Assembly: GCA_040219515.1 (NCBI GenBank)
Contig: JAVJSI010000013.1
Span: 62,001-126,000, forward strand
Source: Acidimicrobiales bacterium
Lineage (GTDB): Bacteria > Actinomycetota > Acidimicrobiia > Acidimicrobiales > Aldehydirespiratoraceae
DNA: 64,000 nt
Reading direction: 5' to 3'
The notes under the pieces are model-generated. The model was given only the letters and a program-made list of their open reading frames with translations, searched no databases and had not been told where the DNA came from. A program made the translations under genes and the position numbers. Numbering within the stretch: position 1 is the first letter of the stretch; the number at the start of each line of letters is the position of its first letter. Below are positions 1 through 64,000 of this stretch, one piece after another.

Positions 1-417
1 CGCACCGGCGATGCCATGGACCTCTCCTGGGTCGTCGGCGACCCCGCGCTGCGTCTCGACGATCGCGACGTGCCCCATCTCGGCCACACGGGCATCCGGG
101 TCGTGCTGCGGCGCGGCGGCGATGCTCGATCGGTGGCCGAGGCGGCCGTCGCCGTCGAGGGCGTGCACGGCGTGTTCTCCTGTGCGAGTCGGTTCTTCCC
201 CGGCCTCGAGGCCGACGTCTATCTGCTGTCGGGGGACACCGCCGATGTCACCCTGGCCGTGCGCGACGCGGCGCCCTATCCGAGCGATGCGCAGATCTCG
301 CTCGACGCGCCGTTCGACGGCATCGCCCCGCTCGACTACTCGTTCGCCGACCGGATCCGCGCCAGCGACCTCCCCGCGGTGCTCGACACGGACTCGACGA
401 GTCCACCGCGTGACTGA
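1..417 (+). CDS. Unrecognised protein, 5' end outside window
   Basis: The reading frame is open from base 1, and codons before the first in-window ATG (base 16) are coding-like, so only the C-terminal ~138 residues are seen. The visible part is soluble, Asp-rich and has no membrane segment, signal or cofactor motif that I recognise; it ends in a Ser/Thr/Pro-rich tail. It lies on the same strand as the carboxymuconolactone-decarboxylase-like gene but 84 bases before it, and that gap contains its own promoter-like TAGGGT. I cannot assign a function; the coding call rests on frame length and codon bias (G/C third positions). Confidence 0.55.
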   Translation, partial: RTGDAMDLSWVVGDPALRLDDRDVPHLGHTGIRVVLRRGGDARSVAEAAVAVEGVHGVFSCASRFFPGLEADVYLLSGDTADVTLAVRDAAPYPSDAQISLDAPFDGIAPLDYSFADRIRASDLPAVLDTDSTSPPRD

Positions 418-501
418 TCTCTGACGAGTCGGCGAAGCGATGAGGCACGAAAATGTTGCGAGGTAGGGTGACGGCGCCGCTGCCGACGGGAGAACCCACA
501 C

Positions 502-912
502 GTGAGCAATCCGAAGTTCGATGAGGGGATGGCCGCCCGGCGCCGGGTCCTCGGCGACGAGTACGTCGACCGGGCCTTCGCCGGTCTCGACTCGTTCAAC
601 CAGGAGTTCCAGGAGACGGTCACCGAGTACTGCTGGGGCGGCGTGTGGGGACGGTCGACGCTCACCGACAAGCAGCGCAGCCTCAACAATCTGTGCATCC
701 TCTCGGCGCTGAACCGCTCGCACGAGTTCAAGACCCATTTCCGGGCGGCCATCGGCAACGGCTGCACACTCGACGAGTTGCGCGACACGCTCCTGCAGGT
801 CTCGGTCTACGCCGGCGTGCCCGCCGGGGTCGAAGCGTTCCGACTCGCCCGCGAGGTGCTCGACGATCTCGGCATCGTGCCCGAACCCTTCACCGAAGGG
901 GAGTCCGCATGA
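502..912 (+). CDS. Carboxymuconolactone decarboxylase (CMD) family protein
   Basis: 136 residues, the usual size of single-domain CMD/AhpD-fold proteins. The all-helical CMD signature is visible in the C-terminal half: a Cys-containing helix (C70 region), then an HEFKTHFRAAIGNG stretch, a T-x-DEL turn and a QVSVYAGVPAG segment near residue 100. In this family the fold serves decarboxylases of 4-carboxymuconolactone or thiol peroxidases; the conserved CxxC of AhpD peroxidases is absent, so a decarboxylase or small lyase role is more likely, though the substrate is unknown. It starts with GTG at 502 behind a GGGAG ribosome site and overlaps the ABC ATPase by four bases (ATGA), so it is translationally coupled to the transporter of this locus. 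Confidence 0.8.
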   Translation: MSNPKFDEGMAARRRVLGDEYVDRAFAGLDSFNQEFQETVTEYCWGGVWGRSTLTDKQRSLNNLCILSALNRSHEFKTHFRAAIGNGCTLDELRDTLLQVSVYAGVPAGVEAFRLAREVLDDLGIVPEPFTEGESA

Positions 913-1721
913 GCGAGGACGATGGCGCCGGGGTCGACCCCGGCGCACCTGCGGTCGAACTCCGAGGGGTCGACAAGATCTTCAACGAGGGCTCGGCCAA
1001 CGCGGTCGAGGCGTTGCGGGGCATCGACCTCACGGTCCAGCAGGGCGAGTTCATCTCGCTGATCGGCCCGTCGGGTTGCGGCAAGTCCACCCTGCTGCGC
1101 GTGATCGCCGATCTGCTGGCCCCCACCCACGGCACCGCCCGGGTCTTCGGCAAGGCCGCGTCGCAGGCCCGACTCGACCAGGACCACGCGATGGCGTTCC
1201 AGAAGGCGGGCCTCTTCGACTGGCGCACCGTGCGCGCCAACATCGAGTTGCCGCTCGAGCTCAAGGGGTGGTCGAAGTCGAAGCGTCGCGAGCGCAGCGA
1301 GCAGATGCTGGAGCTCGTCAAGCTGAGCGAGTTCGGCACCCACTACCCGGCGCAGCTGTCGGGTGGCATGCAGCAGCGCGTCGCCATCGCCCGCTGCCTC
1401 ACGTTCGCACCGAAGTTGCTCCTCATGGACGAGCCGTTCGGCGCGCTCGACGAGATGACCCGTGAGCACATGCAGGCCGAGCTGTTGCGGATCTATCGCG
1501 AGCTCGACACCACGATCGTGTTCGTCACCCACTCGGTGCCCGAGGCAGCGTTCCTGTCGTCGAGGGTCGTCGTCATGTCGCCGCGACCGGGCCGCATCCA
1601 CACGATGATCGACGTCGACCTCGGCGAGCGCAACGACGAGACCCGCAACGATCCGACCTTCTTCGAGAAGACCCGTGAGGTGCGAGAGGCACTCCGCTCG
1701 GTGGAGCAGGTCGCCAACTGA
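909..1721 (+). CDS. ABC transporter ATP-binding protein, NitT/TauT type
   Basis: 270 residues. Walker A GPSGCGKST lies at 53-61, the Q-loop Gln near 98, the signature LSGGMQQR at 150-157, Walker B LLLMDEP at 170-176, and the switch His at 208 (VTHSV). The DEPFGALDEMTRE stretch and overall length are typical of SsuB/TauB/ThiZ-like ATPases that energise uptake of small organic molecules (sulfonates, nitrate, pyrimidines, flavin precursors). I chose ATG 909 because it overlaps the previous stop (ATGA) and begins just before the ABC domain; an upstream in-frame extension exists but has no family similarity. Its partner permeases and binding protein are 6-9 kb downstream (8167-11108), with the catabolic genes in between. 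Confidence 0.92.
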   Translation: MSEDDGAGVDPGAPAVELRGVDKIFNEGSANAVEALRGIDLTVQQGEFISLIGPSGCGKSTLLRVIADLLAPTHGTARVFGKAASQARLDQDHAMAFQKAGLFDWRTVRANIELPLELKGWSKSKRRERSEQMLELVKLSEFGTHYPAQLSGGMQQRVAIARCLTFAPKLLLMDEPFGALDEMTREHMQAELLRIYRELDTTIVFVTHSVPEAAFLSSRVVVMSPRPGRIHTMIDVDLGERNDETRNDPTFFEKTREVREALRSVEQVAN

Positions 1722-1757
1722 TCAGTAGTCGCCCGGCGTTCAGTAGTCGCCTGGAGC
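1722..1757. repeat. 18-bp tandem duplication at a gene end
   Basis: TCAGTAGTCGCC occurs at 1722-1733 and again at 1740-1751, with 15 of 18 positions alike across the two units. On the minus strand each copy encodes the same Gly-Asp-Tyr-stop ending, so the nitrilase-family gene carries a second in-frame copy of its own terminus and stop codon. It looks like a simple replication-slippage duplication lying between two convergent genes. Confidence 0.7.
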
Positions 1758-2612
1758 TTGGTCGGAACCGAGCATCTCGGCGTAGACGTCGGTGCGGCGA
1801 TCCCGCAGCGGCTGATTGAACGGGTTGCCCCGCCGGTCGGCGCGCGAACCGATGAGGTCGACGTCGGCGTAGATGATCTCGGGCTGCTCGGCGCTGGCCG
1901 GCCCGGCGAGCGGCCAACCGGTGTGGTCCACGATGATGCTCTGGCCGATGAAGGGCTGGTCGTCGTCGGCACCGACCCGACCGGCCGCGGCGACGTAGAC
2001 CACGTTGGAGTGGGCGGCGGTCATGCAGAGCAGGTTGGCCATCGCCGGGAGGTCGTCACGCTGGGTCGGCACCGGCACCCAGTTCGACGGCGCACAGATG
2101 AGGTCGGCGCCCTGGGCGGCCATGAGCCGGAACGACTCGGGGAACCAGCAGTCGTAGCAGATGTGAATGCCGATCCGGCCGAGCGGTGTCTCGAACACGG
2201 GCACGCCGAGATCGCCGGGTTCGTAGAACGTCTTCTCGAGCGCCCACGTGTGGGCCTTGCGGTAGGAACCGATGAGGCCGTCGGGTCCGATGAGCACGGC
2301 GGTGTTGTAGAGGGCGCCGCCGTCGCGTTCCCCGGCGAGTTCCACCAATCCGGCGACGACGTGCACGTCGTGCTCCCGGGCCAGCGCCATCCACTGGGCG
2401 CACGCGGTGCCGTCGGGTACGGGTTCGGCCACCGAGCGGGCCTGTTCGGGACTGCGGAACGCCCAGCCGGTCGTCGAGCACTCGGGAAGGATGAGCAGGT
2501 CGGCGCCATTGGCGATCGCCTCGGCGCAGGCCGTTGCCTGGTCGGCGAGGTTCGACGCGACCTCGCCGAGCACCGGCTCGGTCTGGATGCACGCGATGCG
2601 GGTCGTGGTCAT
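1740..2612 (-). CDS. Carbon-nitrogen hydrolase (nitrilase superfamily)
   Basis: 290 residues from ATG 2612, which has GAGAGG about six bases upstream; an in-frame ATG at 2639 adds nine residues but lacks a ribosome site. The Glu-Lys-Cys catalytic triad of the superfamily is clear: E44 (ILPECSTTGW), K119 (SYRKAH) and C152 (GIHICYDCWFPES). Family members hydrolyse amides or carbamoyl groups in the cytoplasm; the neighbours (IclR regulator, hydantoinase, aminotransferase) suggest an N-carbamoyl amino acid or similar ureido substrate, which is inference. It lies 36 bases downstream of the IclR gene and is probably co-transcribed with it. It is one of three such amidases in the first 17 kb. Confidence 0.88.
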   Translation of the reverse strand: MTTTRIACIQTEPVLGEVASNLADQATACAEAIANGADLLILPECSTTGWAFRSPEQARSVAEPVPDGTACAQWMALAREHDVHVVAGLVELAGERDGGALYNTAVLIGPDGLIGSYRKAHTWALEKTFYEPGDLGVPVFETPLGRIGIHICYDCWFPESFRLMAAQGADLICAPSNWVPVPTQRDDLPAMANLLCMTAAHSNVVYVAAAGRVGADDDQPFIGQSIIVDHTGWPLAGPASAEQPEIIYADVDLIGSRADRRGNPFNQPLRDRRTDVYAEMLGSDQAPGDY

Positions 2613-2648
2613 GGTGTTCCTCTCGGGCTCATCAGGCATTCTTCTTCA

Positions 2649-3422
2649 TCAGGCAGTTGGGGTCATCGCAAGATCGGCCAGCGAGGCGCGACCAGTGCGC
2701 AGCAGGGTGGAGAGTCGGTCGGCGGCGTCGACCACGTGTACCCCCAGAATCGGGATCTGTTCGGGGGTGAGGCGGAAACTCGGCCCGCCGATCCAGACCG
2801 TGCACACGACATGGCCGTCGATCTGGACGGGGGCGGCGATCGCGGCGGCACCGGGGTGGAGTTCCTCCCACGCGAGCGAATAGCCACGATCCCGACTGCG
2901 GGCGAAGTCGTCGAGCAGGCGGATGCGATCGGTCTGGTCGACGGTGTCGAGTTGGGCGTCGACGAACGCGGGATCGGTGTGCCATGCGAGGAAGGCCTTG
3001 CCGGTCGAGGTGGTGAGCAGTGGGAGTCGCCGGGGCACCTGGGTGCGGGTCTGGCTGATCAGCAGCGGTCCCTCGACCTGGAGCACCACGGCCACCTCGC
3101 TGCCGACGAGAATGTCGACACCCGCCGTTTCGCTGGTGACCTCGCTCAACCGGCCGACCTCGGCGGCCAGGAGATCGAATGATCCGTCGGCGTGCACGCG
3201 GTCGGCCATCAGCGCGATCAACGAGAACGACACCCGGTAGCGCCGGGTGTCGGGCTCGATCTCGATCAGTTGCTCGTCGACGAGTGCCCGCAGGATGCGC
3301 ACGCACGTGGCCTTCGGGATCGCCGATGTCCGAGCCAGATCGCTGAGGCCGATCGGCTCGGCGCTGGACGCGACCAGGCGCAACAGCGACGCGGCCCGTC
3401 GCGCCAGCACGGCGTCGCTCAT
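2649..3422 (-). CDS. IclR-family transcriptional regulator
   Basis: 257 residues with the IclR layout: an N-terminal winged helix-turn-helix (about 1-65, with IGLSDLARTSAIPKATCVRI as recognition region) and a C-terminal effector-binding domain (about 80-245) containing the typical LPLLTTSTGKAFLAW and HPGAAAIAAPV stretches. IclR proteins are usually local repressors or activators that bind a small organic effector. It is divergent from the aminotransferase-hydantoinase operon (3499 onward), with only 76 bases between them, so it most likely controls that operon and itself. It is followed directly by a nitrilase-family amidase. Confidence 0.9.
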   Translation of the reverse strand: MSDAVLARRAASLLRLVASSAEPIGLSDLARTSAIPKATCVRILRALVDEQLIEIEPDTRRYRVSFSLIALMADRVHADGSFDLLAAEVGRLSEVTSETAGVDILVGSEVAVVLQVEGPLLISQTRTQVPRRLPLLTTSTGKAFLAWHTDPAFVDAQLDTVDQTDRIRLLDDFARSRDRGYSLAWEELHPGAAAIAAPVQIDGHVVCTVWIGGPSFRLTPEQIPILGVHVVDAADRLSTLLRTGRASLADLAMTPTA

Positions 3423-3439
3423 GGTTGTGCTAACTTTCC

Positions 3440-3467
3440 CTGGACCATCGGTTCACACACTGGACCA
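3440..3467. promoter_or_regulatory. Direct repeat in IclR/aminotransferase divergent promoter
   Basis: CTGGACCA occurs at 3440-3447 and exactly 20 bases later at 3460-3467, i.e. two helical turns apart, between the divergent starts at 3422 and 3499. This is what a binding site for a dimeric regulator would look like, and the adjacent IclR protein is the obvious candidate. The assignment is inference. Confidence 0.4.
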
Positions 3468-3498
3468 CCCTACCCGAGTCGCAGCGACGAGGACGACG

Positions 3499-4851
3499 AT
3501 GACCGACGTGGACACCAGCCGGGACGATGCGGCTCGAGCGCTGCAACGTGATCGAGACCATGTGCTCACGTCGTGGTCGACACAATCGGCGGTCGATCCG
3601 CTCCTGATCGCTGGGGGCGTGGGCGCCTGGTTCTGGACCCACGACGGGACGCGGTTCCTCGACTTCCAATCACAGCTCGTCAACATGAACCTCGGCCATC
3701 AGCACCCGCGGTTGGTCGAGTCGATCCGGCGCCAGGCCGAGAAGGTCTGCTACGTCGCCCCCAACATGGCCAACGACGCCCGGAGCGAACTGGCCGCCCA
3801 GCTGGCCGAGATCAGCCCCGGCGATCTGACCGCCACGTACTTCACGACCGGCGGGGCGGCCGCGGTCGAGAGTGCGATCAAGCTGGCTCGCCACGTGACG
3901 GGGCGCAGCAAGGTCGTCGCCCGCAACCGGTCCTACCACGGCGGCACGATGGGCACGATCACGGTTGGCGGCGATCCTCGACGTTGGGACGCCGAGCCGG
4001 GCGTGCCGGGCGTGGTCCGCATTCTCGACCCCTACACCTACCGATGCCCGGCCGGTCATCCCGACCCGTGTCCGGTCTGCACCGGCGCGCCGCATCTCGA
4101 GGAGATCCTCGGCTACGAGAATCCCGAGACCGTCGCCGCTGTGGTGCTCGAGACCGTCACCGGCACCAACGGCATCATCTATCCGCCCGACGGCTATCTC
4201 GCCGCCGTACGTGAGGTCTGCACGAAACACGGCATCATGCTGATCCTCGACGAGGTGATGGTCGGGTTCGGGCGCACCGGTACCTGGTTCGCGTGCGACA
4301 ACTACGACGTCGTGCCCGACATCCTGGTGTTCGCCAAGGGTGTCAACTCCGGCTACGTGCCCCTCGGCGGGATGATCGTCAGCGCCCAGATCAGGGAGTG
4401 GCTGGAGGACAACCGGTTCTCGATCGGGCAGACCTACGCCGGGCATCCCCTCGCCTGCGCGGTCGGTGTCGAGTCGATCAAGGTGTTCCAGGAAGAGGAC
4501 ATCCTGGCCCGCACCGTCGCGGCCGGCGAACTCGTGTCGGCCCGCCTCGCCGAGATCACCACGCGCCACCGATGCGTCGGCGACGTGCGCGGCATGGGGC
4601 TCTTCCACGGCGTGGAGCTGGTGCGTGATCGCGACACCAGGGAGCCGCTCGTGCCGTTCGGCGCGAAGGGGGCCGCAGCCGCGCCGATGGCGTCGATCAT
4701 GCGCGGCGCGCAGGAACGAGGGCTCTTCCTGGCCTGCTACAACAACATCATCCGGCTCGCCCCGCCGCTCGTCACCAGCCACGAGGACCTCGAGCTCGGG
4801 CTCGGGATCCTCGACGAGCTCCTCGACCTGGTCGACGACGAGATCGCCTGA
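3499..4851 (+). CDS. Class III (omega) PLP-dependent aminotransferase
   Basis: 450 residues from ATG 3499; the frame is open further upstream, but that part lies under the divergent IclR gene. Fold-type I class III landmarks: FTTGGAAAVE at 115-124 (phosphate cup), Asp251 in LILDEVMVGFGRTG (binds the pyridine nitrogen) and the PLP lysine K280 in FAKGVNSGY. It should move an amino group from an omega-amino acid or amine to a keto acid. An unusual Cys-rich loop, CPAGHPDPCPVC at 183-194, sits in the middle. It overlaps the hydantoinase start by one base (TGATG), so the two are coupled; after ring opening and decarbamoylation an omega-amino acid product would be its logical substrate. Confidence 0.9.
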   Translation: MTDVDTSRDDAARALQRDRDHVLTSWSTQSAVDPLLIAGGVGAWFWTHDGTRFLDFQSQLVNMNLGHQHPRLVESIRRQAEKVCYVAPNMANDARSELAAQLAEISPGDLTATYFTTGGAAAVESAIKLARHVTGRSKVVARNRSYHGGTMGTITVGGDPRRWDAEPGVPGVVRILDPYTYRCPAGHPDPCPVCTGAPHLEEILGYENPETVAAVVLETVTGTNGIIYPPDGYLAAVREVCTKHGIMLILDEVMVGFGRTGTWFACDNYDVVPDILVFAKGVNSGYVPLGGMIVSAQIREWLEDNRFSIGQTYAGHPLACAVGVESIKVFQEEDILARTVAAGELVSARLAEITTRHRCVGDVRGMGLFHGVELVRDRDTREPLVPFGAKGAAAAPMASIMRGAQERGLFLACYNNIIRLAPPLVTSHEDLELGLGILDELLDLVDDEIA

Positions 4852-6278
4852 TGGCATCGATCGTCATCCGGGGCGGCCAGGTCGTCTGGACCAGCGGTGA
4901 GTTCGCGGCCGACGTGGTGATCGACGGCGAGAAGATCATGAGCCTGGTCGATCCGGGCACGGGCACGGGCGATCGGGAGATCGACGCCCACGGCTGTTAC
5001 GTGCTGCCCGGCGGGATCGACACCCACACACATCTCGAGAACCCGGCCCTGCACTTCACCACCCAGAGTTCCGACGACTTCCACACCGGCACGCTCGCCG
5101 CGGCGGCCGGCGGCACGACCACCATCGTCGACTTCGTGAAGTCGCGTCCCGAGGACACCATCTACGAGGCGTTCCAGGCCCGCCGGGCGGTGGCCGAGGA
5201 GAAGGTCGTCGTCGATTTCGGCCTGCACCCGATGGTGCCGAGCAATGCGCTCGAGGTGGGCGCGATCGACGACCTCCGGCGCCTGGCCGAGGAGGGCGCG
5301 ACGAGCTGGAAGTTCTTCATGGCCTACCAGGGGATGATGGTCGACGACGCCACGCTCATCGCCGGGTTCCGCGCGGCATCCGAAGAGGGCGTCATGCCGA
5401 TGGTCCACGCGGAGAACGGTCACCTCGTGCAGGACGCGACCGATCGACTCGTGGCCGCCGGCATGGTCGAGGAGCATCACCACCTGGCCGCCCACACCCA
5501 CACCTCCGAACAGGAAGCGGTGCATCGCGCGATCGCGATCGCCGAGTCCGTGGGCAGCGCGCTCTTCGTCGTCCACGTGTCGAGTCGATTCGCGGCGGCC
5601 GAGATCCAGGCGGCCCGGGCGCGGGCGCTGCCCGTCCACGGCGAGACCTGCCCGCAGTATCTCCTCGCCGCCTACGAGGACTACGAAGGACTCGGGCACG
5701 AGGCGGCCAAGTACCTCTGCTCGCCGCCCATCCGTGAACGCGCGAATCAGGAGAGCCTCTGGGAGGCACTGGTGAGCGACACGCTGTCGACCATCGGCAC
5801 CGATCACGCGGCGTTCTGCATGGGTCAACCCGACGACCTGCCGCCCCAGAAGGGGAGAGGCCTGGGTTACTTCCCCGACGTGCCCAACGGCGTCCCCGGC
5901 ATCGAGGACCGCCTCTCGCTCATCTGGCAGGCCGGGGTGCGCCAAGGCCGCTTCGACGTGTGTCGCTTCGTCGATCTGGTCGCGACCCGACCGGCCAAAC
6001 TCTTCGGGCTGCACCCGCAGAAGGGGGCCGTGGTGCCCGGCGCCGACGCCGACGTGATCGTCTGGGACCCTGAGCAGCGGCGCACGGTGCGGGCGGCCGA
6101 TCACCACATGCGCACCGACTACAACCTCTACGAAGGCACTGAACTCGTGGGCGGTCCCACCCACGTGATCTCGCGCGGCGAGCTGATCGTCGAGCACGGC
6201 GAGATCGCCGCCGATCGCGGCAGGGGCCGCTATCTGGCCCGGCGCCGCCCCCTGCCGAAACGGAGCCCCGGTTCGTGA
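4851..6278 (+). CDS. Hydantoinase/dihydropyrimidinase-family cyclic amidohydrolase
   Basis: 475 residues. All binuclear-metal ligands of the D-hydantoinase family are visible: H59 and H61 (IDTHTH), the lysine that becomes carboxylated K154 (SWKFFMAYQG), H186 (VHAENG), H242 (VVHVSS) and D318 (TDHAAF). The enzyme should hydrolyse a cyclic ureide (hydantoin, dihydropyrimidine or similar) in the cytoplasm. It differs considerably from the second hydantoinase at 13640-15049, which is the more classical dihydropyrimidinase, so a different ring is likely here. It starts on the stop of the aminotransferase gene and ends in a four-base GTGA overlap with the LLM gene. Confidence 0.9.
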   Translation: MASIVIRGGQVVWTSGEFAADVVIDGEKIMSLVDPGTGTGDREIDAHGCYVLPGGIDTHTHLENPALHFTTQSSDDFHTGTLAAAAGGTTTIVDFVKSRPEDTIYEAFQARRAVAEEKVVVDFGLHPMVPSNALEVGAIDDLRRLAEEGATSWKFFMAYQGMMVDDATLIAGFRAASEEGVMPMVHAENGHLVQDATDRLVAAGMVEEHHHLAAHTHTSEQEAVHRAIAIAESVGSALFVVHVSSRFAAAEIQAARARALPVHGETCPQYLLAAYEDYEGLGHEAAKYLCSPPIRERANQESLWEALVSDTLSTIGTDHAAFCMGQPDDLPPQKGRGLGYFPDVPNGVPGIEDRLSLIWQAGVRQGRFDVCRFVDLVATRPAKLFGLHPQKGAVVPGADADVIVWDPEQRRTVRAADHHMRTDYNLYEGTELVGGPTHVISRGELIVEHGEIAADRGRGRYLARRRPLPKRSPGS

Positions 6279-7288
6279 CGACGATCCCTCTCGGTGTGCA
6301 CCTCGGCGAGCGGCTCACCCTCGAACAGACGTGGTGGCAGGCGGATTTCGCCGATCGCCACGGGTTCCACTCGGCCTGGGTGGCCGAGGGCCGCCTCGCC
6401 CGGGACGGGATCGTCCCTGCGGCGGTGATCGCCGCTCGGACGAAGCGAATCCGCATCGCCACCGGCGTCGTGAACAACAAGAGTCGCAACGCCGCGTTGA
6501 TGGCGGTGACGTTCAAGACGCTCGACGAGCTCGCACCGGGACGGGCCATCCTCGGCATCGGGGCCTGGTGGGAGCCGATCGCCTCGAAGGTGGGCACGCC
6601 GGTCGAGCGGCCCCTCACCGCCATGCGCGAGTACGTGGGCGTGCTCCAGACGTTCTTCCGCAACGAGCTCGTGGAGTTCTCGGGCGACTTCGTGCACATG
6701 GACGGCGTGCGCTTCGACAGCATGTACCACGAGAACAAGGCCATCGACGTGCCGATCTATCTCGGCGCGGTCGGGCCGCAGATGCTCCGGCTCGCCGGCG
6801 AGATCAGCGACGGCGTGAACCTCGACTTCCTCCTCCCGGTCAGCTATCTCGACGGGGCGCGGGCGGCGATCGACGAGGGCATCGCCAAGCGCATCGACGG
6901 CCGCGACGAGATCCACATCACCCAGATCATCGCGTGCAGCGTCGACGACCATCGCCCCGACGACGCGGTCGACGCCTGCCGCGCGTTCCTCACCCAGTAT
7001 CTGATGCAGCAGCCCCACATCGCCGAGCACTGCGGGGTCGAGCCCGAACTCGTCGAGCGCATCAAGGAGATCGCCGGCTGGCCGGCAACTCCCGACGACG
7101 TGCGGCGGGCGATGACGCTCGTCCCCACGTCGCTGGTGCACGACGTCACCGCGTGTGGCACGACCGGGCAGGCCTACGACAAGCTCTGTGAGTTCCACGA
7201 CGCGGGGGTCGAAGTGCCGCTGATCTCCACCCACGGTGACAAGGAGCAGACGCTCCTCTCGCTGGCCGACGCGGCCGGAAAGGTGTGA
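6275..7288 (+). CDS. LLM-class flavin/F420-dependent oxidoreductase
   Basis: 337 residues, a luciferase-like TIM barrel. Family landmarks are the strand-loop IRIATGVVNNKSRN at 59-72 and LDELAPGRAILGIG at 83-96, close to the methylenetetrahydromethanopterin-reductase branch that uses F420 or FMN. It starts with GTG 6275 inside a four-base overlap with the hydantoinase and itself overlaps the next amidase start, so it is firmly inside the hydantoinase operon. RutA, the pyrimidine-ring monooxygenase, belongs to the same superfamily; a ring-oxidising or ring-reducing role before or beside the hydantoinase is a plausible but unproven guess. Confidence 0.85.
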   Translation: MTTIPLGVHLGERLTLEQTWWQADFADRHGFHSAWVAEGRLARDGIVPAAVIAARTKRIRIATGVVNNKSRNAALMAVTFKTLDELAPGRAILGIGAWWEPIASKVGTPVERPLTAMREYVGVLQTFFRNELVEFSGDFVHMDGVRFDSMYHENKAIDVPIYLGAVGPQMLRLAGEISDGVNLDFLLPVSYLDGARAAIDEGIAKRIDGRDEIHITQIIACSVDDHRPDDAVDACRAFLTQYLMQQPHIAEHCGVEPELVERIKEIAGWPATPDDVRRAMTLVPTSLVHDVTACGTTGQAYDKLCEFHDAGVEVPLISTHGDKEQTLLSLADAAGKV

Positions 7289-8139
7289 GCGACATGGTTG
7301 CCGCCGAGACCCCCTACACCGTCGCCGCGATCCAACTCCGACCCACCGACGACCGCGACGGGAATCTGCGCGAAACGGCGGCGCTCATCGACGAAGCCGC
7401 GGCGGCGGGAGCTCAGCTCGTCGTGCTGCCCGAGATCTTCTCCGCACCGTTCGTCGCCGCCGAGGTCGACCCGACCTACTTCGACTGGGCCGAAGCCCTC
7501 GATGGGCCGTCGAACCGGATGGTCGCCGAACGGTCGGCGGCCCACGGCATCTCGATCGTGTCCTCGGTCTTCGAGGCGAGCGCCACGCCTGGCGTGTACC
7601 ACAACACGGCGAGCATCTTCGTCGGCGGTACCGCGGCGGTGCACTACCGGAAGTCGCACCTGCCCTTCTCCAACGGGTTCCCCGAGAAGTACTACTTCCA
7701 ACCCGGCGAGGAGCCACCCCCGGTGGTCGACCTCGGCCCCACCCGGGCCGGGCTCATCGTCTGCTACGAGCGGCACTTCCCGGAGCTCGGACGACTCGTC
7801 GCGCTGGGTGGCGCCTCGATCATGTGTGTGCCGGTGGCCTGCGCGAGCGCGCCGACCCGGGAGGTGTTCCAGCTCGAGCTTCGCGCCCACGCTGTGTTCA
7901 ACAGCATGTTCGTCGTCTGCGCCAACCGGGCGGGCGTGGAGGGCGACAAGGCCTACTACGGCGCCAGTGCCGTCTACGCGCCTGACGGCAACATTGTGTC
8001 TCAGGCCGAGTCCGACGGCCCTGAGCTAGTGTTCGCCGAGGTCGATCTCGCCAACGTCGTCGAGCGCCGCCGACGCCTTCCGTTCCTTCGGGACCGGAGG
8101 CCGCAGCTCTACACCGGTCTCGTCGAGGATTCGACGTGA
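7285..8139 (+). CDS. Carbon-nitrogen hydrolase, beta-ureidopropionase-like
   Basis: 284 residues counting from GTG 7285, which overlaps the LLM stop; ATG 7294 is an alternative start losing three residues. Catalytic triad: E50 (VVLPEIFSAPF), K123 (YRKSHLPFSNGFPEKYYF) and C160 (GLIVCYERHFPE). The CYERHFPE and YFQPGE segments are very like those of the third amidase (16339-17181), which I take as the true beta-ureidopropionase, so this enzyme probably also removes a carbamoyl group from an N-carbamoyl amino acid. In this operon it would act on the product of the 4851 hydantoinase. Confidence 0.88.
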   Translation: MSDMVAAETPYTVAAIQLRPTDDRDGNLRETAALIDEAAAAGAQLVVLPEIFSAPFVAAEVDPTYFDWAEALDGPSNRMVAERSAAHGISIVSSVFEASATPGVYHNTASIFVGGTAAVHYRKSHLPFSNGFPEKYYFQPGEEPPPVVDLGPTRAGLIVCYERHFPELGRLVALGGASIMCVPVACASAPTREVFQLELRAHAVFNSMFVVCANRAGVEGDKAYYGASAVYAPDGNIVSQAESDGPELVFAEVDLANVVERRRRLPFLRDRRPQLYTGLVEDST

Positions 8140-8166
8140 GAAGAACCCAAACCCTGGAGGGGAAAA

Positions 8167-9378
8167 ATGAGTAACACACGGATTTCGCGATGGCGCCTGC
8201 TGGTGGCATTGCTGGTCGGCTTCGCGCTGTTCGCCGCAGCCTGCGGCGATGACTCGGACGACGCCGGCACCGGTGACGACGCGGCCGGCGATGATGCCGG
8301 TGACGACGCCACGGGCGACGACGCCACGGGCGACGACGACACGTCCGGCGATGACGCATCGGGCGACCTCACCCCCATCTCACTGCAGCTCCAGTGGTTC
8401 ACGCAGGGACAGTTCTGCGGCTACTACGCGGGCATCGAACAGGGCTACTACGCCGAGCGCGGCCTCGACCTGACCATCATCGAGGGCGGCGTCGACATCG
8501 TCCCGCAGACGGTCGTGGCCAACGGCGACGCCGACTACGCGGTGTCGTTCACGGTTCGTGGCCTCGCCTCCCGTGAGGCCGGCGCCGATCTGACTCAGAT
8601 CGCCCAGGTCTTCCAACGTTCCGGCACCCGTCAGGTGTCGTGGGCCGACTCCGGGCTCGACAGCCCCGAGGACTGGGAAGGCAAGAAGATCGGCAACTGG
8701 GGCTTCGGCAACGAGTTCGAGCTGTTGGCGGCCATCCGTCAGGCCGGGCTCGATCCCGACACCGACGTCGAGCTCGTCCAGCAGCAGTTCGACATGGTGG
8801 CGATCACCAACCGTGACATCGATGCCGCCATGGCGACCATCTACAACGAGTACGCCCAGATGCTCGAGACGATCAACCCCGAAACCGGTGAGCTGATCCA
8901 GCCCGAGGAACTGCACGTGATCGACTACAACGATCTCGGTGTGGCGATGCTCCAGGACGCGCTGTGGGCCGACACCAACCGACTCGAGGAAGAGGAGTTC
9001 CGCGCCCAGACGGTTGACTTCCTCGCCGCCTCGATGGAGGGCTGGATCTACTGCCGCGACAACCTCGAGGAAGGCGTCGAGATCGTGCTCGACAACGCGC
9101 CGATCCTCGGCGAAGGCCACCAGCGCTGGATGATCAACGAGGTCAACAACCTGATCTGGCCGTCGCCCGACGGTGTCGGTGTCCTCGATCCCGACCTGTA
9201 CCAGCAGACCGTCGACGTCGCCGTCGAGTTCGAGATCCTCGCCGAGGAGCCGGCCGAGGAGGCCACCCGCTCCGACCTGATCGAGGAAGCCCTCGCGCAG
9301 CTCGAGGAAAAGGGACTCGACATCACCGGCGAGAGCTACGCGCCGATCGACGTCGAGCCCACCCCCGGCGGCGAGTGA
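8167..9378 (+). CDS. ABC substrate-binding lipoprotein, NMT1/THI5-like
   Basis: 403 residues behind a strong ribosome site (GGAGGG). Lipoprotein signal: a basic N-terminus, hydrophobic segment 11-25 and lipobox FAAAC with lipidated Cys26. A highly acidic Asp/Gly/Thr linker follows (about 27-66, made of short GDDAT-type repeats). The mature domain begins with LQLQWFTQGQFCGYYAG, the pattern of NMT1/THI5-like binding proteins (ThiY, RibY and relatives) that bind pyrimidines or flavin-like rings. It sits outside the membrane and hands its ligand to the permeases encoded downstream. A cyclic, ring-type ligand fits both the family and the hydantoinase neighbours; the exact ligand is unknown. Confidence 0.88.
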   Translation: MSNTRISRWRLLVALLVGFALFAAACGDDSDDAGTGDDAAGDDAGDDATGDDATGDDDTSGDDASGDLTPISLQLQWFTQGQFCGYYAGIEQGYYAERGLDLTIIEGGVDIVPQTVVANGDADYAVSFTVRGLASREAGADLTQIAQVFQRSGTRQVSWADSGLDSPEDWEGKKIGNWGFGNEFELLAAIRQAGLDPDTDVELVQQQFDMVAITNRDIDAAMATIYNEYAQMLETINPETGELIQPEELHVIDYNDLGVAMLQDALWADTNRLEEEEFRAQTVDFLAASMEGWIYCRDNLEEGVEIVLDNAPILGEGHQRWMINEVNNLIWPSPDGVGVLDPDLYQQTVDVAVEFEILAEEPAEEATRSDLIEEALAQLEEKGLDITGESYAPIDVEPTPGGE

Positions 9379-9424
9379 TCGCGGTCAGTACCAACAACGA
9401 ATGAATACCGAGGGGGCCTCGTCG

Positions 9425-9451
9425 ATGTCCGAGACGGACATGCCGTCGTGA
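9425..9451 (+). CDS. Possible 8-codon leader ORF before permease
   Basis: ATG 9425 has a GAGGGGG Shine-Dalgarno-like run 8-15 bases upstream and encodes only MSETDMPS. Its TGA at 9449-9451 overlaps the GTG start of the permease (GTGA). The permease GTG itself has no good ribosome site, so ribosomes finishing the mini-ORF could restart on the permease. This is a position-based inference. Confidence 0.3.
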   Translation: MSETDMPS

Positions 9452-10332
9452 AGCGACGGATCATCGACGGGGCCCTCCGGGTCGTTCCGGCGGTGGTGGC
9501 CATCGTGGGGCTCTGTGGGCTCTACGAGGGCTACCGCCGCATGGGTCTCGCGACCGACGACCAGTGGCCACTCATCGGTGGTGACCTCCCGGTCAAGACC
9601 AACGCGATCACGATGCCGGCGCTGTCCGACATCGTGGCGCGGTTCTTCGAACCCCAGCAGCGGCGCAGCGGCACGACGGTGTTGGAAGCGGTGTTGCAGG
9701 GATCCTGGTACACCCTGCGGATCTCGCTGGCCGGCTTCGTGATGGGTGCCCTCATCGGCATGGCGTTGGCGATCGTCATGCTGCGGTCGAAGCTGCTCGA
9801 GAAGGGGATCCTCCCGTGGATCATCGTCTCGCAGACCATTCCGTTGCTGGCTCTGGCCCCTGTCATCGTGACATGGGGCAATCGGGTCGAGGTGGTCGAC
9901 TGGCAGCCGTGGATGTCGGTCTCGCTCATCGCCACGTATCTCACGTTCTTCCCGGTGGCGGTCAACGGGCTCCGCGGCCTCCAGTCCCCGCCCAGTCACT
10001 CCATCGAACTCATGGACTCCTACGCCGCCACGCGACGGCAGACGCTGATGAAGGTGCGCCTCCCCGGCGCGGTGCCGTTCCTGATTCCCGCCCTCAAGCT
10101 CGCGGCGGCGGCATCGATCATCGGCTCGATCGTCGGCGAGATCTCGATCGGGCTGAGCGGGGGCGTGGGTCGGCTGATCCTCGGCTACGCCCAGCAGGCC
10201 CAGACCGACCCGCCCAAGATGTACTGCGCGATCATCGGTGCCGGCCTGCTCGGGCTCGTCTTCACCTCGGCCGTCGGCAGTCTGGAACGGCTCATGCCCG
10301 GCTCCGGCCGACGATCGGAGATGTCGCTGTGA
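9448..10332 (+). CDS. ABC transporter permease, NitT/TauT type (first)
   Basis: 294 residues, an integral inner-membrane protein with about six hydrophobic segments (for example 9-27, 85-110, 120-140, 150-170, 210-235, 260-280). The cytoplasmic coupling loop is MDSYAATRRQTLMKVRLPGAVPFLIPALK-like, a BPD_transp_1 EAA loop ending in LPGAVPFL. It starts at GTG 9448, apparently coupled to a tiny upstream ORF, and overlaps the second permease by four bases (GTGA). With that subunit it should form the channel used by the binding protein at 8167 and the ATPase at 909. Confidence 0.88.
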   Translation: MKRRIIDGALRVVPAVVAIVGLCGLYEGYRRMGLATDDQWPLIGGDLPVKTNAITMPALSDIVARFFEPQQRRSGTTVLEAVLQGSWYTLRISLAGFVMGALIGMALAIVMLRSKLLEKGILPWIIVSQTIPLLALAPVIVTWGNRVEVVDWQPWMSVSLIATYLTFFPVAVNGLRGLQSPPSHSIELMDSYAATRRQTLMKVRLPGAVPFLIPALKLAAAASIIGSIVGEISIGLSGGVGRLILGYAQQAQTDPPKMYCAIIGAGLLGLVFTSAVGSLERLMPGSGRRSEMSL

Positions 10333-11108
10333 CCGGCCGGCTCTCCGACCGGGCCGCGACCATCGTCGTACCGTTGCTGTTCGGCGCGGTGTTCCTCGGC
10401 GGGTGGGAATGGCTCGTACGGGCCTTCGACATCAAGCAATTCCTCCTGCCCAGCCCCTCGTCGATCTACACCTCGGTGGGCGACAACTGGGGTCGCATCT
10501 GGGACGGGGTCGAGGTGACGGGCGGCAATGCCGTCTACGGCCTGATCGTCGGTTCGATACTCGCGATACTCGCGTCCCTGATCGCGTCACGGTGGGGCTG
10601 GTTCAGCGACATCGTCACCCCCATCGCCTCGGGCATGGTGGCCGTACCGATCGTGTCCCTGGCGCCGGTGTTCAACATCTGGTTCGGCTCCACCGACCCC
10701 TTCTCGCGGCGGCTCGTCGTGATCGTGGTCGTGTTCTTCCCGGTGTTCTTCAACGTCACCAAGGGACTCACCCAGGTCGAGCCGGTCCATGTCGAGCTCA
10801 TGCGTAGCCAGGCGGCCTCGCAGTGGTCGGTCATCCGGCGGGTGCGGATCCCCAACGCGCTGCCGTTCCTCATGTCGGCCCTGCGCCTCGCCAGCTCGCT
10901 GGCCATCATCTCCGCGATCGTGGCCGAGTACTTCGGTGGTACCCAGGGTTCGCTCGGTCAGCTGATCACCCAGAGCGCCGGACTCTCCCGCTACGACACG
11001 GCCTGGGCCGCCGTGCTCGGGGCGAGCGCGGTGGGCATCGCCATGTTCGTGGCCGTGGCCGCGCTCGAGTGGGTGGCCATGCCGTGGCGTCGCCAGCGGG
11101 TGGACTAG
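10329..11108 (+). CDS. ABC transporter permease, NitT/TauT type (second)
   Basis: 259 residues from GTG 10329, inside a four-base overlap with the first permease; longer in-frame starts would lie within that gene. Hydrophobic segments near 10-27, 64-85, 95-112, 123-142, 180-200 and 225-245 give a six-helix BPD_transp_1 permease. The EAA coupling loop is ELMRSQAASQWSVIRRVRIP near 150-170. The two permeases are clearly homologous but not identical, implying a heterodimeric channel. The stop lies 18 bases from the convergent stop of the LLM gene at 11127. Confidence 0.88.
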   Translation: MTGRLSDRAATIVVPLLFGAVFLGGWEWLVRAFDIKQFLLPSPSSIYTSVGDNWGRIWDGVEVTGGNAVYGLIVGSILAILASLIASRWGWFSDIVTPIASGMVAVPIVSLAPVFNIWFGSTDPFSRRLVVIVVVFFPVFFNVTKGLTQVEPVHVELMRSQAASQWSVIRRVRIPNALPFLMSALRLASSLAIISAIVAEYFGGTQGSLGQLITQSAGLSRYDTAWAAVLGASAVGIAMFVAVAALEWVAMPWRRQRVD

Positions 11109-11126
11109 AAGCCGAGTGGAGTCCGT

Positions 11127-12122
11127 CTACGTCAGTGCGGGGATGATGCGCTGGCCGTAGGCGTTGAGCGTCTCGTCCTTCTGGTCGTGCATGAGATAGA
11201 TCGCGAACTGGTCGACACCGAGCGCCTCGAGCGCCTTCAGCCGCTCGATGTGGGCGTCTTCGTCGCCGAGGATGCAGAAGCGGTCGATGATGTCGTCGGG
11301 CACGAAGTCGGTGTGGTCATGGCCGGCCTTGCCGTGGCCGCTGTAGTCGTAGCCCTCCCGGCCCTTGATGTAGTCGGTGAGCTCCTGGGGCACGGCGCCG
11401 CTGTCGCCGTAGCGCTCGACCAGGTCGGCGACGTGGTTGCCGACCATCCCGCCGAACCAGCGGCACTGGTCGCGCTGGTGGGCGATGTCGAGGCCGACAT
11501 AGGCCGGCGCCGCCACGCAGATGTAGAGGTCGTCGGGATCGCGGCCGGCGTCGGCCGCTGCGGCGCGCACGGCACCGATGGTCCACTCGGCCAGTGAGAG
11601 GTCGGCCAGCTGGAGGATGAATCCGTCGGCCTCCCGGCCGGTCAGGTCGAGCGCCTTCGGCCCGTAGCCGGCCATCAGGATGTCGAGTTTCGACTCCTTG
11701 GCCCACGGGAAGTGCTGCTGCGTTCCGTTGTAGGTGACCTCGCGGCCCTCGGCGAGTTCCTTGATGACGTGCATCGACTCGCTGAGTGTCGTCAGCTTGG
11801 TCGGGGTGTGGCCGAGTACCCGCATGGCCGAGTCGCCGCGCCCGATGCCGCAGATCGTGCGATTGCCGAACATGTCGTTGAGCGTGGCGTAGAGCGACGC
11901 GGTCACGGTCCAGTTGCGGGTGCCGGGATTGGTCACCATCGGACCGACGATCATCCGGTTGGTCGCCGACAACATCTGCGAATAGATGACGTAGGGCTCC
12001 TGCCACAGCACGTGGCTGTCGAACGTCCACCCGTGGCTGAACCCGAGAGTCTCGGCCTTCTGCGCGAGGTCGACCACCCGCCAGGCCGGAGGATCGGTTT
12101 GGAGTACGACGCCGAAGTCCAT
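11127..12122 (-). CDS. LLM-class oxidoreductase of the pyrimidine operon
   Basis: 331 residues from ATG 12122 with GGAGAG upstream. It has the luciferase-like barrel, with NRMIVGPMVTNPGTRN near 55-70 and MFGNRTICGIGRGDSAM near 84-100. It resembles the F420/FMN-dependent LLM branch that I recall being annotated next to dihydropyrimidinase genes in other bacteria; that memory is not checked here. It is the last gene of the minus-strand operon ureidopropionase - aminotransferase - dihydropyrimidinase - semialdehyde dehydrogenase, 23 bases after mmsA. As no classical dihydropyrimidine dehydrogenase is present, this enzyme is a candidate for the missing first redox step, or for a side reaction of the pathway. 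Confidence 0.85.
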   Translation of the reverse strand: MDFGVVLQTDPPAWRVVDLAQKAETLGFSHGWTFDSHVLWQEPYVIYSQMLSATNRMIVGPMVTNPGTRNWTVTASLYATLNDMFGNRTICGIGRGDSAMRVLGHTPTKLTTLSESMHVIKELAEGREVTYNGTQQHFPWAKESKLDILMAGYGPKALDLTGREADGFILQLADLSLAEWTIGAVRAAAADAGRDPDDLYICVAAPAYVGLDIAHQRDQCRWFGGMVGNHVADLVERYGDSGAVPQELTDYIKGREGYDYSGHGKAGHDHTDFVPDDIIDRFCILGDEDAHIERLKALEALGVDQFAIYLMHDQKDETLNAYGQRIIPALT

Positions 12123-12145
12123 GGTTGCTCTCTCTCCGTTTCGAG

Positions 12146-13633
12146 CTACTGGTTGGTGGGGAAGCCGAGGTTGACCGTGCTCCCGGCCGGGTCGGGCCAG
12201 CGCGTGGTGATCACCTTGGGGCGGGTGTAGAAGTGGATGCCCTCGGGGCCGTAGATGGTCGTGTCGCCGAAGGCCGAGTCCTTCCAGCCGCCGAACGAGT
12301 GGTAGCCGACCGGTACGGGGATCGGGACGTTGATGCCCACCATGCCCGCGTCGGCGTCCTCGGCGAACTGGCGGGCGGCCCCACCGTCTCGGGTGAAGAT
12401 GGCGGCGCCGTTGCCCCACGGGTTGGAGGCGATCAGGTCGACCGCTTCGGCGTAGGTGTCGACGCGGACGACGCACAGGACCGGGCCGAAGATCTCGTCG
12501 GTGTAGACGGTCATGTCGGTGGTGACCTCGTCGAGCAGCGTGACGCCGAGGAAGTAGCCGTCGCCGTCGAAGTCGGCCGTGCGGCCGTCGACCACCACCG
12601 CCGCGCCGGCCGTCTCGCCGGCCGTGATGTAGTCGGCCACCTTGTCACGGTGCGCTCGGGTGATGAGCGGTCCCATCTCGGAGTCGGGATCGGTACCGTC
12701 GCCGATCTTCAGCTTCTCCATGCGGATCTTGACGGCGTCGACGAGGGCGTCGGCGACGTCGCCCACGGCGACCGCCACCGAGATGGCCATGCACCGTTCA
12801 CCGGCCGACCCGTAGGCCGCGGAGACAGCCGAGTCGGCGGCGAGGCCGATGTCGGCGTCGGGCAGCACGACCATGTGGTTCTTCGCGCCGCCGAGGGCCT
12901 GCACTCGCTTGCCGTTGGCCGCGCCGGTCTCGTAGACGTACTTCGCGATCGGGGTGGAGCCGACGAAGCTCACGGCTTTCACGTCAGGGTGTTCGAGCAA
13001 CCGATCGACGGCGACCTTGTCGCCCTGCACCACGTTGAGCACGCCGGGCGGAAACCCGGCTTCCTGGAACAGCTCGGCGATGAACAGCGGGGCCGACGGG
13101 TCCTTCTCCGAGGTCTTGAGCACGAAGGTGTTGCCGCAGGCGATGGCGTTCGGGAACATCCACAGCGGCACCATCGCCGGGAAGTTGAACGGGGTGATGC
13201 CGGCGACGACCCCCAGCGGACGACGCACCGAGTGGACGTCGACGTTGGTCGAGGCGTGCTCGCTGTGCGGGCCCTTGAGGTGGTCGGCGAGACCACAGGC
13301 GAACTCGATGTTCTCGAGCCCGCGGGCCACCTCGCCGCGCGCATCGCTCGTGACCTTCCCGTGCTCGGCGGTGAGCCGGGCCGCGATCTCGTCGGCGTTG
13401 TCGGCCACCAGATTGCGGAACGCGAACATCAGCTTGGTGCGGGCCGCGATGCTCACGTGACGCCACTCGTCGTAGGCCCGGCGCGCGCTGGCCACCGCGG
13501 TGTCGACCTCGTCCACCGACGCGAGTGCGAGTTCGGCGGTCTGTACCCCGGTGGCGGGGTTGAACACCGGCGAGGTGCGGCCCGAGGTGGAGGCGACGGA
13601 CACGCCGTCGATCAGGTGGGTGATGGTCTGCAT
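12146..13633 (-). CDS. mmsA: CoA-acylating (methyl)malonate-semialdehyde dehydrogenase
   Basis: 495 residues, standard for the family. Catalytic Cys281 lies in GSAGERCMAIS. The ITPFNFPAMVPLWMFP segment at 146-161 and LGGAKNHMVV near 248-256 replace the LELGGK found in ordinary aldehyde dehydrogenases, the hallmark of the CoA-dependent subgroup. The C-terminus has the GGWKDSAFGD and YTRPKVITTRW pattern. It converts malonate or methylmalonate semialdehyde plus CoA and NAD to acetyl- or propionyl-CoA. In this operon it would finish degradation of beta-alanine (from uracil) or beta-aminoisobutyrate (from thymine) after transamination. It lies six bases after the dihydropyrimidinase gene. Confidence 0.95.
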   Translation of the reverse strand: MQTITHLIDGVSVASTSGRTSPVFNPATGVQTAELALASVDEVDTAVASARRAYDEWRHVSIAARTKLMFAFRNLVADNADEIAARLTAEHGKVTSDARGEVARGLENIEFACGLADHLKGPHSEHASTNVDVHSVRRPLGVVAGITPFNFPAMVPLWMFPNAIACGNTFVLKTSEKDPSAPLFIAELFQEAGFPPGVLNVVQGDKVAVDRLLEHPDVKAVSFVGSTPIAKYVYETGAANGKRVQALGGAKNHMVVLPDADIGLAADSAVSAAYGSAGERCMAISVAVAVGDVADALVDAVKIRMEKLKIGDGTDPDSEMGPLITRAHRDKVADYITAGETAGAAVVVDGRTADFDGDGYFLGVTLLDEVTTDMTVYTDEIFGPVLCVVRVDTYAEAVDLIASNPWGNGAAIFTRDGGAARQFAEDADAGMVGINVPIPVPVGYHSFGGWKDSAFGDTTIYGPEGIHFYTRPKVITTRWPDPAGSTVNLGFPTNQ

Positions 13634-13639
13634 GCCTGC

Positions 13640-15049
13640 TCAGATCAGATAGTCGGACAGACCGCGGGGGAGATACTTCCCGTGGCCCGTGCTGCCGGTG
13701 TAGGTGTCGTTCTCGATGATGACGCGGCCGCGCGACATCACGGTGTGGACGTGGCCGTTGATCTCGAAGCCCTCCCAGGCCGAGTGGTCCATGTTCATGT
13801 GGTGGTTGTCGACGCTGATGGTCCACGTGTGGTTGGGGTCGTAGAGGACGATGTCGGCGTCGGCGCCGGGCTGGATGGTGCCCTTGCGGGGGTAGAGGCC
13901 GAACATGCGGGCCGGGGTGGTGGAGCACAGCTCGACCCAGCGGGCGAGGCTGATCTCGCCGTTGACCACGCCCTGGTAGATGAGGTCCATGCGGTGCTCG
14001 ACGCCGCCGATGCCGTTGGGGATCGCCCGGAAATCGTCGCGGCCCAGTTCCTTCTGGTCCTTCATGCAGAACGGGCAGTGGTCGGTGGCGACCACGCTGA
14101 GGTCGTTGGTGCGCAGACCTTTCCAGAGATCTTCGTGGTGGTGGGCGTGCTTGGTACGCAAAGGCGTGGAGCACACGTAGGCGGCACCGTCGAAGCCCTG
14201 GTCCATGTGGTCCTCGACGTTGAGGTAGAGGTACTGCGGGCAGGTCTCGGCGAACACGTTGGCGCCGTTGTTGCGGGCCAGCGCCACCTGTTCGAGCGCC
14301 TCGCTGGCCGACAGGTGCACGATGTAGAGCGGCGCGGCGCCGACCTTGGCGAGCTGGATGGCTCGATGGGTGGCCTCGCTCTCGAACTCGGGTCGGCGGA
14401 CGTAGCCGTGGTTGACGGGATCGGTCTCGCCCCGCTCGACGGCCTGTTCGGCGAGCACGTCGATGGCGAGCCCGTTCTCGGCGTGCATCATGATGAGCGA
14501 GCCGTTGCCGGCCGCCTGTTGCATGGCCCGCAGGATCTGTCCGTCGTCGGAGAGGAACACGCCGGGGTAGGCCATGAACAACTTGAAGCTGGAGACGCCC
14601 TCGTCGACGAGGGCGTCCATGTCCTTCAGCGATTGTTCGTTGACGTCGCCGATGATCTGGTGGAAGCCGTAGTCGATCGCGCACTTGCCGGCGGCCTTCG
14701 CCATCCACTGCTCGTTGGTCTCGCGCACGCTCTGCCCGAAGCTCTGCACGGCGAAGTCGACGATGGTCGTGGTGCCACCCCAGGCCGCGGCGCGGGTGCC
14801 GTTCTCGAAGTCGTCGGACGCCACGGTGCCGCCGAACGGCAGTTCCATGTGGGTGTGACCGTCGACGCCGCCGGGAATGACGTAGAGACCGGTCGCGTCG
14901 ATGACCTGGTCGGCCCCGGCCTCGGCCGAGTTCGCGAGCTCGGACCCCGGTTGGAGCACCGCGACGATCGTCTCGTCGACGACCAGCACATCGGCCGGGT
15001 CGGCCCCGGTCGAGCTGATGACGGTGCCGTTCTTGATGAGCTTCTTCAT
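13640..15049 (-). CDS. hydA: Dihydropyrimidinase
   Basis: 469 residues. Metal ligands and catalytic residues: H65 and H67 (VDGHTHMELPF), carboxylated lysine K156 (SSFKLFMAYPG), H189 (MMHAENG), H245 (YIVHLSASEAL) and D323 (TDHCPFCMKDQK). The MELPFGG and MAYPGV motifs are those of true dihydropyrimidinases, as opposed to the divergent paralogue at 4851. It should hydrolyse 5,6-dihydrouracil and dihydrothymine to N-carbamoyl-beta-amino acids in the cytoplasm. The start overlaps the stop of the aminotransferase by four bases (ATGA). The neighbouring enzymes supply every later step to a CoA ester. Confidence 0.94.
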   Translation of the reverse strand: MKKLIKNGTVISSTGADPADVLVVDETIVAVLQPGSELANSAEAGADQVIDATGLYVIPGGVDGHTHMELPFGGTVASDDFENGTRAAAWGGTTTIVDFAVQSFGQSVRETNEQWMAKAAGKCAIDYGFHQIIGDVNEQSLKDMDALVDEGVSSFKLFMAYPGVFLSDDGQILRAMQQAAGNGSLIMMHAENGLAIDVLAEQAVERGETDPVNHGYVRRPEFESEATHRAIQLAKVGAAPLYIVHLSASEALEQVALARNNGANVFAETCPQYLYLNVEDHMDQGFDGAAYVCSTPLRTKHAHHHEDLWKGLRTNDLSVVATDHCPFCMKDQKELGRDDFRAIPNGIGGVEHRMDLIYQGVVNGEISLARWVELCSTTPARMFGLYPRKGTIQPGADADIVLYDPNHTWTISVDNHHMNMDHSAWEGFEINGHVHTVMSRGRVIIENDTYTGSTGHGKYLPRGLSDYLI

Positions 15050-16335
15050 GCTGTCTCCTCGATCGCTGCCACGAGAGCGGCGACACCCTCGTCGATTTCA
15101 TCTTCGCTCACATCGAGCATCGGGGTGATACGGATCGCGTTGTTGTAGAGCCCGCCCTTGCCGACGAGCAGGCCGCGTCGCTTGCATCCCTCGAGCACGT
15201 CGCCGGCGCGGCCGCTGTCGGGCTCGATGGAATCGGGATGCACCATCTCGATGGCCTGCATCAGTCCCTTGCCCCGCAACTCGGCGATCCACGGGGTGCG
15301 TTCGACGACCGGCGCGAGTGCGGCGGTGAGCCGCTCGCCCATGCGCAACGCGTTGCCCTGGAGGTCGTTGTCGCGGACGTAGCGCAGCGTGGCGAGCCCG
15401 GCGGCGGCCGACAACGGATTGCCGCCGAAGGTGCTGAACGACAGGGCACTGATCGTGTCCATGATCTCGGCCCGCGCGACGATGCCGGCGAGGGTGATGC
15501 CGTTGCCCACGCCCTTGGCGAAGGTGAGCATGTCGGGGATGATGTCGTGGGCTTGATAGCCCCAGAAGTTTTCGCCGGTGCGACCCCACCCGGTCTGCAC
15601 CTCGTCGGCCACGAAGAGGATGCCGTGGTTGGCGAGCACCTTGCCGAGCGAACCGAAGAATCCGTCGGGTGGGGTGGCGAAACCGCCCACGCCCTGGATG
15701 GGTTCGGCGATCAGGCAGGCGACGTCGCCCGCCGTCATCATGTCGATCACCTGCTGGAGATCGTCGACGCACGCGGCGGTGAACTCGTCGTCGTCGAGAT
15801 GGCGGAAGGGACTGCGCAGGCGGTAGCCGCCCTGCACGAAGTTGACCGACAGGCCCGACAGGCTCGTGGACGACCACGACCGGTGCGACGTGATGGCCTG
15901 AGCGGTGAACGATCGGCCGTGGTAGCTGTTGCGCATCGCCAGCACCTGGTTCGACTTGCGCAGACTGGTGGCCAACAGGATGGCGGTGTCGTTGGCCTCG
16001 CTGCCCGACGTCGTGAAGAACACCCGGGCGTCGGGGATGCCCGAGATCGCGGCGATCTCCTCGGCCAGCGCGATCATCGGTTCGCTCAGGTAGAGCGTGG
16101 AGGTGTGCATCACCTTTGCGGCCTGTGCCTGCACCGCGGCGACCACGGCGGGGTTGCTGTGGCCGATCATCGTGGTGAGCACGCCACCGAAGAAGTCGAG
16201 ATAGCGGTTGCCCTCGAGGTCCCAGACGTAGCCGCCCTCGCCCCGGTCGATCGAGATCGGTTCGGCGTAGAGCGGCTTCACGTAGGAGGGGAGCACCGCC
16301 TTGTAGCGCTCGTGGAGCTCGGCGCTCGTGGTCAC
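15046..16335 (-). CDS. Class III aminotransferase, beta-alanine type
   Basis: 429 residues. TTSGSEANDTAI at 108-119 binds the cofactor phosphate, D244 lies in FVADEVQTGWGRTG, and the PLP lysine is K274 in FAKGVGNG. The sequence looks like the AGXT2/beta-alanine-pyruvate branch (RYLDFFGGVLTTMIGHS near 44-60). The expected reaction is beta-alanine or 3-aminoisobutyrate plus pyruvate (or 2-oxoglutarate) to the semialdehyde, feeding mmsA two genes downstream. It starts three bases after the ureidopropionase stop and overlaps the dihydropyrimidinase start by four bases. Confidence 0.92.
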   Translation of the reverse strand: MTTSAELHERYKAVLPSYVKPLYAEPISIDRGEGGYVWDLEGNRYLDFFGGVLTTMIGHSNPAVVAAVQAQAAKVMHTSTLYLSEPMIALAEEIAAISGIPDARVFFTTSGSEANDTAILLATSLRKSNQVLAMRNSYHGRSFTAQAITSHRSWSSTSLSGLSVNFVQGGYRLRSPFRHLDDDEFTAACVDDLQQVIDMMTAGDVACLIAEPIQGVGGFATPPDGFFGSLGKVLANHGILFVADEVQTGWGRTGENFWGYQAHDIIPDMLTFAKGVGNGITLAGIVARAEIMDTISALSFSTFGGNPLSAAAGLATLRYVRDNDLQGNALRMGERLTAALAPVVERTPWIAELRGKGLMQAIEMVHPDSIEPDSGRAGDVLEGCKRRGLLVGKGGLYNNAIRITPMLDVSEDEIDEGVAALVAAIEETA

Positions 16336-16338
16336 TGG

Positions 16339-17181
16339 TCAGGCCTCGGTGAGCTTGCCGTACATGTCCGGACGGCGGTCGCGGTAGAAGGCCCACTGGT
16401 CTCGCACCTCGTTGACGAGGCCGAGATCGAGATCGCGGATCACGAGTTCCTCGTCGGTGTCCGACGCCAGGTCGCCCACGAACTGTCCACGTGGATTGGC
16501 GAAGTACGAGGTGCCGTAGAAGTCGTTGTCGCCAAGGTCTTCCACGCCGACCCGGTTGATGGCACCGACGAAGTACATGTTGGCGGCGGCCGAGGAGGTC
16601 TGTTCGAGCTGCCAGAGATAGGCCGACAGGCCACGGCTCGTCGCCGACGGGTTGAACACCATCTGGGCGCCGTTGAGGCCGAGTGCCCGCCAGCCTTCGG
16701 GGAAGTGGCGGTCGTAACAGATGTTGACGGCGACCTTGCCGACCGCGGTGTCGAACACGGGGTAGCCGAGGTTCCCGGGGCGGAAGTAGAACTTCTCCCA
16801 GAAGCCGTTGACCTGCGGGATGTGGACCTTGCGGTACTTGCCGAGATAGGTGCCGTCGGCGTCGATCACGGCGGCGGTGTTGTAGAGGATGCCGGGCTGT
16901 TCCTCCTCGTACATGGGGAGCACGAGCACGATGCCGTACTTCGCGGCCAGCTCCTGGAATCGCTTCGTGGTGGGACCGTCGGGGATCGCCTCGGCGTAGC
17001 TGTAGAACTTCGTGTCCTGCACCTGGCAGAAGTAGGGGCCGTAGAAGAGCTCCTGGAAGCACATCACCTGCGTGCCGGCTTCGGCCGCCTCCGCCAGGTA
17101 CTTCTCGTGGAGCTCGATCATCGACTCCTTGTCGCCCGTCCAGGCGGTTTGGAGGATGGCGGCCTTCACGACTTCGGACAT
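16339..17181 (-). CDS. Beta-ureidopropionase (N-carbamoyl-beta-alanine amidohydrolase)
   Basis: 280 residues of the nitrilase superfamily with triad E44 (MCFQELFYGPYF), K118 (KYRKVHIPQVNGFWEKFYF) and C155 (NICYDRHFPEGW). These blocks match N-carbamoyl-beta-alanine/N-carbamoylputrescine amidases; the operon context with dihydropyrimidinase and a beta-alanine-type aminotransferase favours the former. It is the promoter-proximal gene of the operon, with AGGAGA about eight bases before ATG 17181. The promoter must lie in the 156-base divergent gap shared with the P450 at 17338. Confidence 0.92.
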   Translation of the reverse strand: MSEVVKAAILQTAWTGDKESMIELHEKYLAEAAEAGTQVMCFQELFYGPYFCQVQDTKFYSYAEAIPDGPTTKRFQELAAKYGIVLVLPMYEEEQPGILYNTAAVIDADGTYLGKYRKVHIPQVNGFWEKFYFRPGNLGYPVFDTAVGKVAVNICYDRHFPEGWRALGLNGAQMVFNPSATSRGLSAYLWQLEQTSSAAANMYFVGAINRVGVEDLGDNDFYGTSYFANPRGQFVGDLASDTDEELVIRDLDLGLVNEVRDQWAFYRDRRPDMYGKLTEA

Positions 17182-17325
17182 GGACGGGTCTCCTGGATGG
17201 GGGGTTCCCGGCCGAATCTACGTGACCGCTCGCGGGGTGTACAGGGATCGCGTCCACCGGCGGCCAGTGACCCGCCCCGGTTGTCGGGTCTCGTCGGGGA
17301 ATCGGGGTGGATCGGTCTCATTCGC

Positions 17326-17331
17326 TACGGT
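17326..17331 (+). promoter_or_regulatory. -10 box of a probable leaderless P450 mRNA
   Basis: TACGGT ends six bases before the GTG start at 17338, and there is no ribosome site in between. TANNNT at this distance puts transcription start at the start codon. The same spacing recurs at 20313, 24071, 24937, 39953 and 54878. Confidence 0.5.
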
Positions 17332-17337
17332 CGGGGC

Positions 17338-18552
17338 GTGAGCGACCTCGTCTTCAACCCGTTCGGCTTCTCGCACCACGACGATCCGTATGCGACCTAC
17401 AAGCGCATGCGCGACGAGGCGCCGCTGTACCGGAACGACGAGCTGGCGTTCTGGGCGCTCACCCGCTTCGAGGATGTCCAGGAGGGGTTCCGCGACACGG
17501 AGCTGTTGTCGTCGGCCGGGGGCATCGCCCTCGAGAACCGTCGCCCGGTCGGCCAGTCGATGGGTTTCGATCAGATGATCGAGTTCGACCCGCCGGAGCA
17601 CACGGTGCTGCGCAAGCTGGTCAGCCGGGTGTTCACCATTCGCACGGTGGCCCGGATGGAGGACGAGATCCGTGCGATCTTCACCGGCTATCTCGACCAG
17701 GTCATCGCGCAGGGGCGCGCCGAGGTCGTCGGCGATCTCACCAGCCCGTATCCGATGGACGTGATCTCGGCCGTGCTCGGGGTGCCGCCGGCCGACCGAG
17801 GCCACCTCCGGGTCAGCAGCGACAAGATCATGATCCGCAACGACGGCGTGATGGAGATCCCGCCGGAGGCGGCCGAGGGCATGTTCGGCCTCGTCGACTA
17901 CTTCATGGCCGACCTGCCGAAACGGAAGGCGGGGGAGGGGTCGGGTCTCATCAGCGATCTGGTCGGCTTCGAGGTCGACGGTCGCCGGCTGACCGACGAG
18001 GAGCTGCTCGGATTCTGTGTGCTCTTCGTGATCGCCGGCCACGAGACCACCACGAAGATGGTGGCCAACGTCCTCGAACTCCTGGACCGTCACCCCGACC
18101 AGAAGGCCGCCGTCGCCGCGGATCTCGATCTCGTGCCCGGTGCGATCGAAGAGGTGCTGCGGTTCCACAACTCGACGCAGTACATGCACCGCACGCTCAC
18201 CCGCGACCACGAGATGTACGGCAAGACCATGAAGGCGGGCGACTCGGTGCTGCTGGTGATCGGGGCGGCGAATCACGACGAGCGGGAGTTCGGTCCCACC
18301 GCCGAGGAGTTCGACATCTTCCGCCGCCCCGAGCGTCATCTCGGGTTCGGGTACGGCGCCCACTTCTGCCTCGGCGCCGCGCTCGCCCGCATGGAGGGCA
18401 AGGTCGCCGTCGAGGAGATCCTGCGCCGGTTGCCCGACTACGAGGTCGACCACGACGCGAAGGTGCGGTTCCATTCGAGCAACGTCACCGGCTGGCGGTC
18501 GCTCCCGATCTCGTTCACGCCTCGTGACCGCCAGCCGGCGACGACGCCATGA
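17338..18552 (+). CDS. Cytochrome P450 (CYP)
   Basis: 404 residues, soluble bacterial class. I-helix oxygen-activation motif AGHETT at 233-238, ExxR E272-R275 (EVLR) and heme loop FGYGAHFCLG with ligand Cys344. It begins with GTG 17338; the frame continues far upstream on paper, but that stretch is the antisense of the ureidopropionase operon. It needs an electron donor; the only ferredoxin here is 26 kb away. It leads a same-strand cluster (aldolase, LLM, acyl-CoA synthetase, acyl-CoA dehydrogenase) that looks like oxidative attack on a lipid- or terpenoid-like substrate followed by CoA-dependent shortening. Confidence 0.93.
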   Translation: MSDLVFNPFGFSHHDDPYATYKRMRDEAPLYRNDELAFWALTRFEDVQEGFRDTELLSSAGGIALENRRPVGQSMGFDQMIEFDPPEHTVLRKLVSRVFTIRTVARMEDEIRAIFTGYLDQVIAQGRAEVVGDLTSPYPMDVISAVLGVPPADRGHLRVSSDKIMIRNDGVMEIPPEAAEGMFGLVDYFMADLPKRKAGEGSGLISDLVGFEVDGRRLTDEELLGFCVLFVIAGHETTTKMVANVLELLDRHPDQKAAVAADLDLVPGAIEEVLRFHNSTQYMHRTLTRDHEMYGKTMKAGDSVLLVIGAANHDEREFGPTAEEFDIFRRPERHLGFGYGAHFCLGAALARMEGKVAVEEILRRLPDYEVDHDAKVRFHSSNVTGWRSLPISFTPRDRQPATTP

Positions 18553-18559
18553 CCGGAGC

Positions 18560-19324
18560 ATGCCCGTGAAACCGACCCCGTCGAACCTGATGCCCGAGCT
18601 CTCGCCGCGGGCCGAGCTGGTGCTCCTGGCCCGTGCGCTGTGGCGTGAGGGGTACAACGACCACTTGGCCGGTCACATCACGATCAACCGCGGCGACGGC
18701 ACGCTCTGGTGCAACCCGTGGTTGCTCCACTGGGAGGAACTGCTCCCCGAGCACATCATCGCGATCGACCTCGAGGGCAACGTCGTCGAGGGATCGACCG
18801 ACGGCCACGACTGGCCGGTGCCGCTCGGTATCCCCCTGCACCTCGCGCTGCACCGCGCTCGTCCCGACGTGCAGGTGGCGGTCCACAGCCATCCGCTCCA
18901 CGCGACGGTCTGGGCCGATGTCGCGACCGTGCCACCCGTGCTCGACCAGTCGTCCGCGCTCGGTGGCGGCGAGTTGGTCGTGGTCGACGAATACGAGGGT
19001 GCCGCCAATGATCCCGACGCAGCCGCTGCGGCGGTGAGGCTGATGGGCGACGCCGACATGGCCCTTCTCGCCGGTCACGGCGTCTTCGTCACCGCGGTGT
19101 CGGTGCGGGCCGCGCATCAGCGCTGCGTGGCGCTCGAGCAGCGGGCTCAGCGGGCCTGGCACGCGCAGGCGATCGCCGCGGGCGGCGATCTGCGATCGCA
19201 CCTCGGCACCGAGGCCGCCGACATGTTCCGGCAGAGCGACGGCGACCGCTTCATCGGCTTCTGGGAGGCGGCCGTGCGGGCAGAGCTTCGGGCCGATCCG
19301 ACCCTCCTCGATGGCGATTCATGA
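18560..19324 (+). CDS. Class II aldolase/adducin-family protein
   Basis: 254 residues from ATG 18560. GTG 18566 is nearly as likely because GGAG at 18554-18557 is better spaced for it; a GTG at 18524 would overlap the P450 by 29 bases. Metal-binding histidines are visible in AVHSHPLHATVWA and LLAGHGVFV, with the NDHLAGHITIN loop near the N-terminus. Family members are Zn-dependent aldolases/epimerases for sugar phosphates, or decarboxylase-like relatives. The usual sugar-phosphate context is missing here, so the substrate is probably a hydroxylated intermediate of the P450 cluster. It ends in an ATGA overlap with the LLM gene. Confidence 0.82.
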   Translation: MPVKPTPSNLMPELSPRAELVLLARALWREGYNDHLAGHITINRGDGTLWCNPWLLHWEELLPEHIIAIDLEGNVVEGSTDGHDWPVPLGIPLHLALHRARPDVQVAVHSHPLHATVWADVATVPPVLDQSSALGGGELVVVDEYEGAANDPDAAAAAVRLMGDADMALLAGHGVFVTAVSVRAAHQRCVALEQRAQRAWHAQAIAAGGDLRSHLGTEAADMFRQSDGDRFIGFWEAAVRAELRADPTLLDGDS

Positions 19325-20292
19325 GCCCCACACTCGGTCTCTACTTCGACTTCCGCAATCCCGAACAGTGGCGGCGTGGCCCGGCGGCCTACTACGCGTG
19401 GCACCTCGAACTCATGGAGGAGGCCGACCGCAAGGGCATCGGGTCGCTCTGGGTCACCGAGCACCACTTCGTGGAGGACGGCTATCTGCCGCAGCCGCTC
19501 ACGACGCTGGCCGCCATCGCCGCCCGTACGCAGCAGTGCCGGTTGGGCACCGGCGTGGTGATCGCACCGTTGCACCATCCGGTGGCCGTCGCCGAGCAGG
19601 CGGCGATCGTCGACATCGTGAGCGGTGGTCGGCTCGAGCTCGGCCTCGGCGCCGGCTATGTCGCGCCCGAGTTCGAGGCGTTCGGCGCCGATCTGGCCGA
19701 GCGCTATCACGCCACCGACCATGCGCTGGCCGAGATCCCCCGGCTGTTCGCCGAGGGCGGCTGCACGCCCGGACCGGTGCAGGATCCACTGCCGGTCTGG
19801 GCCGGCTATCTCGGTCCGGTGGGCGCACGGCGGGCCGGTCGTCTGGGTGTCGGACTGTTGACGTGGAACGCCGACAGTTGGCCGATCTATCGCGACGCGC
19901 TGGCCGAGGCCGGTCATCCCCCCTCGACCGCTCGCATGGGTGGTGTCGTCGACTTCGTGCTGGCCGACGACCCCGAGCAGATGTTCGAGCAGATCCTCCC
20001 GCACCGCACGCATCAGCTGAACAGCTACCGGCAGAACGCGGCGAAGGGATCCGGTCACACCCCACGGATGCTCACCGTCGACGAGGTGCGCGAAGGACGC
20101 GGTTCGGGCGTGATCGGCGCGTTGCAGATCCTCACCGTCGACGAGGCCGCCGCGCGCGTCACCGCGATGTGCGACGGGCTTCCGGTCGAGCACCTCTACC
20201 TGTGGGGGTCCATCGGGGGCATGCCCGAGGAACTCGTCGAACGACAGATGGCCTTGCTGGTCGACGAACTCCAACCGGCGCTGGCGAACTGA
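19321..20292 (+). CDS. LLM-class flavin-dependent monooxygenase
   Basis: 323 residues with the alkanal-monooxygenase pattern: YAWHLELMEEADRKG at 26-40, SLWVTEHHF at 42-50, and SGGRLELGLGAGY at 101-113. Such enzymes use reduced FMN (or F420) to oxygenate or reduce small organic molecules. Start ATG 19321 overlaps the aldolase stop by four bases. Its position between a P450/aldolase pair and an acyl-CoA synthetase suggests a redox step in the same degradation route. Confidence 0.85.
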   Translation: MSPTLGLYFDFRNPEQWRRGPAAYYAWHLELMEEADRKGIGSLWVTEHHFVEDGYLPQPLTTLAAIAARTQQCRLGTGVVIAPLHHPVAVAEQAAIVDIVSGGRLELGLGAGYVAPEFEAFGADLAERYHATDHALAEIPRLFAEGGCTPGPVQDPLPVWAGYLGPVGARRAGRLGVGLLTWNADSWPIYRDALAEAGHPPSTARMGGVVDFVLADDPEQMFEQILPHRTHQLNSYRQNAAKGSGHTPRMLTVDEVREGRGSGVIGALQILTVDEAAARVTAMCDGLPVEHLYLWGSIGGMPEELVERQMALLVDELQPALAN

Positions 20293-20312
20293 CGCGACCG
20301 TGCCGAAGCTCC

Positions 20313-20318
20313 TACCGT
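20313..20318 (+). promoter_or_regulatory. -10 box in front of the acyl-CoA synthetase
   Basis: TACCGT ends six bases before ATG 20325 with no ribosome site between them, so the synthetase probably has its own leaderless transcript within the cluster. Confidence 0.45.
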
Positions 20319-20324
20319 GAGCCG

Positions 20325-21926
20325 ATGGCGATGACCCGGAGCTTCAACCTCGCCGACCTCTTCGAGGGGGCGGCCGAGGCGCTGCCCGACCAGGACGCCG
20401 TGGTCACCGGCGGGGTCGACGAACCGGTGCGGCGTTGCAGCTACGCAGAACTCGATCGCCGGGCCAACCAGGTCGCCCACGTGCTGCACGGCATGGGGAT
20501 CGGCACCGGCGATCACGTCGCCGTGCACGCCACGAACTGCATGGAGTTCATGGAGATCACGCTCGGGATCTTCAAGCTCCGGGCGGTACCGATCAACGCG
20601 AACTTCCGGTACACGGCCGACGAGCTCGCGTATGTCTTCGACGATGCCGAGGTCACTGCCGTGTTCACCCAGTCCGGTGTCCGCGACGAGGCTGTCGCCG
20701 CGGCCGGGAACCGGCCGTTGATCACGATCGGCGACGACTACGAGGCCGCGCTGGAAGGGGCGCCCTTCACGCCCGTCGACGTCGGAGCCCGGTCCTCAGA
20801 TGATCGCTACCTGCTCTACACGGGCGGCACCACCGGCATGCCGAAGGGTGTCGTGTGGCGCCACGAGGATGTGTTCTTCGGTGCGCTCGGCGGCACCGGT
20901 GCGCCGAGGCAGGGACTGGCGAAGCTGGCGTCGCCCGACGACATCGGCGCCTTCGTCACCCAGGGCACCGGCATCACCCGACGACTGCCCTTGTGCCCAC
21001 TCATCCACGGTGGTGCCCAGTGGATCGCGCTCACCGCGTTGCTCACCGGCGGCACCTGCCTGCTGACCGTCGATGCCTCACTCGATGCGGCATCGGCGCT
21101 GCGGCTGGCCGCCGACGAGCGGGCCGAGTTCCTGATGATCATCGGCGATGCGGTCGCTCGCCCCTTGGCCGCCGAGCTGCGGCTCAATCACCAGCTCTAC
21201 GATCTGGCGGACCTGCGCCTGGTGTCGTCGTCGGGTGCCATCCTGTCGCCGGCGGTGAAGGCCGAGCTCGAGGAGTACATGCCGGCGACGAAGGTGATCG
21301 ACCGGTTCGGTGCGTCGGAGACCGGCGGGCAGGGGCGGATCGTGCGCGCGCCCGACGGGCGCGGCCCGCTGCGGCTGCTGGCCGACGAGCACACCACCGT
21401 GATCGGTGATGACGGTCGTCCTCTCGAACCCGGTTCGGGGGAGCGGGGGCGGCTGGCTCGGCGCGGTTGGATCCCGCTCGGCTACTGGAACGACGACGAG
21501 AAGACGGCGGCCACCTTCCCGACGATCGACGGGGTCCGCTACTCGGTGCCCGGCGACCTCGCGACGATCGAGGCCGACGGCGCCATCTCGGTCTTCGGGC
21601 GCGGCTCGATGGTGATCAACACCGGCGGCGAGAAGGTGTTCCCCGAGGAGGTCGAGGCCGCCGTGAAGGGGCATCCGGCGGTGTTCGACGCCCTCGTGGT
21701 GGGCGTGCCCGACGAACGTTTCGGTTCCCGGGTCGCCGCGGTGGTCAGCCTGGTCGACAGCGCCCGGGCTCCATCGGTGGAGGATCTGGCGGATCACTGC
21801 CGCAGCATCATCGCCGGCTACAAGGTGCCGCGTGCGTTGGTGGTGGTCGAGCAGGTCCGCCGCAAGGTCACCGGCAAGGGCGACTACGCATGGGCGAAGG
21901 ACGTTGCCTCCGAGGAGCATGGCTGA
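20325..21926 (+). CDS. Acyl-CoA synthetase (AMP-forming, FadD type)
   Basis: 533 residues of the ANL superfamily. The P-loop YTGGTTGMPKG is at 165-175, the adenylation motif FGASETGG lies near 325, and the C-terminal hinge and catalytic lysine region is in RKVTGKGDYAWAK at the end. It activates a carboxylic acid to its CoA thioester through an acyl-AMP. The VVWRHEDVFFG segment after the P-loop is what I associate with actinobacterial FadDs acting on steroid or terpenoid side chains; that is recognition from memory. ATG 20325 is preferred over an upstream open frame lying inside the LLM gene. It overlaps the dehydrogenase start by one base. Confidence 0.9.
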   Translation: MAMTRSFNLADLFEGAAEALPDQDAVVTGGVDEPVRRCSYAELDRRANQVAHVLHGMGIGTGDHVAVHATNCMEFMEITLGIFKLRAVPINANFRYTADELAYVFDDAEVTAVFTQSGVRDEAVAAAGNRPLITIGDDYEAALEGAPFTPVDVGARSSDDRYLLYTGGTTGMPKGVVWRHEDVFFGALGGTGAPRQGLAKLASPDDIGAFVTQGTGITRRLPLCPLIHGGAQWIALTALLTGGTCLLTVDASLDAASALRLAADERAEFLMIIGDAVARPLAAELRLNHQLYDLADLRLVSSSGAILSPAVKAELEEYMPATKVIDRFGASETGGQGRIVRAPDGRGPLRLLADEHTTVIGDDGRPLEPGSGERGRLARRGWIPLGYWNDDEKTAATFPTIDGVRYSVPGDLATIEADGAISVFGRGSMVINTGGEKVFPEEVEAAVKGHPAVFDALVVGVPDERFGSRVAAVVSLVDSARAPSVEDLADHCRSIIAGYKVPRALVVVEQVRRKVTGKGDYAWAKDVASEEHG

Positions 21927-24046
21927 TGTCGATCGGGATCACTGCGGATCATGCGGCGCTGGCCGACACCGCCCGCCGCTGGGCGGCTGCGAACGTCGGC
22001 GACGTCGGTCGTCGCGTCGGGCTGGAGGAGGGGGGCGCGCCGGTCCCCGACTTCTGGGCCGAGATGGTCGCAATGGGCTGGCCGGTGCTGCACGCCGCCG
22101 AGGAGCACGGTGGTCAGGGGTTCACCCTCGCCGACCTGGCCGTGGTGCTCGAGGAGACCGGGCGGGCGGGAATGCCGGGTCCGCTGTTGGCCACGGCGAT
22201 CGCAGTGGCGGTCCTGAACGAGGCCGAGTCGCCCACCGGCGGTGCCGACGTGGCGGCGGAATGGATCCCCCGTATCGCGGCGGGCGCCACCGCGGCCGTG
22301 GCGTTCGCGGGGACCGATGACGGTCGCGTGTTCCGCAACGTGCTCGGCGCCGAGGGCGCGGCCGTGGTGATCGTGCCGACGGGCGAGGGATGGCGAGCGG
22401 TCGCCGCCGATTCGTGCGAGTGCGGTCCGACCCGGGGTGTCGACGTCGTGCGGGGCGTCGCCGACGTGACGGTCGCCGCGGACGCGGGCGACCGGTTCAC
22501 GCTGCCGCCCGGACGGGCCGTCGACCTGGCGACGGCGCTGGCGTGCAGCGAGGCGGTCGGGCTGGCCGCATGGTGCGTCGACACCGCGGCCGAGTACGCC
22601 CGCGATCGGGTGCAGTTCGGCCGTGCGATCGGCCAGTTCCAGGGCGTCAAGCATCGGTGCGCCGACATGCTCGCCGCGCTCGAGTTGGCCCGGGCGGCGG
22701 CCTGGGATGCCGTGCGCGGCGGCCCCGCCGACGAGCAGCGGCTCGCCATCGCCTGTGCGGGGAGCATCGTGCCCGATGCCGTCGTGGGCGTCGCCAAGGA
22801 CTGCGTGCAGGTACTGGGTGGCATCGGGTTCACGTGGGAGCACGACGCCCACCTCTTCCTCCGTCGGGCCCTGGCGACCCGAGCGCTCCTTCCGAAGGCG
22901 ACGTCGCGAGCCGTCCAGGTGCGACAACTGGTCGCGCTCGGCGTCGAGCGGTCGTTGCCGATGGAACTGCCCGACGAGGCCGAGTCGATCCGTCCCGGGG
23001 TACGGGCATGGCTCGACGCACTGATTGCGTCGCCCAAGGACACGTGGAACCGCCGGATCGCCGACGCGGGCTACCTGGCGCCGCATTGGCCGGTGCCGTG
23101 GGGCCGCGGCGCGACCGCCGTCGAACAGGTGGTGATCGACCAGGAGTTTCGCGCCGCCGGGGTTCGCCGTCCCCATCTCCAGGTGGCCGCCTGGGTACTC
23201 CCCACGCTGCTGGCCCACGGGACCGACGCGCAGCAGGAACGTTGGGTCGGGCCGTCGTTGCGCCAGGAGATCATGTGGTGTCAGCTCTTCTCCGAGCCCG
23301 AGGCGGGGTCGGACCTGGCCTCGTTGCGGATGACGGCCGTGCGCGACGGCGACGGTTGGCGACTGACCGGTCAGAAGGTGTGGACCTCGATGGCCCACTC
23401 GGCCGACTGGGGCATCTGTCTCGCCCGGACGTCGCCCGACCGGCCGCGCCACGACGGCATCACCTGCTTCTTCGTGGACATGACGAGCGAGGGCATCGAG
23501 GTGCGCCCGCTGCGGGAGATCAACGGCGACGCGTGGTTCAACGAAGTGTTCTTCGACGATGTGTTCGTACCCGACGACTGTGTGATCGGCGCGGTGGACG
23601 ACGGCTGGCGGGCCGGTCGGACGACCCTGGCCAACGAACGGGTCTCGATGGGGTCCGGCGCGTCGATCGGCGCCGGCGTGCTGGCGCTGGCCGGTCTGTT
23701 GGGCGACCACTCGTCGCCACACGAGGAGGCAATGGTCGGGCGGCTGCTGGCGAGAGAGTCGGCGCTCGGCGCACTGCGGAGCCGGATGACGATCCGTGCG
23801 CTCGTCGGGGCCGACGCCGGCCCCGAAGCCAGTGTGGTCAAGCTGATCGGGGTGATCCACGACCAGGACGTGCAGGAAGCCGGCGTCGAGTTGTTCGGGG
23901 CCGATGCGGCCGCCGCGTCGGGTGACGCGTCGGGATGGGTGGCCTCGTTCCTGTGGAACCGAAGTCTGACCATCGCCGGGGGCACCAGCGAGGTGCAGCG
24001 CAACGTGATCGGCGAACGGCTCCTCGGTCTGCCCCGCGATCCCTGA
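21926..24046 (+). CDS. Fused double-domain acyl-CoA dehydrogenase (FadE34-like)
   Basis: 706 residues, twice the normal length. An N-terminal ACAD domain (about 1-340) ends in the GGIGFTWEHDAHLFLRRA motif, and a C-terminal ACAD domain (about 355-706) carries EPEAGSDLASL near 450, GQKVWTSMAHSADWG near 480 and the FAD-side TIAGGTSEVQRNVIGER at the end. Mycobacterial FadE34, a fused alpha-beta dehydrogenase for steroid side-chain CoA esters, has the same length and order. The expected reaction is alpha,beta-desaturation of a bulky acyl-CoA. It starts on the stop of the FadD gene and is probably co-translated with it. The separate pair at 55823-58107 is the unfused counterpart. Confidence 0.92.
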   Translation: MSIGITADHAALADTARRWAAANVGDVGRRVGLEEGGAPVPDFWAEMVAMGWPVLHAAEEHGGQGFTLADLAVVLEETGRAGMPGPLLATAIAVAVLNEAESPTGGADVAAEWIPRIAAGATAAVAFAGTDDGRVFRNVLGAEGAAVVIVPTGEGWRAVAADSCECGPTRGVDVVRGVADVTVAADAGDRFTLPPGRAVDLATALACSEAVGLAAWCVDTAAEYARDRVQFGRAIGQFQGVKHRCADMLAALELARAAAWDAVRGGPADEQRLAIACAGSIVPDAVVGVAKDCVQVLGGIGFTWEHDAHLFLRRALATRALLPKATSRAVQVRQLVALGVERSLPMELPDEAESIRPGVRAWLDALIASPKDTWNRRIADAGYLAPHWPVPWGRGATAVEQVVIDQEFRAAGVRRPHLQVAAWVLPTLLAHGTDAQQERWVGPSLRQEIMWCQLFSEPEAGSDLASLRMTAVRDGDGWRLTGQKVWTSMAHSADWGICLARTSPDRPRHDGITCFFVDMTSEGIEVRPLREINGDAWFNEVFFDDVFVPDDCVIGAVDDGWRAGRTTLANERVSMGSGASIGAGVLALAGLLGDHSSPHEEAMVGRLLARESALGALRSRMTIRALVGADAGPEASVVKLIGVIHDQDVQEAGVELFGADAAAASGDASGWVASFLWNRSLTIAGGTSEVQRNVIGERLLGLPRDP

Positions 24047-24070
24047 TCCCGTCGACACCTTGGGCATCGG

Positions 24071-24076
24071 TAGGGT
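24071..24076 (+). promoter_or_regulatory. -10 box before first YC-CGI lipoprotein
   Basis: TAGGGT ends seven bases before ATG 24084 with no ribosome site between, consistent with a leaderless mRNA. It supports ATG 24084 over the in-frame TTG at 24060. Confidence 0.5.
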
Positions 24077-24083
24077 GCCGCGC

Positions 24084-24908
24084 ATGCTTCCCCGACTGGC
24101 CGGTCTACTCGTGGTCGTGCTGCTGGCGTCGGCCTGCGGCGGATCCGACGATCAGCCCGCCGACGCACCGTCCGTTGCGGACCCGACCATGTCCTCGGCG
24201 GCGGCGTCGATCATCGCCGATCTGGACTACTGCGAGGTGGCCGTGGCGGAGAACTCCCGGGCCGGTGCATTCGACGTCGCCACCGCGAGCCCGCAGGAGA
24301 CCGCAGAGTTCTACCGGTCCATGACCGCACTCGCCGATCGGGCCGACGTGGTCGCACCCGAGACGATCGTGGACGACCTCGCCGTGCAGCGCCGCGCGCT
24401 CGCCGCCACCGTGGCAGCGCTCGAGGCGGTCGACTGGAATCTCGCCGACGTGGGCGTCGAGCTCGCCCTCATCTACGAGGACCCGGAGTATCTCGATGCC
24501 GACGCCCGGCTCGAGGAACACGCGGCAACCGAGTGCGGTATCGGTGCCGCCGATGCCGTGCCGGCGCGGTTCGAGGCCTATTGCGCGGTCGCCACCGAGG
24601 TCGCCGGACGCAGTGAGGTGTCGACCGGGGCGTCGCCCGACGAGGCCCGGACGCACTACGAGACGCTGGTCGCCGATCTGGATCGTCTCGAGGCATCGGC
24701 CCCCGAGGAGATCGTCGACTCGGTCGTCCTCGTGGCCGACCGTTTCGACGAGGTCGCCCGCCTGCTCGAACGCGCCGCGTGGGACCTCGGAACCGGGCTC
24801 GCATCGGTCGAGGCATGGGCCGCGGATCCGGCGGTCTCCGACCCGATGAACGAGGCGATCGCGGTGATCGAGACGTTCGACACCGACGTGTGTGGCCTGG
24901 CCTCCTGA
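24084..24908 (+). CDS. Unknown lipoprotein with two repeated domains
   Basis: 274 residues. Signal segment 4-16 and lipobox LASAC with Cys18 predict a membrane-anchored extracytoplasmic lipoprotein. The mature part contains two copies of one helical domain: each begins with an Asp/Ala-Tyr-Cys (DYCEVAVAE near 46, AYCAVATE near 170) and ends with Cys-Gly-Ile/Leu (TECGI near 155, DVCGL at the C-terminus), so each could be closed by a disulfide. The same domain occurs once in the next gene. No known family or function is recognised. It follows the FadE gene on the same strand but probably has its own promoter. Confidence 0.8.
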   Translation: MLPRLAGLLVVVLLASACGGSDDQPADAPSVADPTMSSAAASIIADLDYCEVAVAENSRAGAFDVATASPQETAEFYRSMTALADRADVVAPETIVDDLAVQRRALAATVAALEAVDWNLADVGVELALIYEDPEYLDADARLEEHAATECGIGAADAVPARFEAYCAVATEVAGRSEVSTGASPDEARTHYETLVADLDRLEASAPEEIVDSVVLVADRFDEVARLLERAAWDLGTGLASVEAWAADPAVSDPMNEAIAVIETFDTDVCGLAS

Positions 24909-24936
24909 GTGACCACGTCGTGGGCATGACCAGGTG

Positions 24937-24942
24937 TACCGT
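24937..24942 (+). promoter_or_regulatory. -10 box before second YC-CGI lipoprotein
   Basis: TACCGT ends eight bases before ATG 24951, without a ribosome site between; probably another leaderless start. Confidence 0.45.
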
Positions 24943-24950
24943 TGTCGGTC

Positions 24951-25847
24951 ATGAGTGAACTCCACACCTCCCGCCGACTGCGGATCTTCCCGCTTCTCGC
25001 CATCCTCCTCGCTGTCTCACTGGTCGCCGCCGCATGTGGTGACGACGGTGATTCGGCCGACCCCGACACCACGGTCCCCGCCGACGAGGGCACGGAAACC
25101 GATGCCGATGACGCGGACACCACCGATGACACCGCCGGCGACGACGACACGGGCGACGACAGCGGCGAGATGTCGGGCGACGCCGACTCGACCTACTGCG
25201 AGCTGAGCACGGCCCAGAACGCCATCGACGCCGAGTTCAACCCCTTCGACGTCGACGCAGCCGGCATGGAGGCCTACTTCGTCGACAACCGCGACCGTCT
25301 GGCCGAGGCCGTGGACGTGGCGCCGTCCGAGATCCGCGACGACCTCCAGGCGATCCTCACCGCCTTCGACGAGCAGTTCATTCCCACCCTCGCCGCGGCC
25401 GACTGGGACTTCTTCGCGGTCAGCGACGAGTTGGAGGCGATCTCGGAGAACGCCGCGCTCGACGAGGCACAGATGCGACTCGAGGCCTACGACGCCGATG
25501 TCTGCGGTATCGGGGGCGGCGTCTTCGACGGCGTCGACGAGACCGGCGCCGGCGCCGCCGACGACGCGCTCGAGGACGCCCTGGGCGAGTTCCTCGGTAC
25601 CCCGGAAGGTCTAGAGACAGTCCTCGAATCCGAGTTCGGGCGCGACGCGTTCATCGCCGGGATGACGGCCGACGGTCGTCTGACCACGGAACAAGCCGAG
25701 TGCATGCTCACCGCTCTCGACATCGACATGCTCCTGGCCTTCGGCGCGCTCGTTCAGCAGGGCGCCGACGCAACGTCGAGTGACGACCTCGCCGCGTTGG
25801 GCTCTGCCCTCGACGGCTGTGGCATCAGCGCCGATCAGTTCAGCTGA
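24951..25847 (+). CDS. Unknown acidic lipoprotein with YC-CGI domain
   Basis: 298 residues from ATG 24951. Signal segment about 12-28, lipobox VAAAC with Cys29, then an Asp/Thr-rich linker of about 45 residues. The mature protein has one helical domain running from TYCELSTAQN near 82 to DVCGIGGG near 187, homologous to the two domains of the preceding gene. A second small domain (about 205-298) contains LTTEQAECMLTALD and ends in LDGCGI, so a second Cys pair is possible. Function unknown; a cell-surface or binding role is only a guess. Its stop overlaps the convergent LLM stop by eight bases. Confidence 0.78.
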   Translation: MSELHTSRRLRIFPLLAILLAVSLVAAACGDDGDSADPDTTVPADEGTETDADDADTTDDTAGDDDTGDDSGEMSGDADSTYCELSTAQNAIDAEFNPFDVDAAGMEAYFVDNRDRLAEAVDVAPSEIRDDLQAILTAFDEQFIPTLAAADWDFFAVSDELEAISENAALDEAQMRLEAYDADVCGIGGGVFDGVDETGAGAADDALEDALGEFLGTPEGLETVLESEFGRDAFIAGMTADGRLTTEQAECMLTALDIDMLLAFGALVQQGADATSSDDLAALGSALDGCGISADQFS

Positions 25848-26751
25848 CGGCGATCACGTCGCGTCCGTAGCGCTCCAGCGCCTCGACCGCGTGGTCGATC
25901 GAGTCGCCGGGCACGTTCACGCCGCACCAGTTCATGCCGAGGGCGGCGAGTTCGTCGAGTGCCGAGAGGTGCTGATCGGCGTTGAAGTCATCGTCGCCGG
26001 GCGCGCCGCCCGCGTCGGTCCCGAAGCTGATGTCGATCGCGGCCCGGTCTCGACCGGCTTCGTCGACATGGCGCCAGAGGTAGTCGAGCATGCCGGCGAG
26101 GTCGTCGACGGTCTCGAGCGCCGGCGTCTTCGCCGTGGCCGCGAGCGTGCGGGGCGCGGGGAACGGCACCCAGCCGTCGGCCGAGGTGGCGACCCGGCGA
26201 CGGGACAGCTTGCTGTTGCCGCCGATCCAGATCGGTACATGGCCCGGTTGGGGGTTGACCGTCTGCCCGAAGGCGGTGAAGTCGCTGCCCTCGTAGGCGA
26301 AGTCGTCCTCGGTCCACACGCCGCGGAGCACGTCGATCGCCTCGTCGAAGATGACATTGCGCTGGTCGAAATCCACGCCGACGGCCTTGTACTCGCCCTT
26401 GAGGTAGCCGGTGCCGACGGCCAACGTGAACCGGCCGTCGGAGAGCGCGTCGATGGTCGCAACCGCCTTCGCGACGATGAACGGGTTTCGGTAGGGGAGC
26501 ACGACGATGTTCGGGATCAGGCGGATCCGCTCGGTGACCGCGGCGACGAATGCCAGCGCCGCGAAGGGGTCGAGCGCGTCATGGCCGCCGCCCTCGAGCC
26601 AGCGGGTGGTCGGCGCGGGATGGTCGGTGAACCCGACACCCGAGAACCCGGCGTTCTCCGCGGCGGTGGCGAAACGCACGAGGCCGTCCTTGCGGAGGAA
26701 CTCGGGGTTGTACGGGTGGGTGACCAGCGGGTAGGTGACGGAGTACTTCAC
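25840..26751 (-). CDS. LLM-class F420-dependent oxidoreductase
   Basis: 303 residues from GTG 26751, which has GAGAGG ten bases upstream and lies in a four-base overlap with the kinase stop; a longer open frame reaches back under the kinase gene. Motifs: GFSGVGFTDHPAPT near 35-48, IRLIPNIVVLPYRNP at 76-90, LSDGRFTLAVGTGYLKGE at 103-120 and the phosphate-binding PIWIGGNS. These match the F420-dependent branch. It appears to form a two-gene operon with the FGGY kinase, which is an odd pairing. Confidence 0.87.
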   Translation of the reverse strand: MKYSVTYPLVTHPYNPEFLRKDGLVRFATAAENAGFSGVGFTDHPAPTTRWLEGGGHDALDPFAALAFVAAVTERIRLIPNIVVLPYRNPFIVAKAVATIDALSDGRFTLAVGTGYLKGEYKAVGVDFDQRNVIFDEAIDVLRGVWTEDDFAYEGSDFTAFGQTVNPQPGHVPIWIGGNSKLSRRRVATSADGWVPFPAPRTLAATAKTPALETVDDLAGMLDYLWRHVDEAGRDRAAIDISFGTDAGGAPGDDDFNADQHLSALDELAALGMNWCGVNVPGDSIDHAVEALERYGRDVIAVS

Positions 26752-28094
26752 TGATCGACAGCCTCTCGGAATCGGATGTAGCGGGTCGTTGCCGCGTCGA
26801 CATGATCTGCCCGTGGTTCTACACGGTGACTCGTGCGCCGCCATGATCGGCTCGGCATCGGGTCCGCCTGGAGACCGGCGGTGAGGCGACTGGTGAAGGC
26901 GGCGCCGAGTGCGGCGCCCTCGGGCTGTGCGGTCACGTCGACGGGGAGTCCGGTGCCGTCGGCGAGTGCCTGCATCCAGGCGGAAGAGCGAGTGCCGCCG
27001 CCGGCGGCCACGATCCGTGTCGGTGTCGCCGCCGAGGCAGTGAGCTCGGCCGCGGCCAGGTCGAGGTGATGGCGGACGACGAACGCCGCGGCGTCGTAGG
27101 CCGCGGCCAGGGTGGCCGCCGCATCGTGGCCCACCCGTAGATCGAGGAGCTGGGCGCGACGACCGGGGTCGTGGAAGGGCGTACGTTCGCCGCGGATGTA
27201 GGGGACCCACACCGGCCGCCGGTCGGGTGCGACGGCGAGGACATCGGCGGGGGAGGGGTCGCCGGTGAGCCGGCGGACATGATCGATGAAGAGGCCGCCG
27301 GCGTTGCTGGCACCGCCGATCGCGATGAGTCCCGGCACCGAGTAGGGGATCGTCCACAGGCCGTCGACCTCGATCCATTCGGTGGTGAGCGCCCACGGGA
27401 TCAACGTCGTGCCGCAGATCACCATCACATCGCCGGATTCGGTGGCGTCGGCCACGGTCTGCTCGGCCAGCGCGTCGATCGTCCCGCCGGAGACGGCCAC
27501 GCCGTTCCGGTCGCCGATCGCAGTGGTGCCCGGGATGAACGCCGGGAGTCGCTCGTCGGTGAGACCGAGTTCGGCGATCAGCTCGGGGTCCCACCCCGAG
27601 CCGGTGAAGAGCGGTGCCATCGTCATGGCGGTCGAGGTGTCGATCGCGCCGACGCCGCAAAGGGCATGGTTGGCCACGGCCTGGGCGGGCCACAGCGCGG
27701 CGACCCCCGGGGCCGCGGAGAGTGCCCGGCAGAAGCCGACGACCTCGCCCTCCACGCCGCCGCCCCCGGTGTCGGGTTGCTCACTTCGGCCACGATGGTC
27801 GCCGTAGAGCAGGCCGGGAGTGACGGGGTGACCCCGGTCGTCCACGCCGCACAGCGACGGCACCATGGCCGACACCGTGACGGCGGCGACGTCGCGGTTC
27901 TCGCCCACCGCATCCCACGCGGCGAGGACGCCGTCGATCCACGCGGTGGACGCGTCGTGTTCGAAGGTGTCGGCATCCGGCGCGTGGAGGTCGTGGGGGA
28001 TCCGCGTGCGGGCGACGATGGTTCCGTCGGCGGCAGCGGCGACCGCCTTCACCGACGTCGTGCCGATATCGATGCCGACCGTGAGTTCACCCAT
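26748..28094 (-). CDS. FGGY-family carbohydrate kinase
   Basis: 448 residues from ATG 28094 with GAGGG upstream. The ATPase-fold phosphate-1 loop is VGIDIGTTSVKAV at 6-18, the phosphate-2 region is VICGTTL, and the adenosine site is IVAAGGGTRSSAWMQ near 380. Xylulokinase/gluconokinase-like enzymes of this family phosphorylate sugars or sugar acids with ATP. It is divergent from a 2-hydroxyacid dehydrogenase and a class II aldolase, so together they could make a small sugar-acid degradation route: oxidation, phosphorylation, aldol cleavage. The substrate is unknown. The shared promoter contains copy A of the six-fold 16-bp site. Confidence 0.88.
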   Translation of the reverse strand: MGELTVGIDIGTTSVKAVAAAADGTIVARTRIPHDLHAPDADTFEHDASTAWIDGVLAAWDAVGENRDVAAVTVSAMVPSLCGVDDRGHPVTPGLLYGDHRGRSEQPDTGGGGVEGEVVGFCRALSAAPGVAALWPAQAVANHALCGVGAIDTSTAMTMAPLFTGSGWDPELIAELGLTDERLPAFIPGTTAIGDRNGVAVSGGTIDALAEQTVADATESGDVMVICGTTLIPWALTTEWIEVDGLWTIPYSVPGLIAIGGASNAGGLFIDHVRRLTGDPSPADVLAVAPDRRPVWVPYIRGERTPFHDPGRRAQLLDLRVGHDAAATLAAAYDAAAFVVRHHLDLAAAELTASAATPTRIVAAGGGTRSSAWMQALADGTGLPVDVTAQPEGAALGAAFTSRLTAGLQADPMPSRSWRRTSHRVEPRADHVDAATTRYIRFREAVDQ

Positions 28095-28120
28095 GGATTC
28101 CCTCTTTCCCCGGGACAAAA

Positions 28121-28136
28121 CTAACGTCTGCGTCAT
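28121..28136. promoter_or_regulatory. 16-bp operator-like site A
   Basis: CTAACG-TCTG-CGTCAT, matching CTAACR-NNNG-YGTCAN. It lies between the kinase start (28094) and the dehydrogenase start (28135), and its last two bases are the first two of the dehydrogenase ATG. TAACGT inside it is also a TANNNT -10 box seven bases before that ATG, so the site could block a leaderless promoter. Confidence 0.6.
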
Positions 28137-29106
28137 GTCCCGGCCCATTGCTCTCGTCACGGCCCCGCTGCGCGGGCCGGCGTTCGACGAGCTGTGCGAG
28201 ATCGCCGATGTCGAGTTCGACCCGTGGATCGAGCATCGGCCGATCAAGCTCCACGGTCCCGACGACCTCGCGGCGCGGCTCGCCGAGTCGGGGGCGACGA
28301 TCCTGATCTGCGAGGCCGACTTCTGCAGCGGCCCGGTCTTCGACCTCCCGCTGATGTTGATCGGGTCCACTCGGGGCGACCCGAACAATGTCGATCTGGC
28401 GGGCGCGACGGCGGCGGGGATCCCCGTGCTCCACACGCCCGGCCGCAACGCCGATGCCGTCGCCGAGATGACGGTGGCCATGCTCATGGCCCTCACCCGC
28501 CACGTGGTGCCCGGGCACCACGACATGACCCACGGCACCGTCTACGGCGAGACACTTCCCTACCAGCGCTATCGGGCCTGGCAGATCGCCGGCCGCACCG
28601 CCGGACTCGTCGGGCTCGGTGCCGTGGGCCGGGCGACCAGGTGGCGCCTCGAGGGTCTCGGCATGCGCGTCATCACGAGTGACCCCTTCGCCGACGACGC
28701 AACCCACGATCTCGATGACCTGCTCGCGGAGGCCGACGTCGTGTCGATGCACGCCGCGGTCACGCCTGACACCACGGCGATGATGAACGCCGAACGGTTC
28801 GCCCGCATGAAGCCCGGCGCGGTCTACCTCAACTCGGCGCGGGCCGCTCTGCACGACACGGACGCGCTGCTCGGCGCGCTGGACTCGGGGCACCTCGGCG
28901 GTGCGGCCCTCGACCATGTCGACGGCGAGACGCTGCCGCAGGGGCACCCGTTGCTCGGCCGCTCCAATGTGGTGCTCACCCCGCACATCGGCGGAGCGAC
29001 CTTCGACGTCGAGTCCCGCCAGAGCGAGATGATCGTGGCCGACGTGAAGGCGATCCTCGCCGGCGAACGACCGACCCACTGTACGAATCCGGAGGTACTC
29101 GGATGA
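28135..29106 (+). CDS. D-2-hydroxyacid dehydrogenase, NAD-dependent
   Basis: 323 residues from ATG 28135; the longer open frame upstream is antisense to the kinase. Rossmann motif GLVGLGAVG at 157-165, catalytic Arg236 (NSAR), Glu265 (DGETLPQGHPL) and His284 (TPHIGGAT), the standard triad of D-isomer-specific dehydrogenases (phosphoglycerate or glyoxylate reductase type). It should interconvert a 2-hydroxy acid and a 2-keto acid. It overlaps the aldolase start by four bases (ATGA). No ribosome site precedes it; a -10 box seven bases upstream suggests a leaderless message. Confidence 0.9.
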   Translation: MSRPIALVTAPLRGPAFDELCEIADVEFDPWIEHRPIKLHGPDDLAARLAESGATILICEADFCSGPVFDLPLMLIGSTRGDPNNVDLAGATAAGIPVLHTPGRNADAVAEMTVAMLMALTRHVVPGHHDMTHGTVYGETLPYQRYRAWQIAGRTAGLVGLGAVGRATRWRLEGLGMRVITSDPFADDATHDLDDLLAEADVVSMHAAVTPDTTAMMNAERFARMKPGAVYLNSARAALHDTDALLGALDSGHLGGAALDHVDGETLPQGHPLLGRSNVVLTPHIGGATFDVESRQSEMIVADVKAILAGERPTHCTNPEVLG

Positions 29107-29768
29107 CCAATGTCCGGCAGGCCGTGGTCGACACGGCGCTCAAGATGTTCCACACCGGCCTCGTGGTGGGTACGGCAGGCAACGTCTCGGGCCGACTCGT
29201 CGACGGCTCGGTGGCGATGACACCGTCGTCGGTGCCCTACGACGACATCGTGGTGTCGGGGCTGGCGATCGTCGACCTCGACGGCGAGATCGTGGAGGGC
29301 TCCGCACGGCCGTCGAGCGAGAAGGCGATGCACCTGCGCTGCTACCAGACGTTCCCCGAGATCGGTGGCGTCGTGCACTGTCACCCTGCGCACGCCTCGA
29401 TGTTCGCCATCGCCCGCAAGGCCATCCCGGCCTGCATCGAAGAAGTGATCGTCTACGTCGGGGGCGACGTGCCGGTGGCCGCCTACCGCACCACCGGATC
29501 CGAGGAGCTGGCTGACGAGGTCGTCTGCCATCTCGGTGATCGTGGTGCGGTGCTGATGGCCAACCACGGACTTCTGTGCGTGGGGAAGTCGCCGGAGGAT
29601 GCACTCCACACCGCGGCGGTGGTCGAACACACGGCCAGAATCGTCGCCGGCGCGGAACAACTCGGCGGCGTGGTGCCGTTGCCCGAGGAGATCATCACGA
29701 ATTTCACCAACATCTATGGCTTGATACGTGGCGGCTGGCAACCGCCGCATCTGGCCGCAGCGTCCTGA
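29103..29768 (+). CDS. Class II aldolase (L-fuculose-phosphate aldolase-like)
   Basis: 221 residues, the normal size for fuculose/rhamnulose-phosphate aldolases. Zn ligands: VVHCHPAHAS near 97-106 and LMANHGLLCVG near 157-167. N-terminal GTAGNVSGR binds substrate phosphate in this family and SSEKAMHLRCY carries the catalytic Glu region. It should cleave a phosphorylated sugar or sugar acid to a C3/C2 fragment. It is co-translated with the 2-hydroxyacid dehydrogenase and opposite an FGGY kinase, which could provide the phosphorylated substrate. Confidence 0.87.
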   Translation: MTNVRQAVVDTALKMFHTGLVVGTAGNVSGRLVDGSVAMTPSSVPYDDIVVSGLAIVDLDGEIVEGSARPSSEKAMHLRCYQTFPEIGGVVHCHPAHASMFAIARKAIPACIEEVIVYVGGDVPVAAYRTTGSEELADEVVCHLGDRGAVLMANHGLLCVGKSPEDALHTAAVVEHTARIVAGAEQLGGVVPLPEEIITNFTNIYGLIRGGWQPPHLAAAS

Positions 29769-29778
29769 GGAGGACCCA

Positions 29779-30642
29779 ATGCCCAATCCCGTCGACATGA
29801 GCGACCTCGGCCACACCAGCTACGCGGTCGACGGCCCGGTTGCGATCGTCACGATCGACCGCGCCGACAAGGCCAACGCCGTGAACCAACAGACCCTCGA
29901 CGAGATGGACGCCTGTTTCACCGCAGCCGCGGACGACCCCGACGTGCGCGTCATCGTGCTGCGCGCCGACGGCAAGCACTTCTCATCGGGCCACGACATG
30001 AGTGGCAGCGACGACGCGATCGGCGAGAACGCCGATCCCGAGAAGGCCAAGCAGTCCAGCCAGCTCGACTGGGAGGAGCGCGGCCTCCAGGCCATCTACG
30101 AGTGGGAGCGGGTGCACTATCTCGGCTACAGCCGCAAGTGGCGCGACATTCCGAAGCCGACCATCGCCGCGGTGCAGGGCGCCTGTATCGCCGGTGGCCT
30201 GATGCTCTGTTGGCCGATGGACCTGATCATCGCCGCCGACAATGCCCACTTCTCCGACCCGGTGCTGCGGATGGGCATCGGTGGCGTCGAGTACCACGGC
30301 CACACCTGGGAGGTGGGCCCCCGCAAGGCCAAGGAGATGCTCTTCACGGCTCGCCGGTTCGGGGCGGAGGAGGCCGAGAAGCTGGGGATGGTGAACAGGG
30401 TCGTGCCCCTCGACGAGCTCATGGACCAGACGATGGAGCTCGCTCGCGAGATCGCCGAGATGCATCCGTTCGCCCTCACCCAGGCCAAGCGCATCGTCAA
30501 CCAGACCCAGGACATCCAGGGCTTCTACACCGCGCTGCAGTCCGGCTTCGACATGCACACCGTCGGCCACGGCAACGCCTTGAGCGTCAACGGGTATCCC
30601 GTCCTCATGAATCTCAGCGAGATGAAGAAGCAGAACAACTGA
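29779..30642 (+). CDS. Enoyl-CoA hydratase/isomerase-family protein (crotonase fold)
   Basis: 287 residues from ATG 29779 with a strong GGAGGA site that overlaps the end of the aldolase gene. Crotonase landmarks: FSSGHDMSG at 68-76 and GACIAGGLML at 134-143, whose backbone amides make the oxyanion hole for the thioester. Of the two usual catalytic glutamates, the first position is Asp154 (AADNAHF) and the second is Val162 (DPVLRMG instead of PE.nLG), so it is unlikely to be a normal hydratase; isomerase, hydrolase or C-C lyase activity is possible. It is convergent with the P450 at 30675. Confidence 0.87.
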   Translation: MPNPVDMSDLGHTSYAVDGPVAIVTIDRADKANAVNQQTLDEMDACFTAAADDPDVRVIVLRADGKHFSSGHDMSGSDDAIGENADPEKAKQSSQLDWEERGLQAIYEWERVHYLGYSRKWRDIPKPTIAAVQGACIAGGLMLCWPMDLIIAADNAHFSDPVLRMGIGGVEYHGHTWEVGPRKAKEMLFTARRFGAEEAEKLGMVNRVVPLDELMDQTMELAREIAEMHPFALTQAKRIVNQTQDIQGFYTALQSGFDMHTVGHGNALSVNGYPVLMNLSEMKKQNN

Positions 30643-30674
30643 CGAAACGCCGGTGACGCGGGGCGAGCTCGCAG

Positions 30675-31889
30675 TCAGGAAGTCGAGAAGGGGACGGAGC
30701 GGTAACCGGCGACGTTGCTCATCTGGACGCGCTCGCAGCGCGCCTCATCGATCGAGTAGTTCGGCCAGCGCCGGCGGATCTCGTCGATTGCGACCACACA
30801 CTCCATGCGGGCGAGCGCGGCACCGAGGCAGGTGTGGATGCCGTGGCCGAGGCTGATGGCGAGCCGTTGCTCGCGGTCGATGTCGAACACCGTGGCGTCG
30901 GGGCCGAACTCGCGCTCGTCGTGGTTGGCCGCGCCGGTGACGATGAAGACGGGTTTGCCGGCTTCGACGGTGACCCCGTGCCACTCGGTCTCGTTGACGC
31001 TGAGGCGGCCCTGGTATTGCGAGGGTGCCCAGTAACGCAGCACCTCTTCGACCGCGCCGGCCGTCTTCGACGGATCCGCCTTCAGCTTGTCCCACTCGCG
31101 GGGGTTGCGATGGAACAGCACCCCCGCGTTCGCGACCGCCTTGGTGACTGTTTCACTGCCGGCGGCACCGAGGAGCGAGATGAACCCGGCGATGTCCTCG
31201 TCGGTCAGCGCCGCCACCTCGCCCGTCTCGGTCTCGACCTCGGCCTCGATGAGCGTGGACGTGAGGTCATCGCCGAGATGGGATCGCTTGTCGGAGACGA
31301 ACTCGATGAAGTACACCGCCTGGTTGATCGCCGCTTCGGCCTGGGCTGCACTGCCCAACGCCTCGCCCTCCTCGCGGTGCAACATCGCGTCGGTCTGGTG
31401 GCGGATCATCTGCCAGTCGGCTTCGGGTACCCCGAGAATCGCGCAGATCACCTCGACGGGAAACGGACCCGAGAAGTCCTTCACGAGATCGAACTCATCG
31501 GCGTCCACGAGTGGCTCGAGATACTTGCGGATCTGCTGGCGGACGAGTCGGTCGTAGCGTTCCATCGCCCGAGGCGTGAACGAGCGGGACACCAGCTTGC
31601 GATACCTCGTGTGCTGCGGAGGGTCCATCATGATCAACGAGTTGAAACTGTCGTCATGATCGGGGTTGGTGAGTTGCTCGTAGGTCAGCCCGTGGGTCGA
31701 GGTGAAGTTCGCGGTGTCGCGATGCACGGCGACACAGTCGTCGAAGCGGCTGAAGGCGTAGAAGTCGTATCGCTCGCTGTGGAAGCAGGGAGCGTCGGCA
31801 CGCAACGAGGCGTACATCGCGGTGGGATCGTCGAAGTACTCACGACTGAACGGGTCGAACTCGACGGTGTTCGCTGGTGGCTTGGTCAC
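30675..31889 (-). CDS. Cytochrome P450, last gene of the Liv operon
   Basis: 404 residues from GTG 31889, with GGGAG upstream. I-helix GAAGSETV at 241-248, ExxR inside EEVLR at 281-285, and heme loop LGHGIHTCLG with Cys354; the usual Phe at the start of the heme loop is Leu here. It begins only 11 bases after the LivF stop and is therefore probably transcribed with the Liv-type importer, implying that the imported compound (or its derivative) is the P450 substrate. It is clearly homologous to the P450 at 17338 (shared GAANHDEREFGP segment). Confidence 0.92.
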   Translation of the reverse strand: MTKPPANTVEFDPFSREYFDDPTAMYASLRADAPCFHSERYDFYAFSRFDDCVAVHRDTANFTSTHGLTYEQLTNPDHDDSFNSLIMMDPPQHTRYRKLVSRSFTPRAMERYDRLVRQQIRKYLEPLVDADEFDLVKDFSGPFPVEVICAILGVPEADWQMIRHQTDAMLHREEGEALGSAAQAEAAINQAVYFIEFVSDKRSHLGDDLTSTLIEAEVETETGEVAALTDEDIAGFISLLGAAGSETVTKAVANAGVLFHRNPREWDKLKADPSKTAGAVEEVLRYWAPSQYQGRLSVNETEWHGVTVEAGKPVFIVTGAANHDEREFGPDATVFDIDREQRLAISLGHGIHTCLGAALARMECVVAIDEIRRRWPNYSIDEARCERVQMSNVAGYRSVPFSTS

Positions 31890-31900
31890 GGAGTGTCTCC

Positions 31901-32629
31901 CTAGTGGTCCGTACTCCCGGTTTCGAAGAGGTGGCTGACCACGATCTCGGCGGCGCCCGCGGCGGGACCTTCCCAGCCGATGCGGCCATGCTGGAGCAGC
32001 GCGATGTGGTCGCAGAGCGCGAGGGCGTGCTGGACGTGCTGCTCGATGATCAACAGGGCGGTGCCAGAACCCCGGATGCCGGCGAGTGTCTCGTAGACCT
32101 CGTCGATGATGATGGGGGCGAGGCCGAGCGAGAGTTCGTCGGCGATCAGCAGACGGGGTTGTTCGACCAGCACTCGAGCGAGCGACAACATGCGCTGCTC
32201 ACCGCCGGACAGGGTGCCGGCCACCTGCTTGTGGCGCTCCCCGAGCCTGGGGAACAGCTCGTAGGCCCGGGCGAGTGCCTCGCCGACCCGGGCCCGACCG
32301 AGCGCTCGCCGAAACGAGAGCTCGAGATTCTCCTGCACCGTGAAGGACGCGAAGACGGAGCGACCCTCGGGCGCGTGCGCGATGCCGGCGCGGGCGAACT
32401 CGTAGGTCTTGGCGTCGGTCATGTCGACACCGTCGACGAACACCGAGCCCGACGACGCGCTCACCAACCCGGAGGCGACTCGGGCCAGGGTGGTCTTGCC
32501 GACGCCGTTGGGGCCGAGAATACCCACCGCGCTGCCCCGTTCGATTGCCAGCGAGATGCCGAAGAGTGCGCGGAACGGTCCGTAGGCCGCCTCGACGTCG
32601 CGCAGTTCGAGAATCGGCGAGGTCGTCAT
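31901..32629 (-). CDS. livF: ABC transporter ATPase, LivF type
   Basis: 242 residues. Walker A GPNGVGKTT at 39-47, HAPEGRSVF near 85-93 (the LivF-specific form of the Q-loop region), signature LSGGEQ at 140-145, Walker B LLIADE at 160-165 followed by LSLGLAP. It is half of the ATPase heterodimer with LivG. Its start overlaps the livG stop by four bases. It serves the branched-chain-amino-acid-type (HAAT) importer; members of this family also import amides, urea, aromatic acids and other organics. Confidence 0.92.
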   Translation of the reverse strand: MTTSPILELRDVEAAYGPFRALFGISLAIERGSAVGILGPNGVGKTTLARVASGLVSASSGSVFVDGVDMTDAKTYEFARAGIAHAPEGRSVFASFTVQENLELSFRRALGRARVGEALARAYELFPRLGERHKQVAGTLSGGEQRMLSLARVLVEQPRLLIADELSLGLAPIIIDEVYETLAGIRGSGTALLIIEQHVQHALALCDHIALLQHGRIGWEGPAAGAAEIVVSHLFETGSTDH

Positions 32630-33396
32630 CCCTCGACCTCCAGCGTGCCGAGGTAGGCCTCGCGGACGGCGCGGTGTTGCAGGGTCTCCGTGGTCGGACC
32701 TTCCGCGATCAGGCTGCCGAAGTCGAGGACATAGGCCCGATCGGTGAAGCCGGAAACGAGTTCGACGTCGTGCTCCACCAGGAGGATCGAGAACCCCTTC
32801 TCGGCCTGGACCGAGCGGAGCGTGGCGGCCAATGCGGCCGTCTCCTCACGATCGAGGCCCGACGACGGCTCGTCGAGGAGGAGGAGTCTGGGCTCGGTCA
32901 TGAGCGCTCGGCCGACCTCGACGAGTCGGCCCTGCCCGAGACTCATCGCTTCGATCGGTTCGTCGCCGAGTCCGTCGAGTCCGAGCAGCGCGAGCACCTG
33001 ATCGCAGCGATCGATCTCGGCCGTCGTCGGTCGACCCATGCCGAGCAGGTCCTTCCAGAACGCACCGGAGCCGTTGTGGATCCGTTCGGCGATGAGGAGG
33101 TGTTCGCGCACCGTCGAGTCGGTGAAGAGTTCGATGCGCTGGAACGTGCGGCCGATTCCGGCGCGTGCCCGCCGGTTGACCGGAAGCTTTCCGATGTCGC
33201 GGCCGAGGAAGCGGACTGTGCCCTCGTCGGGTGTCAGGATCCCCAGGAGGCAGTTGAAGAACGTGGTCTTGCCCGCGCCGTTCGGTCCGATGAGACCGAT
33301 TCGCTCACCCTCCATCACGTCGATGCTGACGCGGTCGAGGGCCCGAACGCCCGAAAACGTTTTCGAGATTCCGCGGGCTTCGAGGATGGCGGTCAT
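32626..33396 (-). CDS. livG: ABC transporter ATPase, LivG type
   Basis: 256 residues. Walker A GPNGAGKTT at 37-45, GIGRTFQRIELF at 80-91 with the Q-loop Gln, signature region MSLGQGRLVEVGRAL at 151-165 (SLGQ in place of SGGQ, which is common in LivG), Walker B LLLLDEPSSGLD at 171-182, and C-terminal VLDFGSLIAEG. It pairs with LivF. Its start overlaps the permease stop by four bases, so all three membrane/ATPase genes are translationally linked. Confidence 0.92.
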   Translation of the reverse strand: MTAILEARGISKTFSGVRALDRVSIDVMEGERIGLIGPNGAGKTTFFNCLLGILTPDEGTVRFLGRDIGKLPVNRRARAGIGRTFQRIELFTDSTVREHLLIAERIHNGSGAFWKDLLGMGRPTTAEIDRCDQVLALLGLDGLGDEPIEAMSLGQGRLVEVGRALMTEPRLLLLDEPSSGLDREETAALAATLRSVQAEKGFSILLVEHDVELVSGFTDRAYVLDFGSLIAEGPTTETLQHRAVREAYLGTLEVEG

Positions 33397-35480
33397 GAAG
33401 ATGCCTCGGCCAGGTTTGCGTTCTCCGCCGCTCGTTCTGCATCACGGGCGTGGTACCGCTCGTTGCGTTTTCGGGTGGCTCGCCGTTTACCGAATTCGAG
33501 CATTCCCTCGGGGTGGCGGGCGAACTGGATTGCGGTCAAGCCGAAGAGGACGAAACGCCACTTGGCCGAGATGGGGAAGAAGCCGGGCAACCGTTCCTCG
33601 GCACGCAGGATCCACGCGAACAGCGAACCCTCGAGAATCAGCGGTCCGAACAAGGCGAATGCAGCCCCTGCTTGGGCAGAACCTTCGACGGTCCGGGCGC
33701 TGAGCGAGACCACGAGCACCAGCCAGAAGAGGGCGGCGACGGGCGAGAAGTTCTGCGCGTAGTTCACGTTCTGCTGGTGCATCGACAGCATTGCGCCGCC
33801 GAGACCGGCGATGAAGGCCGAGACCGCGAACGCGATGATCCGCGCTCGGGCCGGGGAGATGCCGATGGACTCGGCGGCGACTTCGCTGCCTCGCAGTGCC
33901 CGCAACGTGCGGCCGATCGTTCCCTCGCGCAGCTGGATCACGGCGAGGGAGGTGATCACGAAAACGGCGATGGCGAGCGCGAGAAATGCTCGGTCGGAGG
34001 CGCCGAAGTCCCACGGCCCGAGGACCGGGCGGGGAACCTGGGCCCCGGACAGCAGCGCGGTGGAACCGCCACCGACCCACGAGAATTTCACCATCACCGC
34101 GTCGAAGAAGAATGCGAAGGCGAGCGTGGCGATCGCCAGCCAGACGCCACCGAGTCGCAGCACCGGCAGCGAGAGCAATGCGCCGACGAGCGCGGCGATC
34201 GCCGCACCGATGATCGCGGCGAGGAGCACCGACATCTCGTAGCGATCGGCCATCTGGAACACGGTGAACCCGCCGATCGCTCCGAAGGCGCCTTGACACA
34301 GCGAGATCTGGCCGGCGAGGCCCGTGATGACCGTGATCGAGAGATAGATCGTGGCCAGGATCACGGCCTGGGTGATGAGGAACACCCATCGCTGATCGGC
34401 CTGGGTGAAGGCGAGCCAGCCGACGAACGAGAGGAACACGATCGAGAACAGTCGGGTCTGGAGGGTGAGAAGCGGGTGGCGTGTCGAGGCGGCGAGCGCC
34501 GGTGGTGGCGGATCGACGCCGGCGAGTGGATCCGCGGCGTCGATCGAACGACGGATCGCCGGCCAGAAGACGAGAACCGCGAACAGGACGACGAATGGCA
34601 GCGATGGCGTGAGGTTGTCCTTGAACGGCTCGAGCCACGTGTAGTCGTCGGCCCACCGGGGCAGGAAGGTGTTGAACACCGCGATGAACCAGCCGAGGGC
34701 CATCCCGCCGATCAGGGCACGGGGCAGGCTCACGAGTCGACCGAGCGCGGCGGCAGCCATGGCGACGACCACGAGCGTGAAGAAATCGGCGCTGATGAGG
34801 GTGTTGAGCCGAGGAGCGATGAGCACCCCGGCCATTCCCGCGAACATGCTCGAGATCGCCCACGCGAGGGCCGAGACCCGATCGGCCGGTATTCCGGCCA
34901 GCTCGGTCATACGCGGACTCTCGACGACCGCGCGCATCGAGAGTCCGGCGGAGGTGAACCTGAACACCGCGCCGAGCAGGATCATGCCGACGACGGCGAT
35001 GATGATCTGGGCGAGTTCGTCCCGGCTGAAGGGATAGACACCGAACGGGTCGTAGAACACCGAAGCGCCGTCGGGAACGATGCCGGTGGGTGTACGTCCG
35101 GCGACGGGTTTGTAGCTGGCGACGAGCTCGAACAGCGCCGGTAGTGCCACGCTCAGGCCGATGGCGACCACGAGTTTCGACACGGCCGATGCGGTGCGCA
35201 GGTTTCGAAAAATCAGGCGTTCGAGGACGAGTCCGATGGCCGGGGCGAGCACGAAGACCGAGAGAATCAGCGCGGGCACGATGCCCCACTCCCAGTCCTG
35301 ACGGGCCTTGAAGAACATCGCCGCCGAGATGTAGGCCTGCGCACCGAAGGCCAGGTTGAACACCCCCGACGTCTTGTAGGTCAGGACGAAGCCCAGGCCG
35401 ATCAGCGCGTAGACGGTACCCGGCGGCGTGCCCTGGAGCAGGGCGCGCAGCAGGTCTTCACCGAACGAAGCAAGGATCAC
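33393..35480 (-). CDS. Fused LivH-LivM ABC permease
   Basis: 695 residues, a fusion of the two permeases that are usually separate. The N-terminal half (about 1-310) has the LivH pattern (LLQGTPPGTVYALIGLGF at 13-30, FNLAFGAQAYI). The C-terminal half (about 345-660) has the LivM pattern (ITGLAGQISLCQGAFGAIGGF, RALRGSEVAAESIGI). About 15-17 hydrophobic segments are visible, and the last 30 residues are charged and cytoplasmic. The fusion fixes a 1:1 ratio of the two halves of the channel. It sits 31 bases after the binding-protein gene. Confidence 0.92.
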   Translation of the reverse strand: MILASFGEDLLRALLQGTPPGTVYALIGLGFVLTYKTSGVFNLAFGAQAYISAAMFFKARQDWEWGIVPALILSVFVLAPAIGLVLERLIFRNLRTASAVSKLVVAIGLSVALPALFELVASYKPVAGRTPTGIVPDGASVFYDPFGVYPFSRDELAQIIIAVVGMILLGAVFRFTSAGLSMRAVVESPRMTELAGIPADRVSALAWAISSMFAGMAGVLIAPRLNTLISADFFTLVVVAMAAAALGRLVSLPRALIGGMALGWFIAVFNTFLPRWADDYTWLEPFKDNLTPSLPFVVLFAVLVFWPAIRRSIDAADPLAGVDPPPPALAASTRHPLLTLQTRLFSIVFLSFVGWLAFTQADQRWVFLITQAVILATIYLSITVITGLAGQISLCQGAFGAIGGFTVFQMADRYEMSVLLAAIIGAAIAALVGALLSLPVLRLGGVWLAIATLAFAFFFDAVMVKFSWVGGGSTALLSGAQVPRPVLGPWDFGASDRAFLALAIAVFVITSLAVIQLREGTIGRTLRALRGSEVAAESIGISPARARIIAFAVSAFIAGLGGAMLSMHQQNVNYAQNFSPVAALFWLVLVVSLSARTVEGSAQAGAAFALFGPLILEGSLFAWILRAEERLPGFFPISAKWRFVLFGLTAIQFARHPEGMLEFGKRRATRKRNERYHARDAERAAENANLAEASS

Positions 35481-35511
35481 AGCGCGCGTCTCGTGAGTCG
35501 GGTCGTGTCAG

Positions 35512-36960
35512 TCAGTCGAACGTCGTTTGCACGGGTTCCTGCCACGATCGGTCTTCCTGGGGCCAGCACAGCCACGGCTGGTCGGTGATCGTCTGGAAGG
35601 CCCCGCCCTCCATCTGCACGATGCTGAAGCACTCCTGCGCAGCGCCGTGCGTCACCCGGTCATCCGGGGTCGGCGTCTCGTGCTGGCGGGACCAGTCGAT
35701 CGGTGCGAGCAGCCCGCCATAGGTGTAGGCGGTGAACTCCGTGTTGATCGCCGACACAATCGATTCACGGTCGAACTCGGGTCCGGCGGCGATCAGCCCG
35801 TCGACGAACAGCGTTGCGTTCATCCAACCGATCATCGTCTGCTCGGCGGTCGGGCCACCCTGCTGGTCGACCCATTCGTTGTAGAGCTGGATCGGCGGAA
35901 GGTCGGTGAACTCGAACGGCACGAACTGCGGCGACACGAAATCGCCGTCGAAGAGATCGCCCGCCTCGGCGACGAACTCCGCGTTGTAGGTGTTCGGGTG
36001 TTGCAACGTAATCTGGTCACGCACGTTCTGCCGCTCGAGCTCTTGGGCGATGGTCTTCATTCCGTTGAGATCGAGACACGACGCTACGAAGTCGACGCCG
36101 AGCTCGATCCACTCCGAGACCTGGGGGGCGATGCCGTTGGGGAGTCCGAACTCGAGACCGTCGTAGGTCTTGGCCAAAGAGATGCCGAGATCGTCGCTGT
36201 ACTGCTCGATCGCGTTGGCGTTGTTGAGCGCGCACGTCTGGGACTCGGGGGAGATCCCGTAGCCGAGCGACACCGCGGTGGACGCACCGGCCAACTGCAT
36301 CTGGTAAGGCACCGCACGGCCGGTGCAGTCGCCGCAGAGCACACCGAAATGCGGGTACAAGGTCTCCCGGCCGTTGTTGACCGGTGACTGGATCCCCCAG
36401 TTGAACAACGGAACTCCGGCATCGGCGAGATCGCCGTAGCCCGTCGGGTTGAGGGTGGCGCCGAAGGTCACGAGCGTGTCGTCGTTGGCGATGATCTCGA
36501 CGGCTTTCGCCTGGTTCTGTGCGAGCTCGTCGTCGAGCACGTCGGCGACGACGAGCTGGCGGCCGAACACTCCGCCGAGCGAGTTCTGGTAGTCGAAGTA
36601 AGCCTGGATACCGGTGAGATAGCAGTCGAGGATGCAGGTACCGAGAGGGTTGTTCTCGCGCAATCCGAGCACGGCGACGGCGATCTCGTCATCGCTCACG
36701 CCGGGCACGCCCTCGAGGGCGACGAAGGTGTCGCGGTCGGCGGCATCCTCAGGAGCACTGTCGTCGGGAGCACTGTCGTCGGGCGCGCTGTCGTCGGGGG
36801 CACTGTCGTCGGGCGGGGTCGTGTCGTCGGACTCGGCTGCCGTCGTCGTGGTCGAGTCATCGGTCGACGCCGAGTCGTCGTCGCCGCTGTTGCCGCAGGC
36901 GGCCGCCAGGAGCGAGAGCGACAGGAGTGCCGCGCTGATTCCGTGCAGTCGTCGATGCAT
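35512..36960 (-). CDS. Substrate-binding lipoprotein, Liv/HAAT type
   Basis: 482 residues from ATG 36960 with GGGGAAAG immediately upstream. Signal segment about 8-21, lipobox LAAAC with Cys22, then an acidic linker with four DDSAP repeats. The mature protein is a periplasmic-binding-protein type I (Peripla_BP_6) domain with the two-lobe pattern (IAVAVLGLRENNPLG, LVTFGATLNPTGYGDL, WMNATLFVDGLIAAG). Such proteins bind amino acids, aromatic acids or other organic acids. It leads the importer operon; operator-like site B lies 43 bases upstream of its start. Confidence 0.9.
   Translation of the reverse strand: MHRRLHGISAALLSLSLLAAACGNSGDDDSASTDDSTTTTAAESDDTTPPDDSAPDDSAPDDSAPDDSAPEDAADRDTFVALEGVPGVSDDEIAVAVLGLRENNPLGTCILDCYLTGIQAYFDYQNSLGGVFGRQLVVADVLDDELAQNQAKAVEIIANDDTLVTFGATLNPTGYGDLADAGVPLFNWGIQSPVNNGRETLYPHFGVLCGDCTGRAVPYQMQLAGASTAVSLGYGISPESQTCALNNANAIEQYSDDLGISLAKTYDGLEFGLPNGIAPQVSEWIELGVDFVASCLDLNGMKTIAQELERQNVRDQITLQHPNTYNAEFVAEAGDLFDGDFVSPQFVPFEFTDLPPIQLYNEWVDQQGGPTAEQTMIGWMNATLFVDGLIAAGPEFDRESIVSAINTEFTAYTYGGLLAPIDWSRQHETPTPDDRVTHGAAQECFSIVQMEGGAFQTITDQPWLCWPQEDRSWQEPVQTTFD
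36752..36811. repeat. Four 15-bp units coding a DDSAP linker
   Basis: GGNGCNCTGTCGTCG is repeated four times in tandem inside the binding-protein gene, encoding DDSAP repeats of the spacer between the lipid anchor and the folded domain. Copy number may vary between strains. Confidence 0.75.
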
Positions 36961-37002
36961 CTTTCCCCCAAGGAAGTGATCGAGCCGGATGCGGTGACGC
37001 AC

Positions 37003-37018
37003 CTGACGCTGGTGTTAG
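37003..37018. promoter_or_regulatory. 16-bp operator-like site B
   Basis: CTGACG-CTGG-TGTTAG; its reverse complement fits CTAACR-NNNG-YGTCAN. It is 43 bases upstream of the Liv binding-protein ATG (36960). An extra half-site ACGTTAG follows at about one helical turn (37025-37031). Confidence 0.6.
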
Positions 37019-37089
37019 ATCCGGACGTTAGCGCGGTGACGGACTTCACTCCAGACGGCACGCGAGGGGGGCTGATCCGACGGGCGGGA

Positions 37090-38055
37090 TCAGGTCGGAA
37101 TGATCGGTCCCACCGTCTCGCCGGCGAGGGCGACCAGCTCGGGGTCGTGGGCATTCGCGGCCAGGTTGAGGGTGACACCGTCGATTCCCACGTCGACCAT
37201 CTGCTGGATGGCCTCACCGATCTCGTCGGGGCCGCCGAGGGTCATCCGTGGGGCCATCAGCTCGGCGACCTCGGCCGGCCACCCGTGGGTTTCGATGAAG
37301 GTGTCGACGCTGGCCCGTGCCTCCTCCATGGTCCGACCGATGACCATCATCACGAGCTTGGTCACCTTGATCTCGCTTCGGTCGCGCCCGAGCGACTCGC
37401 AGTGAGCGGCGAGTGCATCGAGCTTCCGGGGGACCTCTGCGATCTCGCAGGTCAGGTTGGACTCGTCGGCGTACTGCGCCACCATCCGCAGCGTCTTCTT
37501 CTCGCCGTTGCCGCCGATCATGACGGGGATCCTCGACACCGGGGCGGGCGAGTTGATCGCGTCGGTGACCTTGTAGTGCTCGCCGTGCAGGGTCGGCCGT
37601 TCGCCACGGAGCATCGGGAGAATGATGTTGAGCGCCTCCTCCAACTTCTCGAAGCGTTCCGTGAAGCTGTTGAACGGGATGCCATAGGCATCGTGCTCGA
37701 GCTCGAACCAGCCGCTGCCGATCCCCAGCGTCGCCCGCCCGTGCGACACGTGGTCGAGCGCAGTGATCGTCTTCGCCAGCACGGCGGGATTGCGGTAGGT
37801 GTTGCCGGTGACGAGCGCACTGAGGCGCACGGTGTCCGTGTGTTGGGCCAGCGCCGCGAGGGTCGTGTAGCACTCGAGCATGTAGTCGTCGGGATCACCG
37901 ATTCCGGGCAGCTGGTAGAAGTGATCCATCAGGAACACGCGGTCGAAGCCACTTGCCTCGGCGGCCTTCGCCTGCGCGACGACAGTGTCGAAGATGTCGT
38001 TGGCGGCGACGCCCGGATAGGTGAAGTTGGGGATCTGATAGCCGAGACGGGTCAT
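37090..38055 (-). CDS. LLM-class F420-dependent oxidoreductase
   Basis: 321 residues from ATG 38055, with AGGAGC upstream. Motifs: GFDRVFLMDHFYQLPGIG at 36-53, RLSALVTGNTYRNPAVLAK at 77-95 and LDHVSHGRATLGIGSGWFE at 100-118, then PVMIGGNGEKKTL: the F420 branch of the luciferase-like family. It is divergent from the TetR gene at 38143 and precedes the Liv operon on the same strand, separated from it by 129 bases that include site B. Confidence 0.87.
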   Translation of the reverse strand: MTRLGYQIPNFTYPGVAANDIFDTVVAQAKAAEASGFDRVFLMDHFYQLPGIGDPDDYMLECYTTLAALAQHTDTVRLSALVTGNTYRNPAVLAKTITALDHVSHGRATLGIGSGWFELEHDAYGIPFNSFTERFEKLEEALNIILPMLRGERPTLHGEHYKVTDAINSPAPVSRIPVMIGGNGEKKTLRMVAQYADESNLTCEIAEVPRKLDALAAHCESLGRDRSEIKVTKLVMMVIGRTMEEARASVDTFIETHGWPAEVAELMAPRMTLGGPDEIGEAIQQMVDVGIDGVTLNLAANAHDPELVALAGETVGPIIPT

Positions 38056-38080
38056 GTTTGGCTCCTGTATGGATGACGTT

Positions 38081-38125
38081 CTGACAACATACGCACAACA
38101 TGTCAGCTTGTCGAACACTTGTCGA
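38081..38125. promoter_or_regulatory. Repeat-rich TetR/LLM divergent operator region
   Basis: In the 87-base gap, CTGACA (38081-38086) and TGTCAG (38101-38106) form an inverted repeat. ACAACAT occurs at 38084 and 38095, and CTTGTCGA at 38107 and 38118, both with an 11-base period. Such phased repeats suggest cooperative binding of a dimeric regulator, most simply autoregulation by the adjacent TetR protein. Confidence 0.5.
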
Positions 38126-38142
38126 TCCGCCATCATGGGCGC

Positions 38143-38694
38143 ATGGCCCCAGCCGACGGCGACAAGCAGACGAAGATCCTCGACGCCGCGCTCGAGAAGT
38201 TCTCGGCCTACGGCTTCTCCCGGACCTCGATGGTCGACATCTCCGAAGCGGCGGGGATGTCGCGCCCCGCCCTCTACCAGCACTACGCGAACAAGGAGGA
38301 GATCTTCCGGGCCATGCTCGGGCGCATCCTCGACGACGCCGCGGATCGGGCGATCGCCTGCCTGGAGGACGAGGTCGGTCTCGAATCGCAGCTCGACGGC
38401 TTCCTGCAGCGCTGGTTCGGTGACATGGCCGAGACCCTCCGGGCAACGCAGCACGGCAGCGACCTCATCGAGGCCAAGGCGGGTCACGCGAAGCCGGTCG
38501 TCGAGGTGGTGAACCACCGGATTCGCGCCGCCCTCATCGCCAGGCTCCGCGACGTCGACGGCGATCCCGGGCTGCTGGCCGATCTCCTGCTGCTCGGGCC
38601 CCACGGCCTGAAGTACGACGAACCGTCGATGGCGAAGCTGCGGCGGCGGCTGGGGGCTCTGGCGACGACTGTCGCGAGGTCGACCGAGTCCTAG
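38143..38694 (+). CDS. TetR-family transcriptional regulator
   Basis: 183 residues from ATG 38143. N-terminal TetR DNA-binding domain: ILDAALEKFSAYGFSRTSMV, then the helix-turn-helix DISEAAGMSRPALYQHYANK at about 32-51. The C-terminal ligand domain is unremarkable. No ribosome site precedes the ATG. It is divergent from the LLM gene, whose operator region contains phased repeats, so it probably represses that gene and itself. It is one of two TetR proteins here that could read the six-fold 16-bp site. It overlaps the convergent tandem-TetR gene by four bases. Confidence 0.88.
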   Translation: MAPADGDKQTKILDAALEKFSAYGFSRTSMVDISEAAGMSRPALYQHYANKEEIFRAMLGRILDDAADRAIACLEDEVGLESQLDGFLQRWFGDMAETLRATQHGSDLIEAKAGHAKPVVEVVNHRIRAALIARLRDVDGDPGLLADLLLLGPHGLKYDEPSMAKLRRRLGALATTVARSTES

Positions 38695-39944
38695 TCGGCC
38701 CCGAATATCCCGCGACGGATGACGAGCGCAGTGGCGGTGATCGCGTCGTCGACCGACAACCCGAGGGCGCGAAACACCACCGACGGCAGATTCTCGAGCA
38801 ACGCGAAGCAGATCACGACGTCGGCCTCGGTGTCGCCGAATTCGCGGGTGTCGAGGGCGCGGCGCAGGGCCTGCGCCGTTTCGTGACGAGATCGCGCGGC
38901 ACACTCGAGCCCGGCTGTCTGTGCTTCGGGCAGGCAGGCGATGATGCCGCCCCGGCGGGCGAACAGCTCGTAGTACGCCGTGGCCCAGCGGACCTCGTCA
39001 CCGGCGGCGACCGGCCACGTATCGAGAAGGGCGACCACCTCGTCGGTCGTGGCATCGACGTGTTCGGTGAACACGTCGTCCTTGTCGGTGAAGTAGCGGT
39101 AGAAGGTCCCGTGCGACACATCGGCCTCGGTGGCGATGTCGTCGACTCGCACGGCTTCGTAGCCGAGCGTGCCGAACGCGGTTGCGGCCGCATCGACCAA
39201 TCGAGCACGGGTGGCCTGGCCGCGCGTCGGACGGTCGGCGCCGTCGTCGATCACCGTCGGGCGCGGTGCCGGATGGCGGCGAGACCGGCCCGGAACCCGC
39301 GGGCCGACGTTCACGTCATCGATTGCGCCATAGATCATCCGGTGCGTGGCATCGGCTGCGGCGTCGGTGAGTCGCGCCTTGCTGGGTCCGCCGAGGCGGG
39401 TGCGGAACACCGCCGATCCGTACGCGATCGAGTTGACCGCAGTCGTGCACAACTCGATCGGCTCCGAGCGGGTCGGCACATCCTCGATCACCGCCAAGAG
39501 GCGGCGTCGGAACGCCTCGCTGAGCGTCCGTGAGCCCGTCACCATGAGGTCGTCGGTGCGGACGGACGCGGCGAAGTTGTCGGCGACGGCGCGATACCGA
39601 TCGTGGACGTCGGCCAGCCCATCGAGCCAACGCCGCAGCTCGTCGCGTCCGGCTCGGTCGGCAGTGATCGCGGTGATGTGGTTGAGCAGATCGGCGAGGT
39701 CGGCGCCGAAGCGGGTGGCGAGTCGGCGGTGCAGGTCCTCCTTGCCCGAGAAGTACTGGTAGAAGGTCGGTCGCGAGCAGCCGGCGATGTCGGTGATCGC
39801 CTCGACACTGGTGCGCGCGTAGCCGTGTTCGGCGAAGGCCTGGCCGGCCGCCGCGAGGATGCGCTGTTGGGTTGCTCGGCCGGTGTCGCCGACCGTCGGG
39901 TTCGAGCCGAAGGGCGCTCGCCGCGACGTGCTGATGTCCTCCAT
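38691..39944 (-). CDS. Tandem TetR fusion regulator
   Basis: 417 residues, about twice a normal TetR protein. The first DNA-binding domain is at about 25-75 (QQRILAAAGQAFAEHGYART, then ITDIAGCSRPTFYQYFSGKE), followed by a ligand-type domain to about 210, a basic Pro/Arg-rich linker (215-240) and a complete second TetR unit (RARLVDAAATAFGTLGYEAV, then IATEADVSHGTFYRYFTDKD near 270-289, and a second ligand domain). One chain could bind as a pseudodimer or recognise two half-sites. It starts at ATG 39944 with a TANNNT box eight bases upstream and no ribosome site. Confidence 0.9.
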   Translation of the reverse strand: MEDISTSRRAPFGSNPTVGDTGRATQQRILAAAGQAFAEHGYARTSVEAITDIAGCSRPTFYQYFSGKEDLHRRLATRFGADLADLLNHITAITADRAGRDELRRWLDGLADVHDRYRAVADNFAASVRTDDLMVTGSRTLSEAFRRRLLAVIEDVPTRSEPIELCTTAVNSIAYGSAVFRTRLGGPSKARLTDAAADATHRMIYGAIDDVNVGPRVPGRSRRHPAPRPTVIDDGADRPTRGQATRARLVDAAATAFGTLGYEAVRVDDIATEADVSHGTFYRYFTDKDDVFTEHVDATTDEVVALLDTWPVAAGDEVRWATAYYELFARRGGIIACLPEAQTAGLECAARSRHETAQALRRALDTREFGDTEADVVICFALLENLPSVVFRALGLSVDDAITATALVIRRGIFGAD

Positions 39945-39952
39945 CGAACCCA

Positions 39953-39958
39953 AGACTA
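39953..39958 (-). promoter_or_regulatory. -10 box before the tandem TetR gene
   Basis: Read on the minus strand, TAGTCT ends eight bases before ATG 39944 with no ribosome site, suggesting a leaderless message. Confidence 0.4.
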
Positions 39959-39979
39959 CGTCTCGAGGACCACGGCAGG

Positions 39980-41200
39980 TCAGAGGATCGCGCCCGACTC
40001 CTTCATCGCGGTGATCTCGTCCCATCCGACACCCAGCTCGGCGAGGATGAGTTCGGTGTGCTCGCCGAGCTCGGGTGCGCGTTCCACGACGGTCGGAGTC
40101 TCGTCGAACTGGGCCGGACTCGCGACCAGCTGGACCTCGTCGCCCGACCCGTGGATCATCGTGGGCAGGTAGCCGTTGGCGACCACCTGTGGGTCGGCGT
40201 AGAGCTCGTCGAGCGTCTGGAACGGCGTCCACACGCCCTCGAACGTCTCGAGCCTCGCCTTCCACTCGTCGAGAGTTCGCTCGGCGAACGCGTCGTCGAG
40301 GATGTCGATGCAGGCCGGACCGTTCTCGGCGCGCGCCGACGAGTGGGCGAAGCGATCGTCGTCGACCAGGATCGGCCGGTCGAGCCGGGCGGCGAAGTCG
40401 TCCCAGTGCTTGTCGCTCTGGAGCAGGATCAGGCTGATGAAGCGATCGTCCTTGGTCTTGTAGACGCCGACGCCGGGGTTGGGTGAGAGGCGGCGGTCGC
40501 CCCGGGGGAGCGAGCTCATGCCGAACAGCTTCGACGCGACGACGAGCGGCGAGATCTGCCACATCGCGGTGGCCAGCAACGACACGTCGACGACGCTTCC
40601 CTCGCCGGTGCGTTCCCGCTTGACGAGGGCCGCCGCGATGGCGCCGGCCACACTGAGTCCGCCCATCACGTCGCCGAAGGCCGGCGACGACTGGGCCGCC
40701 GGCCAGCCGTTCTCGTCGGGTGGGAACACGGCGCCGAGGCCGCCCCGGGCCCAGAACGAGGCGCCGTCGTAGCCGCCTTTCTCGGCGTGGGGGCCCTGCG
40801 AACCCTGGCCGGATCCGCGGGCGATCACGATGCTCGGGTTGCGGGCACGGATGTCGTCGGTGTCGACGCGTAGCTTGCGCCGGATCGGTGGGAGGTAGTT
40901 GGTGAGAAACACGTCGGCCGTTTCGACGAGCCGCATGAACGCCTCGTGGCCGTCGTCGTGGCGCAGGTCGATGGCCATGCTGCGCTTCGAGCGATTGGGT
41001 TGCTCGACCATGAAGTTGACCCCGCCGGCGCCCCCGGGCAGCAGCCCGGAGGTGATCAGGCCCCGCTGCGGGTCGCCGCCGTCGGGCGGTTCGACCTTGA
41101 TGACGTCGGCGCCCCAGTCGGCCAGGACCGAACCGGCCGACGGGATGAACATCCAGCTCGCCAGTTCGACGACGCGGACCCCGTCCAGCGGTCCGCTCAT
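39980..41200 (-). CDS. CaiB/BaiF family III CoA-transferase
   Basis: 406 residues. N-terminal LDGVRVVELASWMFIPSAGS and LADWGADVIKVEPP are the family signature. The aspartate expected to form the aspartyl-CoA-type anhydride is in EKGGYDGASFWARGG near 145-150, and VDVSLLATAM follows. It moves CoA between carboxylic acids. Start ATG 41200 overlaps the aldehyde-dehydrogenase stop by four bases. It ends the operon amidohydrolase - ferredoxin - P450 - aldehyde dehydrogenase - CoA-transferase, giving the order hydroxylation, aldehyde oxidation, CoA activation. Confidence 0.92.
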   Translation of the reverse strand: MSGPLDGVRVVELASWMFIPSAGSVLADWGADVIKVEPPDGGDPQRGLITSGLLPGGAGGVNFMVEQPNRSKRSMAIDLRHDDGHEAFMRLVETADVFLTNYLPPIRRKLRVDTDDIRARNPSIVIARGSGQGSQGPHAEKGGYDGASFWARGGLGAVFPPDENGWPAAQSSPAFGDVMGGLSVAGAIAAALVKRERTGEGSVVDVSLLATAMWQISPLVVASKLFGMSSLPRGDRRLSPNPGVGVYKTKDDRFISLILLQSDKHWDDFAARLDRPILVDDDRFAHSSARAENGPACIDILDDAFAERTLDEWKARLETFEGVWTPFQTLDELYADPQVVANGYLPTMIHGSGDEVQLVASPAQFDETPTVVERAPELGEHTELILAELGVGWDEITAMKESGAIL

Positions 41201-42654
41201 GCGGGCCAGCCGACTGTCTTCGTCTCGGTGAAGATCTCCAGCCCTTCGATGCCGCACTGGCGACCGATGCCGGAGCCCTTGTAGCCGCCGAACGGCGCGT
41301 CGGCGCCGTACCAGACACCGCCGTTGATGCCGAGCGTGCCGACCCGGATCCGGGCGGCCATCGCCTTGGCCCGCTCGAGGTCGCCCGAGAAGATGTTGCC
41401 CGAGAGGCCGAAGGTGGAGTCGTTGGCGATGCGGACCGCGTCCTCGTCGTCGTCGTAGGGGATCATGCAGATGACGGGGCCGAAGATCTCCTCCTGGGCG
41501 ATGGTCATCGAGTTGTCGACATCGGCGAACAGTGTGGGCTCGACGTAGAAGCCCTTCTCGAGGTGAGCCGGGATGCCACCACCGGTCACGACACGAGCGC
41601 CCTCGGCCTTCCCCTTCTCGATGTAGTCCAGCACCCGCTCCTGCTGCTTCTTCGAGACCTGGGGACCCTGGAGATTGTTGGCGTCGGTCGGGTCGCCGTA
41701 GTTCCAGCCCTCGAACGAGGCCTTGGCCACGGCCACCGCCTCGTCGTATCGGTTGCGGGGCACGAGCAGTCGAGTCGGGATGGCACAGCCCTGGCCACCG
41801 TGCATGCACGACGTGACGGCCGAGGCGAGGGTCGCTTCCAGGTCGACGTCGTCGAGATAGATGTTGGCCGACTTGCCGCCGAGTTCGAGGAACACCGGCT
41901 TGAGGGTGGCCGAGGCCGCCTCCATGATCCGACGGCCCGTGGCGCTGGACCCGGTGAACGCGACCAGGTCGACGTCGGGCGACGTGGTGAGGACCTCGCC
42001 CGTCAGGTGGTCCTGGCTCGACACGATGTTGACCACACCGGCCGGAATGTCGGTCTTCTCGGCGATGAGGCGGCCCAGTCGCAGCGCGGTGGCCGAGGTG
42101 TCGGGCGCGGGCTTGAGGACGCAGGTGTTGCCCATGGCCAGGACCGGGCCCAGCTTGTTGAGGGTGATCTCGATGGGGAAATTCCAGGGCACGATCACGC
42201 CGACCACACCGATGGCTTCCTTCCAGACCTCGCGGGCGGTCTCGTAGCCGACGCCCATCGCGTCCTTCGGGCCGATCGACCGCTTCCACTCGAACTCGTC
42301 GATCATCTCCGCCGGCCACGCCAGGGCCTCGCGCAGCGGTGCGTCGAGCTGGGGACCGTAGGTGAGCAGCAGCGGGCAGCCGACCTCGGCGATGAGATCC
42401 TGACGGAACTCCTCCTGCTCGCTCTCGATGGCGGCCTGGAGTTGGCCGAGACACTTCTTGCGGAACGCGTGATCGGTGGACCAGTCGGTCGTGTCGAACG
42501 CTTCACGGGCCGCAGCCACGGCGGCCTCCATGTCGGCTCGGCTGCCGTCGGCGATCTGGCCGATCACCTCCTCGGTCGCCGGGTTGATGTTGTCGAACGT
42601 CGCGCCGCCCTCCGCATCCACGAGCCGGCCACCGATGAGCAGTTTCGAGTCCAT
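41197..42654 (-). CDS. NAD(P)-dependent aldehyde dehydrogenase
   Basis: 485 residues. VPWNFPIEITLNKLGPVLAM near 155-175, general-base Glu in LELGGKSANI near 252-261, catalytic Cys in GGQGCAIPTR near 288, and the C-terminal PFGGYKGSGIGRQ. It oxidises an aldehyde to the acid. It follows the P450 gene with no gap (GGGGAG ribosome site within the end of the P450 gene), so the natural substrate is probably an aldehyde made after P450 hydroxylation. Confidence 0.93.
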   Translation of the reverse strand: MDSKLLIGGRLVDAEGGATFDNINPATEEVIGQIADGSRADMEAAVAAAREAFDTTDWSTDHAFRKKCLGQLQAAIESEQEEFRQDLIAEVGCPLLLTYGPQLDAPLREALAWPAEMIDEFEWKRSIGPKDAMGVGYETAREVWKEAIGVVGVIVPWNFPIEITLNKLGPVLAMGNTCVLKPAPDTSATALRLGRLIAEKTDIPAGVVNIVSSQDHLTGEVLTTSPDVDLVAFTGSSATGRRIMEAASATLKPVFLELGGKSANIYLDDVDLEATLASAVTSCMHGGQGCAIPTRLLVPRNRYDEAVAVAKASFEGWNYGDPTDANNLQGPQVSKKQQERVLDYIEKGKAEGARVVTGGGIPAHLEKGFYVEPTLFADVDNSMTIAQEEIFGPVICMIPYDDDEDAVRIANDSTFGLSGNIFSGDLERAKAMAARIRVGTLGINGGVWYGADAPFGGYKGSGIGRQCGIEGLEIFTETKTVGWPA

Positions 42655-43830
42655 TCAGTCTCCCCAGACGAGTCGGAGGTTGTCGACGCTGCGCAACCCC
42701 ATCGTGTATTCGGGCACCAGGCCCGGTTCGAGCCTGTACGACGGCACCCGTTTGTGCCATTCCTCGAGCGCGACCCGCAGTTCCATGCGGGCGAGATGCG
42801 AGCCGAGGCAGCGATGGACACCGCCGCCGAACGCGATGTGCTTGTTGACCTCGCGGTCGAAATCGACCTTGTCGGCATCGGCCCAGAAGCGCTCGTCGGT
42901 GTTGGCCGATCCGAGGTTGACCGAGACGGCGTCGCCGGCCTTGATCGGACAGCCCGAGAGCTCGGTGTCGCGTGTGGCCACCCGTACGACGCCGGCCACC
43001 GGCGACTCCCAGCGCAGCAGTTCCTCGACCGCCGCGGGAACGTCGGCCGGGCGATCGACGAGGCGCTGCTGATCGTCGGGGTGCTGGGCGAGGTGGGTGA
43101 TCATGCAGTCGAGCGAGGCGGTGACGGTGTCGAGTCCCGCGAGGAAGAACAGGTAGCCGATGTCGAGCACGTCCTCCTCGGTGAGGCGATGGCCATCGAC
43201 CTCGGCATCGAGGAACTGCGAGATGAAGTCGTCCTGTGGAGCCGCCTTCTTCTCGGCGATGGCCGCTTCGAGCACGGCATAGATCTTCTGCCCGGTCGCG
43301 TCGCGGTATGCCTTGGCGTCCTTCGACCGCACCGGGGGACGGATGATGCCGTCCTTCAGTTCGATGAACTCGGGGGTGCGGTCGATGGGCAGGCCGAACA
43401 TCGTGAGGAACACCTGGCTGGGCAGCGGCTCGGCGATGCGGTCGTGGAAGTTGCACGCGCCGTCGTCGATGACCCCGTCGATGAGATCGTTGACGAGCGC
43501 CCGGGTGCCGGCTTCCAGCTCGGCCACGCGGCGGGGCGCGAACAGCGGGTCGAGCAGCTTGCGGTACTTCGAGTGGTCGGGCGGATCGATCTCCAGCGGG
43601 ATGAGAGGCCGGACCTGGCCGATCTCGGCCGCACCGTCGCTGGAGAAAATGTCGGGGTTCTGGAGCACGGTCATCACGTCGTCGTGCAACGCGACACTCG
43701 TGCCCGTGAGCATCTCGTGTTCGACCGCCATCACCGGCATGTGGTCACGCAGGAACTTGTACATCTCCTGGGGTGGGCCGGCGAGGTCGAGTCCCGTCGC
43801 GGTTTCGGGTGGTGTGGTCTCTTCGGTCAT
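42655..43830 (-). CDS. Cytochrome P450 with adjacent ferredoxin
   Basis: 391 residues from ATG 43830; an in-frame start 17 codons upstream would overlap the ferredoxin. I-helix AGLDTV at 231-236, ExxR E270-R273 (ELLR) and canonical heme loop FGGGVHRCLG with Cys341. Its own ferredoxin is encoded just upstream (stop at 43835), so this is a class I system lacking only a reductase. It lies between an amidohydrolase and an aldehyde dehydrogenase in a five-gene operon controlled from the site C region. Confidence 0.93.
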   Translation of the reverse strand: MTEETTPPETATGLDLAGPPQEMYKFLRDHMPVMAVEHEMLTGTSVALHDDVMTVLQNPDIFSSDGAAEIGQVRPLIPLEIDPPDHSKYRKLLDPLFAPRRVAELEAGTRALVNDLIDGVIDDGACNFHDRIAEPLPSQVFLTMFGLPIDRTPEFIELKDGIIRPPVRSKDAKAYRDATGQKIYAVLEAAIAEKKAAPQDDFISQFLDAEVDGHRLTEEDVLDIGYLFFLAGLDTVTASLDCMITHLAQHPDDQQRLVDRPADVPAAVEELLRWESPVAGVVRVATRDTELSGCPIKAGDAVSVNLGSANTDERFWADADKVDFDREVNKHIAFGGGVHRCLGSHLARMELRVALEEWHKRVPSYRLEPGLVPEYTMGLRSVDNLRLVWGD

Positions 43831-43834
43831 GGGG

Positions 43835-44044
43835 TCAGCCTTCGGTGAGGGTGATGGCGTCTTCGGGACAGTTGGCGGCACCCTTGCGGGCCGCGTCGTG
43901 GAGATCGGGCAGGATCTCCGAGTTCACGGCCAGGGTCGAGACGACAATGCCGTAGCCGTCGTCGTCGGACTCGAAGACCGCCGGCGCGAGGACATAGCAG
44001 CGCCCGTGCCCCTGGCAGCGAACGCGATCGAGGTGGACCTGCAT
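43835..44044 (-). CDS. Small [3Fe-4S]-type ferredoxin
   Basis: 69 residues. Cluster residues: C10-x-x-H13-x-x-C16 (RCQGHGRCYVLAP) and C61 (AANCPEDAI), so the central second Cys of the usual motif is His. This CxxHxxC variant is known from mycobacterial P450 ferredoxins and alters the redox potential. It shuttles single electrons to the P450 encoded four bases downstream. ATG 44044 overlaps the amidohydrolase stop by one base. Confidence 0.9.
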   Translation of the reverse strand: MQVHLDRVRCQGHGRCYVLAPAVFESDDDGYGIVVSTLAVNSEILPDLHDAARKGAANCPEDAITLTEG

Positions 44045-45222
44045 CAGACGTGCAGCAGTTCCTTGAGGTTGCCGCCCATGATCTTGGCCACGTCGGCGTC
44101 GCTGAGGCTGCTCGGTAGATCGTCGACGAAGTCGACGGGGTTCGCCATGCCCTCCGGGTGCGGATAGTCGCTGCCGAAGAGCAGACGGTCGGGCGACATG
44201 ATCTCGATCAGGTCCTCGAGGCCGTCCTCCCAGAACGGATTGACGTAGACGTTGCGGGTGAACGACGTGAGCGGATGCTCGGCGAACTCCTGGGGCATCT
44301 TCTTGTAGATGCCGTTGAGCCCTTCGACGAGCGGCTTGACCCAGGTGCCTCCGTTCTCGATGGTGCCGAACCGCATGTCGGGGAACCGCGTGAAGGCACC
44401 GTGGCAGATCATCGCGTTCATCATGTCGGTGATCGGCCGGTTGCCCATGATGAGGCTGCGGAACGGGTTGGGCTTGAAGGGGAGCATCTCGCCCTTGCCC
44501 TCCCAGATGCTCGAGAGGTCGGCATAGCCGGAGTCCGACGAGTGCATCCCGACGAACACGCCGGCTTCCTGCACGCGCGCCCAGAAGGGATCGAACTCCT
44601 CGAGGCCGGGCGAGCGTGGTCCCCGCAGTCCCCACGCCGGCGCCGGACGGATGAGGATGCAACGGGCGCCGTTGTCGAGGGCCCACTCGAGTTCCTCGAT
44701 CGCCTTCTCGACGATCGGCAGGGCGATGACCGGCGTGGCGAAGATGCGGTCCTCGTGGTTGAAGCTCCACTCGTCGAGCAGCCACTGGTTCAACGAGTGC
44801 ACGGCGGCGTGGCACAGGTCGGGGTCGTCGCGCATGCGCTCTTCGAGCAGGCTCGCGAGCGTGGGGAACATCAGGGTGCCGTCGATACCGAGCTCGTCGA
44901 GGTGGGGGAGTCGGGCGGCGGCGTTGCGGGCCCACTCCGGGCACGGCATCGGATCGCCGAAGATCTCCCGCAGACTCTTGCCGTCGGGGTTGCCGTTGCG
45001 GAAGTAGTCCTCCTGCGCACCCGGACGGGCGACCACGCCGAAGGTGGGGTTGGGGATGTAGTCCGAGATCTTGTCGTTCACCGCGATCTTGGTGCGGCCG
45101 TTGACCTGGACGTACTTGATCGCCCCCTTGTATTTGGCCGGCAGATGGCGCGTGAAGGCGTCCTCCGTCTCGTAGAGGTGGTTGTCGGCGTCGAACACCG
45201 GGAAGTCGATCGTGCGGGCCAT
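44044..45222 (-). CDS. Amidohydrolase-2 family metal-dependent hydrolase (paralogue 1)
   Basis: 392 residues. The TIM-barrel metal motif DADNH at 10-14 (PVFDADNHLYE) replaces the usual DxHxH, a His is likely supplied by VGMHSSDSG, and the late Asp is in LLFGSDYPHPEG near 360. This ACMSD/LigW-like family contains decarboxylases and C-C or C-O hydrolases. GAGGGAT precedes ATG 45222. It leads the ferredoxin/P450/aldehyde-dehydrogenase/CoA-transferase operon, 38 bases from operator-like site C. Two relatives are at 46857 and 48234. Confidence 0.9.
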   Translation of the reverse strand: MARTIDFPVFDADNHLYETEDAFTRHLPAKYKGAIKYVQVNGRTKIAVNDKISDYIPNPTFGVVARPGAQEDYFRNGNPDGKSLREIFGDPMPCPEWARNAAARLPHLDELGIDGTLMFPTLASLLEERMRDDPDLCHAAVHSLNQWLLDEWSFNHEDRIFATPVIALPIVEKAIEELEWALDNGARCILIRPAPAWGLRGPRSPGLEEFDPFWARVQEAGVFVGMHSSDSGYADLSSIWEGKGEMLPFKPNPFRSLIMGNRPITDMMNAMICHGAFTRFPDMRFGTIENGGTWVKPLVEGLNGIYKKMPQEFAEHPLTSFTRNVYVNPFWEDGLEDLIEIMSPDRLLFGSDYPHPEGMANPVDFVDDLPSSLSDADVAKIMGGNLKELLHV

Positions 45223-45259
45223 GCGATCCCTCGTCTCTCGCCGCGTCGGGCGGGATTAT

Positions 45260-45275
45260 CTAACAGTGGTGTCAG
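45260..45275. promoter_or_regulatory. 16-bp operator-like site C
   Basis: CTAACA-GTGG-TGTCAG, the most symmetric copy (CTAACA against CTGACA on the other strand). It lies between the divergent amidohydrolase (45222) and SDR (45304) starts. Confidence 0.65.
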
Positions 45276-45303
45276 TATTTCTCGCCAAGAGCGATCTGTC
45301 TAG

Positions 45304-46083
45304 ATGACGTACGCTCCGGCCATGTCGTCACCTACCGATCTCTTCGATCTCTCCGGGCGAACGGCCGTCGTCACCGGCGGCAGTCGGGGGCTCGGCCGCG
45401 AGATGGTGCTCGCGTTCGCAGCCCAGGGTGCGAACGTCGTCATCGCCAGTCGCAAGCTCGAGAACTGTCAGGCGCTGGCCGCCGAGGTCGAGGAGCACTT
45501 CGCTGTGCGGGCGCTCCCGGTCCAGTGTCACATCGGCTACTGGGATCAGGCCGAGGCGCTGGCCGAGCGGTCGATCGCAGAGTTCGGGCGCATCGACGTG
45601 CTCGTGAACAACGCCGGGATGTCGCCGCTGTATCCGTCGATCGACGCCATCGACGAAGCCCTCTACGACAAGGTGATGGACGTCAACCTCAAGGGCACGT
45701 TCCGCCTCACGGTGCTGCTCGCCGAACACATGCGGGCCAGCGGCGGCGGGTCGATCATCTCGGTCAGTTCGACGGCGGCGGTGAAACCGACGCCCGGCGA
45801 GGTGGTCTACGGGCTGGCCAAGGCCGGGCTCCACAATCTCACGGAGAGCTTCTCGAGGGCCTACGGCCCCGAGGTGCGCGTCAACTGCATCCAACCGGGC
45901 CCGTTCCTCACCGACATCTCCGCGGCATGGAGCGACGACGCACTCGCCCACATCGGCGCCGGCATCTCGCTCGGCCGGGCCGGCGAGCCCGGCGAGATCG
46001 TCGGCGCCGCCCTGTATTTCGCGAGCGATGCGTCGTCGTTCACCACCGGCGCGATCCTCCGGATGGACGGCGGCCTCCGCTGA
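45304..46083 (+). CDS. Short-chain dehydrogenase/reductase
   Basis: 259 residues from ATG 45304; ATG 45322 (losing six residues) is an equally good choice because neither has a clear ribosome site. Cofactor loop TGGSRGLG at 24-31, NNAG at 102-105, Ser155/156 (ISVSSTA), Tyr169 and Lys173 (YGLAK). A standard NAD(P)-dependent alcohol/ketone oxidoreductase, divergent from the amidohydrolase operon across site C and convergent with a second SDR at 46096. Confidence 0.9.
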   Translation: MTYAPAMSSPTDLFDLSGRTAVVTGGSRGLGREMVLAFAAQGANVVIASRKLENCQALAAEVEEHFAVRALPVQCHIGYWDQAEALAERSIAEFGRIDVLVNNAGMSPLYPSIDAIDEALYDKVMDVNLKGTFRLTVLLAEHMRASGGGSIISVSSTAAVKPTPGEVVYGLAKAGLHNLTESFSRAYGPEVRVNCIQPGPFLTDISAAWSDDALAHIGAGISLGRAGEPGEIVGAALYFASDASSFTTGAILRMDGGLR

Positions 46084-46095
46084 AATGGGGCGGGC

Positions 46096-46860
46096 TCACG
46101 GACGCATGTACCAGCCGCCGCTGGCGTTGATGGTCTCGCCGGTCACGAAGCTCGACTGATCCGACACGAGCCAGGCAACGACATTGGCGATGTCGTCCGG
46201 CGTACCCAACCGTCGCACCGGAGTGTTGTCGGCCTCGTCGAGAAGTTGGGGAGCCTTGGCATCGATGAACCAGGTGTGGATGATGCCGGGGGCGACGCTG
46301 TTGCAGCGAATGCCGTGCGGCCCGTATTCGGTGGCGATCGTGCGGGTGAGTTGGTGCAGGGCGGCCTTGGCGCTGGCATAGGGGCCTTCGTTGGTGCCGT
46401 GGATCCAGCCGGCGACCGAGGTGATGTTGACGATCGACCCCCACCCCTGCGCGGCCATCGCCGGAAGCGCAGCTCGACTCAGGTACCAGGGTCCCGAGAG
46501 GTTGACCCCGATCGCCCAGTCCCACTCCTCCGGTGTCATGTCGCCGACGGGATTGAGCGCGTTGACCGCCGCGTTGTTCACGAGTACGTCGACGATGCCG
46601 AAGCGGTCGCGAGCGGCAGCCAGGGTGGCGTCGATCTGGACGCGATCGCCGGCGTCCATGAGCGAACCCATCACCCGGTCGTCGCCGAATTCCTCGGCCA
46701 ACTCGGCGACGGTCTCGTCGGTGCGGCGAGGGTGGACATCGGTCACGACGACGTTGGCGCCCTCGGTGAGCAGGCGTCGAGCCGTCGCCTTGCCGATGCC
46801 GCCACCAGCCGCACCGGTGACCAGCGCGGTGCGGCCCCCGAGGTCGTAGATGGCGGTCAG
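46096..46860 (-). CDS. Short-chain dehydrogenase/reductase with CTG start
   Basis: 254 residues if translation begins at CTG 46860. The essential cofactor loop (TGAAGGGIG at 15-23) lies upstream of the first in-frame GTG (46746), and no ATG, GTG or TTG lies between the loop and the upstream gene. CTG 46860 forms a four-base overlap (CTGA) with the amidohydrolase stop and gives a normal SDR N-terminus (MTAIYDLGGRTALVTG). Catalytic Ser148, Tyr161 and Lys165 (YASAK) are present. It is coupled to the amidohydrolase ahead of it. Confidence 0.85.
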   Translation of the reverse strand: MTAIYDLGGRTALVTGAAGGGIGKATARRLLTEGANVVVTDVHPRRTDETVAELAEEFGDDRVMGSLMDAGDRVQIDATLAAARDRFGIVDVLVNNAAVNALNPVGDMTPEEWDWAIGVNLSGPWYLSRAALPAMAAQGWGSIVNITSVAGWIHGTNEGPYASAKAALHQLTRTIATEYGPHGIRCNSVAPGIIHTWFIDAKAPQLLDEADNTPVRRLGTPDDIANVVAWLVSDQSSFVTGETINASGGWYMRP

Positions 46861-48143
46861 GCTTTCGACTTGGCGCTGGCCGCGAAATCGACGAGGGAGA
46901 TCTTCTCGGCTCCCTCGTGTCGACCGGTGTCCATCGACTTGATCGACACGTCGTGGTCGCCGGCGGCCTCACGAAGTGCACCGACGGTGCAGTCGGCCCG
47001 ATCGAGCACGGAAAACGGATCGTAGGAGTACCAATCCATCGCGTTGAGATGTGTGATCCGGTTGATGTCGTCGTCTGACACGCCGGCGAACACGTCCTGG
47101 AGCTCCTCGGGAGCATTGGGCCAGTTGGAGTCGGAGTGCGGGTAGTCCATCTCCCACGTGATGTTGTTGATCCCGATCTCGTTTCGCAGCGCGACCCCGA
47201 CCGGGTCGGAGATGAAGCAGGTGAGGAAGTTGCGGCGGAACACCTCACTCGGGAGGAGATCGCCGAAGTCCTGGCCTGTCCACAGGTGGTGCATGTTGTA
47301 GGTCTTGTCGGCCCGGTCCATGAAGTAGGGGACCCAGCCGGCGCCACCTTCGGAGAGCGCGATCTTGATCTCGGGGTAGCGGCGAGGAACCGTCGACCAG
47401 AGCAGGTCGGCGGCGGCCGTCGAGATGTTCATCGGCTGCATCTGGATCATCACGTCCATCGGTGCATTGGGGGCCGTCACCACGAGTTGGCCCGACGATC
47501 CGAGATGGATCGAGAGCACGGTGTCGTGTTCGACGCAGGCCTCGAGCATCGGGTTCCAGTGCTCGTCGTGCCAGCTCGGTTCGCCGAGGGGCACGGGGTT
47601 CTCGGTGAAGATCATGGAGTGGCAACCCTTGGCCGCGACGCGTGTGATTTCGGCGGCGGTCTCCTCGGGCGACCACAGCATCGGCAGCGCGGCGGGGATG
47701 AAGCGACCCGGGTAGGAGCCGCACCACTCGTCGATGTGCCAGTCGTTGTACGCCCTGATCAGATCGGCCGCGAACTCCTTGTCGGGGTGGGCGGCGAACA
47801 GGCGGCCGGCGAAGCCGGGGAAGGACGGGAAGCACATCGAACCCAGCACTCCGCCGGCGTTCATGTCCTTGATGCGCTCGTGGATGTCGTAGCAGCCGGG
47901 CCGCATCTCCTCGAACGAAGTCGGCTCCACGCCGTACTCCTCCTTGGGGCGGCCGGCCACCGCGTTGAGCCCCACATTGGGGATGACGGCGCCGTTGAAC
48001 GTCCAGACGTCGTTGCCATCTTCGGTACGGACGAGCTTCGGCGCCTCGTCCTTCCACTTCGCAGGAAGATGCTCGTCGAACATGTGCGGTGGTTCGCACA
48101 GATGATCGTCGACGCTCACCAGGATCATGTCGTTCTTGTCCAC
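46857..48143 (-). CDS. Amidohydrolase-2 family metal-dependent hydrolase (paralogue 2)
   Basis: 428 residues from GTG 48143, with GGGGGA four bases upstream; the longer open frame is antisense to the next gene. N-terminal VSVDDHLCEPP (metal motif DDH), IHLGSSGQ mid-protein and WEMDYPHSDSNWP near 350 with the late Asp. It has the same fold and probable reaction type as the genes at 44044 and 48234 but is longer and more distant. It is followed by an overlapping SDR gene. Site D lies 38 bases upstream. Confidence 0.9.
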   Translation of the reverse strand: MDKNDMILVSVDDHLCEPPHMFDEHLPAKWKDEAPKLVRTEDGNDVWTFNGAVIPNVGLNAVAGRPKEEYGVEPTSFEEMRPGCYDIHERIKDMNAGGVLGSMCFPSFPGFAGRLFAAHPDKEFAADLIRAYNDWHIDEWCGSYPGRFIPAALPMLWSPEETAAEITRVAAKGCHSMIFTENPVPLGEPSWHDEHWNPMLEACVEHDTVLSIHLGSSGQLVVTAPNAPMDVMIQMQPMNISTAAADLLWSTVPRRYPEIKIALSEGGAGWVPYFMDRADKTYNMHHLWTGQDFGDLLPSEVFRRNFLTCFISDPVGVALRNEIGINNITWEMDYPHSDSNWPNAPEELQDVFAGVSDDDINRITHLNAMDWYSYDPFSVLDRADCTVGALREAAGDHDVSIKSMDTGRHEGAEKISLVDFAASAKSKA

Positions 48144-48180
48144 TGGTCCCCCTTGACCGATACCGGGCTGTAGAGAGAAT

Positions 48181-48196
48181 CTAACATCAGCGTCAC
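48181..48196. promoter_or_regulatory. 16-bp operator-like site D
   Basis: CTAACA-TCAG-CGTCAC, midway between the divergent amidohydrolase starts (about 38 bases from each). TAACAT within it could also be a -10 box for the plus-strand gene. Confidence 0.65.
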
Positions 48197-48233
48197 ATTT
48201 GGCGAATCGCCGGGCGCGAGGAAGCACGCGACC

Positions 48234-49397
48234 ATGATCTTCGATGCGGACAACCACTACTACGAGCCCTCCGACTGCTTCACCCGGTTCATGCCGGCAA
48301 CACGGCTGGACGACGCAGTTCGCGTCGTCGACCGCAACGGCCGGACCGAGGTACTGATCGGCGATCGTCCGTTCACGTTCCTGCAGGACCCGTTCTCCGA
48401 CGCCCACGCGAAACCGGGATCGCTGCGCGAGATGCTGCGCGCCATGAAGGCGGGATCGGCGATCGCTGAGAACGAGACGATCGAACCGGTGCAGCCCGCA
48501 TACCGCGATCGTGGCGCCCGGCTCGACGTGATGGATGCGCAGGGGCTCGACGCCGTTGTCCTGTTCCCGACCGTCGCAGTGTGCGTGGAACACTTCATGG
48601 CGGACAACCCGGCGCGAACCTACGCGAACGTCCATGCATTCAACCGCTGGCTCGAGGAGGACTGGGGCTTCGGCACCGATGGCCGTATCTTCGGTGTGCC
48701 CCTGATGTCGCTGATCGATGTCGACGCAGCCGTCGCCGAGCTCGAGTTCGTGATGGAGCGAGGGGCCCGGTTCATCCATCTCCGCCCCGGTCCGCAGGGC
48801 GGGCGAAACCCCGGCGATCCTCACTTCGACTCGTTCTGGAGTCGCGTCGACGAAGCCGGGATGACCGTGACCTTCCACATCTCGGAGTCGGGGTACAACG
48901 AGATGTTCTCCACGGCATGGGGTGAGGAGAGCAATCCCTCGTCGCATCGCCAATCGGCCTTCCAATGGACGAGTTTCTACGGCGACCTGCCCATCATGCA
49001 GACGATCTCGGGACTGACGTTCATGAACTTCTTCGGCCGGTTCCCGAACATTCGCGTGATGTCCGTCGAAAACGGTTCCTTGTGGGTTCCCTATCTGCTC
49101 GCCGCGATGGACAAGATGAAGGGCATGGGGCGCAACGGTCCGTGGCCCGGTGGCTACGTCGCCGGTCGGCCCAGCGACATCGTGAAGGAGAAGGTGTTCG
49201 TCTCGCCGTATCACGAGGAGGACATTCCCGCTCTGTGCGAAGTGATCGGTGCGTCGCAGGTTCTCTTCGGTTCCGACTACCCCCACGCCGAGGGGTTGGC
49301 CGAACCTCTGGCCTTTCGTGACGCGTTGGACGGACTCGACGCCGACCCCCAGAGGTTGATCATGGGGGAGACACTGGCGACGCTGGCCAAGGCGTAG
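48234..49397 (+). CDS. Amidohydrolase-2 family metal-dependent hydrolase (paralogue 3)
   Basis: 387 residues from ATG 48234 with GAGGAAG upstream. Metal motif DADNH at 4-8 (IFDADNHYYEPSD), TFHISESGY mid-protein, LFGSDYPHAEG near 350. It is closest to paralogue 1 (shared DADNHxYE and GSDYPHxEG). It precedes an acyl-CoA synthetase by two bases, so hydrolysis or decarboxylation followed by CoA activation is likely. Confidence 0.9.
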   Translation: MIFDADNHYYEPSDCFTRFMPATRLDDAVRVVDRNGRTEVLIGDRPFTFLQDPFSDAHAKPGSLREMLRAMKAGSAIAENETIEPVQPAYRDRGARLDVMDAQGLDAVVLFPTVAVCVEHFMADNPARTYANVHAFNRWLEEDWGFGTDGRIFGVPLMSLIDVDAAVAELEFVMERGARFIHLRPGPQGGRNPGDPHFDSFWSRVDEAGMTVTFHISESGYNEMFSTAWGEESNPSSHRQSAFQWTSFYGDLPIMQTISGLTFMNFFGRFPNIRVMSVENGSLWVPYLLAAMDKMKGMGRNGPWPGGYVAGRPSDIVKEKVFVSPYHEEDIPALCEVIGASQVLFGSDYPHAEGLAEPLAFRDALDGLDADPQRLIMGETLATLAKA

Positions 49398-49399
49398 CA

Positions 49400-50971
49400 G
49401 TGATCGACCTCGGTACCCACGGACTGATCGCTCCGGCATCGCCGCCGCGAGACATCGGCGGACCTCGGACGATCGCCGCGTTGCTCGATGCGGGGGTCGC
49501 CGACGGTCCCGACCGCATGGCGCTCATCGGACGAGGTGGTCGCTTCGACATGGCCGGGCTTCATGCCGAGGTGGAAAGGGCGGTCGGCGCGCTGGCCGGG
49601 CTCGGCATCAGCGCCGGTGACCGGGTGGCGATGTCGTTGCCCAACGACGTCGACCTCGTGATCGGCTTCCTCGCGTCGATGCGCATCGGTGCGATCTGGC
49701 TGGGAGTCAACCGCACGCTGGCGCCACGCGAGAAGGTCTACATGCTGCGCGACGCCGGGGTCGTGGCCCTTGTCGCCGACGACGACTCGGTGGGCTCACT
49801 CCACTCATTCAGGCCGGAGCTCGACGACCTGCGCGTGCTCTGGACGGTCGACGACTGGCGCCAAGCCGTGGCCGCTGCATCTCTGCGGGGCGAGGGTGCC
49901 CCCGTCGATCCGCTGGCACCGGCAGCGATCGCCTACACGTCGGGGACCACCGGCTTCCCGAAAGGGGCCGTGCATTCGCAGCACAACATGCTCCTGCCCG
50001 GTCGGGTCAGTGCCGTGCGAGGGTCGTATTCCGCTGGTGGGGTCATGGGGGTACCGCTGCCGCTCACCATCCTCAATCTGCTCGTGCTCGGACCGTGCGT
50101 TGCGTATCAATGCGGTCTGACGCTCGTGGCCATGGATCGGGTCGACGGGTTGGGGATGGGCGAGTGGATTGCCGCCGAGCGAGTGACGACCTTCTCGGCC
50201 GTTCCCGCCATGGTCCACGATCTCCTCACCGACCCGGCGGTCACCGACGAAATGCTCGCGTCGATCGAGACCATCGGTGTCGGCGGCGCGGACATGCCCG
50301 ACGCGTTCCGACGCCTCTACGAGGAGCGGTTCGGGACGAGAGTGGGTACTGGTTACGGCCTGACCGAGGCGCCGACGGCGGTGACCGTCGAGGATGTCGG
50401 CGAGCCGGCGGTGCCTGGCGCGTGTGGCAAGCCGCTTCCGCAGTGCTCCATCCACATTCTTGATGACGACGGCGAATCCGTGCCGACCGGCGAGCCGGGC
50501 GAAGTGTGTGTCGGCCCTTCGGTGGACGGCGAATTCGCCGACGTCTACCGACCGATGCTCGGTTACTGGAATCGACCGGATGCCTCCGCCGCGGCGCTGC
50601 GCGACGGACTCCTGCACACCGGCGACGTCGGTTCACTCGACGACGACGGGAATCTCCGTATCCACGACCGCAGGGTCGACCTGATCATCCGGGGCGGTGC
50701 CAACGTCTATCCGGCTGAGGTCGAACGAGTGCTCCACGAGAGCCCGGGCGTCGCGGCATGCGCCGTCATCGGCGTGCCCGACGAGCGCCTCGGCGAACGG
50801 GTGATCGGGTTCGTCGAGCGAATGGAGGGAAGCGAGGTGTCCGAGATCGCGCTGATCTCGCTGTGCGCCGAGCACCTTGCCCGCTACAAGGTGCCGGAGG
50901 CGATCCACTTCGTCACGACGTTCGATCGCACCCCGATGGGGAAGATCAAGAAGACGTCGCTGCGGGCCTGA
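49400..50971 (+). CDS. Acyl-CoA synthetase (AMP-forming)
   Basis: 523 residues from GTG 49400. P-loop YTSGTTGFPKG at 179-189, GYGLTEAP near 317 (adenylation site), hinge DRRVDLIIRGGANVYPAEVE near 420, and catalytic lysine region TPMGKIKKTSLRA at the end. It activates a carboxylate as a CoA thioester. It sits two bases after paralogue 3 of the amidohydrolases, in the operon starting at site D, and is different from the FadD at 20325. Confidence 0.92.
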   Translation: MIDLGTHGLIAPASPPRDIGGPRTIAALLDAGVADGPDRMALIGRGGRFDMAGLHAEVERAVGALAGLGISAGDRVAMSLPNDVDLVIGFLASMRIGAIWLGVNRTLAPREKVYMLRDAGVVALVADDDSVGSLHSFRPELDDLRVLWTVDDWRQAVAAASLRGEGAPVDPLAPAAIAYTSGTTGFPKGAVHSQHNMLLPGRVSAVRGSYSAGGVMGVPLPLTILNLLVLGPCVAYQCGLTLVAMDRVDGLGMGEWIAAERVTTFSAVPAMVHDLLTDPAVTDEMLASIETIGVGGADMPDAFRRLYEERFGTRVGTGYGLTEAPTAVTVEDVGEPAVPGACGKPLPQCSIHILDDDGESVPTGEPGEVCVGPSVDGEFADVYRPMLGYWNRPDASAAALRDGLLHTGDVGSLDDDGNLRIHDRRVDLIIRGGANVYPAEVERVLHESPGVAACAVIGVPDERLGERVIGFVERMEGSEVSEIALISLCAEHLARYKVPEAIHFVTTFDRTPMGKIKKTSLRA

Positions 50972-51019
50972 ATCACATCTGATTGCATCCAGACCGGGGG
51001 CCGGCTCCGAAGAACGGAT

Positions 51020-52297
51020 GTGCGCATCGCCGTGGTCGGATCGGGAGTTGCCGGGCTCAGCTGCGCCCACGTGCTCGGTCCCGCGCACGACGTCACGATC
51101 TTCGAGGCCGACGATCGACTCGGCGGCCACGCGAACACCGTGGTGGTCGACGACCCCGCGGCCGGCCCGATCGCCGTCGACACCGGGTTCATCGTGCACA
51201 ACGATCGGAACTACCCGAATCTCTGCCGCCTGTTCGACGAGCTCGGCGTGCCGACCCAGGACGCGGAGATGAGCTTCGCGGTCACCGATCGCGACGTCGA
51301 CGATCGGGGTGGACTCTTCACGTATCGGGCGTCCAACCCGAGCACGATCTTCGCCGATCGGCGCAATCTCGCCCGGCCCGCGATGTGGCGGATGCTGGCC
51401 GACATCGTGCGGTTCTACCGAGCCGCGAACCGACTGCTCGCCTCCACCGACCCCGGGTCGGAATCGATCACCCTGGGAGAGTTCCTGGCGACCGGGCGCT
51501 ATTCCTCGGCGTTCGTCGAGGGCCACCTCGTGCCGCTCGGTGCGTCGGTCTGGTCGGCGGACCCGGATCAGTTCGATGCCTTCCCAGCCGTGAGCCTGTT
51601 CCGGTTTCTCCGCAATCACGGACTCCTCGGCTTCGGGCGGCGCCCTCAGTGGCGCACGATCCCCGGGGGCAGTCGGGTGTACGTCGACGCCATCGCCGAT
51701 CGCTTCCGCGGCACCGTGCGGCTCGCGACCCCGGTCGAGGGCGTGCGGCGGGACGGCGACGGCGTGCAGGTGAGAACCGCGGAAGGATCGGTGCACTTCG
51801 ATCGAGTCGTGCTCGCGTGTCACCCCGACCAGTCGCTGCGGCTGCTGGACGACGCGAGCGACGCCGAGCGCGACGTGCTCGGCGCGATTGCCTATCAGCC
51901 GAACACGGCCACGCTCCACACCGACACGAGTGTGCTCTCTCCGGTCCGTCGCACGTGGGCGGCATGGAACTACGAGTGCCCCCGGCCGGGGATCGATCCC
52001 CGGGGTGTGGCCACGCTCACCTACGACATGACGAACCTCCAGCGGCTCCCCGGGGCCCGCCGCTACCTGGTGAGCCTCAACAGCGAACACCGCATCGATC
52101 CGGCGACCGTGCTCGGGACGTTCCGCTACGCCCATCCGGTGTTCGATGGCGCCGCCATCGAAGCGCAGGGCCGATTCGAGGAGATCGACGGCGTATCGGG
52201 TGTCCACTACTGCGGCGCCTACTGGGGCTACGGGTTCCACGAGGACGGCATCTCGTCGGCGCTGCGGGTCTGCGAGCGACTGGGGGTGCCCTGGTGA
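51020..52297 (+). CDS. FAD-dependent amine-oxidase-fold oxidoreductase
   Basis: 425 residues from GTG 51020. FAD-binding dinucleotide loop VVGSGVAGLS at 5-14 and GGHANTVVV at 35-43, then VDTGFIVHNDRNYPNL, a segment I associate with the oxidoreductase that accompanies cyclopropane-fatty-acid synthases. C-terminal YWGYGFHEDGISSALR closes the FAD site. It overlaps the DUF1365 gene by four bases. The three-gene cassette probably modifies membrane acyl chains; the exact product is unknown. Confidence 0.9.
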   Translation: MRIAVVGSGVAGLSCAHVLGPAHDVTIFEADDRLGGHANTVVVDDPAAGPIAVDTGFIVHNDRNYPNLCRLFDELGVPTQDAEMSFAVTDRDVDDRGGLFTYRASNPSTIFADRRNLARPAMWRMLADIVRFYRAANRLLASTDPGSESITLGEFLATGRYSSAFVEGHLVPLGASVWSADPDQFDAFPAVSLFRFLRNHGLLGFGRRPQWRTIPGGSRVYVDAIADRFRGTVRLATPVEGVRRDGDGVQVRTAEGSVHFDRVVLACHPDQSLRLLDDASDAERDVLGAIAYQPNTATLHTDTSVLSPVRRTWAAWNYECPRPGIDPRGVATLTYDMTNLQRLPGARRYLVSLNSEHRIDPATVLGTFRYAHPVFDGAAIEAQGRFEEIDGVSGVHYCGAYWGYGFHEDGISSALRVCERLGVPW

Positions 52298-53067
52298 TTC
52301 CCGGCCCTCCCGCCGTGTGCGAAGGCACCGTCACCCATCACCGGTCGGCCACCCGTGAGCACCGGTTCACGAACCCGGTCAGTCTCGTCTGGCTCGACCC
52401 CGACGACCCCCAGGCCCTCTGCGATCGTCACCCCGCCTGGTCCCATCGCTGGCCGGCGCCCGCCCGGTTTCGCCGGAAGGACTACGGCACCGAGTTCGGC
52501 GGTTCGCTCGGTGATTCGGCCCGCGACGGGCTCGCCTCGGTGTTGGGCGAACGACCTCAGGGTCCCGTGCGCATGCTCTCGCAGGTGCGGCGGTGGGGGT
52601 GGCTCTTCAACCCGATCACGCTCTTCTTCGTGTGGGACGGTCAGCCTCCGACGCACGGTCGTTCGCCGGTCGGCGTGGTGCTGGAGGTGACCAACACGCC
52701 GTGGAAGGAGCGGACCCGCTATCCGGTCGCCTTGGCGCCCGCCGGTGATCTGCTCGTCGCCGAGTTCGACAAGGCGATGCACGTGTCGCCGTTCCTCGGT
52801 CTGGACCACCGCTACCGCCTGACGGTGGAGGATCGCGACGACCGGGTCGCGGTGGACATCGACGTCCTCGATGCGGCCGATGAGATCGCCCTGCACACGG
52901 CCCTGCGACTCGACCGCCGAACGGCGACCCGGCAACGGCTCGGCCGATCGTTGCGCACCCGACCCCTCCCGACCCACCGGGTCAGTGCCGCCATCCACGT
53001 CCAGGCCGCTCGGCTCTGGGCCAAGGGCGTGCCCTTCGTCCCCCACCCCTCGAAAGAGACACCATGA
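52294..53067 (+). CDS. DUF1365 family protein
   Basis: 257 residues from GTG 52294; longer open frames lie under the preceding gene. Family blocks: EGTVTHHRSATREHRFTNPV near the start, VRMLSQVRRWGWLFNPITLFF near 93-113, EVTNTPWKER, and KAMHVSPFLGLDHRY near 162. No catalytic mechanism is established for the family that I can name; it co-occurs with cyclopropane-fatty-acid synthases and this FAD enzyme. Overlaps at both ends (GTGA and ATGA) show tight coupling with both. Confidence 0.9.
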   Translation: MIPGPPAVCEGTVTHHRSATREHRFTNPVSLVWLDPDDPQALCDRHPAWSHRWPAPARFRRKDYGTEFGGSLGDSARDGLASVLGERPQGPVRMLSQVRRWGWLFNPITLFFVWDGQPPTHGRSPVGVVLEVTNTPWKERTRYPVALAPAGDLLVAEFDKAMHVSPFLGLDHRYRLTVEDRDDRVAVDIDVLDAADEIALHTALRLDRRTATRQRLGRSLRTRPLPTHRVSAAIHVQAARLWAKGVPFVPHPSKETP

Positions 53068-54413
53068 CCACGTTCGACCACGACATTTCACCGCCGACGC
53101 GCCCCGTCGTCCGGCCCGAGGCGTTGCTGGCCCGCGCCGACCACCGAATGACCCGGGCCGATGGGGTGAGGGCACGCGCGGCGCGCGTCGCCATCCGCAA
53201 GCTCCTCGAGCGGATGACGCGTGAGCAGCTCACGGTCGTCGACGCCACCGGGGGTTCGGTCGAACACACCACCTACGGCCACGGCGACGCCGAGCACGAG
53301 GACGGCTCGCTGCGGGCCACGCTCGAAGTGCACGACGGCCGGGCCTGGACCGCGCTCGTCAGCGAGGGCTCCATCGGGCTCGGCCGCGGCTACATCGAGG
53401 GCTGGTGGACGAGTGACGACCCGGTGGCCGTCGTGCGGATCATCATTCGCAACATCGAATGGTTCGACGAGTTGCGCAACCGACTCTCGCGGCGGACGAG
53501 TTGGTTTACCGACCGCGTTCGCGCCGTGCTGCCCCGGCCCGATCGGACCCGCAACAAGGAGGACATCGCCAGCCACTACGACCTCGGTAACGACTTCTTC
53601 CAGATCTTCCTGGACGACACCATGACGTACTCGGCGGCCATCTTCCCGTCGGCGGAGGCGGCGCTCGCAAATGCGAGCCAGCACAAGTACGACCGCCTGC
53701 TCGCGAAGCTCGGGGTGACCGCGGAACACTCGGTTCTCGAGATCGGAACGGGCTGGGGCGGCTTCGCCCTGCGGGCCGTCGACACCACCGGATGTCGGGT
53801 CACGACGACGACGATCTCCGACGAGCAGCGGCGCGAGGCGGCGCACCGTCTCGACGCGGCCGGTCTCGCCGACTCCGTCGATCTCCGGGGTTCGGACTGG
53901 CGTGACCTCACCGGGCAGTTCGATCGTGTGGCATCGATCGAGATGATCGAGGCGGTGGACTGGCGGGACTACGACCGCTACTTCGGCACGATCGAACAGT
54001 GCATGAAGGCCGACGGTCTGGCGGCCATTCAGGCGATCTGTGTGCCCGACCGCCGCTACGAGCGCACGAAGAACACCGAGGACTTCATCCGTCGGTTCGT
54101 CTTTCCCGGCGGATTCCTTCCGTCGATCAGCGCGATCTCACGATCGGTGGCCCGGTCGACCTCGTTGCAGATCGTCGACGTCGAGGATCTCTCGGCCCAC
54201 TATGCCGAGACGCTGCGTCGATGGCGCCGGACGTTCGACGAGCGGATCGACGACGTGACGGCCCTCGGACTCGACGAGCGCTTCTGCCGCCTGTGGCGCT
54301 TCTACCTCGCCTATTGCGAGGCCGGCTTCGCCGAGCGGCACTGCACCGTCAACCAGATCGTGTTCGCCGGACGTCAGTGGCGCCCGGTTGGTCTGGGCCT
54401 GCGTCCGACCTGA
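53064..54413 (+). CDS. Cyclopropane-fatty-acyl-phospholipid synthase-family methyltransferase
   Basis: 449 residues. N-terminal lipid-binding domain to about 160, HYDLGNDFF at 171-179, SAM loop VLEIGTGWGGFALRA at 224-238, EMIEAVDW near 290, and C-terminal YLAYCEAGF. It transfers a methyl(ene) group from S-adenosylmethionine to a double bond of membrane-lipid acyl chains. With the FAD oxidoreductase and DUF1365 partner it may produce a further-modified chain (branched or furan type) rather than a plain cyclopropane; that is inference. No 16-bp site precedes this cassette. Confidence 0.92.
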   Translation: MTTFDHDISPPTRPVVRPEALLARADHRMTRADGVRARAARVAIRKLLERMTREQLTVVDATGGSVEHTTYGHGDAEHEDGSLRATLEVHDGRAWTALVSEGSIGLGRGYIEGWWTSDDPVAVVRIIIRNIEWFDELRNRLSRRTSWFTDRVRAVLPRPDRTRNKEDIASHYDLGNDFFQIFLDDTMTYSAAIFPSAEAALANASQHKYDRLLAKLGVTAEHSVLEIGTGWGGFALRAVDTTGCRVTTTTISDEQRREAAHRLDAAGLADSVDLRGSDWRDLTGQFDRVASIEMIEAVDWRDYDRYFGTIEQCMKADGLAAIQAICVPDRRYERTKNTEDFIRRFVFPGGFLPSISAISRSVARSTSLQIVDVEDLSAHYAETLRRWRRTFDERIDDVTALGLDERFCRLWRFYLAYCEAGFAERHCTVNQIVFAGRQWRPVGLGLRPT

Positions 54414-54435
54414 CCGTGGGTGCCGGCGAGGTCGC

Positions 54436-54870
54436 TCAGAAGAACTGATCGATGAGAATCGCGTTGCCGTCCGGATCGATGAAGGCGACGGAGGCGGGCC
54501 CCTGCGCCGAATCGGCATCGATGCGTTGCGTCAGTTCGACGGCGTTTTCGTCGAGTCGGTCCTGGATCGACCGGATGTCGGTGAAGCCCTCGAGCCGTTC
54601 CATGCGATTGGTCAGACCCGGGTTGAACGTCAAGATGTTGCCCTCGAACATGCCGTGGAAGAGCCCGATCGTGGTCTCGCCGTTCTTCAGGATCAGGTAA
54701 TCGGCCTCGGCGTCGCCGCCCGTGACCACGAAGCCGAGGCCCTCGTAGAAGCGGCGCGAGCGTTCGAGATCGGCGACGGCCAGCGACACCGAGAAGGCCC
54801 CGAGTTCGAGGGTCCCGGGAAGCGCAGGATCGGCGGACGGAATTGTCGGAAGGTCGAAGTCGTCACTCAT
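54436..54870 (-). CDS. VOC-family (glyoxalase-like) protein
   Basis: 144 residues with the VOC beta-alpha-beta-beta-beta layout: [22 protein letters not shown] at about 26-47 in shorter pieces, and [19 protein letters not shown] at the end. Metal ligands are not complete by inspection (no His at the usual first position), so it may bind a small molecule rather than act as an enzyme. A TACGGT box seven bases before ATG 54870 suggests a leaderless mRNA. Confidence 0.85.
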
Positions 54871-54877
54871 GCGGGCG

Positions 54878-54883
54878 ACCGTA
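54878..54883 (-). promoter_or_regulatory. -10 box before the VOC gene
   Basis: On the minus strand TACGGT ends seven bases before ATG 54870 and no ribosome site is present. Confidence 0.45.
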
Positions 54884-54906
54884 GTGCGACGCCGGGAGCG
54901 GGGTGG

Positions 54907-55758
54907 CTACTCGAAGCCGAGGGCGGCGAAGTCCCACTCGATCTCACCGGCGATCATCTTGACGATGGGGGCGTCGTAGGCGTCGACCAGCGCTGCGTTG
55001 GTGTGGCCCTGATCGACCTGGAGGGTCTCGCCGTTGATGCCGCGAGCAGCTTCGCTGCCGAGGAACACCATGGTGCTGGCCATCTGATCGGGGGTCAGCG
55101 TGTCCACGCCGGCATCGTCTCGGTAGTCGGCCGCGTAGGTCAGCCAGAGATCGGCGTTGGCCTCCGACAGGGGGGTCACGGTCGGACCGGGAAGGATGCA
55201 GTTGATCCGGTAGCCGGCCTTCAGCATGGGGAAGGCCTGCTGGGCGACGTAGAGATTGATCGCTTCCTTGCTGAACCCGTAGGAGTCGGTGTCGGGATTC
55301 TCCTCGGTCCAGGCCGCGGCGGTCGCCCACGTGTCGTTGCCGAGGAAGTCGCGGACGCGCTCGATGTTCTTCTTCCAGCCCATTCCCGCGGTCGACGAGA
55401 TGAAGGCGATCGAGCCACCGCGCTCGAGCTTGCCCTGGGAGATGAGTCGGTCGATGAAGTGACGTTGGGCGGTGAAGTTGATGAGCATGATGCCGGCCGT
55501 GCCGTCGGCGACACCGGCACACGCAAACACGGTGTGGACCGGTCCGTCGATCGCATCGACCGCCGCGTCGACGCTCGCCTGGTTGCGCAGGTCGACCTCG
55601 ATCTTCTGCGCGCAGTCGTAGTCCACCGGCGCGACATCGAGCACGATCACCTCGGCACCGAGTTCGCCCGCCATGCGGGCCGTCTCCGCGCCCATCCCGG
55701 TGGCGCCGCCGATGACGACGGCTCGCTTGCCTTCGTAGCGGAACAAGTCGATGGTCAT
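54907..55758 (-). CDS. Short-chain dehydrogenase/reductase, hydroxysteroid-dehydrogenase-like
   Basis: 283 residues. Cofactor loop GGATGMG at 17-23, VLDVAP after strand 2 (acidic residue favouring NAD), Ser121/122 (FISSTAG), Tyr160 and Lys164 (YGFSK). The long insertion between Ser and Tyr is like the 3-alpha-hydroxysteroid dehydrogenase/coniferyl-alcohol dehydrogenase branch. Divergent from the acyl-CoA dehydrogenase pair across site E, so a shared pathway is likely. Confidence 0.9.
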   Translation of the reverse strand: MTIDLFRYEGKRAVVIGGATGMGAETARMAGELGAEVIVLDVAPVDYDCAQKIEVDLRNQASVDAAVDAIDGPVHTVFACAGVADGTAGIMLINFTAQRHFIDRLISQGKLERGGSIAFISSTAGMGWKKNIERVRDFLGNDTWATAAAWTEENPDTDSYGFSKEAINLYVAQQAFPMLKAGYRINCILPGPTVTPLSEANADLWLTYAADYRDDAGVDTLTPDQMASTMVFLGSEAARGINGETLQVDQGHTNAALVDAYDAPIVKMIAGEIEWDFAALGFE

Positions 55759-55790
55759 TGGTTTCCCTCAGGTCGTGGTCGGTGGTTACG

Positions 55791-55806
55791 GTGACGCCAC
55801 TGTTAG
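55791..55806. promoter_or_regulatory. 16-bp operator-like site E
   Basis: GTGACG-CCAC-TGTTAG; its reverse complement fits CTAACR-NNNG-YGTCAN. It lies between the SDR start (55758) and the acyl-CoA dehydrogenase start (55823). Confidence 0.65.
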
Positions 55807-55822
55807 ACGCGCAAGGGGAATT

Positions 55823-56926
55823 ATGGATCTCGAACTCTCCGATGACCAGTTCGCACTGAGGGACAACATCCGATCCGTCCTCGAAGGATCGTGCCCGCTG
55901 TCGGTGGTGCGGGCGATCTACGAGGGCGAGGCGACCTCCGCCGCGCTCTGGTCGCAGATGGTCGAGCTCTACTGGCCGGGGCTGGGCGTGGAGGAGGACG
56001 CCGGCGGGCTCGGCCTCTCCTTCGTCGAGGTCGGACTGCTGGCCGAGGAGCTCGGGCGGGCAGCGGCTCCCGGTCCGCTGCTGGCGATGGTCAGCCAGTT
56101 CATCCCGATGCTCCAACAGGCGGGCGACGCGACCGTGCTCGCGGCGGCGGCCGCCGGTGAGCGGGTGGGCGCACTCGCCTACGCCGAGGGCGGCCGGTGG
56201 GAAGTCGACGCCGTGGCCACCACTGCCGTTCAGGCCGGCGACGGTTGGGTCGTGTCGGGCACGAAGGACGCCGTGCTGGCGGGGGCGACGGCCGAGGTCT
56301 TCGCGGTCGCCGCTCGGGCCCCCGACGGGGTGGGGGTGTTTCTCGTCGAGCGCGACGCGGCCGCCGTGGAGGTCGGTCCCCGGATCGATCCCGGGCTCGA
56401 GCTCGCCGACGTCGTCCTGGCCGACGCCACCGCGACGCTGCTCATCGCGCCGGGTCCCGACGCGGACGCGGCCCTGGCCGTGGTGGCGCAGTGCGCAAGC
56501 GTGGCGATGGCGCTGCACACCGTCGGGGCGTGTCGTCGTATCTTCGAGGTCACGCTCGAGTACGCGAAGGAGCGGGTGCAGTACGACAAGCCCATCGGGT
56601 CGTTCCAGGCGCTGAAGCATCGCTTCGCCGACATGTATCTGGCGGTCGAGCGGGCCAACGCGGTGGGCTACTACGCAGCGCTGGCCATCGCCGAGGACGA
56701 CGACGCACGCATCGAGGCGGCCCACATCGCCAAGGCTGCGGCCGGGGACTGCCAACGGCTGTTGGCCCACGAAGGGCTCCAGCTGCACGGCGGCATCGGC
56801 TTCACCTGGGAGCACGATCTCCACTTCCTGCTGAAACGGGCGAAGTCAGGTGAGGCGTTGTGCGGTTCGCGAGGCTTCCACCGGGCGCAACTCGCGGCGT
56901 CGCTCGGACTGGGGGTGGCGGCATGA
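55823..56926 (+). CDS. Acyl-CoA dehydrogenase subunit (first of a pair)
   Basis: 367 residues from ATG 55823, with AAGGGGA three bases upstream. ACAD fold: QFALRDNIRSVLEG at the start, YAKERVQYDKPIGSFQALKH near 253-272, and HGGIGFTWEHDLHFLLKRA near 330-348. The N-terminal half is eroded (no EPEAGSD-type FAD/substrate loop), typical of the partner subunit in alpha2beta2 dehydrogenases for steroid-type CoA esters. It corresponds to the N-terminal domain of the fused protein at 21926. It overlaps the next gene by four bases. Confidence 0.92.
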   Translation: MDLELSDDQFALRDNIRSVLEGSCPLSVVRAIYEGEATSAALWSQMVELYWPGLGVEEDAGGLGLSFVEVGLLAEELGRAAAPGPLLAMVSQFIPMLQQAGDATVLAAAAAGERVGALAYAEGGRWEVDAVATTAVQAGDGWVVSGTKDAVLAGATAEVFAVAARAPDGVGVFLVERDAAAVEVGPRIDPGLELADVVLADATATLLIAPGPDADAALAVVAQCASVAMALHTVGACRRIFEVTLEYAKERVQYDKPIGSFQALKHRFADMYLAVERANAVGYYAALAIAEDDDARIEAAHIAKAAAGDCQRLLAHEGLQLHGGIGFTWEHDLHFLLKRAKSGEALCGSRGFHRAQLAASLGLGVAA

Positions 56927-58107
56927 AGCTCCGCTTCGACGATTCGGTGGAGGAGTTCCGACGGGAGTTCCTCGACTGGCTCGCGGTCAACCGTCCGACC
57001 GACGAGGAGATGGCGGCCGACCCCGCCGTCTCGAGCGCCTACGTGCCCGACTGGGCGGCCCGGTTCACCCGGCGCATGTTCGACGACGGATGGCTCGTGC
57101 CGGGGTGGCCGCCGGAGCGCGGTGGCCGCAACGCGGGCCCGATCGAGACGCTGGTCTACCTCGAGGAACTCAACAAGGCCGAGATCCCCCGCACCACCAA
57201 CCCGCAGGGGCTCGGGATCATTGCGCCGTCGTTGCTCGACTTCGGCACGCCCGAGCAGATCGAGAACTACGCGATGCCGTTGCTGCGGGGCGAGACGGCG
57301 GCGTGTCTGGGGATGAGTGAACCCGACGCCGGGAGTGATCTCGCCAACCTGAAGACCCGTGCCGTGCTCGACGGTGACGACTTCGTGATCAACGGCCAGA
57401 AGGTGTGGACCTCCGGCGCGAACTACGCCGATTTCTGTTTCCTCTTCTGTCGCACCGACCCCGACGTGCCCAAGCACAAGGGCATCTCGATCATCCTCAT
57501 GCCCATGGACACGCCGGGGGTGACGGTGCGTCCCCTGACCGAGATCGTCTCGCCCGAGTTCCCCGACCTCAACGAGGTGTTCCTCGACGACGTGGTCCTG
57601 CCGGCGTCGAACCTGGTCGGTGAGATGAACAACGGTTGGGCCATGGCCAACGGGTCGCTGGCCCACGAGCGCTCGATGGTGTGGCTGATGGGTGTCATGG
57701 GGATGGAGTCGTCGATGCACGAGCTCCTCGAGCTCGCGCCCGCTCGACTCGCCGCGTTGTCGGCCCCGGAGCGAGCGGTTGCCGCCGACGAGATCGCCGG
57801 GCTCTACGTCGACACGATCGCGGCGCGCTGCCTCGGCTATCGGGGTTTCGCCCGATTCGTGAAGACGGGCTCGGCGCCGGAGCAGGCGCTGATGAAGGCG
57901 TACTCCACCGAGATCCGACAGGACCTCACGCAGGTGGCGGCAGAGCTCTTCGGCCCGGACTCGCTGCGTTCGGGGACCGGCCGTCACGGATCGGTCGGGT
58001 CGCTCGAGGCGTATCTCACCACCTTCGGATCCACCATCAGCGCCGGGTCGTCGGAGATCCAACGCAACATCATCGCCGAGCGCGTCCTCGGCCTCCCCCG
58101 CGCCTAA
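56923..58107 (+). CDS. Acyl-CoA dehydrogenase subunit (second of a pair)
   Basis: 394 residues from ATG 56923 inside an ATGA overlap. Complete ACAD pattern: LGMSEPDAGSDLANLKTR near 127-144, GQKVWTSGANYADF near 159-172, and SAGSSEIQRNIIAERVLGLPR at the C-terminus (FAD adenine and dimer contacts). It corresponds to the C-terminal domain of the fused enzyme at 21926. With the preceding subunit it should desaturate a bulky acyl-CoA, the electrons passing to electron-transfer flavoprotein. Confidence 0.93.
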   Translation: MKLRFDDSVEEFRREFLDWLAVNRPTDEEMAADPAVSSAYVPDWAARFTRRMFDDGWLVPGWPPERGGRNAGPIETLVYLEELNKAEIPRTTNPQGLGIIAPSLLDFGTPEQIENYAMPLLRGETAACLGMSEPDAGSDLANLKTRAVLDGDDFVINGQKVWTSGANYADFCFLFCRTDPDVPKHKGISIILMPMDTPGVTVRPLTEIVSPEFPDLNEVFLDDVVLPASNLVGEMNNGWAMANGSLAHERSMVWLMGVMGMESSMHELLELAPARLAALSAPERAVAADEIAGLYVDTIAARCLGYRGFARFVKTGSAPEQALMKAYSTEIRQDLTQVAAELFGPDSLRSGTGRHGSVGSLEAYLTTFGSTISAGSSEIQRNIIAERVLGLPRA

Positions 58108-58118
58108 CCCGTCCCAAA

Positions 58119-58153
58119 GGTGTCAGACACCTGTCCCGACGGTGTCAGACACC
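58119..58153. repeat. Two REP-like palindromes upstream of RAYT
   Basis: GGTGTCAGACACC occurs at 58119-58131 and 58141-58153, each followed by (T/C)GTCCC. A third copy in inverse orientation lies at 59110 beyond the transposase gene. The 112 bases between the acyl-CoA dehydrogenase and the transposase hold only these repeats. Confidence 0.85.
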
Positions 58154-58219
58154 CGTCCCCCTGCCCCTTTCTGGACGGCGCGAGGTTGGTGTCACAGCCC
58201 GTCTCTAGCTTCGCCAGGC

Positions 58220-59089
58220 ATGGGACGACCGTCGCGAAAGACATCCGACACCGGCTGGCACCACGTAATGAACCGTGGCGCACGACGGCTGCCGATTTTC
58301 GGCGACGACGATGACCGCACCTTCTTCCTTGACTGTGTCGGCGGGGGCGTGGGCCGTTCCATGGCCCGAGTGCACGCCTACGTGCTCATGGACAATCACT
58401 ATCATCTGCTCGTCGAGGCGGCGGCGGACGACCTCGCAACGACGATGAAGTACGTCGGGGAGAACTACACGCGTCGCTTCAACGCGAAATACGGACTGGA
58501 CGGGCCACTCTTCCGTGGCCGCTACCGGTCGAAGCCGATTCTCGATGAACGGCAGCGGACCGTCGTTCTCCGCTACATCCATCGCAACCCGGCTGAGGTC
58601 GGGCTCGGACTCAGCCACCCTTGGTCCAGCCACGCGGCCTACGTGGCCGCGTCCGCTCCGCGACCGCAATGGCTCATTGTCGACGAGCTGCTCGGCACGT
58701 TCGCCACGAGAGCCGCCTACGGTCGGTTCATCGCGATGGTTGATGACGACCGCGTGCTCGAGGACTTCATCGAGGCAGGCACAGCGGTGCGGGTCGTGAC
58801 CCCGGATGCCGTCGATTGGGCGCTCGGCATCGATTCGGCTGCGGAGCTCCAACTCGTCCGCACGAGCCCTTTGCGAGCGGATCGACGACTTGCCGCCGTC
58901 CTTCTGTCGCACGAGGCGACCAACCGGCCCTCGACCGCGCTCGCGTCGCGCTACGGGTATCGCTCGGGAAGCGGGCTCCGCAGTGCCGCAGCGCGGGCTC
59001 GTGCCCGGGTCGGTGCAGATCCGACCTTCGCCGCACTCGTCGCTGATGCGCGCCGACGGCTGGCCGGTGTCGTTGCCGACGTGGCGTGA
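58220..59089 (+). CDS. REP-associated tyrosine transposase (RAYT, IS200-like)
   Basis: 289 residues from ATG 58220; an earlier in-frame GTG lies inside a REP copy. HUH nuclease landmarks: GWHHVMNRGARR near 11-22, the metal-binding HYH in MDNHYHLLVEA near 57-67, the probable nucleophile Tyr in YVGENYTRRFN near 82-92, and GPLFRGRYRSKPI near 99-111. The C-terminal part (about 215-289) looks like a DnaA-type helix-turn-helix (LSHEATNRPSTALASRYGY). It would nick single-stranded REP hairpins such as those on both sides. Confidence 0.9.
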   Translation: MGRPSRKTSDTGWHHVMNRGARRLPIFGDDDDRTFFLDCVGGGVGRSMARVHAYVLMDNHYHLLVEAAADDLATTMKYVGENYTRRFNAKYGLDGPLFRGRYRSKPILDERQRTVVLRYIHRNPAEVGLGLSHPWSSHAAYVAASAPRPQWLIVDELLGTFATRAAYGRFIAMVDDDRVLEDFIEAGTAVRVVTPDAVDWALGIDSAAELQLVRTSPLRADRRLAAVLLSHEATNRPSTALASRYGYRSGSGLRSAAARARARVGADPTFAALVADARRRLAGVVADVA

Positions 59090-59109
59090 ACGGTGGCCGA
59101 GGCGGGACG

Positions 59110-59122
59110 GGTGTCTGACACC
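59110..59122. repeat. Inverted REP copy downstream of RAYT
   Basis: GGTGTCTGACACC, the reverse complement of the two left-hand copies, preceded by GGGAC. It lies 20 bases after the transposase stop and 11 bases from the end of the convergent phosphatase gene. Confidence 0.8.
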
Positions 59123-59133
59123 GCAGGGACGGG

Positions 59134-60798
59134 TCAGGGGAGTCGTTCGACACCGGTCGTGCCGGCGGTGACGCGCCATGACGACGCAGTTCGTATCGGC
59201 GAGGTCGGCGCCTGGGTGGTGTCCACCCAACGGAAGTGGGTCGTCAGATCGTCGGCGGTGATGTCGACGACGAGATAGCCGCGGTGCTCGGTCTCGTAGA
59301 GATGAATGTGCTCGTTGCGCCGTGACCCCTCGACGAACTCGGGCAGCAACAGTTCGAGGCTGGTGATCGACGGTGCGACGAACTCTGTGCCGACCATCGG
59401 CGAGTCGGGGTCGTGATACGACACGTGGAGATCGGCCACCGCCGACGTGTGGATGTCGCCGCCGAGGACGACGAGGTTCTCGACGCCGGCATCTCGAGCT
59501 GCACCGAGCAGCCGTTCCCGAGGAGCGACGTAGCCGTCCCAGGCATCCATCGAGAATCCCTTTGTCGGGTCGTCGGGCGCCCGGTTCACCTCGGCCATGA
59601 TCGTCTGCTGGGCGACGATGGTCCACCTCGCGTCGTTGTCGAACTGCCCTGCGAGCCACTCCTCCTGTTCCACGCCGAGCATCGTGCGCGACTCGTCGAA
59701 CGCTCCGTCGAGCTGGGGTCCACCGCCGAATGGTCGGGGCAGGTTGCCGTTGCCCTCGCCCTGGACGATCGGCGAGCGGTACTGCCGATCGTCGACCAGT
59801 GCGAGGTGCACGAGATCGCCGAACGCGAAGTCGCGGTAGACGGTGAGTTCGCCGTCGACGGGAGGCCCGGTGCGCACGGGCATGAACTCCCACCAGGCTT
59901 GATAGGCGGCGATCCGGCGGTCGCGGAAACTCGCCGCCGCGGTCGGGTCCAGCAGGCTGCCGATGCCCCCGGGCTCCCAGCCCGCGTAGTTGTCCTCGAC
60001 CTCGTGGTCGTCCCACATGACGATCCACGGCACGTTCCCGTGGCATTCGGCGAGTTCGGGCTCGAGCCGCGCGACTGCGTAGTAGGACCGGTACTCGTCG
60101 AGCGAGTAGGGCACGGGCAGCCCGTGGTCGCGGAAGGTGCCGCTCTCGAGTTCGTAGATGTAGTCGCCGACGAAGATCACCGCGTCGGCTCCTTCCTGCG
60201 TGAGGTGCGTGAGCGGCGTGAAGCGACCCGACTTCCAGGCCATGCACGAGGCGACGGCCAGCCGGACCGAGTCCACCGACGCGCCCGGTGCGGGCGCCGT
60301 TCGCGTCATTCCAGCGACCGTGTGGTCACCGACGTGGAAGCGGTACCAGTAGTCGGTCGACGGTTCGAGCCCGGTGACATCGACGTGCACGGAATGGCCA
60401 TGAGCCGTGTTCGTCACGAACTCGCCATCGGCCACGGACACGTCACCGTCCGGGCCGATCTCCCAGCGGACGGGCACCTGTTCGAGGTCGATGCCGGCGC
60501 CGGGCGCCATCGGATCGACGGCGAGTCGGGTCCAGATCACCACGGCGTCGGGCAGAGGATCTCCCGAGGCCACGCCGAATGGGAACGGATCGTTCGCGAA
60601 CTCGGGCACCGGCAACGTCGTGCTGGTCGTGGACGTCGTGGTGCTCGGCTGCGTCACTGTCGTCGACTCGGGGGGAGCCGGGGCCGTGGAGCCAGTCCCG
60701 GTTGCCGGTTCGTCGTTGCCGGAACACGCTGCGGCGACGAGACCTGCCGACGCGGCCAGGAAGCCACGTCGCGACAGGGGGTCGTTGGAAGGAGGCAT
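59134..60798 (-). CDS. phoD: Alkaline phosphatase D (PhoD)-like, Tat lipoprotein
   Basis: 554 residues from ATG 60798. Twin-arginine signal SRRGFLAASAGL at 9-20 runs into a lipobox VAAAC with Cys25, so it is probably exported folded and lipid-anchored. A Thr/Ser/Pro-rich linker follows (about 30-62), then a PhoD N-domain and the metallophosphatase domain with VGDYIYEL, MWDDHEVEDNY and GGDIHTSA as metal-binding blocks. PhoD enzymes release phosphate from mono- and diesters outside the cell. Operator-like site F overlaps its start codon, and TAACAT seven bases before the ATG may be its -10 box. Confidence 0.9.
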   Translation of the reverse strand: MPPSNDPLSRRGFLAASAGLVAAACSGNDEPATGTGSTAPAPPESTTVTQPSTTTSTTSTTLPVPEFANDPFPFGVASGDPLPDAVVIWTRLAVDPMAPGAGIDLEQVPVRWEIGPDGDVSVADGEFVTNTAHGHSVHVDVTGLEPSTDYWYRFHVGDHTVAGMTRTAPAPGASVDSVRLAVASCMAWKSGRFTPLTHLTQEGADAVIFVGDYIYELESGTFRDHGLPVPYSLDEYRSYYAVARLEPELAECHGNVPWIVMWDDHEVEDNYAGWEPGGIGSLLDPTAAASFRDRRIAAYQAWWEFMPVRTGPPVDGELTVYRDFAFGDLVHLALVDDRQYRSPIVQGEGNGNLPRPFGGGPQLDGAFDESRTMLGVEQEEWLAGQFDNDARWTIVAQQTIMAEVNRAPDDPTKGFSMDAWDGYVAPRERLLGAARDAGVENLVVLGGDIHTSAVADLHVSYHDPDSPMVGTEFVAPSITSLELLLPEFVEGSRRNEHIHLYETEHRGYLVVDITADDLTTHFRWVDTTQAPTSPIRTASSWRVTAGTTGVERLP

Positions 60799-60812
60799 GA
60801 CACGGATGTTAG
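60797..60812. promoter_or_regulatory. 16-bp operator-like site F
   Basis: ATGACA-CGGA-TGTTAG; its reverse complement fits CTAACR-NNNG-YGTCAN. It overlaps the phosphatase ATG on the minus strand and lies ten bases before the SDR GTG (60822) on the plus strand. Confidence 0.6.
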
Positions 60813-60821
60813 AAAGCAATC

Positions 60822-61667
60822 GTGACGACGATCCACCAGAAGACCACGGCGGTCATCATCGGCGGCGGTGGCGGCGTGGGGCGCGGTATCGCGCTGGGGC
60901 TCGCCGGCCAGGGCGCGCGGGTGGTGATCGCCGACATCGATCTCGATACGGCAGCGGCGGTTGCTGACGAGTTGACGGCGTCGGGCCACGATGCCGTCGC
61001 GTGCGTCGTCGACGCAACCGAGCTCGTCTCGTTGGCGGCGCTCGCAGACATGGCCGAGGCCCGCTACGGGTCGATCGACATCCTCGTGAACACCGTCGGC
61101 GTGGTCCACAGCGGTGAAATCCTCGATGCTCCCGACTCCGACTGGGCGTGGGTCCTCGAGTTCAACGTGATGACCGTCGTGCGGGCCTGCGCGGTGTTCG
61201 TTCCCCGAATTCGTGCGCACGGCCGTGGCGGGCATGTCGTCAACACTGCGTCGATGGCAGGCCTGTGGGCGTCGAAGCCGGAGGAGGTGGCGGGGACCCA
61301 CCTCGGGCTCTACACCACGTCGAAGTTCGCGGTCGTCGGCTTCACCGAGGCCCTGCGAGGCGAGCTGGCGAGCGACGGCATCGGCGTGTCGTGTCTCTGC
61401 CCGGGCACCGTCGATTCGAACCTGATGCAGACCTCGCTGCGCCACCGACCCGAGCGGTTCGGCGGCGCGGTCGAGGTCGACGCGACGCTGGGCAAGATCC
61501 CGTACGCGATGGCGCAGGAGGAGGTCGGCCGCGTCGTGGTGGCCGGAATCGAACACGACCGTGCCCTGATTCTCACCCACCCGCAGGCCCGACACTTCGT
61601 CGATCGGCGCGCGGCGTCGCACGCCGACGATTTCGACTTCTTCACCGCCGTCGGAGAGCTCGCGTGA
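60822..61667 (+). CDS. Short-chain dehydrogenase/reductase
   Basis: 281 residues from GTG 60822. Cofactor loop GGGGGVGRG at 14-22, NTVGV in place of NNAG near 90-94, Ser144 (NTASMAG), Tyr164 and Lys168 (YTTSK). The C-terminal tail is longer than usual. It overlaps the P450 start by four bases (GTGA), so hydroxylation and alcohol oxidation of one substrate are probably paired. Operator-like site F directly precedes it. Confidence 0.9.
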   Translation: MTTIHQKTTAVIIGGGGGVGRGIALGLAGQGARVVIADIDLDTAAAVADELTASGHDAVACVVDATELVSLAALADMAEARYGSIDILVNTVGVVHSGEILDAPDSDWAWVLEFNVMTVVRACAVFVPRIRAHGRGGHVVNTASMAGLWASKPEEVAGTHLGLYTTSKFAVVGFTEALRGELASDGIGVSCLCPGTVDSNLMQTSLRHRPERFGGAVEVDATLGKIPYAMAQEEVGRVVVAGIEHDRALILTHPQARHFVDRRAASHADDFDFFTAVGELA

Positions 61668-62911
61668 CCGACTCCATCGACGTCGATCATCAGGACCGCG
61701 AATGGGTGGCCGAACGCCACGCCAACTACGCGGCCCTGCGGGCGGAATGCCCGGTCGTCTTCAACGAGCACCATGGCGGTTTCTGGATGGTCACCGACTA
61801 CGAGTCGGTCGCCACGGTTGCCCGCGACAACGAGACGTTTGCCCATCGCTACCAACCCGATGCCCCCGACGGGATCGACTACCACGGCATCTGTGGCATC
61901 CCCCGTCCGCCGCGCACGCCGCGCATGGGCGTGTCGGAGATCGACGGTCCCGAACACGCCGACCTGCGTCGGGTACTGAATCCCCACATGGTCACCAAGG
62001 CAGTCGAGGCGCAGCGCGCCCGCATGGCGCACGTGTCGAGCTGGTTCCTCGACGAGGTCATCGAGTCGGGCGAGGCGGACCTGATCCACGACTACGCCAC
62101 CCCCGTGCCCGGCGTGATGACGCTCGAGATGATGGGCATGCCGTCGACTAACTGGCGCCACTATGCCGACTTCTTCCATGCCACGTCGTCGTTCGCACCG
62201 TCGGCACCCGAGTTCCGCGCCGCCGTCGGTCGCGTCGGCGACATGTGGGGCGAGCTGGCCGACGTCGCCCGTCACCGGCGGGCGAATCCCGGCGACGACC
62301 TCACGTCGGCGATCGTCGTGACCGAGATCGACGGGCGGTTGCTCACCGACGACGAGGTCGCCGGCATCCTGTGGAACCTGGTCGCCGGCGGACTCGACAC
62401 GACCACATCGCTGGTCGGCTGGGGCCTCCACCACCTGGGGACACATCCCGACGACCGTCGCCGTCTGATCGACGATCCGTCGAGTATCCCAACGGCGGTC
62501 GAGGAGTTCCTGCGCTATTACAGCCCGAGTGAGTCGCTCACCCGCACGGCGACGCGTGACGTCGAGCTCGGCGGCCGACGTATCAATCGCGGTGACGTCG
62601 TGTTCATCTCCTGGGTGAGTGCCAACCACGATCCCGCGGTGTTCGAGGATGCCGATGAGGTCAAGCTCGACCGGACCGAGAACAAACATCTGGCCTTCGG
62701 TCTCGGCGGCCATCGATGCATCGGGTCGAGCATCGCCCGTATCGAGTCCGAGCTGATGATCGCCGATGTGCTGGCACGGATGCCCGACTACGAGATCGAC
62801 GAGGAACGGTTTCGGGCCTATCCCGGCAATCTGTTGATGACGGGCGTCGTGACGATGCCGGTTAGGTTCTCGCACGGATCCCGGTCCGGTGTGGCCGACC
62901 CGTTTCGCTAG
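61664..62911 (+). CDS. Cytochrome P450
   Basis: 415 residues from GTG 61664; the longer upstream frame runs inside the SDR gene. I-helix AGGLDTTT at 241-248, ExxR E281-R284 (EFLR) and heme loop FGLGGHRCIG with Cys352. It differs from the other three P450s in the window (HLAFGLGGHRCIGSSIAR is nearer to the 42655 protein). It is the middle gene of an SDR-P450-LLM operon behind site F. Confidence 0.93.
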   Translation: MTDSIDVDHQDREWVAERHANYAALRAECPVVFNEHHGGFWMVTDYESVATVARDNETFAHRYQPDAPDGIDYHGICGIPRPPRTPRMGVSEIDGPEHADLRRVLNPHMVTKAVEAQRARMAHVSSWFLDEVIESGEADLIHDYATPVPGVMTLEMMGMPSTNWRHYADFFHATSSFAPSAPEFRAAVGRVGDMWGELADVARHRRANPGDDLTSAIVVTEIDGRLLTDDEVAGILWNLVAGGLDTTTSLVGWGLHHLGTHPDDRRRLIDDPSSIPTAVEEFLRYYSPSESLTRTATRDVELGGRRINRGDVVFISWVSANHDPAVFEDADEVKLDRTENKHLAFGLGGHRCIGSSIARIESELMIADVLARMPDYEIDEERFRAYPGNLLMTGVVTMPVRFSHGSRSGVADPFR

Positions 62912-62931
62912 CCAAGACCAGGAGACCAGCC

Positions 62932-63912
62932 GTGGCGTTCATGATGATGCGACTCAACTTCGTCCATCCGGATCCCACTGATCCCGAGCAGATGAGCGAT
63001 CGTTATCGCGCCGGCATCGACCTCGCGGAGTACGCCGACAAGAACGGCTTCGCAATGGTGAGCACGGAGGAGCACACGGCCACCGAGATCGGTTGGAGTC
63101 CCACCCCGCTGCTGACCGCGGCGATGATCCTCAACCGCACGCAGAATGTCTCGGTCGCGATCACCGCGTTGCTGGTGCCGCTGCACGACCCGGTGCGGCT
63201 CGCCCAGCAGATGGCGGTGATCGACCTGGTGAGCAAGGGGCGTCTCTCCATCACCACCGGGCTCGGTTACCGCCCGGCCGAGTACGCGGCGCTCGGCAAG
63301 GAATGGAAGCGACGGGGAAAGATCCTCGACGAGAGCCTCGACATCATGCTCAAGGTGTGGTCGGGCGAGCCGTTCGAGATCAACGGCGAGACCATCAAGG
63401 TCGGTCCGATGCCCTACACCCGTCCTCACCCGATGGTGATGATCGGCGGCTCGGGCCCGGCGGCGGCCAAGCGTGCGGCTCGACTCGGGTTGCCGTTGCA
63501 ACTCCCGGCGCCGATCCCGGAGGTCGAGGCGCTCTACTACGAGGAGTGCGAGAAGAACGGCACGAGCGGCTTCTGCATCGCGCCCGAGGCGGTCGCGATG
63601 GTCCACGTGGTCGAGGACCCGGACAAGGCGTGGGCCGAACTGGGGCAGCACTTCTGGCTCGAGGCGTCGACCTACGACTCGTGGCAGACCCCCGACCAGA
63701 CCTCCGCGGTGCACAGTCACGCCACGACGGTGGAGGAGCTGCGGGCCGAGGGGATCTATCAGTTCCTGTCGCCGGAGCAGGCCATCGACCGCATCCGAGA
63801 GACCGGCGCCCTCGCGCTGCACCCCCTCGTCGGCGGCATGCCCATCGACTCGGCCTGGCAGTCGCTCGAACTCACCGTCGACAAGGTCCTCCCCGCCGTC
63901 GCAGGGGGCTGA
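62932..63912 (+). CDS. LLM-class flavin-dependent oxidoreductase
   Basis: 326 residues from GTG 62932, with AGGAG about ten bases upstream. Luciferase-like pattern: FAMVSTEEHTATEIGWSP near 40-57, VSVAITALLVPLHDPVRLAQ near 76-95, and KGRLSITTGLGYRPAEY near 104-120, then PMVMIGGSGPAAAKRAA. It belongs to the alkanal/FMN-type branch like the 19321 protein. It follows the P450 by 20 bases and is probably in its operon. Confidence 0.87.
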   Translation: MAFMMMRLNFVHPDPTDPEQMSDRYRAGIDLAEYADKNGFAMVSTEEHTATEIGWSPTPLLTAAMILNRTQNVSVAITALLVPLHDPVRLAQQMAVIDLVSKGRLSITTGLGYRPAEYAALGKEWKRRGKILDESLDIMLKVWSGEPFEINGETIKVGPMPYTRPHPMVMIGGSGPAAAKRAARLGLPLQLPAPIPEVEALYYEECEKNGTSGFCIAPEAVAMVHVVEDPDKAWAELGQHFWLEASTYDSWQTPDQTSAVHSHATTVEELRAEGIYQFLSPEQAIDRIRETGALALHPLVGGMPIDSAWQSLELTVDKVLPAVAGG

Positions 63913-63913
63913 G

Positions 63914-64000
63914 ATGACCGATTGGGCCAATCTCGCCCAGCGGGCATCGCGGGCATCGCATGACCTCGTCGGGTGGATCTTCTTCGACCCGACCGCGGTC
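63914..64000 (+). CDS. Unrecognised protein, 3' end outside window
   Basis: ATG 63914 is one base after the LLM stop (TGAGATG) and behind a GGGG-rich ribosome site. Only 29 residues are visible, starting MTDWANLAQRASRASHDLVG and rich in Ala, Asp and Trp. No family can be named from so little. The tight spacing indicates that it belongs to the SDR-P450-LLM operon. Confidence 0.55.
   Translation, partial: MTDWANLAQRASRASHDLVGWIFFDPTAV

Follow-up and report, generated by a model that had tools for sequence, protein, structure and literature searches.

A double TetR-family regulator of Acidimicrobiales and its candidate asymmetric operator

The stretch of DNA analysed here (the window, 64,000 nucleotides from an Acidimicrobiales bacterium) contains a gene on its minus strand, at 38691-39944, for a protein of 417 residues in which two TetR units follow each other. 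This raises the question of whether the two halves of such a chain pair with each other and, as was proposed in an earlier note on this DNA, use two different reading heads to recognise operators with unequal half-sites, and which genes would then be under its control.

The fused reading frame and its predicted fold

The gene is a single open reading frame, running from ATG to stop with no internal stop codon. Its translation was matched in two stretches by the Pfam family TetR_N (PF00440; 101.3 bits against a Pfam cut-off of 24, E 2.3e-29), which places it among the TetR/AcrR proteins, the best stretch being residues 29-72. Many TetR models of NCBIfam likewise matched in two stretches, the best of them at residues 19-104 or 241-305 and all below their cut-offs. 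The recognition helix of the N-terminal domain (residues 29-72; 39729-39860, minus strand) reads GCSRPTFYQYF and that of the C-terminal domain (residues ~245-293; 39066-39212, minus strand) reads DVSHGTFYRYF, with a linker at residues ~209-241 (39222-39320, minus strand). One polypeptide therefore holds two complete TetR units, the architecture of a double TFR, and the coordinates, length and domain positions given in the earlier note were borne out by translation, Pfam and NCBIfam.

The possibility that a frameshift or an assembly error had joined two genes, which would have undone the proposal, was ruled out by the presence of full-length, single-frame orthologues (53-56% identity) in four of six congeners. 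No match was found in the remaining two, G028 and G030; contigs C49 and C133 of G028 end inside the genes that flank the fused-TetR segment, so that its copy would fall in an assembly gap, and the G030 assembly is 66% complete. Across the order, 17 of 298 genomes had a match with an E value of 1e-35 or lower, two of these being partial. Among the best 80 of 448 relatives, the nearest included Acidimicrobiales and Acidimicrobiia metagenome-assembled genomes, followed by Mycobacterium, Frankiaceae and Pseudonocardia, and the relatives analysed here come mostly from metagenome-assembled genomes.

The two halves are similar mainly in the helix-turn-helix (42% over 50 residues by BLASTP). By profile, the nearest PDB entry to the N-terminal half was EthR, while the best alignments of the C-terminal half were to other TetRs and to the first half of Mce3R. 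As the halves align mainly in this region and differ in their nearest matches, a fusion of two diverged TetRs appears the better reading of the sequence than a recent duplication.

A single-chain AlphaFold2 model built from 35 sequences had a mean pLDDT of 89.4 and a pTM of 0.87, and the only segments of at least three residues with a pLDDT below 50 were residues 1-7 and, within the linker, 231-237. As this pTM spans two domains, it suggests that the placement of the halves relative to each other is predicted with confidence. The best Foldseek match of the model was chain A of Mce3R from Mycobacterium tuberculosis (Rv1963c, PDB 9b7y; E 1.4e-7), and VIA-align superposed model residues 18-415 on Mce3R residues 8-398 (Z 24.1, 343 residues, rmsd 4.7), the entries after Mce3R reaching Z 15.0 or less and mostly covering one half of the model. 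The intramolecular pairing of the halves, for which structure prediction had been suggested as a check, is thus what the model predicts, with the halves packed together and both superposable on 9b7y_A.

Mce3R also has two TetR halves in each chain, in an arrangement that the prediction resembles. PMC11667970 (2024) presents it as the first double TFR with a structure, a single-chain asymmetric TFR on a non-palindromic operator, and describes a lipid-metabolism-linked regulon that includes its own gene, features shared with the proposal made here. The two proteins, however, have only 14% identity in the structural alignment, and the Mce3R operator region is described in the same paper as two asymmetric sites of 25 bp, 53 bp apart, whereas the putative sites reported below are single, compact (15-16 bp) and spread over many promoters. 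Orthology to Mce3R was considered and rejected, as similarity over the full length, N-terminal half to first half and C-terminal half to second half, was found neither by phmmer, which gave a weak local match to the C-terminal half only (E 2.4e-5), nor by profile, in which the single passing stretch paired the C-terminal half with Mce3R residues 6-117. No mce or yrbE families were found among 25 neighbouring window proteins typed by Pfam. The N-terminal half was closest to EthR (M. tuberculosis) in structure as well as by profile (Z 14.3-15.0, rmsd 2.2-2.6), but the EthR chains among the matches listed have 216-256 residues and one TetR unit, unlike the fused protein with both units in one chain. 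Double TFRs are already known, and Mce3R is a precedent for a covalent pseudodimer, not an orthologue. Among the matches listed in literature searches on fused, tandem or double TetRs, asymmetric TetR operators and TetRs of Acidimicrobiia, only the Mce3R work was relevant.

An asymmetric motif and the genes beside it

The operator quoted in the earlier note, CTAACR-N4-YGTCA, proved to be a real feature of this DNA. Six exact copies were present in the window against a mean of 0.04 after shuffling, none of 100 shuffles reached six, and the motif ranked first among 720 composition-matched patterns, the runner-up having two copies. Genome-wide (4.02 Mb), seven copies were found, all within 72 kb of the window's own contig (C13, 50.8-122.8 kb), compared with four for the reversed control. 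A chance motif was rejected on the basis of the shuffles, this distribution and the composition-matched patterns. The shorter TAACR-N4-YGTYA found the same six window sites, and allowing one mismatch added none. All seven genome copies have a counterpart in congener G029, as judged by matching flanks by eye, and where the comparison was made the adjoining genes are conserved in G029 as well.

In the genus of the window, the fused gene is the last of a same-strand run, the upstream part of which (39980-45222, minus strand) encodes, by Pfam, an amidohydrolase, a 4Fe-4S ferredoxin, a P450, an aldehyde dehydrogenase (nearest model Rv0768, below cut-off) and a CoA-transferase III. The putative operator CTAACAGTGGTGTCA (45260-45274, plus strand) stands at the head of this run, between divergent genes. 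A second, CTAACGTCTGCGTCA (28121-28135, plus strand), shares its final A with the start codon (ATG) of the gene at 28135-29106 for a D-2-hydroxyacid dehydrogenase, and a third, CTAACACCAGCGTCA (37004-37018, minus strand), precedes genes for a periplasmic binding protein and a branched-chain-type ABC transporter (31901-37002). The candidate site CTAACATCAGCGTCA (48181-48195, plus strand) lies between two divergent amidohydrolase genes, beyond which an acyl-CoA ligase gene follows, while CTAACAGTGGCGTCA (55792-55806, minus strand) separates a short-chain dehydrogenase gene on the minus strand from a pair of acyl-CoA dehydrogenase genes on the plus strand. The last putative operator of the window, CTAACATCCGTGTCA (60798-60812, minus strand), overlaps at its end the ATG of a PhoD-like phosphatase gene on the minus strand, divergent from a short-chain dehydrogenase gene on the plus strand. 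The seventh genome copy lies outside the window and extends into the ATG of a gene of the nitroreductase family.

A second CTAACGTC half-site was noticed at 37019-37031, just upstream of the candidate operator at 37004 and 13 bp from it, start to start. It is kept with small changes in several congeners and could represent either an additional half-site or a promoter element.

Taken by their Pfam families, the genes beside the motif copies suggest a catabolic pathway through CoA thioesters. The cholesterol-catabolism regulons of KstR and KstR2, with P450, acyl-CoA dehydrogenases and CoA ligase, are similar in kind. Repressors of that type bind palindromic motifs according to PMC4482099, unlike the asymmetric candidate site here, and KstR2 acts as a homodimer (PMC11667970), whereas the fused protein holds both units in one chain; the NCBIfam KstR model covered its C-terminal helix-turn-helix alone, far below cut-off.

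The motif runs into the ATG at three sites (28121-28137 and 60796-60812 of the window, and 10839-10855 of locus L062), which suggests leaderless transcripts with a -10 region covered by the repressor. The same layout, seen at three of the seven genome sites, would also be expected if the motif were a promoter element, the -10 box of a particular sigma factor, and not an operator. TAACRT, placed seven nucleotides ahead of the start, looks like the -10 of a leaderless actinobacterial transcript. Against such an element, the distance from site to predicted start ranges from 0 to well over 100 nucleotides, the right half GTCA is as strictly kept as the left (a comparison in which the search pattern fixes both), and nearly all genomes with an excess of the motif carry the fused regulator, as set out below. 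A promoter element is accordingly considered very unlikely.

Linkage of motif and fused gene

Among 51 genomes drawn from the family, all seven of the genus carried 5-10 motif copies, and the other 44 carried 0-7 (seven in G047, five in G023) against 0-11 in their reversed controls. In G042, from another genus, a fused TetR of 24-28% identity lies 3 kb from one copy, which directly precedes a CoA-transferase homologue; a second copy lies 22-23 kb away and a third, with a less typical spacer, far away on the same contig.

Fused-TetR neighbourhoods elsewhere in the order (29 stretches, 508 kb) contained 41 CTAACR copies, or 42 of the 14-letter core, against one copy for each of two 14-letter controls. 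Over the 298 order genomes, TCTAACR-N4-YGTCA averaged 4.7 copies where the fused gene was matched (17 genomes) and 0.28 in the remaining 281 (80 copies in total in each set; Mann-Whitney p 1.7e-17, not corrected for relatedness), and at least four copies were found in 11 of the 17 but in 2 of the 281. These two, G111 and G292, are congeners of the gene-bearing G053 and G230, while three further genomes of the G230 genus (G180, G206 and G310) had neither a fused-gene match nor a copy of the motif. Sites without a detected gene were seen in G028 (the assembly gap), G030 (66% complete), G111 (77%) and G292 (92%). Conversely, few sites accompanied the gene match in G242 (none), G277 and G261 (one each) and G187 (two); the matches of G242 and G261 are partial and lie at contig ends, and the G277 gene belongs to the sister clade described below. 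A set of 78 loci fetched by homology (1.33 Mb) gave 46 copies, and three controls gave 1, 0 and 0. Of the 46, 35 fell in L122-L140, all 19 of which had at least one, and none in L121, a 4.7-kb contig. Nine of the 78 loci are DNA also present among the 29 stretches, so the two sets of counts are not independent. Congener G025 appears to correspond to 'Acidimicrobiales bacterium DHS20C19', its DNA recurring in L121 and L065.

In a quick tree of 84 fused TetRs, two sides separated, one whose C-terminal recognition helix carries SHG (35 His, 1 Arg, 1 Lys) and an Arg side (47 rows). In 18 of 34 distinct His-type relatives, a CTAAC site was located between -300 and +20 of the matched start of the fused gene itself, compared with at most 1 of 34 for any of 719 composition-matched patterns in the same span and with 1 of 43 Arg-type relatives for the CTAAC site. 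No exact site was found in this span in the other 16 His-type relatives, of which five belong to the genus of the window, where the gene ends a run, and two of the remaining eleven (L078 and L090) have a TGAC-type site instead. An unbiased dyad count placed CTAA-N7-GTCA and TAAC-N6-GTCA jointly first (18 of 31 promoters), and as GC-type dyads reached 16 of 31, also above the shuffle maxima of 9-11, the null in this count is weak.

A single TetR gene, TetR1 (38119-38694, plus strand), lies tail to tail with the fused gene, and it was also possible that a TetR1 homodimer binds CTAACR-N4-YGTCA while the fused protein has other targets. TetR1 sits within the cluster and is conserved in congeners at 62-65% identity. 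Among 92 stretches, however, it occurred as a separate gene in genus loci only (five matches with alignments of more than 100 residues, two on the same contig), and a separate homologue was not found in the 40 kb examined of G042, whereas the motif tracks the fused gene across the order. A requirement for unequal half-sites would also be unexpected of a homodimer. The TetR1 promoter moreover carries a different, symmetric element, CTGACA-N14-TGTCAG (38081-38106), which recurs in G027 and, with its first base changed to G, in G029 (congeners read by eye), a palindrome thus present in three genomes of the genus that is probably TetR1's own operator. TetR1 is best read as an ordinary, self-controlled TetR and was rejected as the reader of the motif, a role that we regard as highly improbable for it.

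A further alternative concerns pairing between chains, either N-terminal with N-terminal and C-terminal with C-terminal halves on symmetric sites, or N- with C-terminal halves swapped between two chains. Mce3R itself further dimerises through helix 15 (PMC11667970), the model obtained here is of a single chain, and the loci do contain symmetric TGACR-N4-YGTCA sites (26 copies in the 29 stretches and 71 in the 78 loci, which are overlapping sets). The symmetric counterpart of the motif, TAACR-N4-YGTTA, by contrast, was absent from every locus examined, including both of these sets, and the confident packing of the halves in a model that superposes on single-chain Mce3R argues against pairing between chains. 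This alternative is considered unlikely, and even a swapped dimer would leave the main point of the pseudodimer proposal standing, since its site would again be asymmetric.

It is therefore considered highly probable, from sequence comparison and the predicted model, that the fused protein is a double TetR-family repressor acting as an intrachain pseudodimer that reads TCTAACR-N4-YGTCA and controls a local catabolic regulon. The earlier proposal of a covalent pseudodimer with two heads on an asymmetric site gains support from the resemblance of the model to Mce3R, the order-wide co-occurrence, the sites in the regulator's own promoters and the lack of TAACR-N4-YGTTA. The tool results support that the two units are fused, that the fusion is conserved, that an intramolecular fold is predicted, and that the motif exists and is linked to the gene. 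In the mechanism proposed, the EthR-like N-terminal half and the C-terminal half would pair intramolecularly, like those of Mce3R, and form an asymmetric pseudodimer whose two different helix-turn-helices would read the unequal halves of the site. Binding would be direct, in the start region of catabolic promoters, which are often divergent, or immediately upstream of it and in some cases into the ATG, and would presumably repress rather than activate the genes for the P450, aldehyde and short-chain dehydrogenases, CoA-transferase, acyl-CoA ligase and dehydrogenases, amidohydrolases and ABC uptake. The regulator would also repress its own operon, if the gene run is indeed transcribed as one, and might be released by a pathway intermediate, perhaps an acyl-CoA thioester.

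A sister clade and a possible origin of the asymmetry

The Arg side of the tree differs from the His side in its recognition helices, which have Arg in both halves (SRAT.. and SRGT or ARGT..) where the His side has SHGT.. in the C-terminal one. CTGACR-N4-YGTC was present in 8 of 25 Arg-type promoters, three of the eight sites reading TCTGACR-N4-YGTCAG, against at most 3 of 25 for other composition-matched patterns, and in 3 of 31 His-type promoters; the 25 exclude a mycobacterial group (14 after removal of near-duplicates) and include L136, which the tree places in the His clade. The dyads of CTGACR-N4-YGTC only equalled the shuffle maximum in the unbiased dyad count, and the statistics for the sister-clade sites are modest. 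The gene for the sister-clade fused TetR of G042 is accompanied by a CTGAC-type site, although CTAAC sites also lie nearby.

Neither TGACR-N4-YGTCA nor CTAACR-N4-YGTCA was found as an exact match in the own promoters of the 14 mycobacterial members. In nine mycobacterial loci (L162, L164, L173, L175, L178, L179, L180, L186 and L187), two TGACR-N4-YGTCA palindromes were observed ~6.5-8 kb downstream of the fused gene, at 17.4-18.9 kb of the loci, with a spacing of 66 bp in eight of the nine and 56 bp in L179.

Genome G150 holds both paralogues, His- and Arg-type, and the two types of site are largely kept apart. Within 20 kb around the first gene there are five CTAAC copies and one GTTGAC palindrome but no TCTGAC, and the 20 kb around the second contain two TCTGAC sites, one more TGACR-N4-YGTCA and no CTAAC, a single TCTAAC copy lying ~20 kb off on the second gene's contig.

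The Arg/His split at the C-terminal helix tracks the site type over what is essentially one deep branch, with L078 and L090 (His, TGAC site) and L136 (Arg, TAAC site) as exceptions. Supposing that Arg reads the G of TGAC and that His goes with the A, the C-terminal head would read the CTAAC half, which is put forward as a hypothesis since its basis is essentially one evolutionary event; the conserved N-terminal arm (RRAPFG..) could equally place the N-terminal half on the extended TCTAAC side. As the fused TetRs of the sister clade have near-palindromic sites, fusion alone does not appear to force asymmetry. We tentatively suggest, as a possibility somewhat short of even, that the family broke operator symmetry by changing one reading head, and that a single half-site change insulates two regulons, given that both paralogues coexist, each with its own site type. 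If true, this would be a natural recoding of half an operator, beyond the reach of a homodimer.

The fused regulators described here represent a separate group of double TFRs with a short, exact, asymmetric putative operator that is repeated across a regulon and traceable over many genera. With its near-palindromic sites, the sister group allows the way in which asymmetric recognition evolved to be tested one residue at a time. The fused regulators also provide a handle on a catabolic regulon in Acidimicrobiia, and suggest that a cell can operate a non-palindromic switch through the fusion of two repressor halves.
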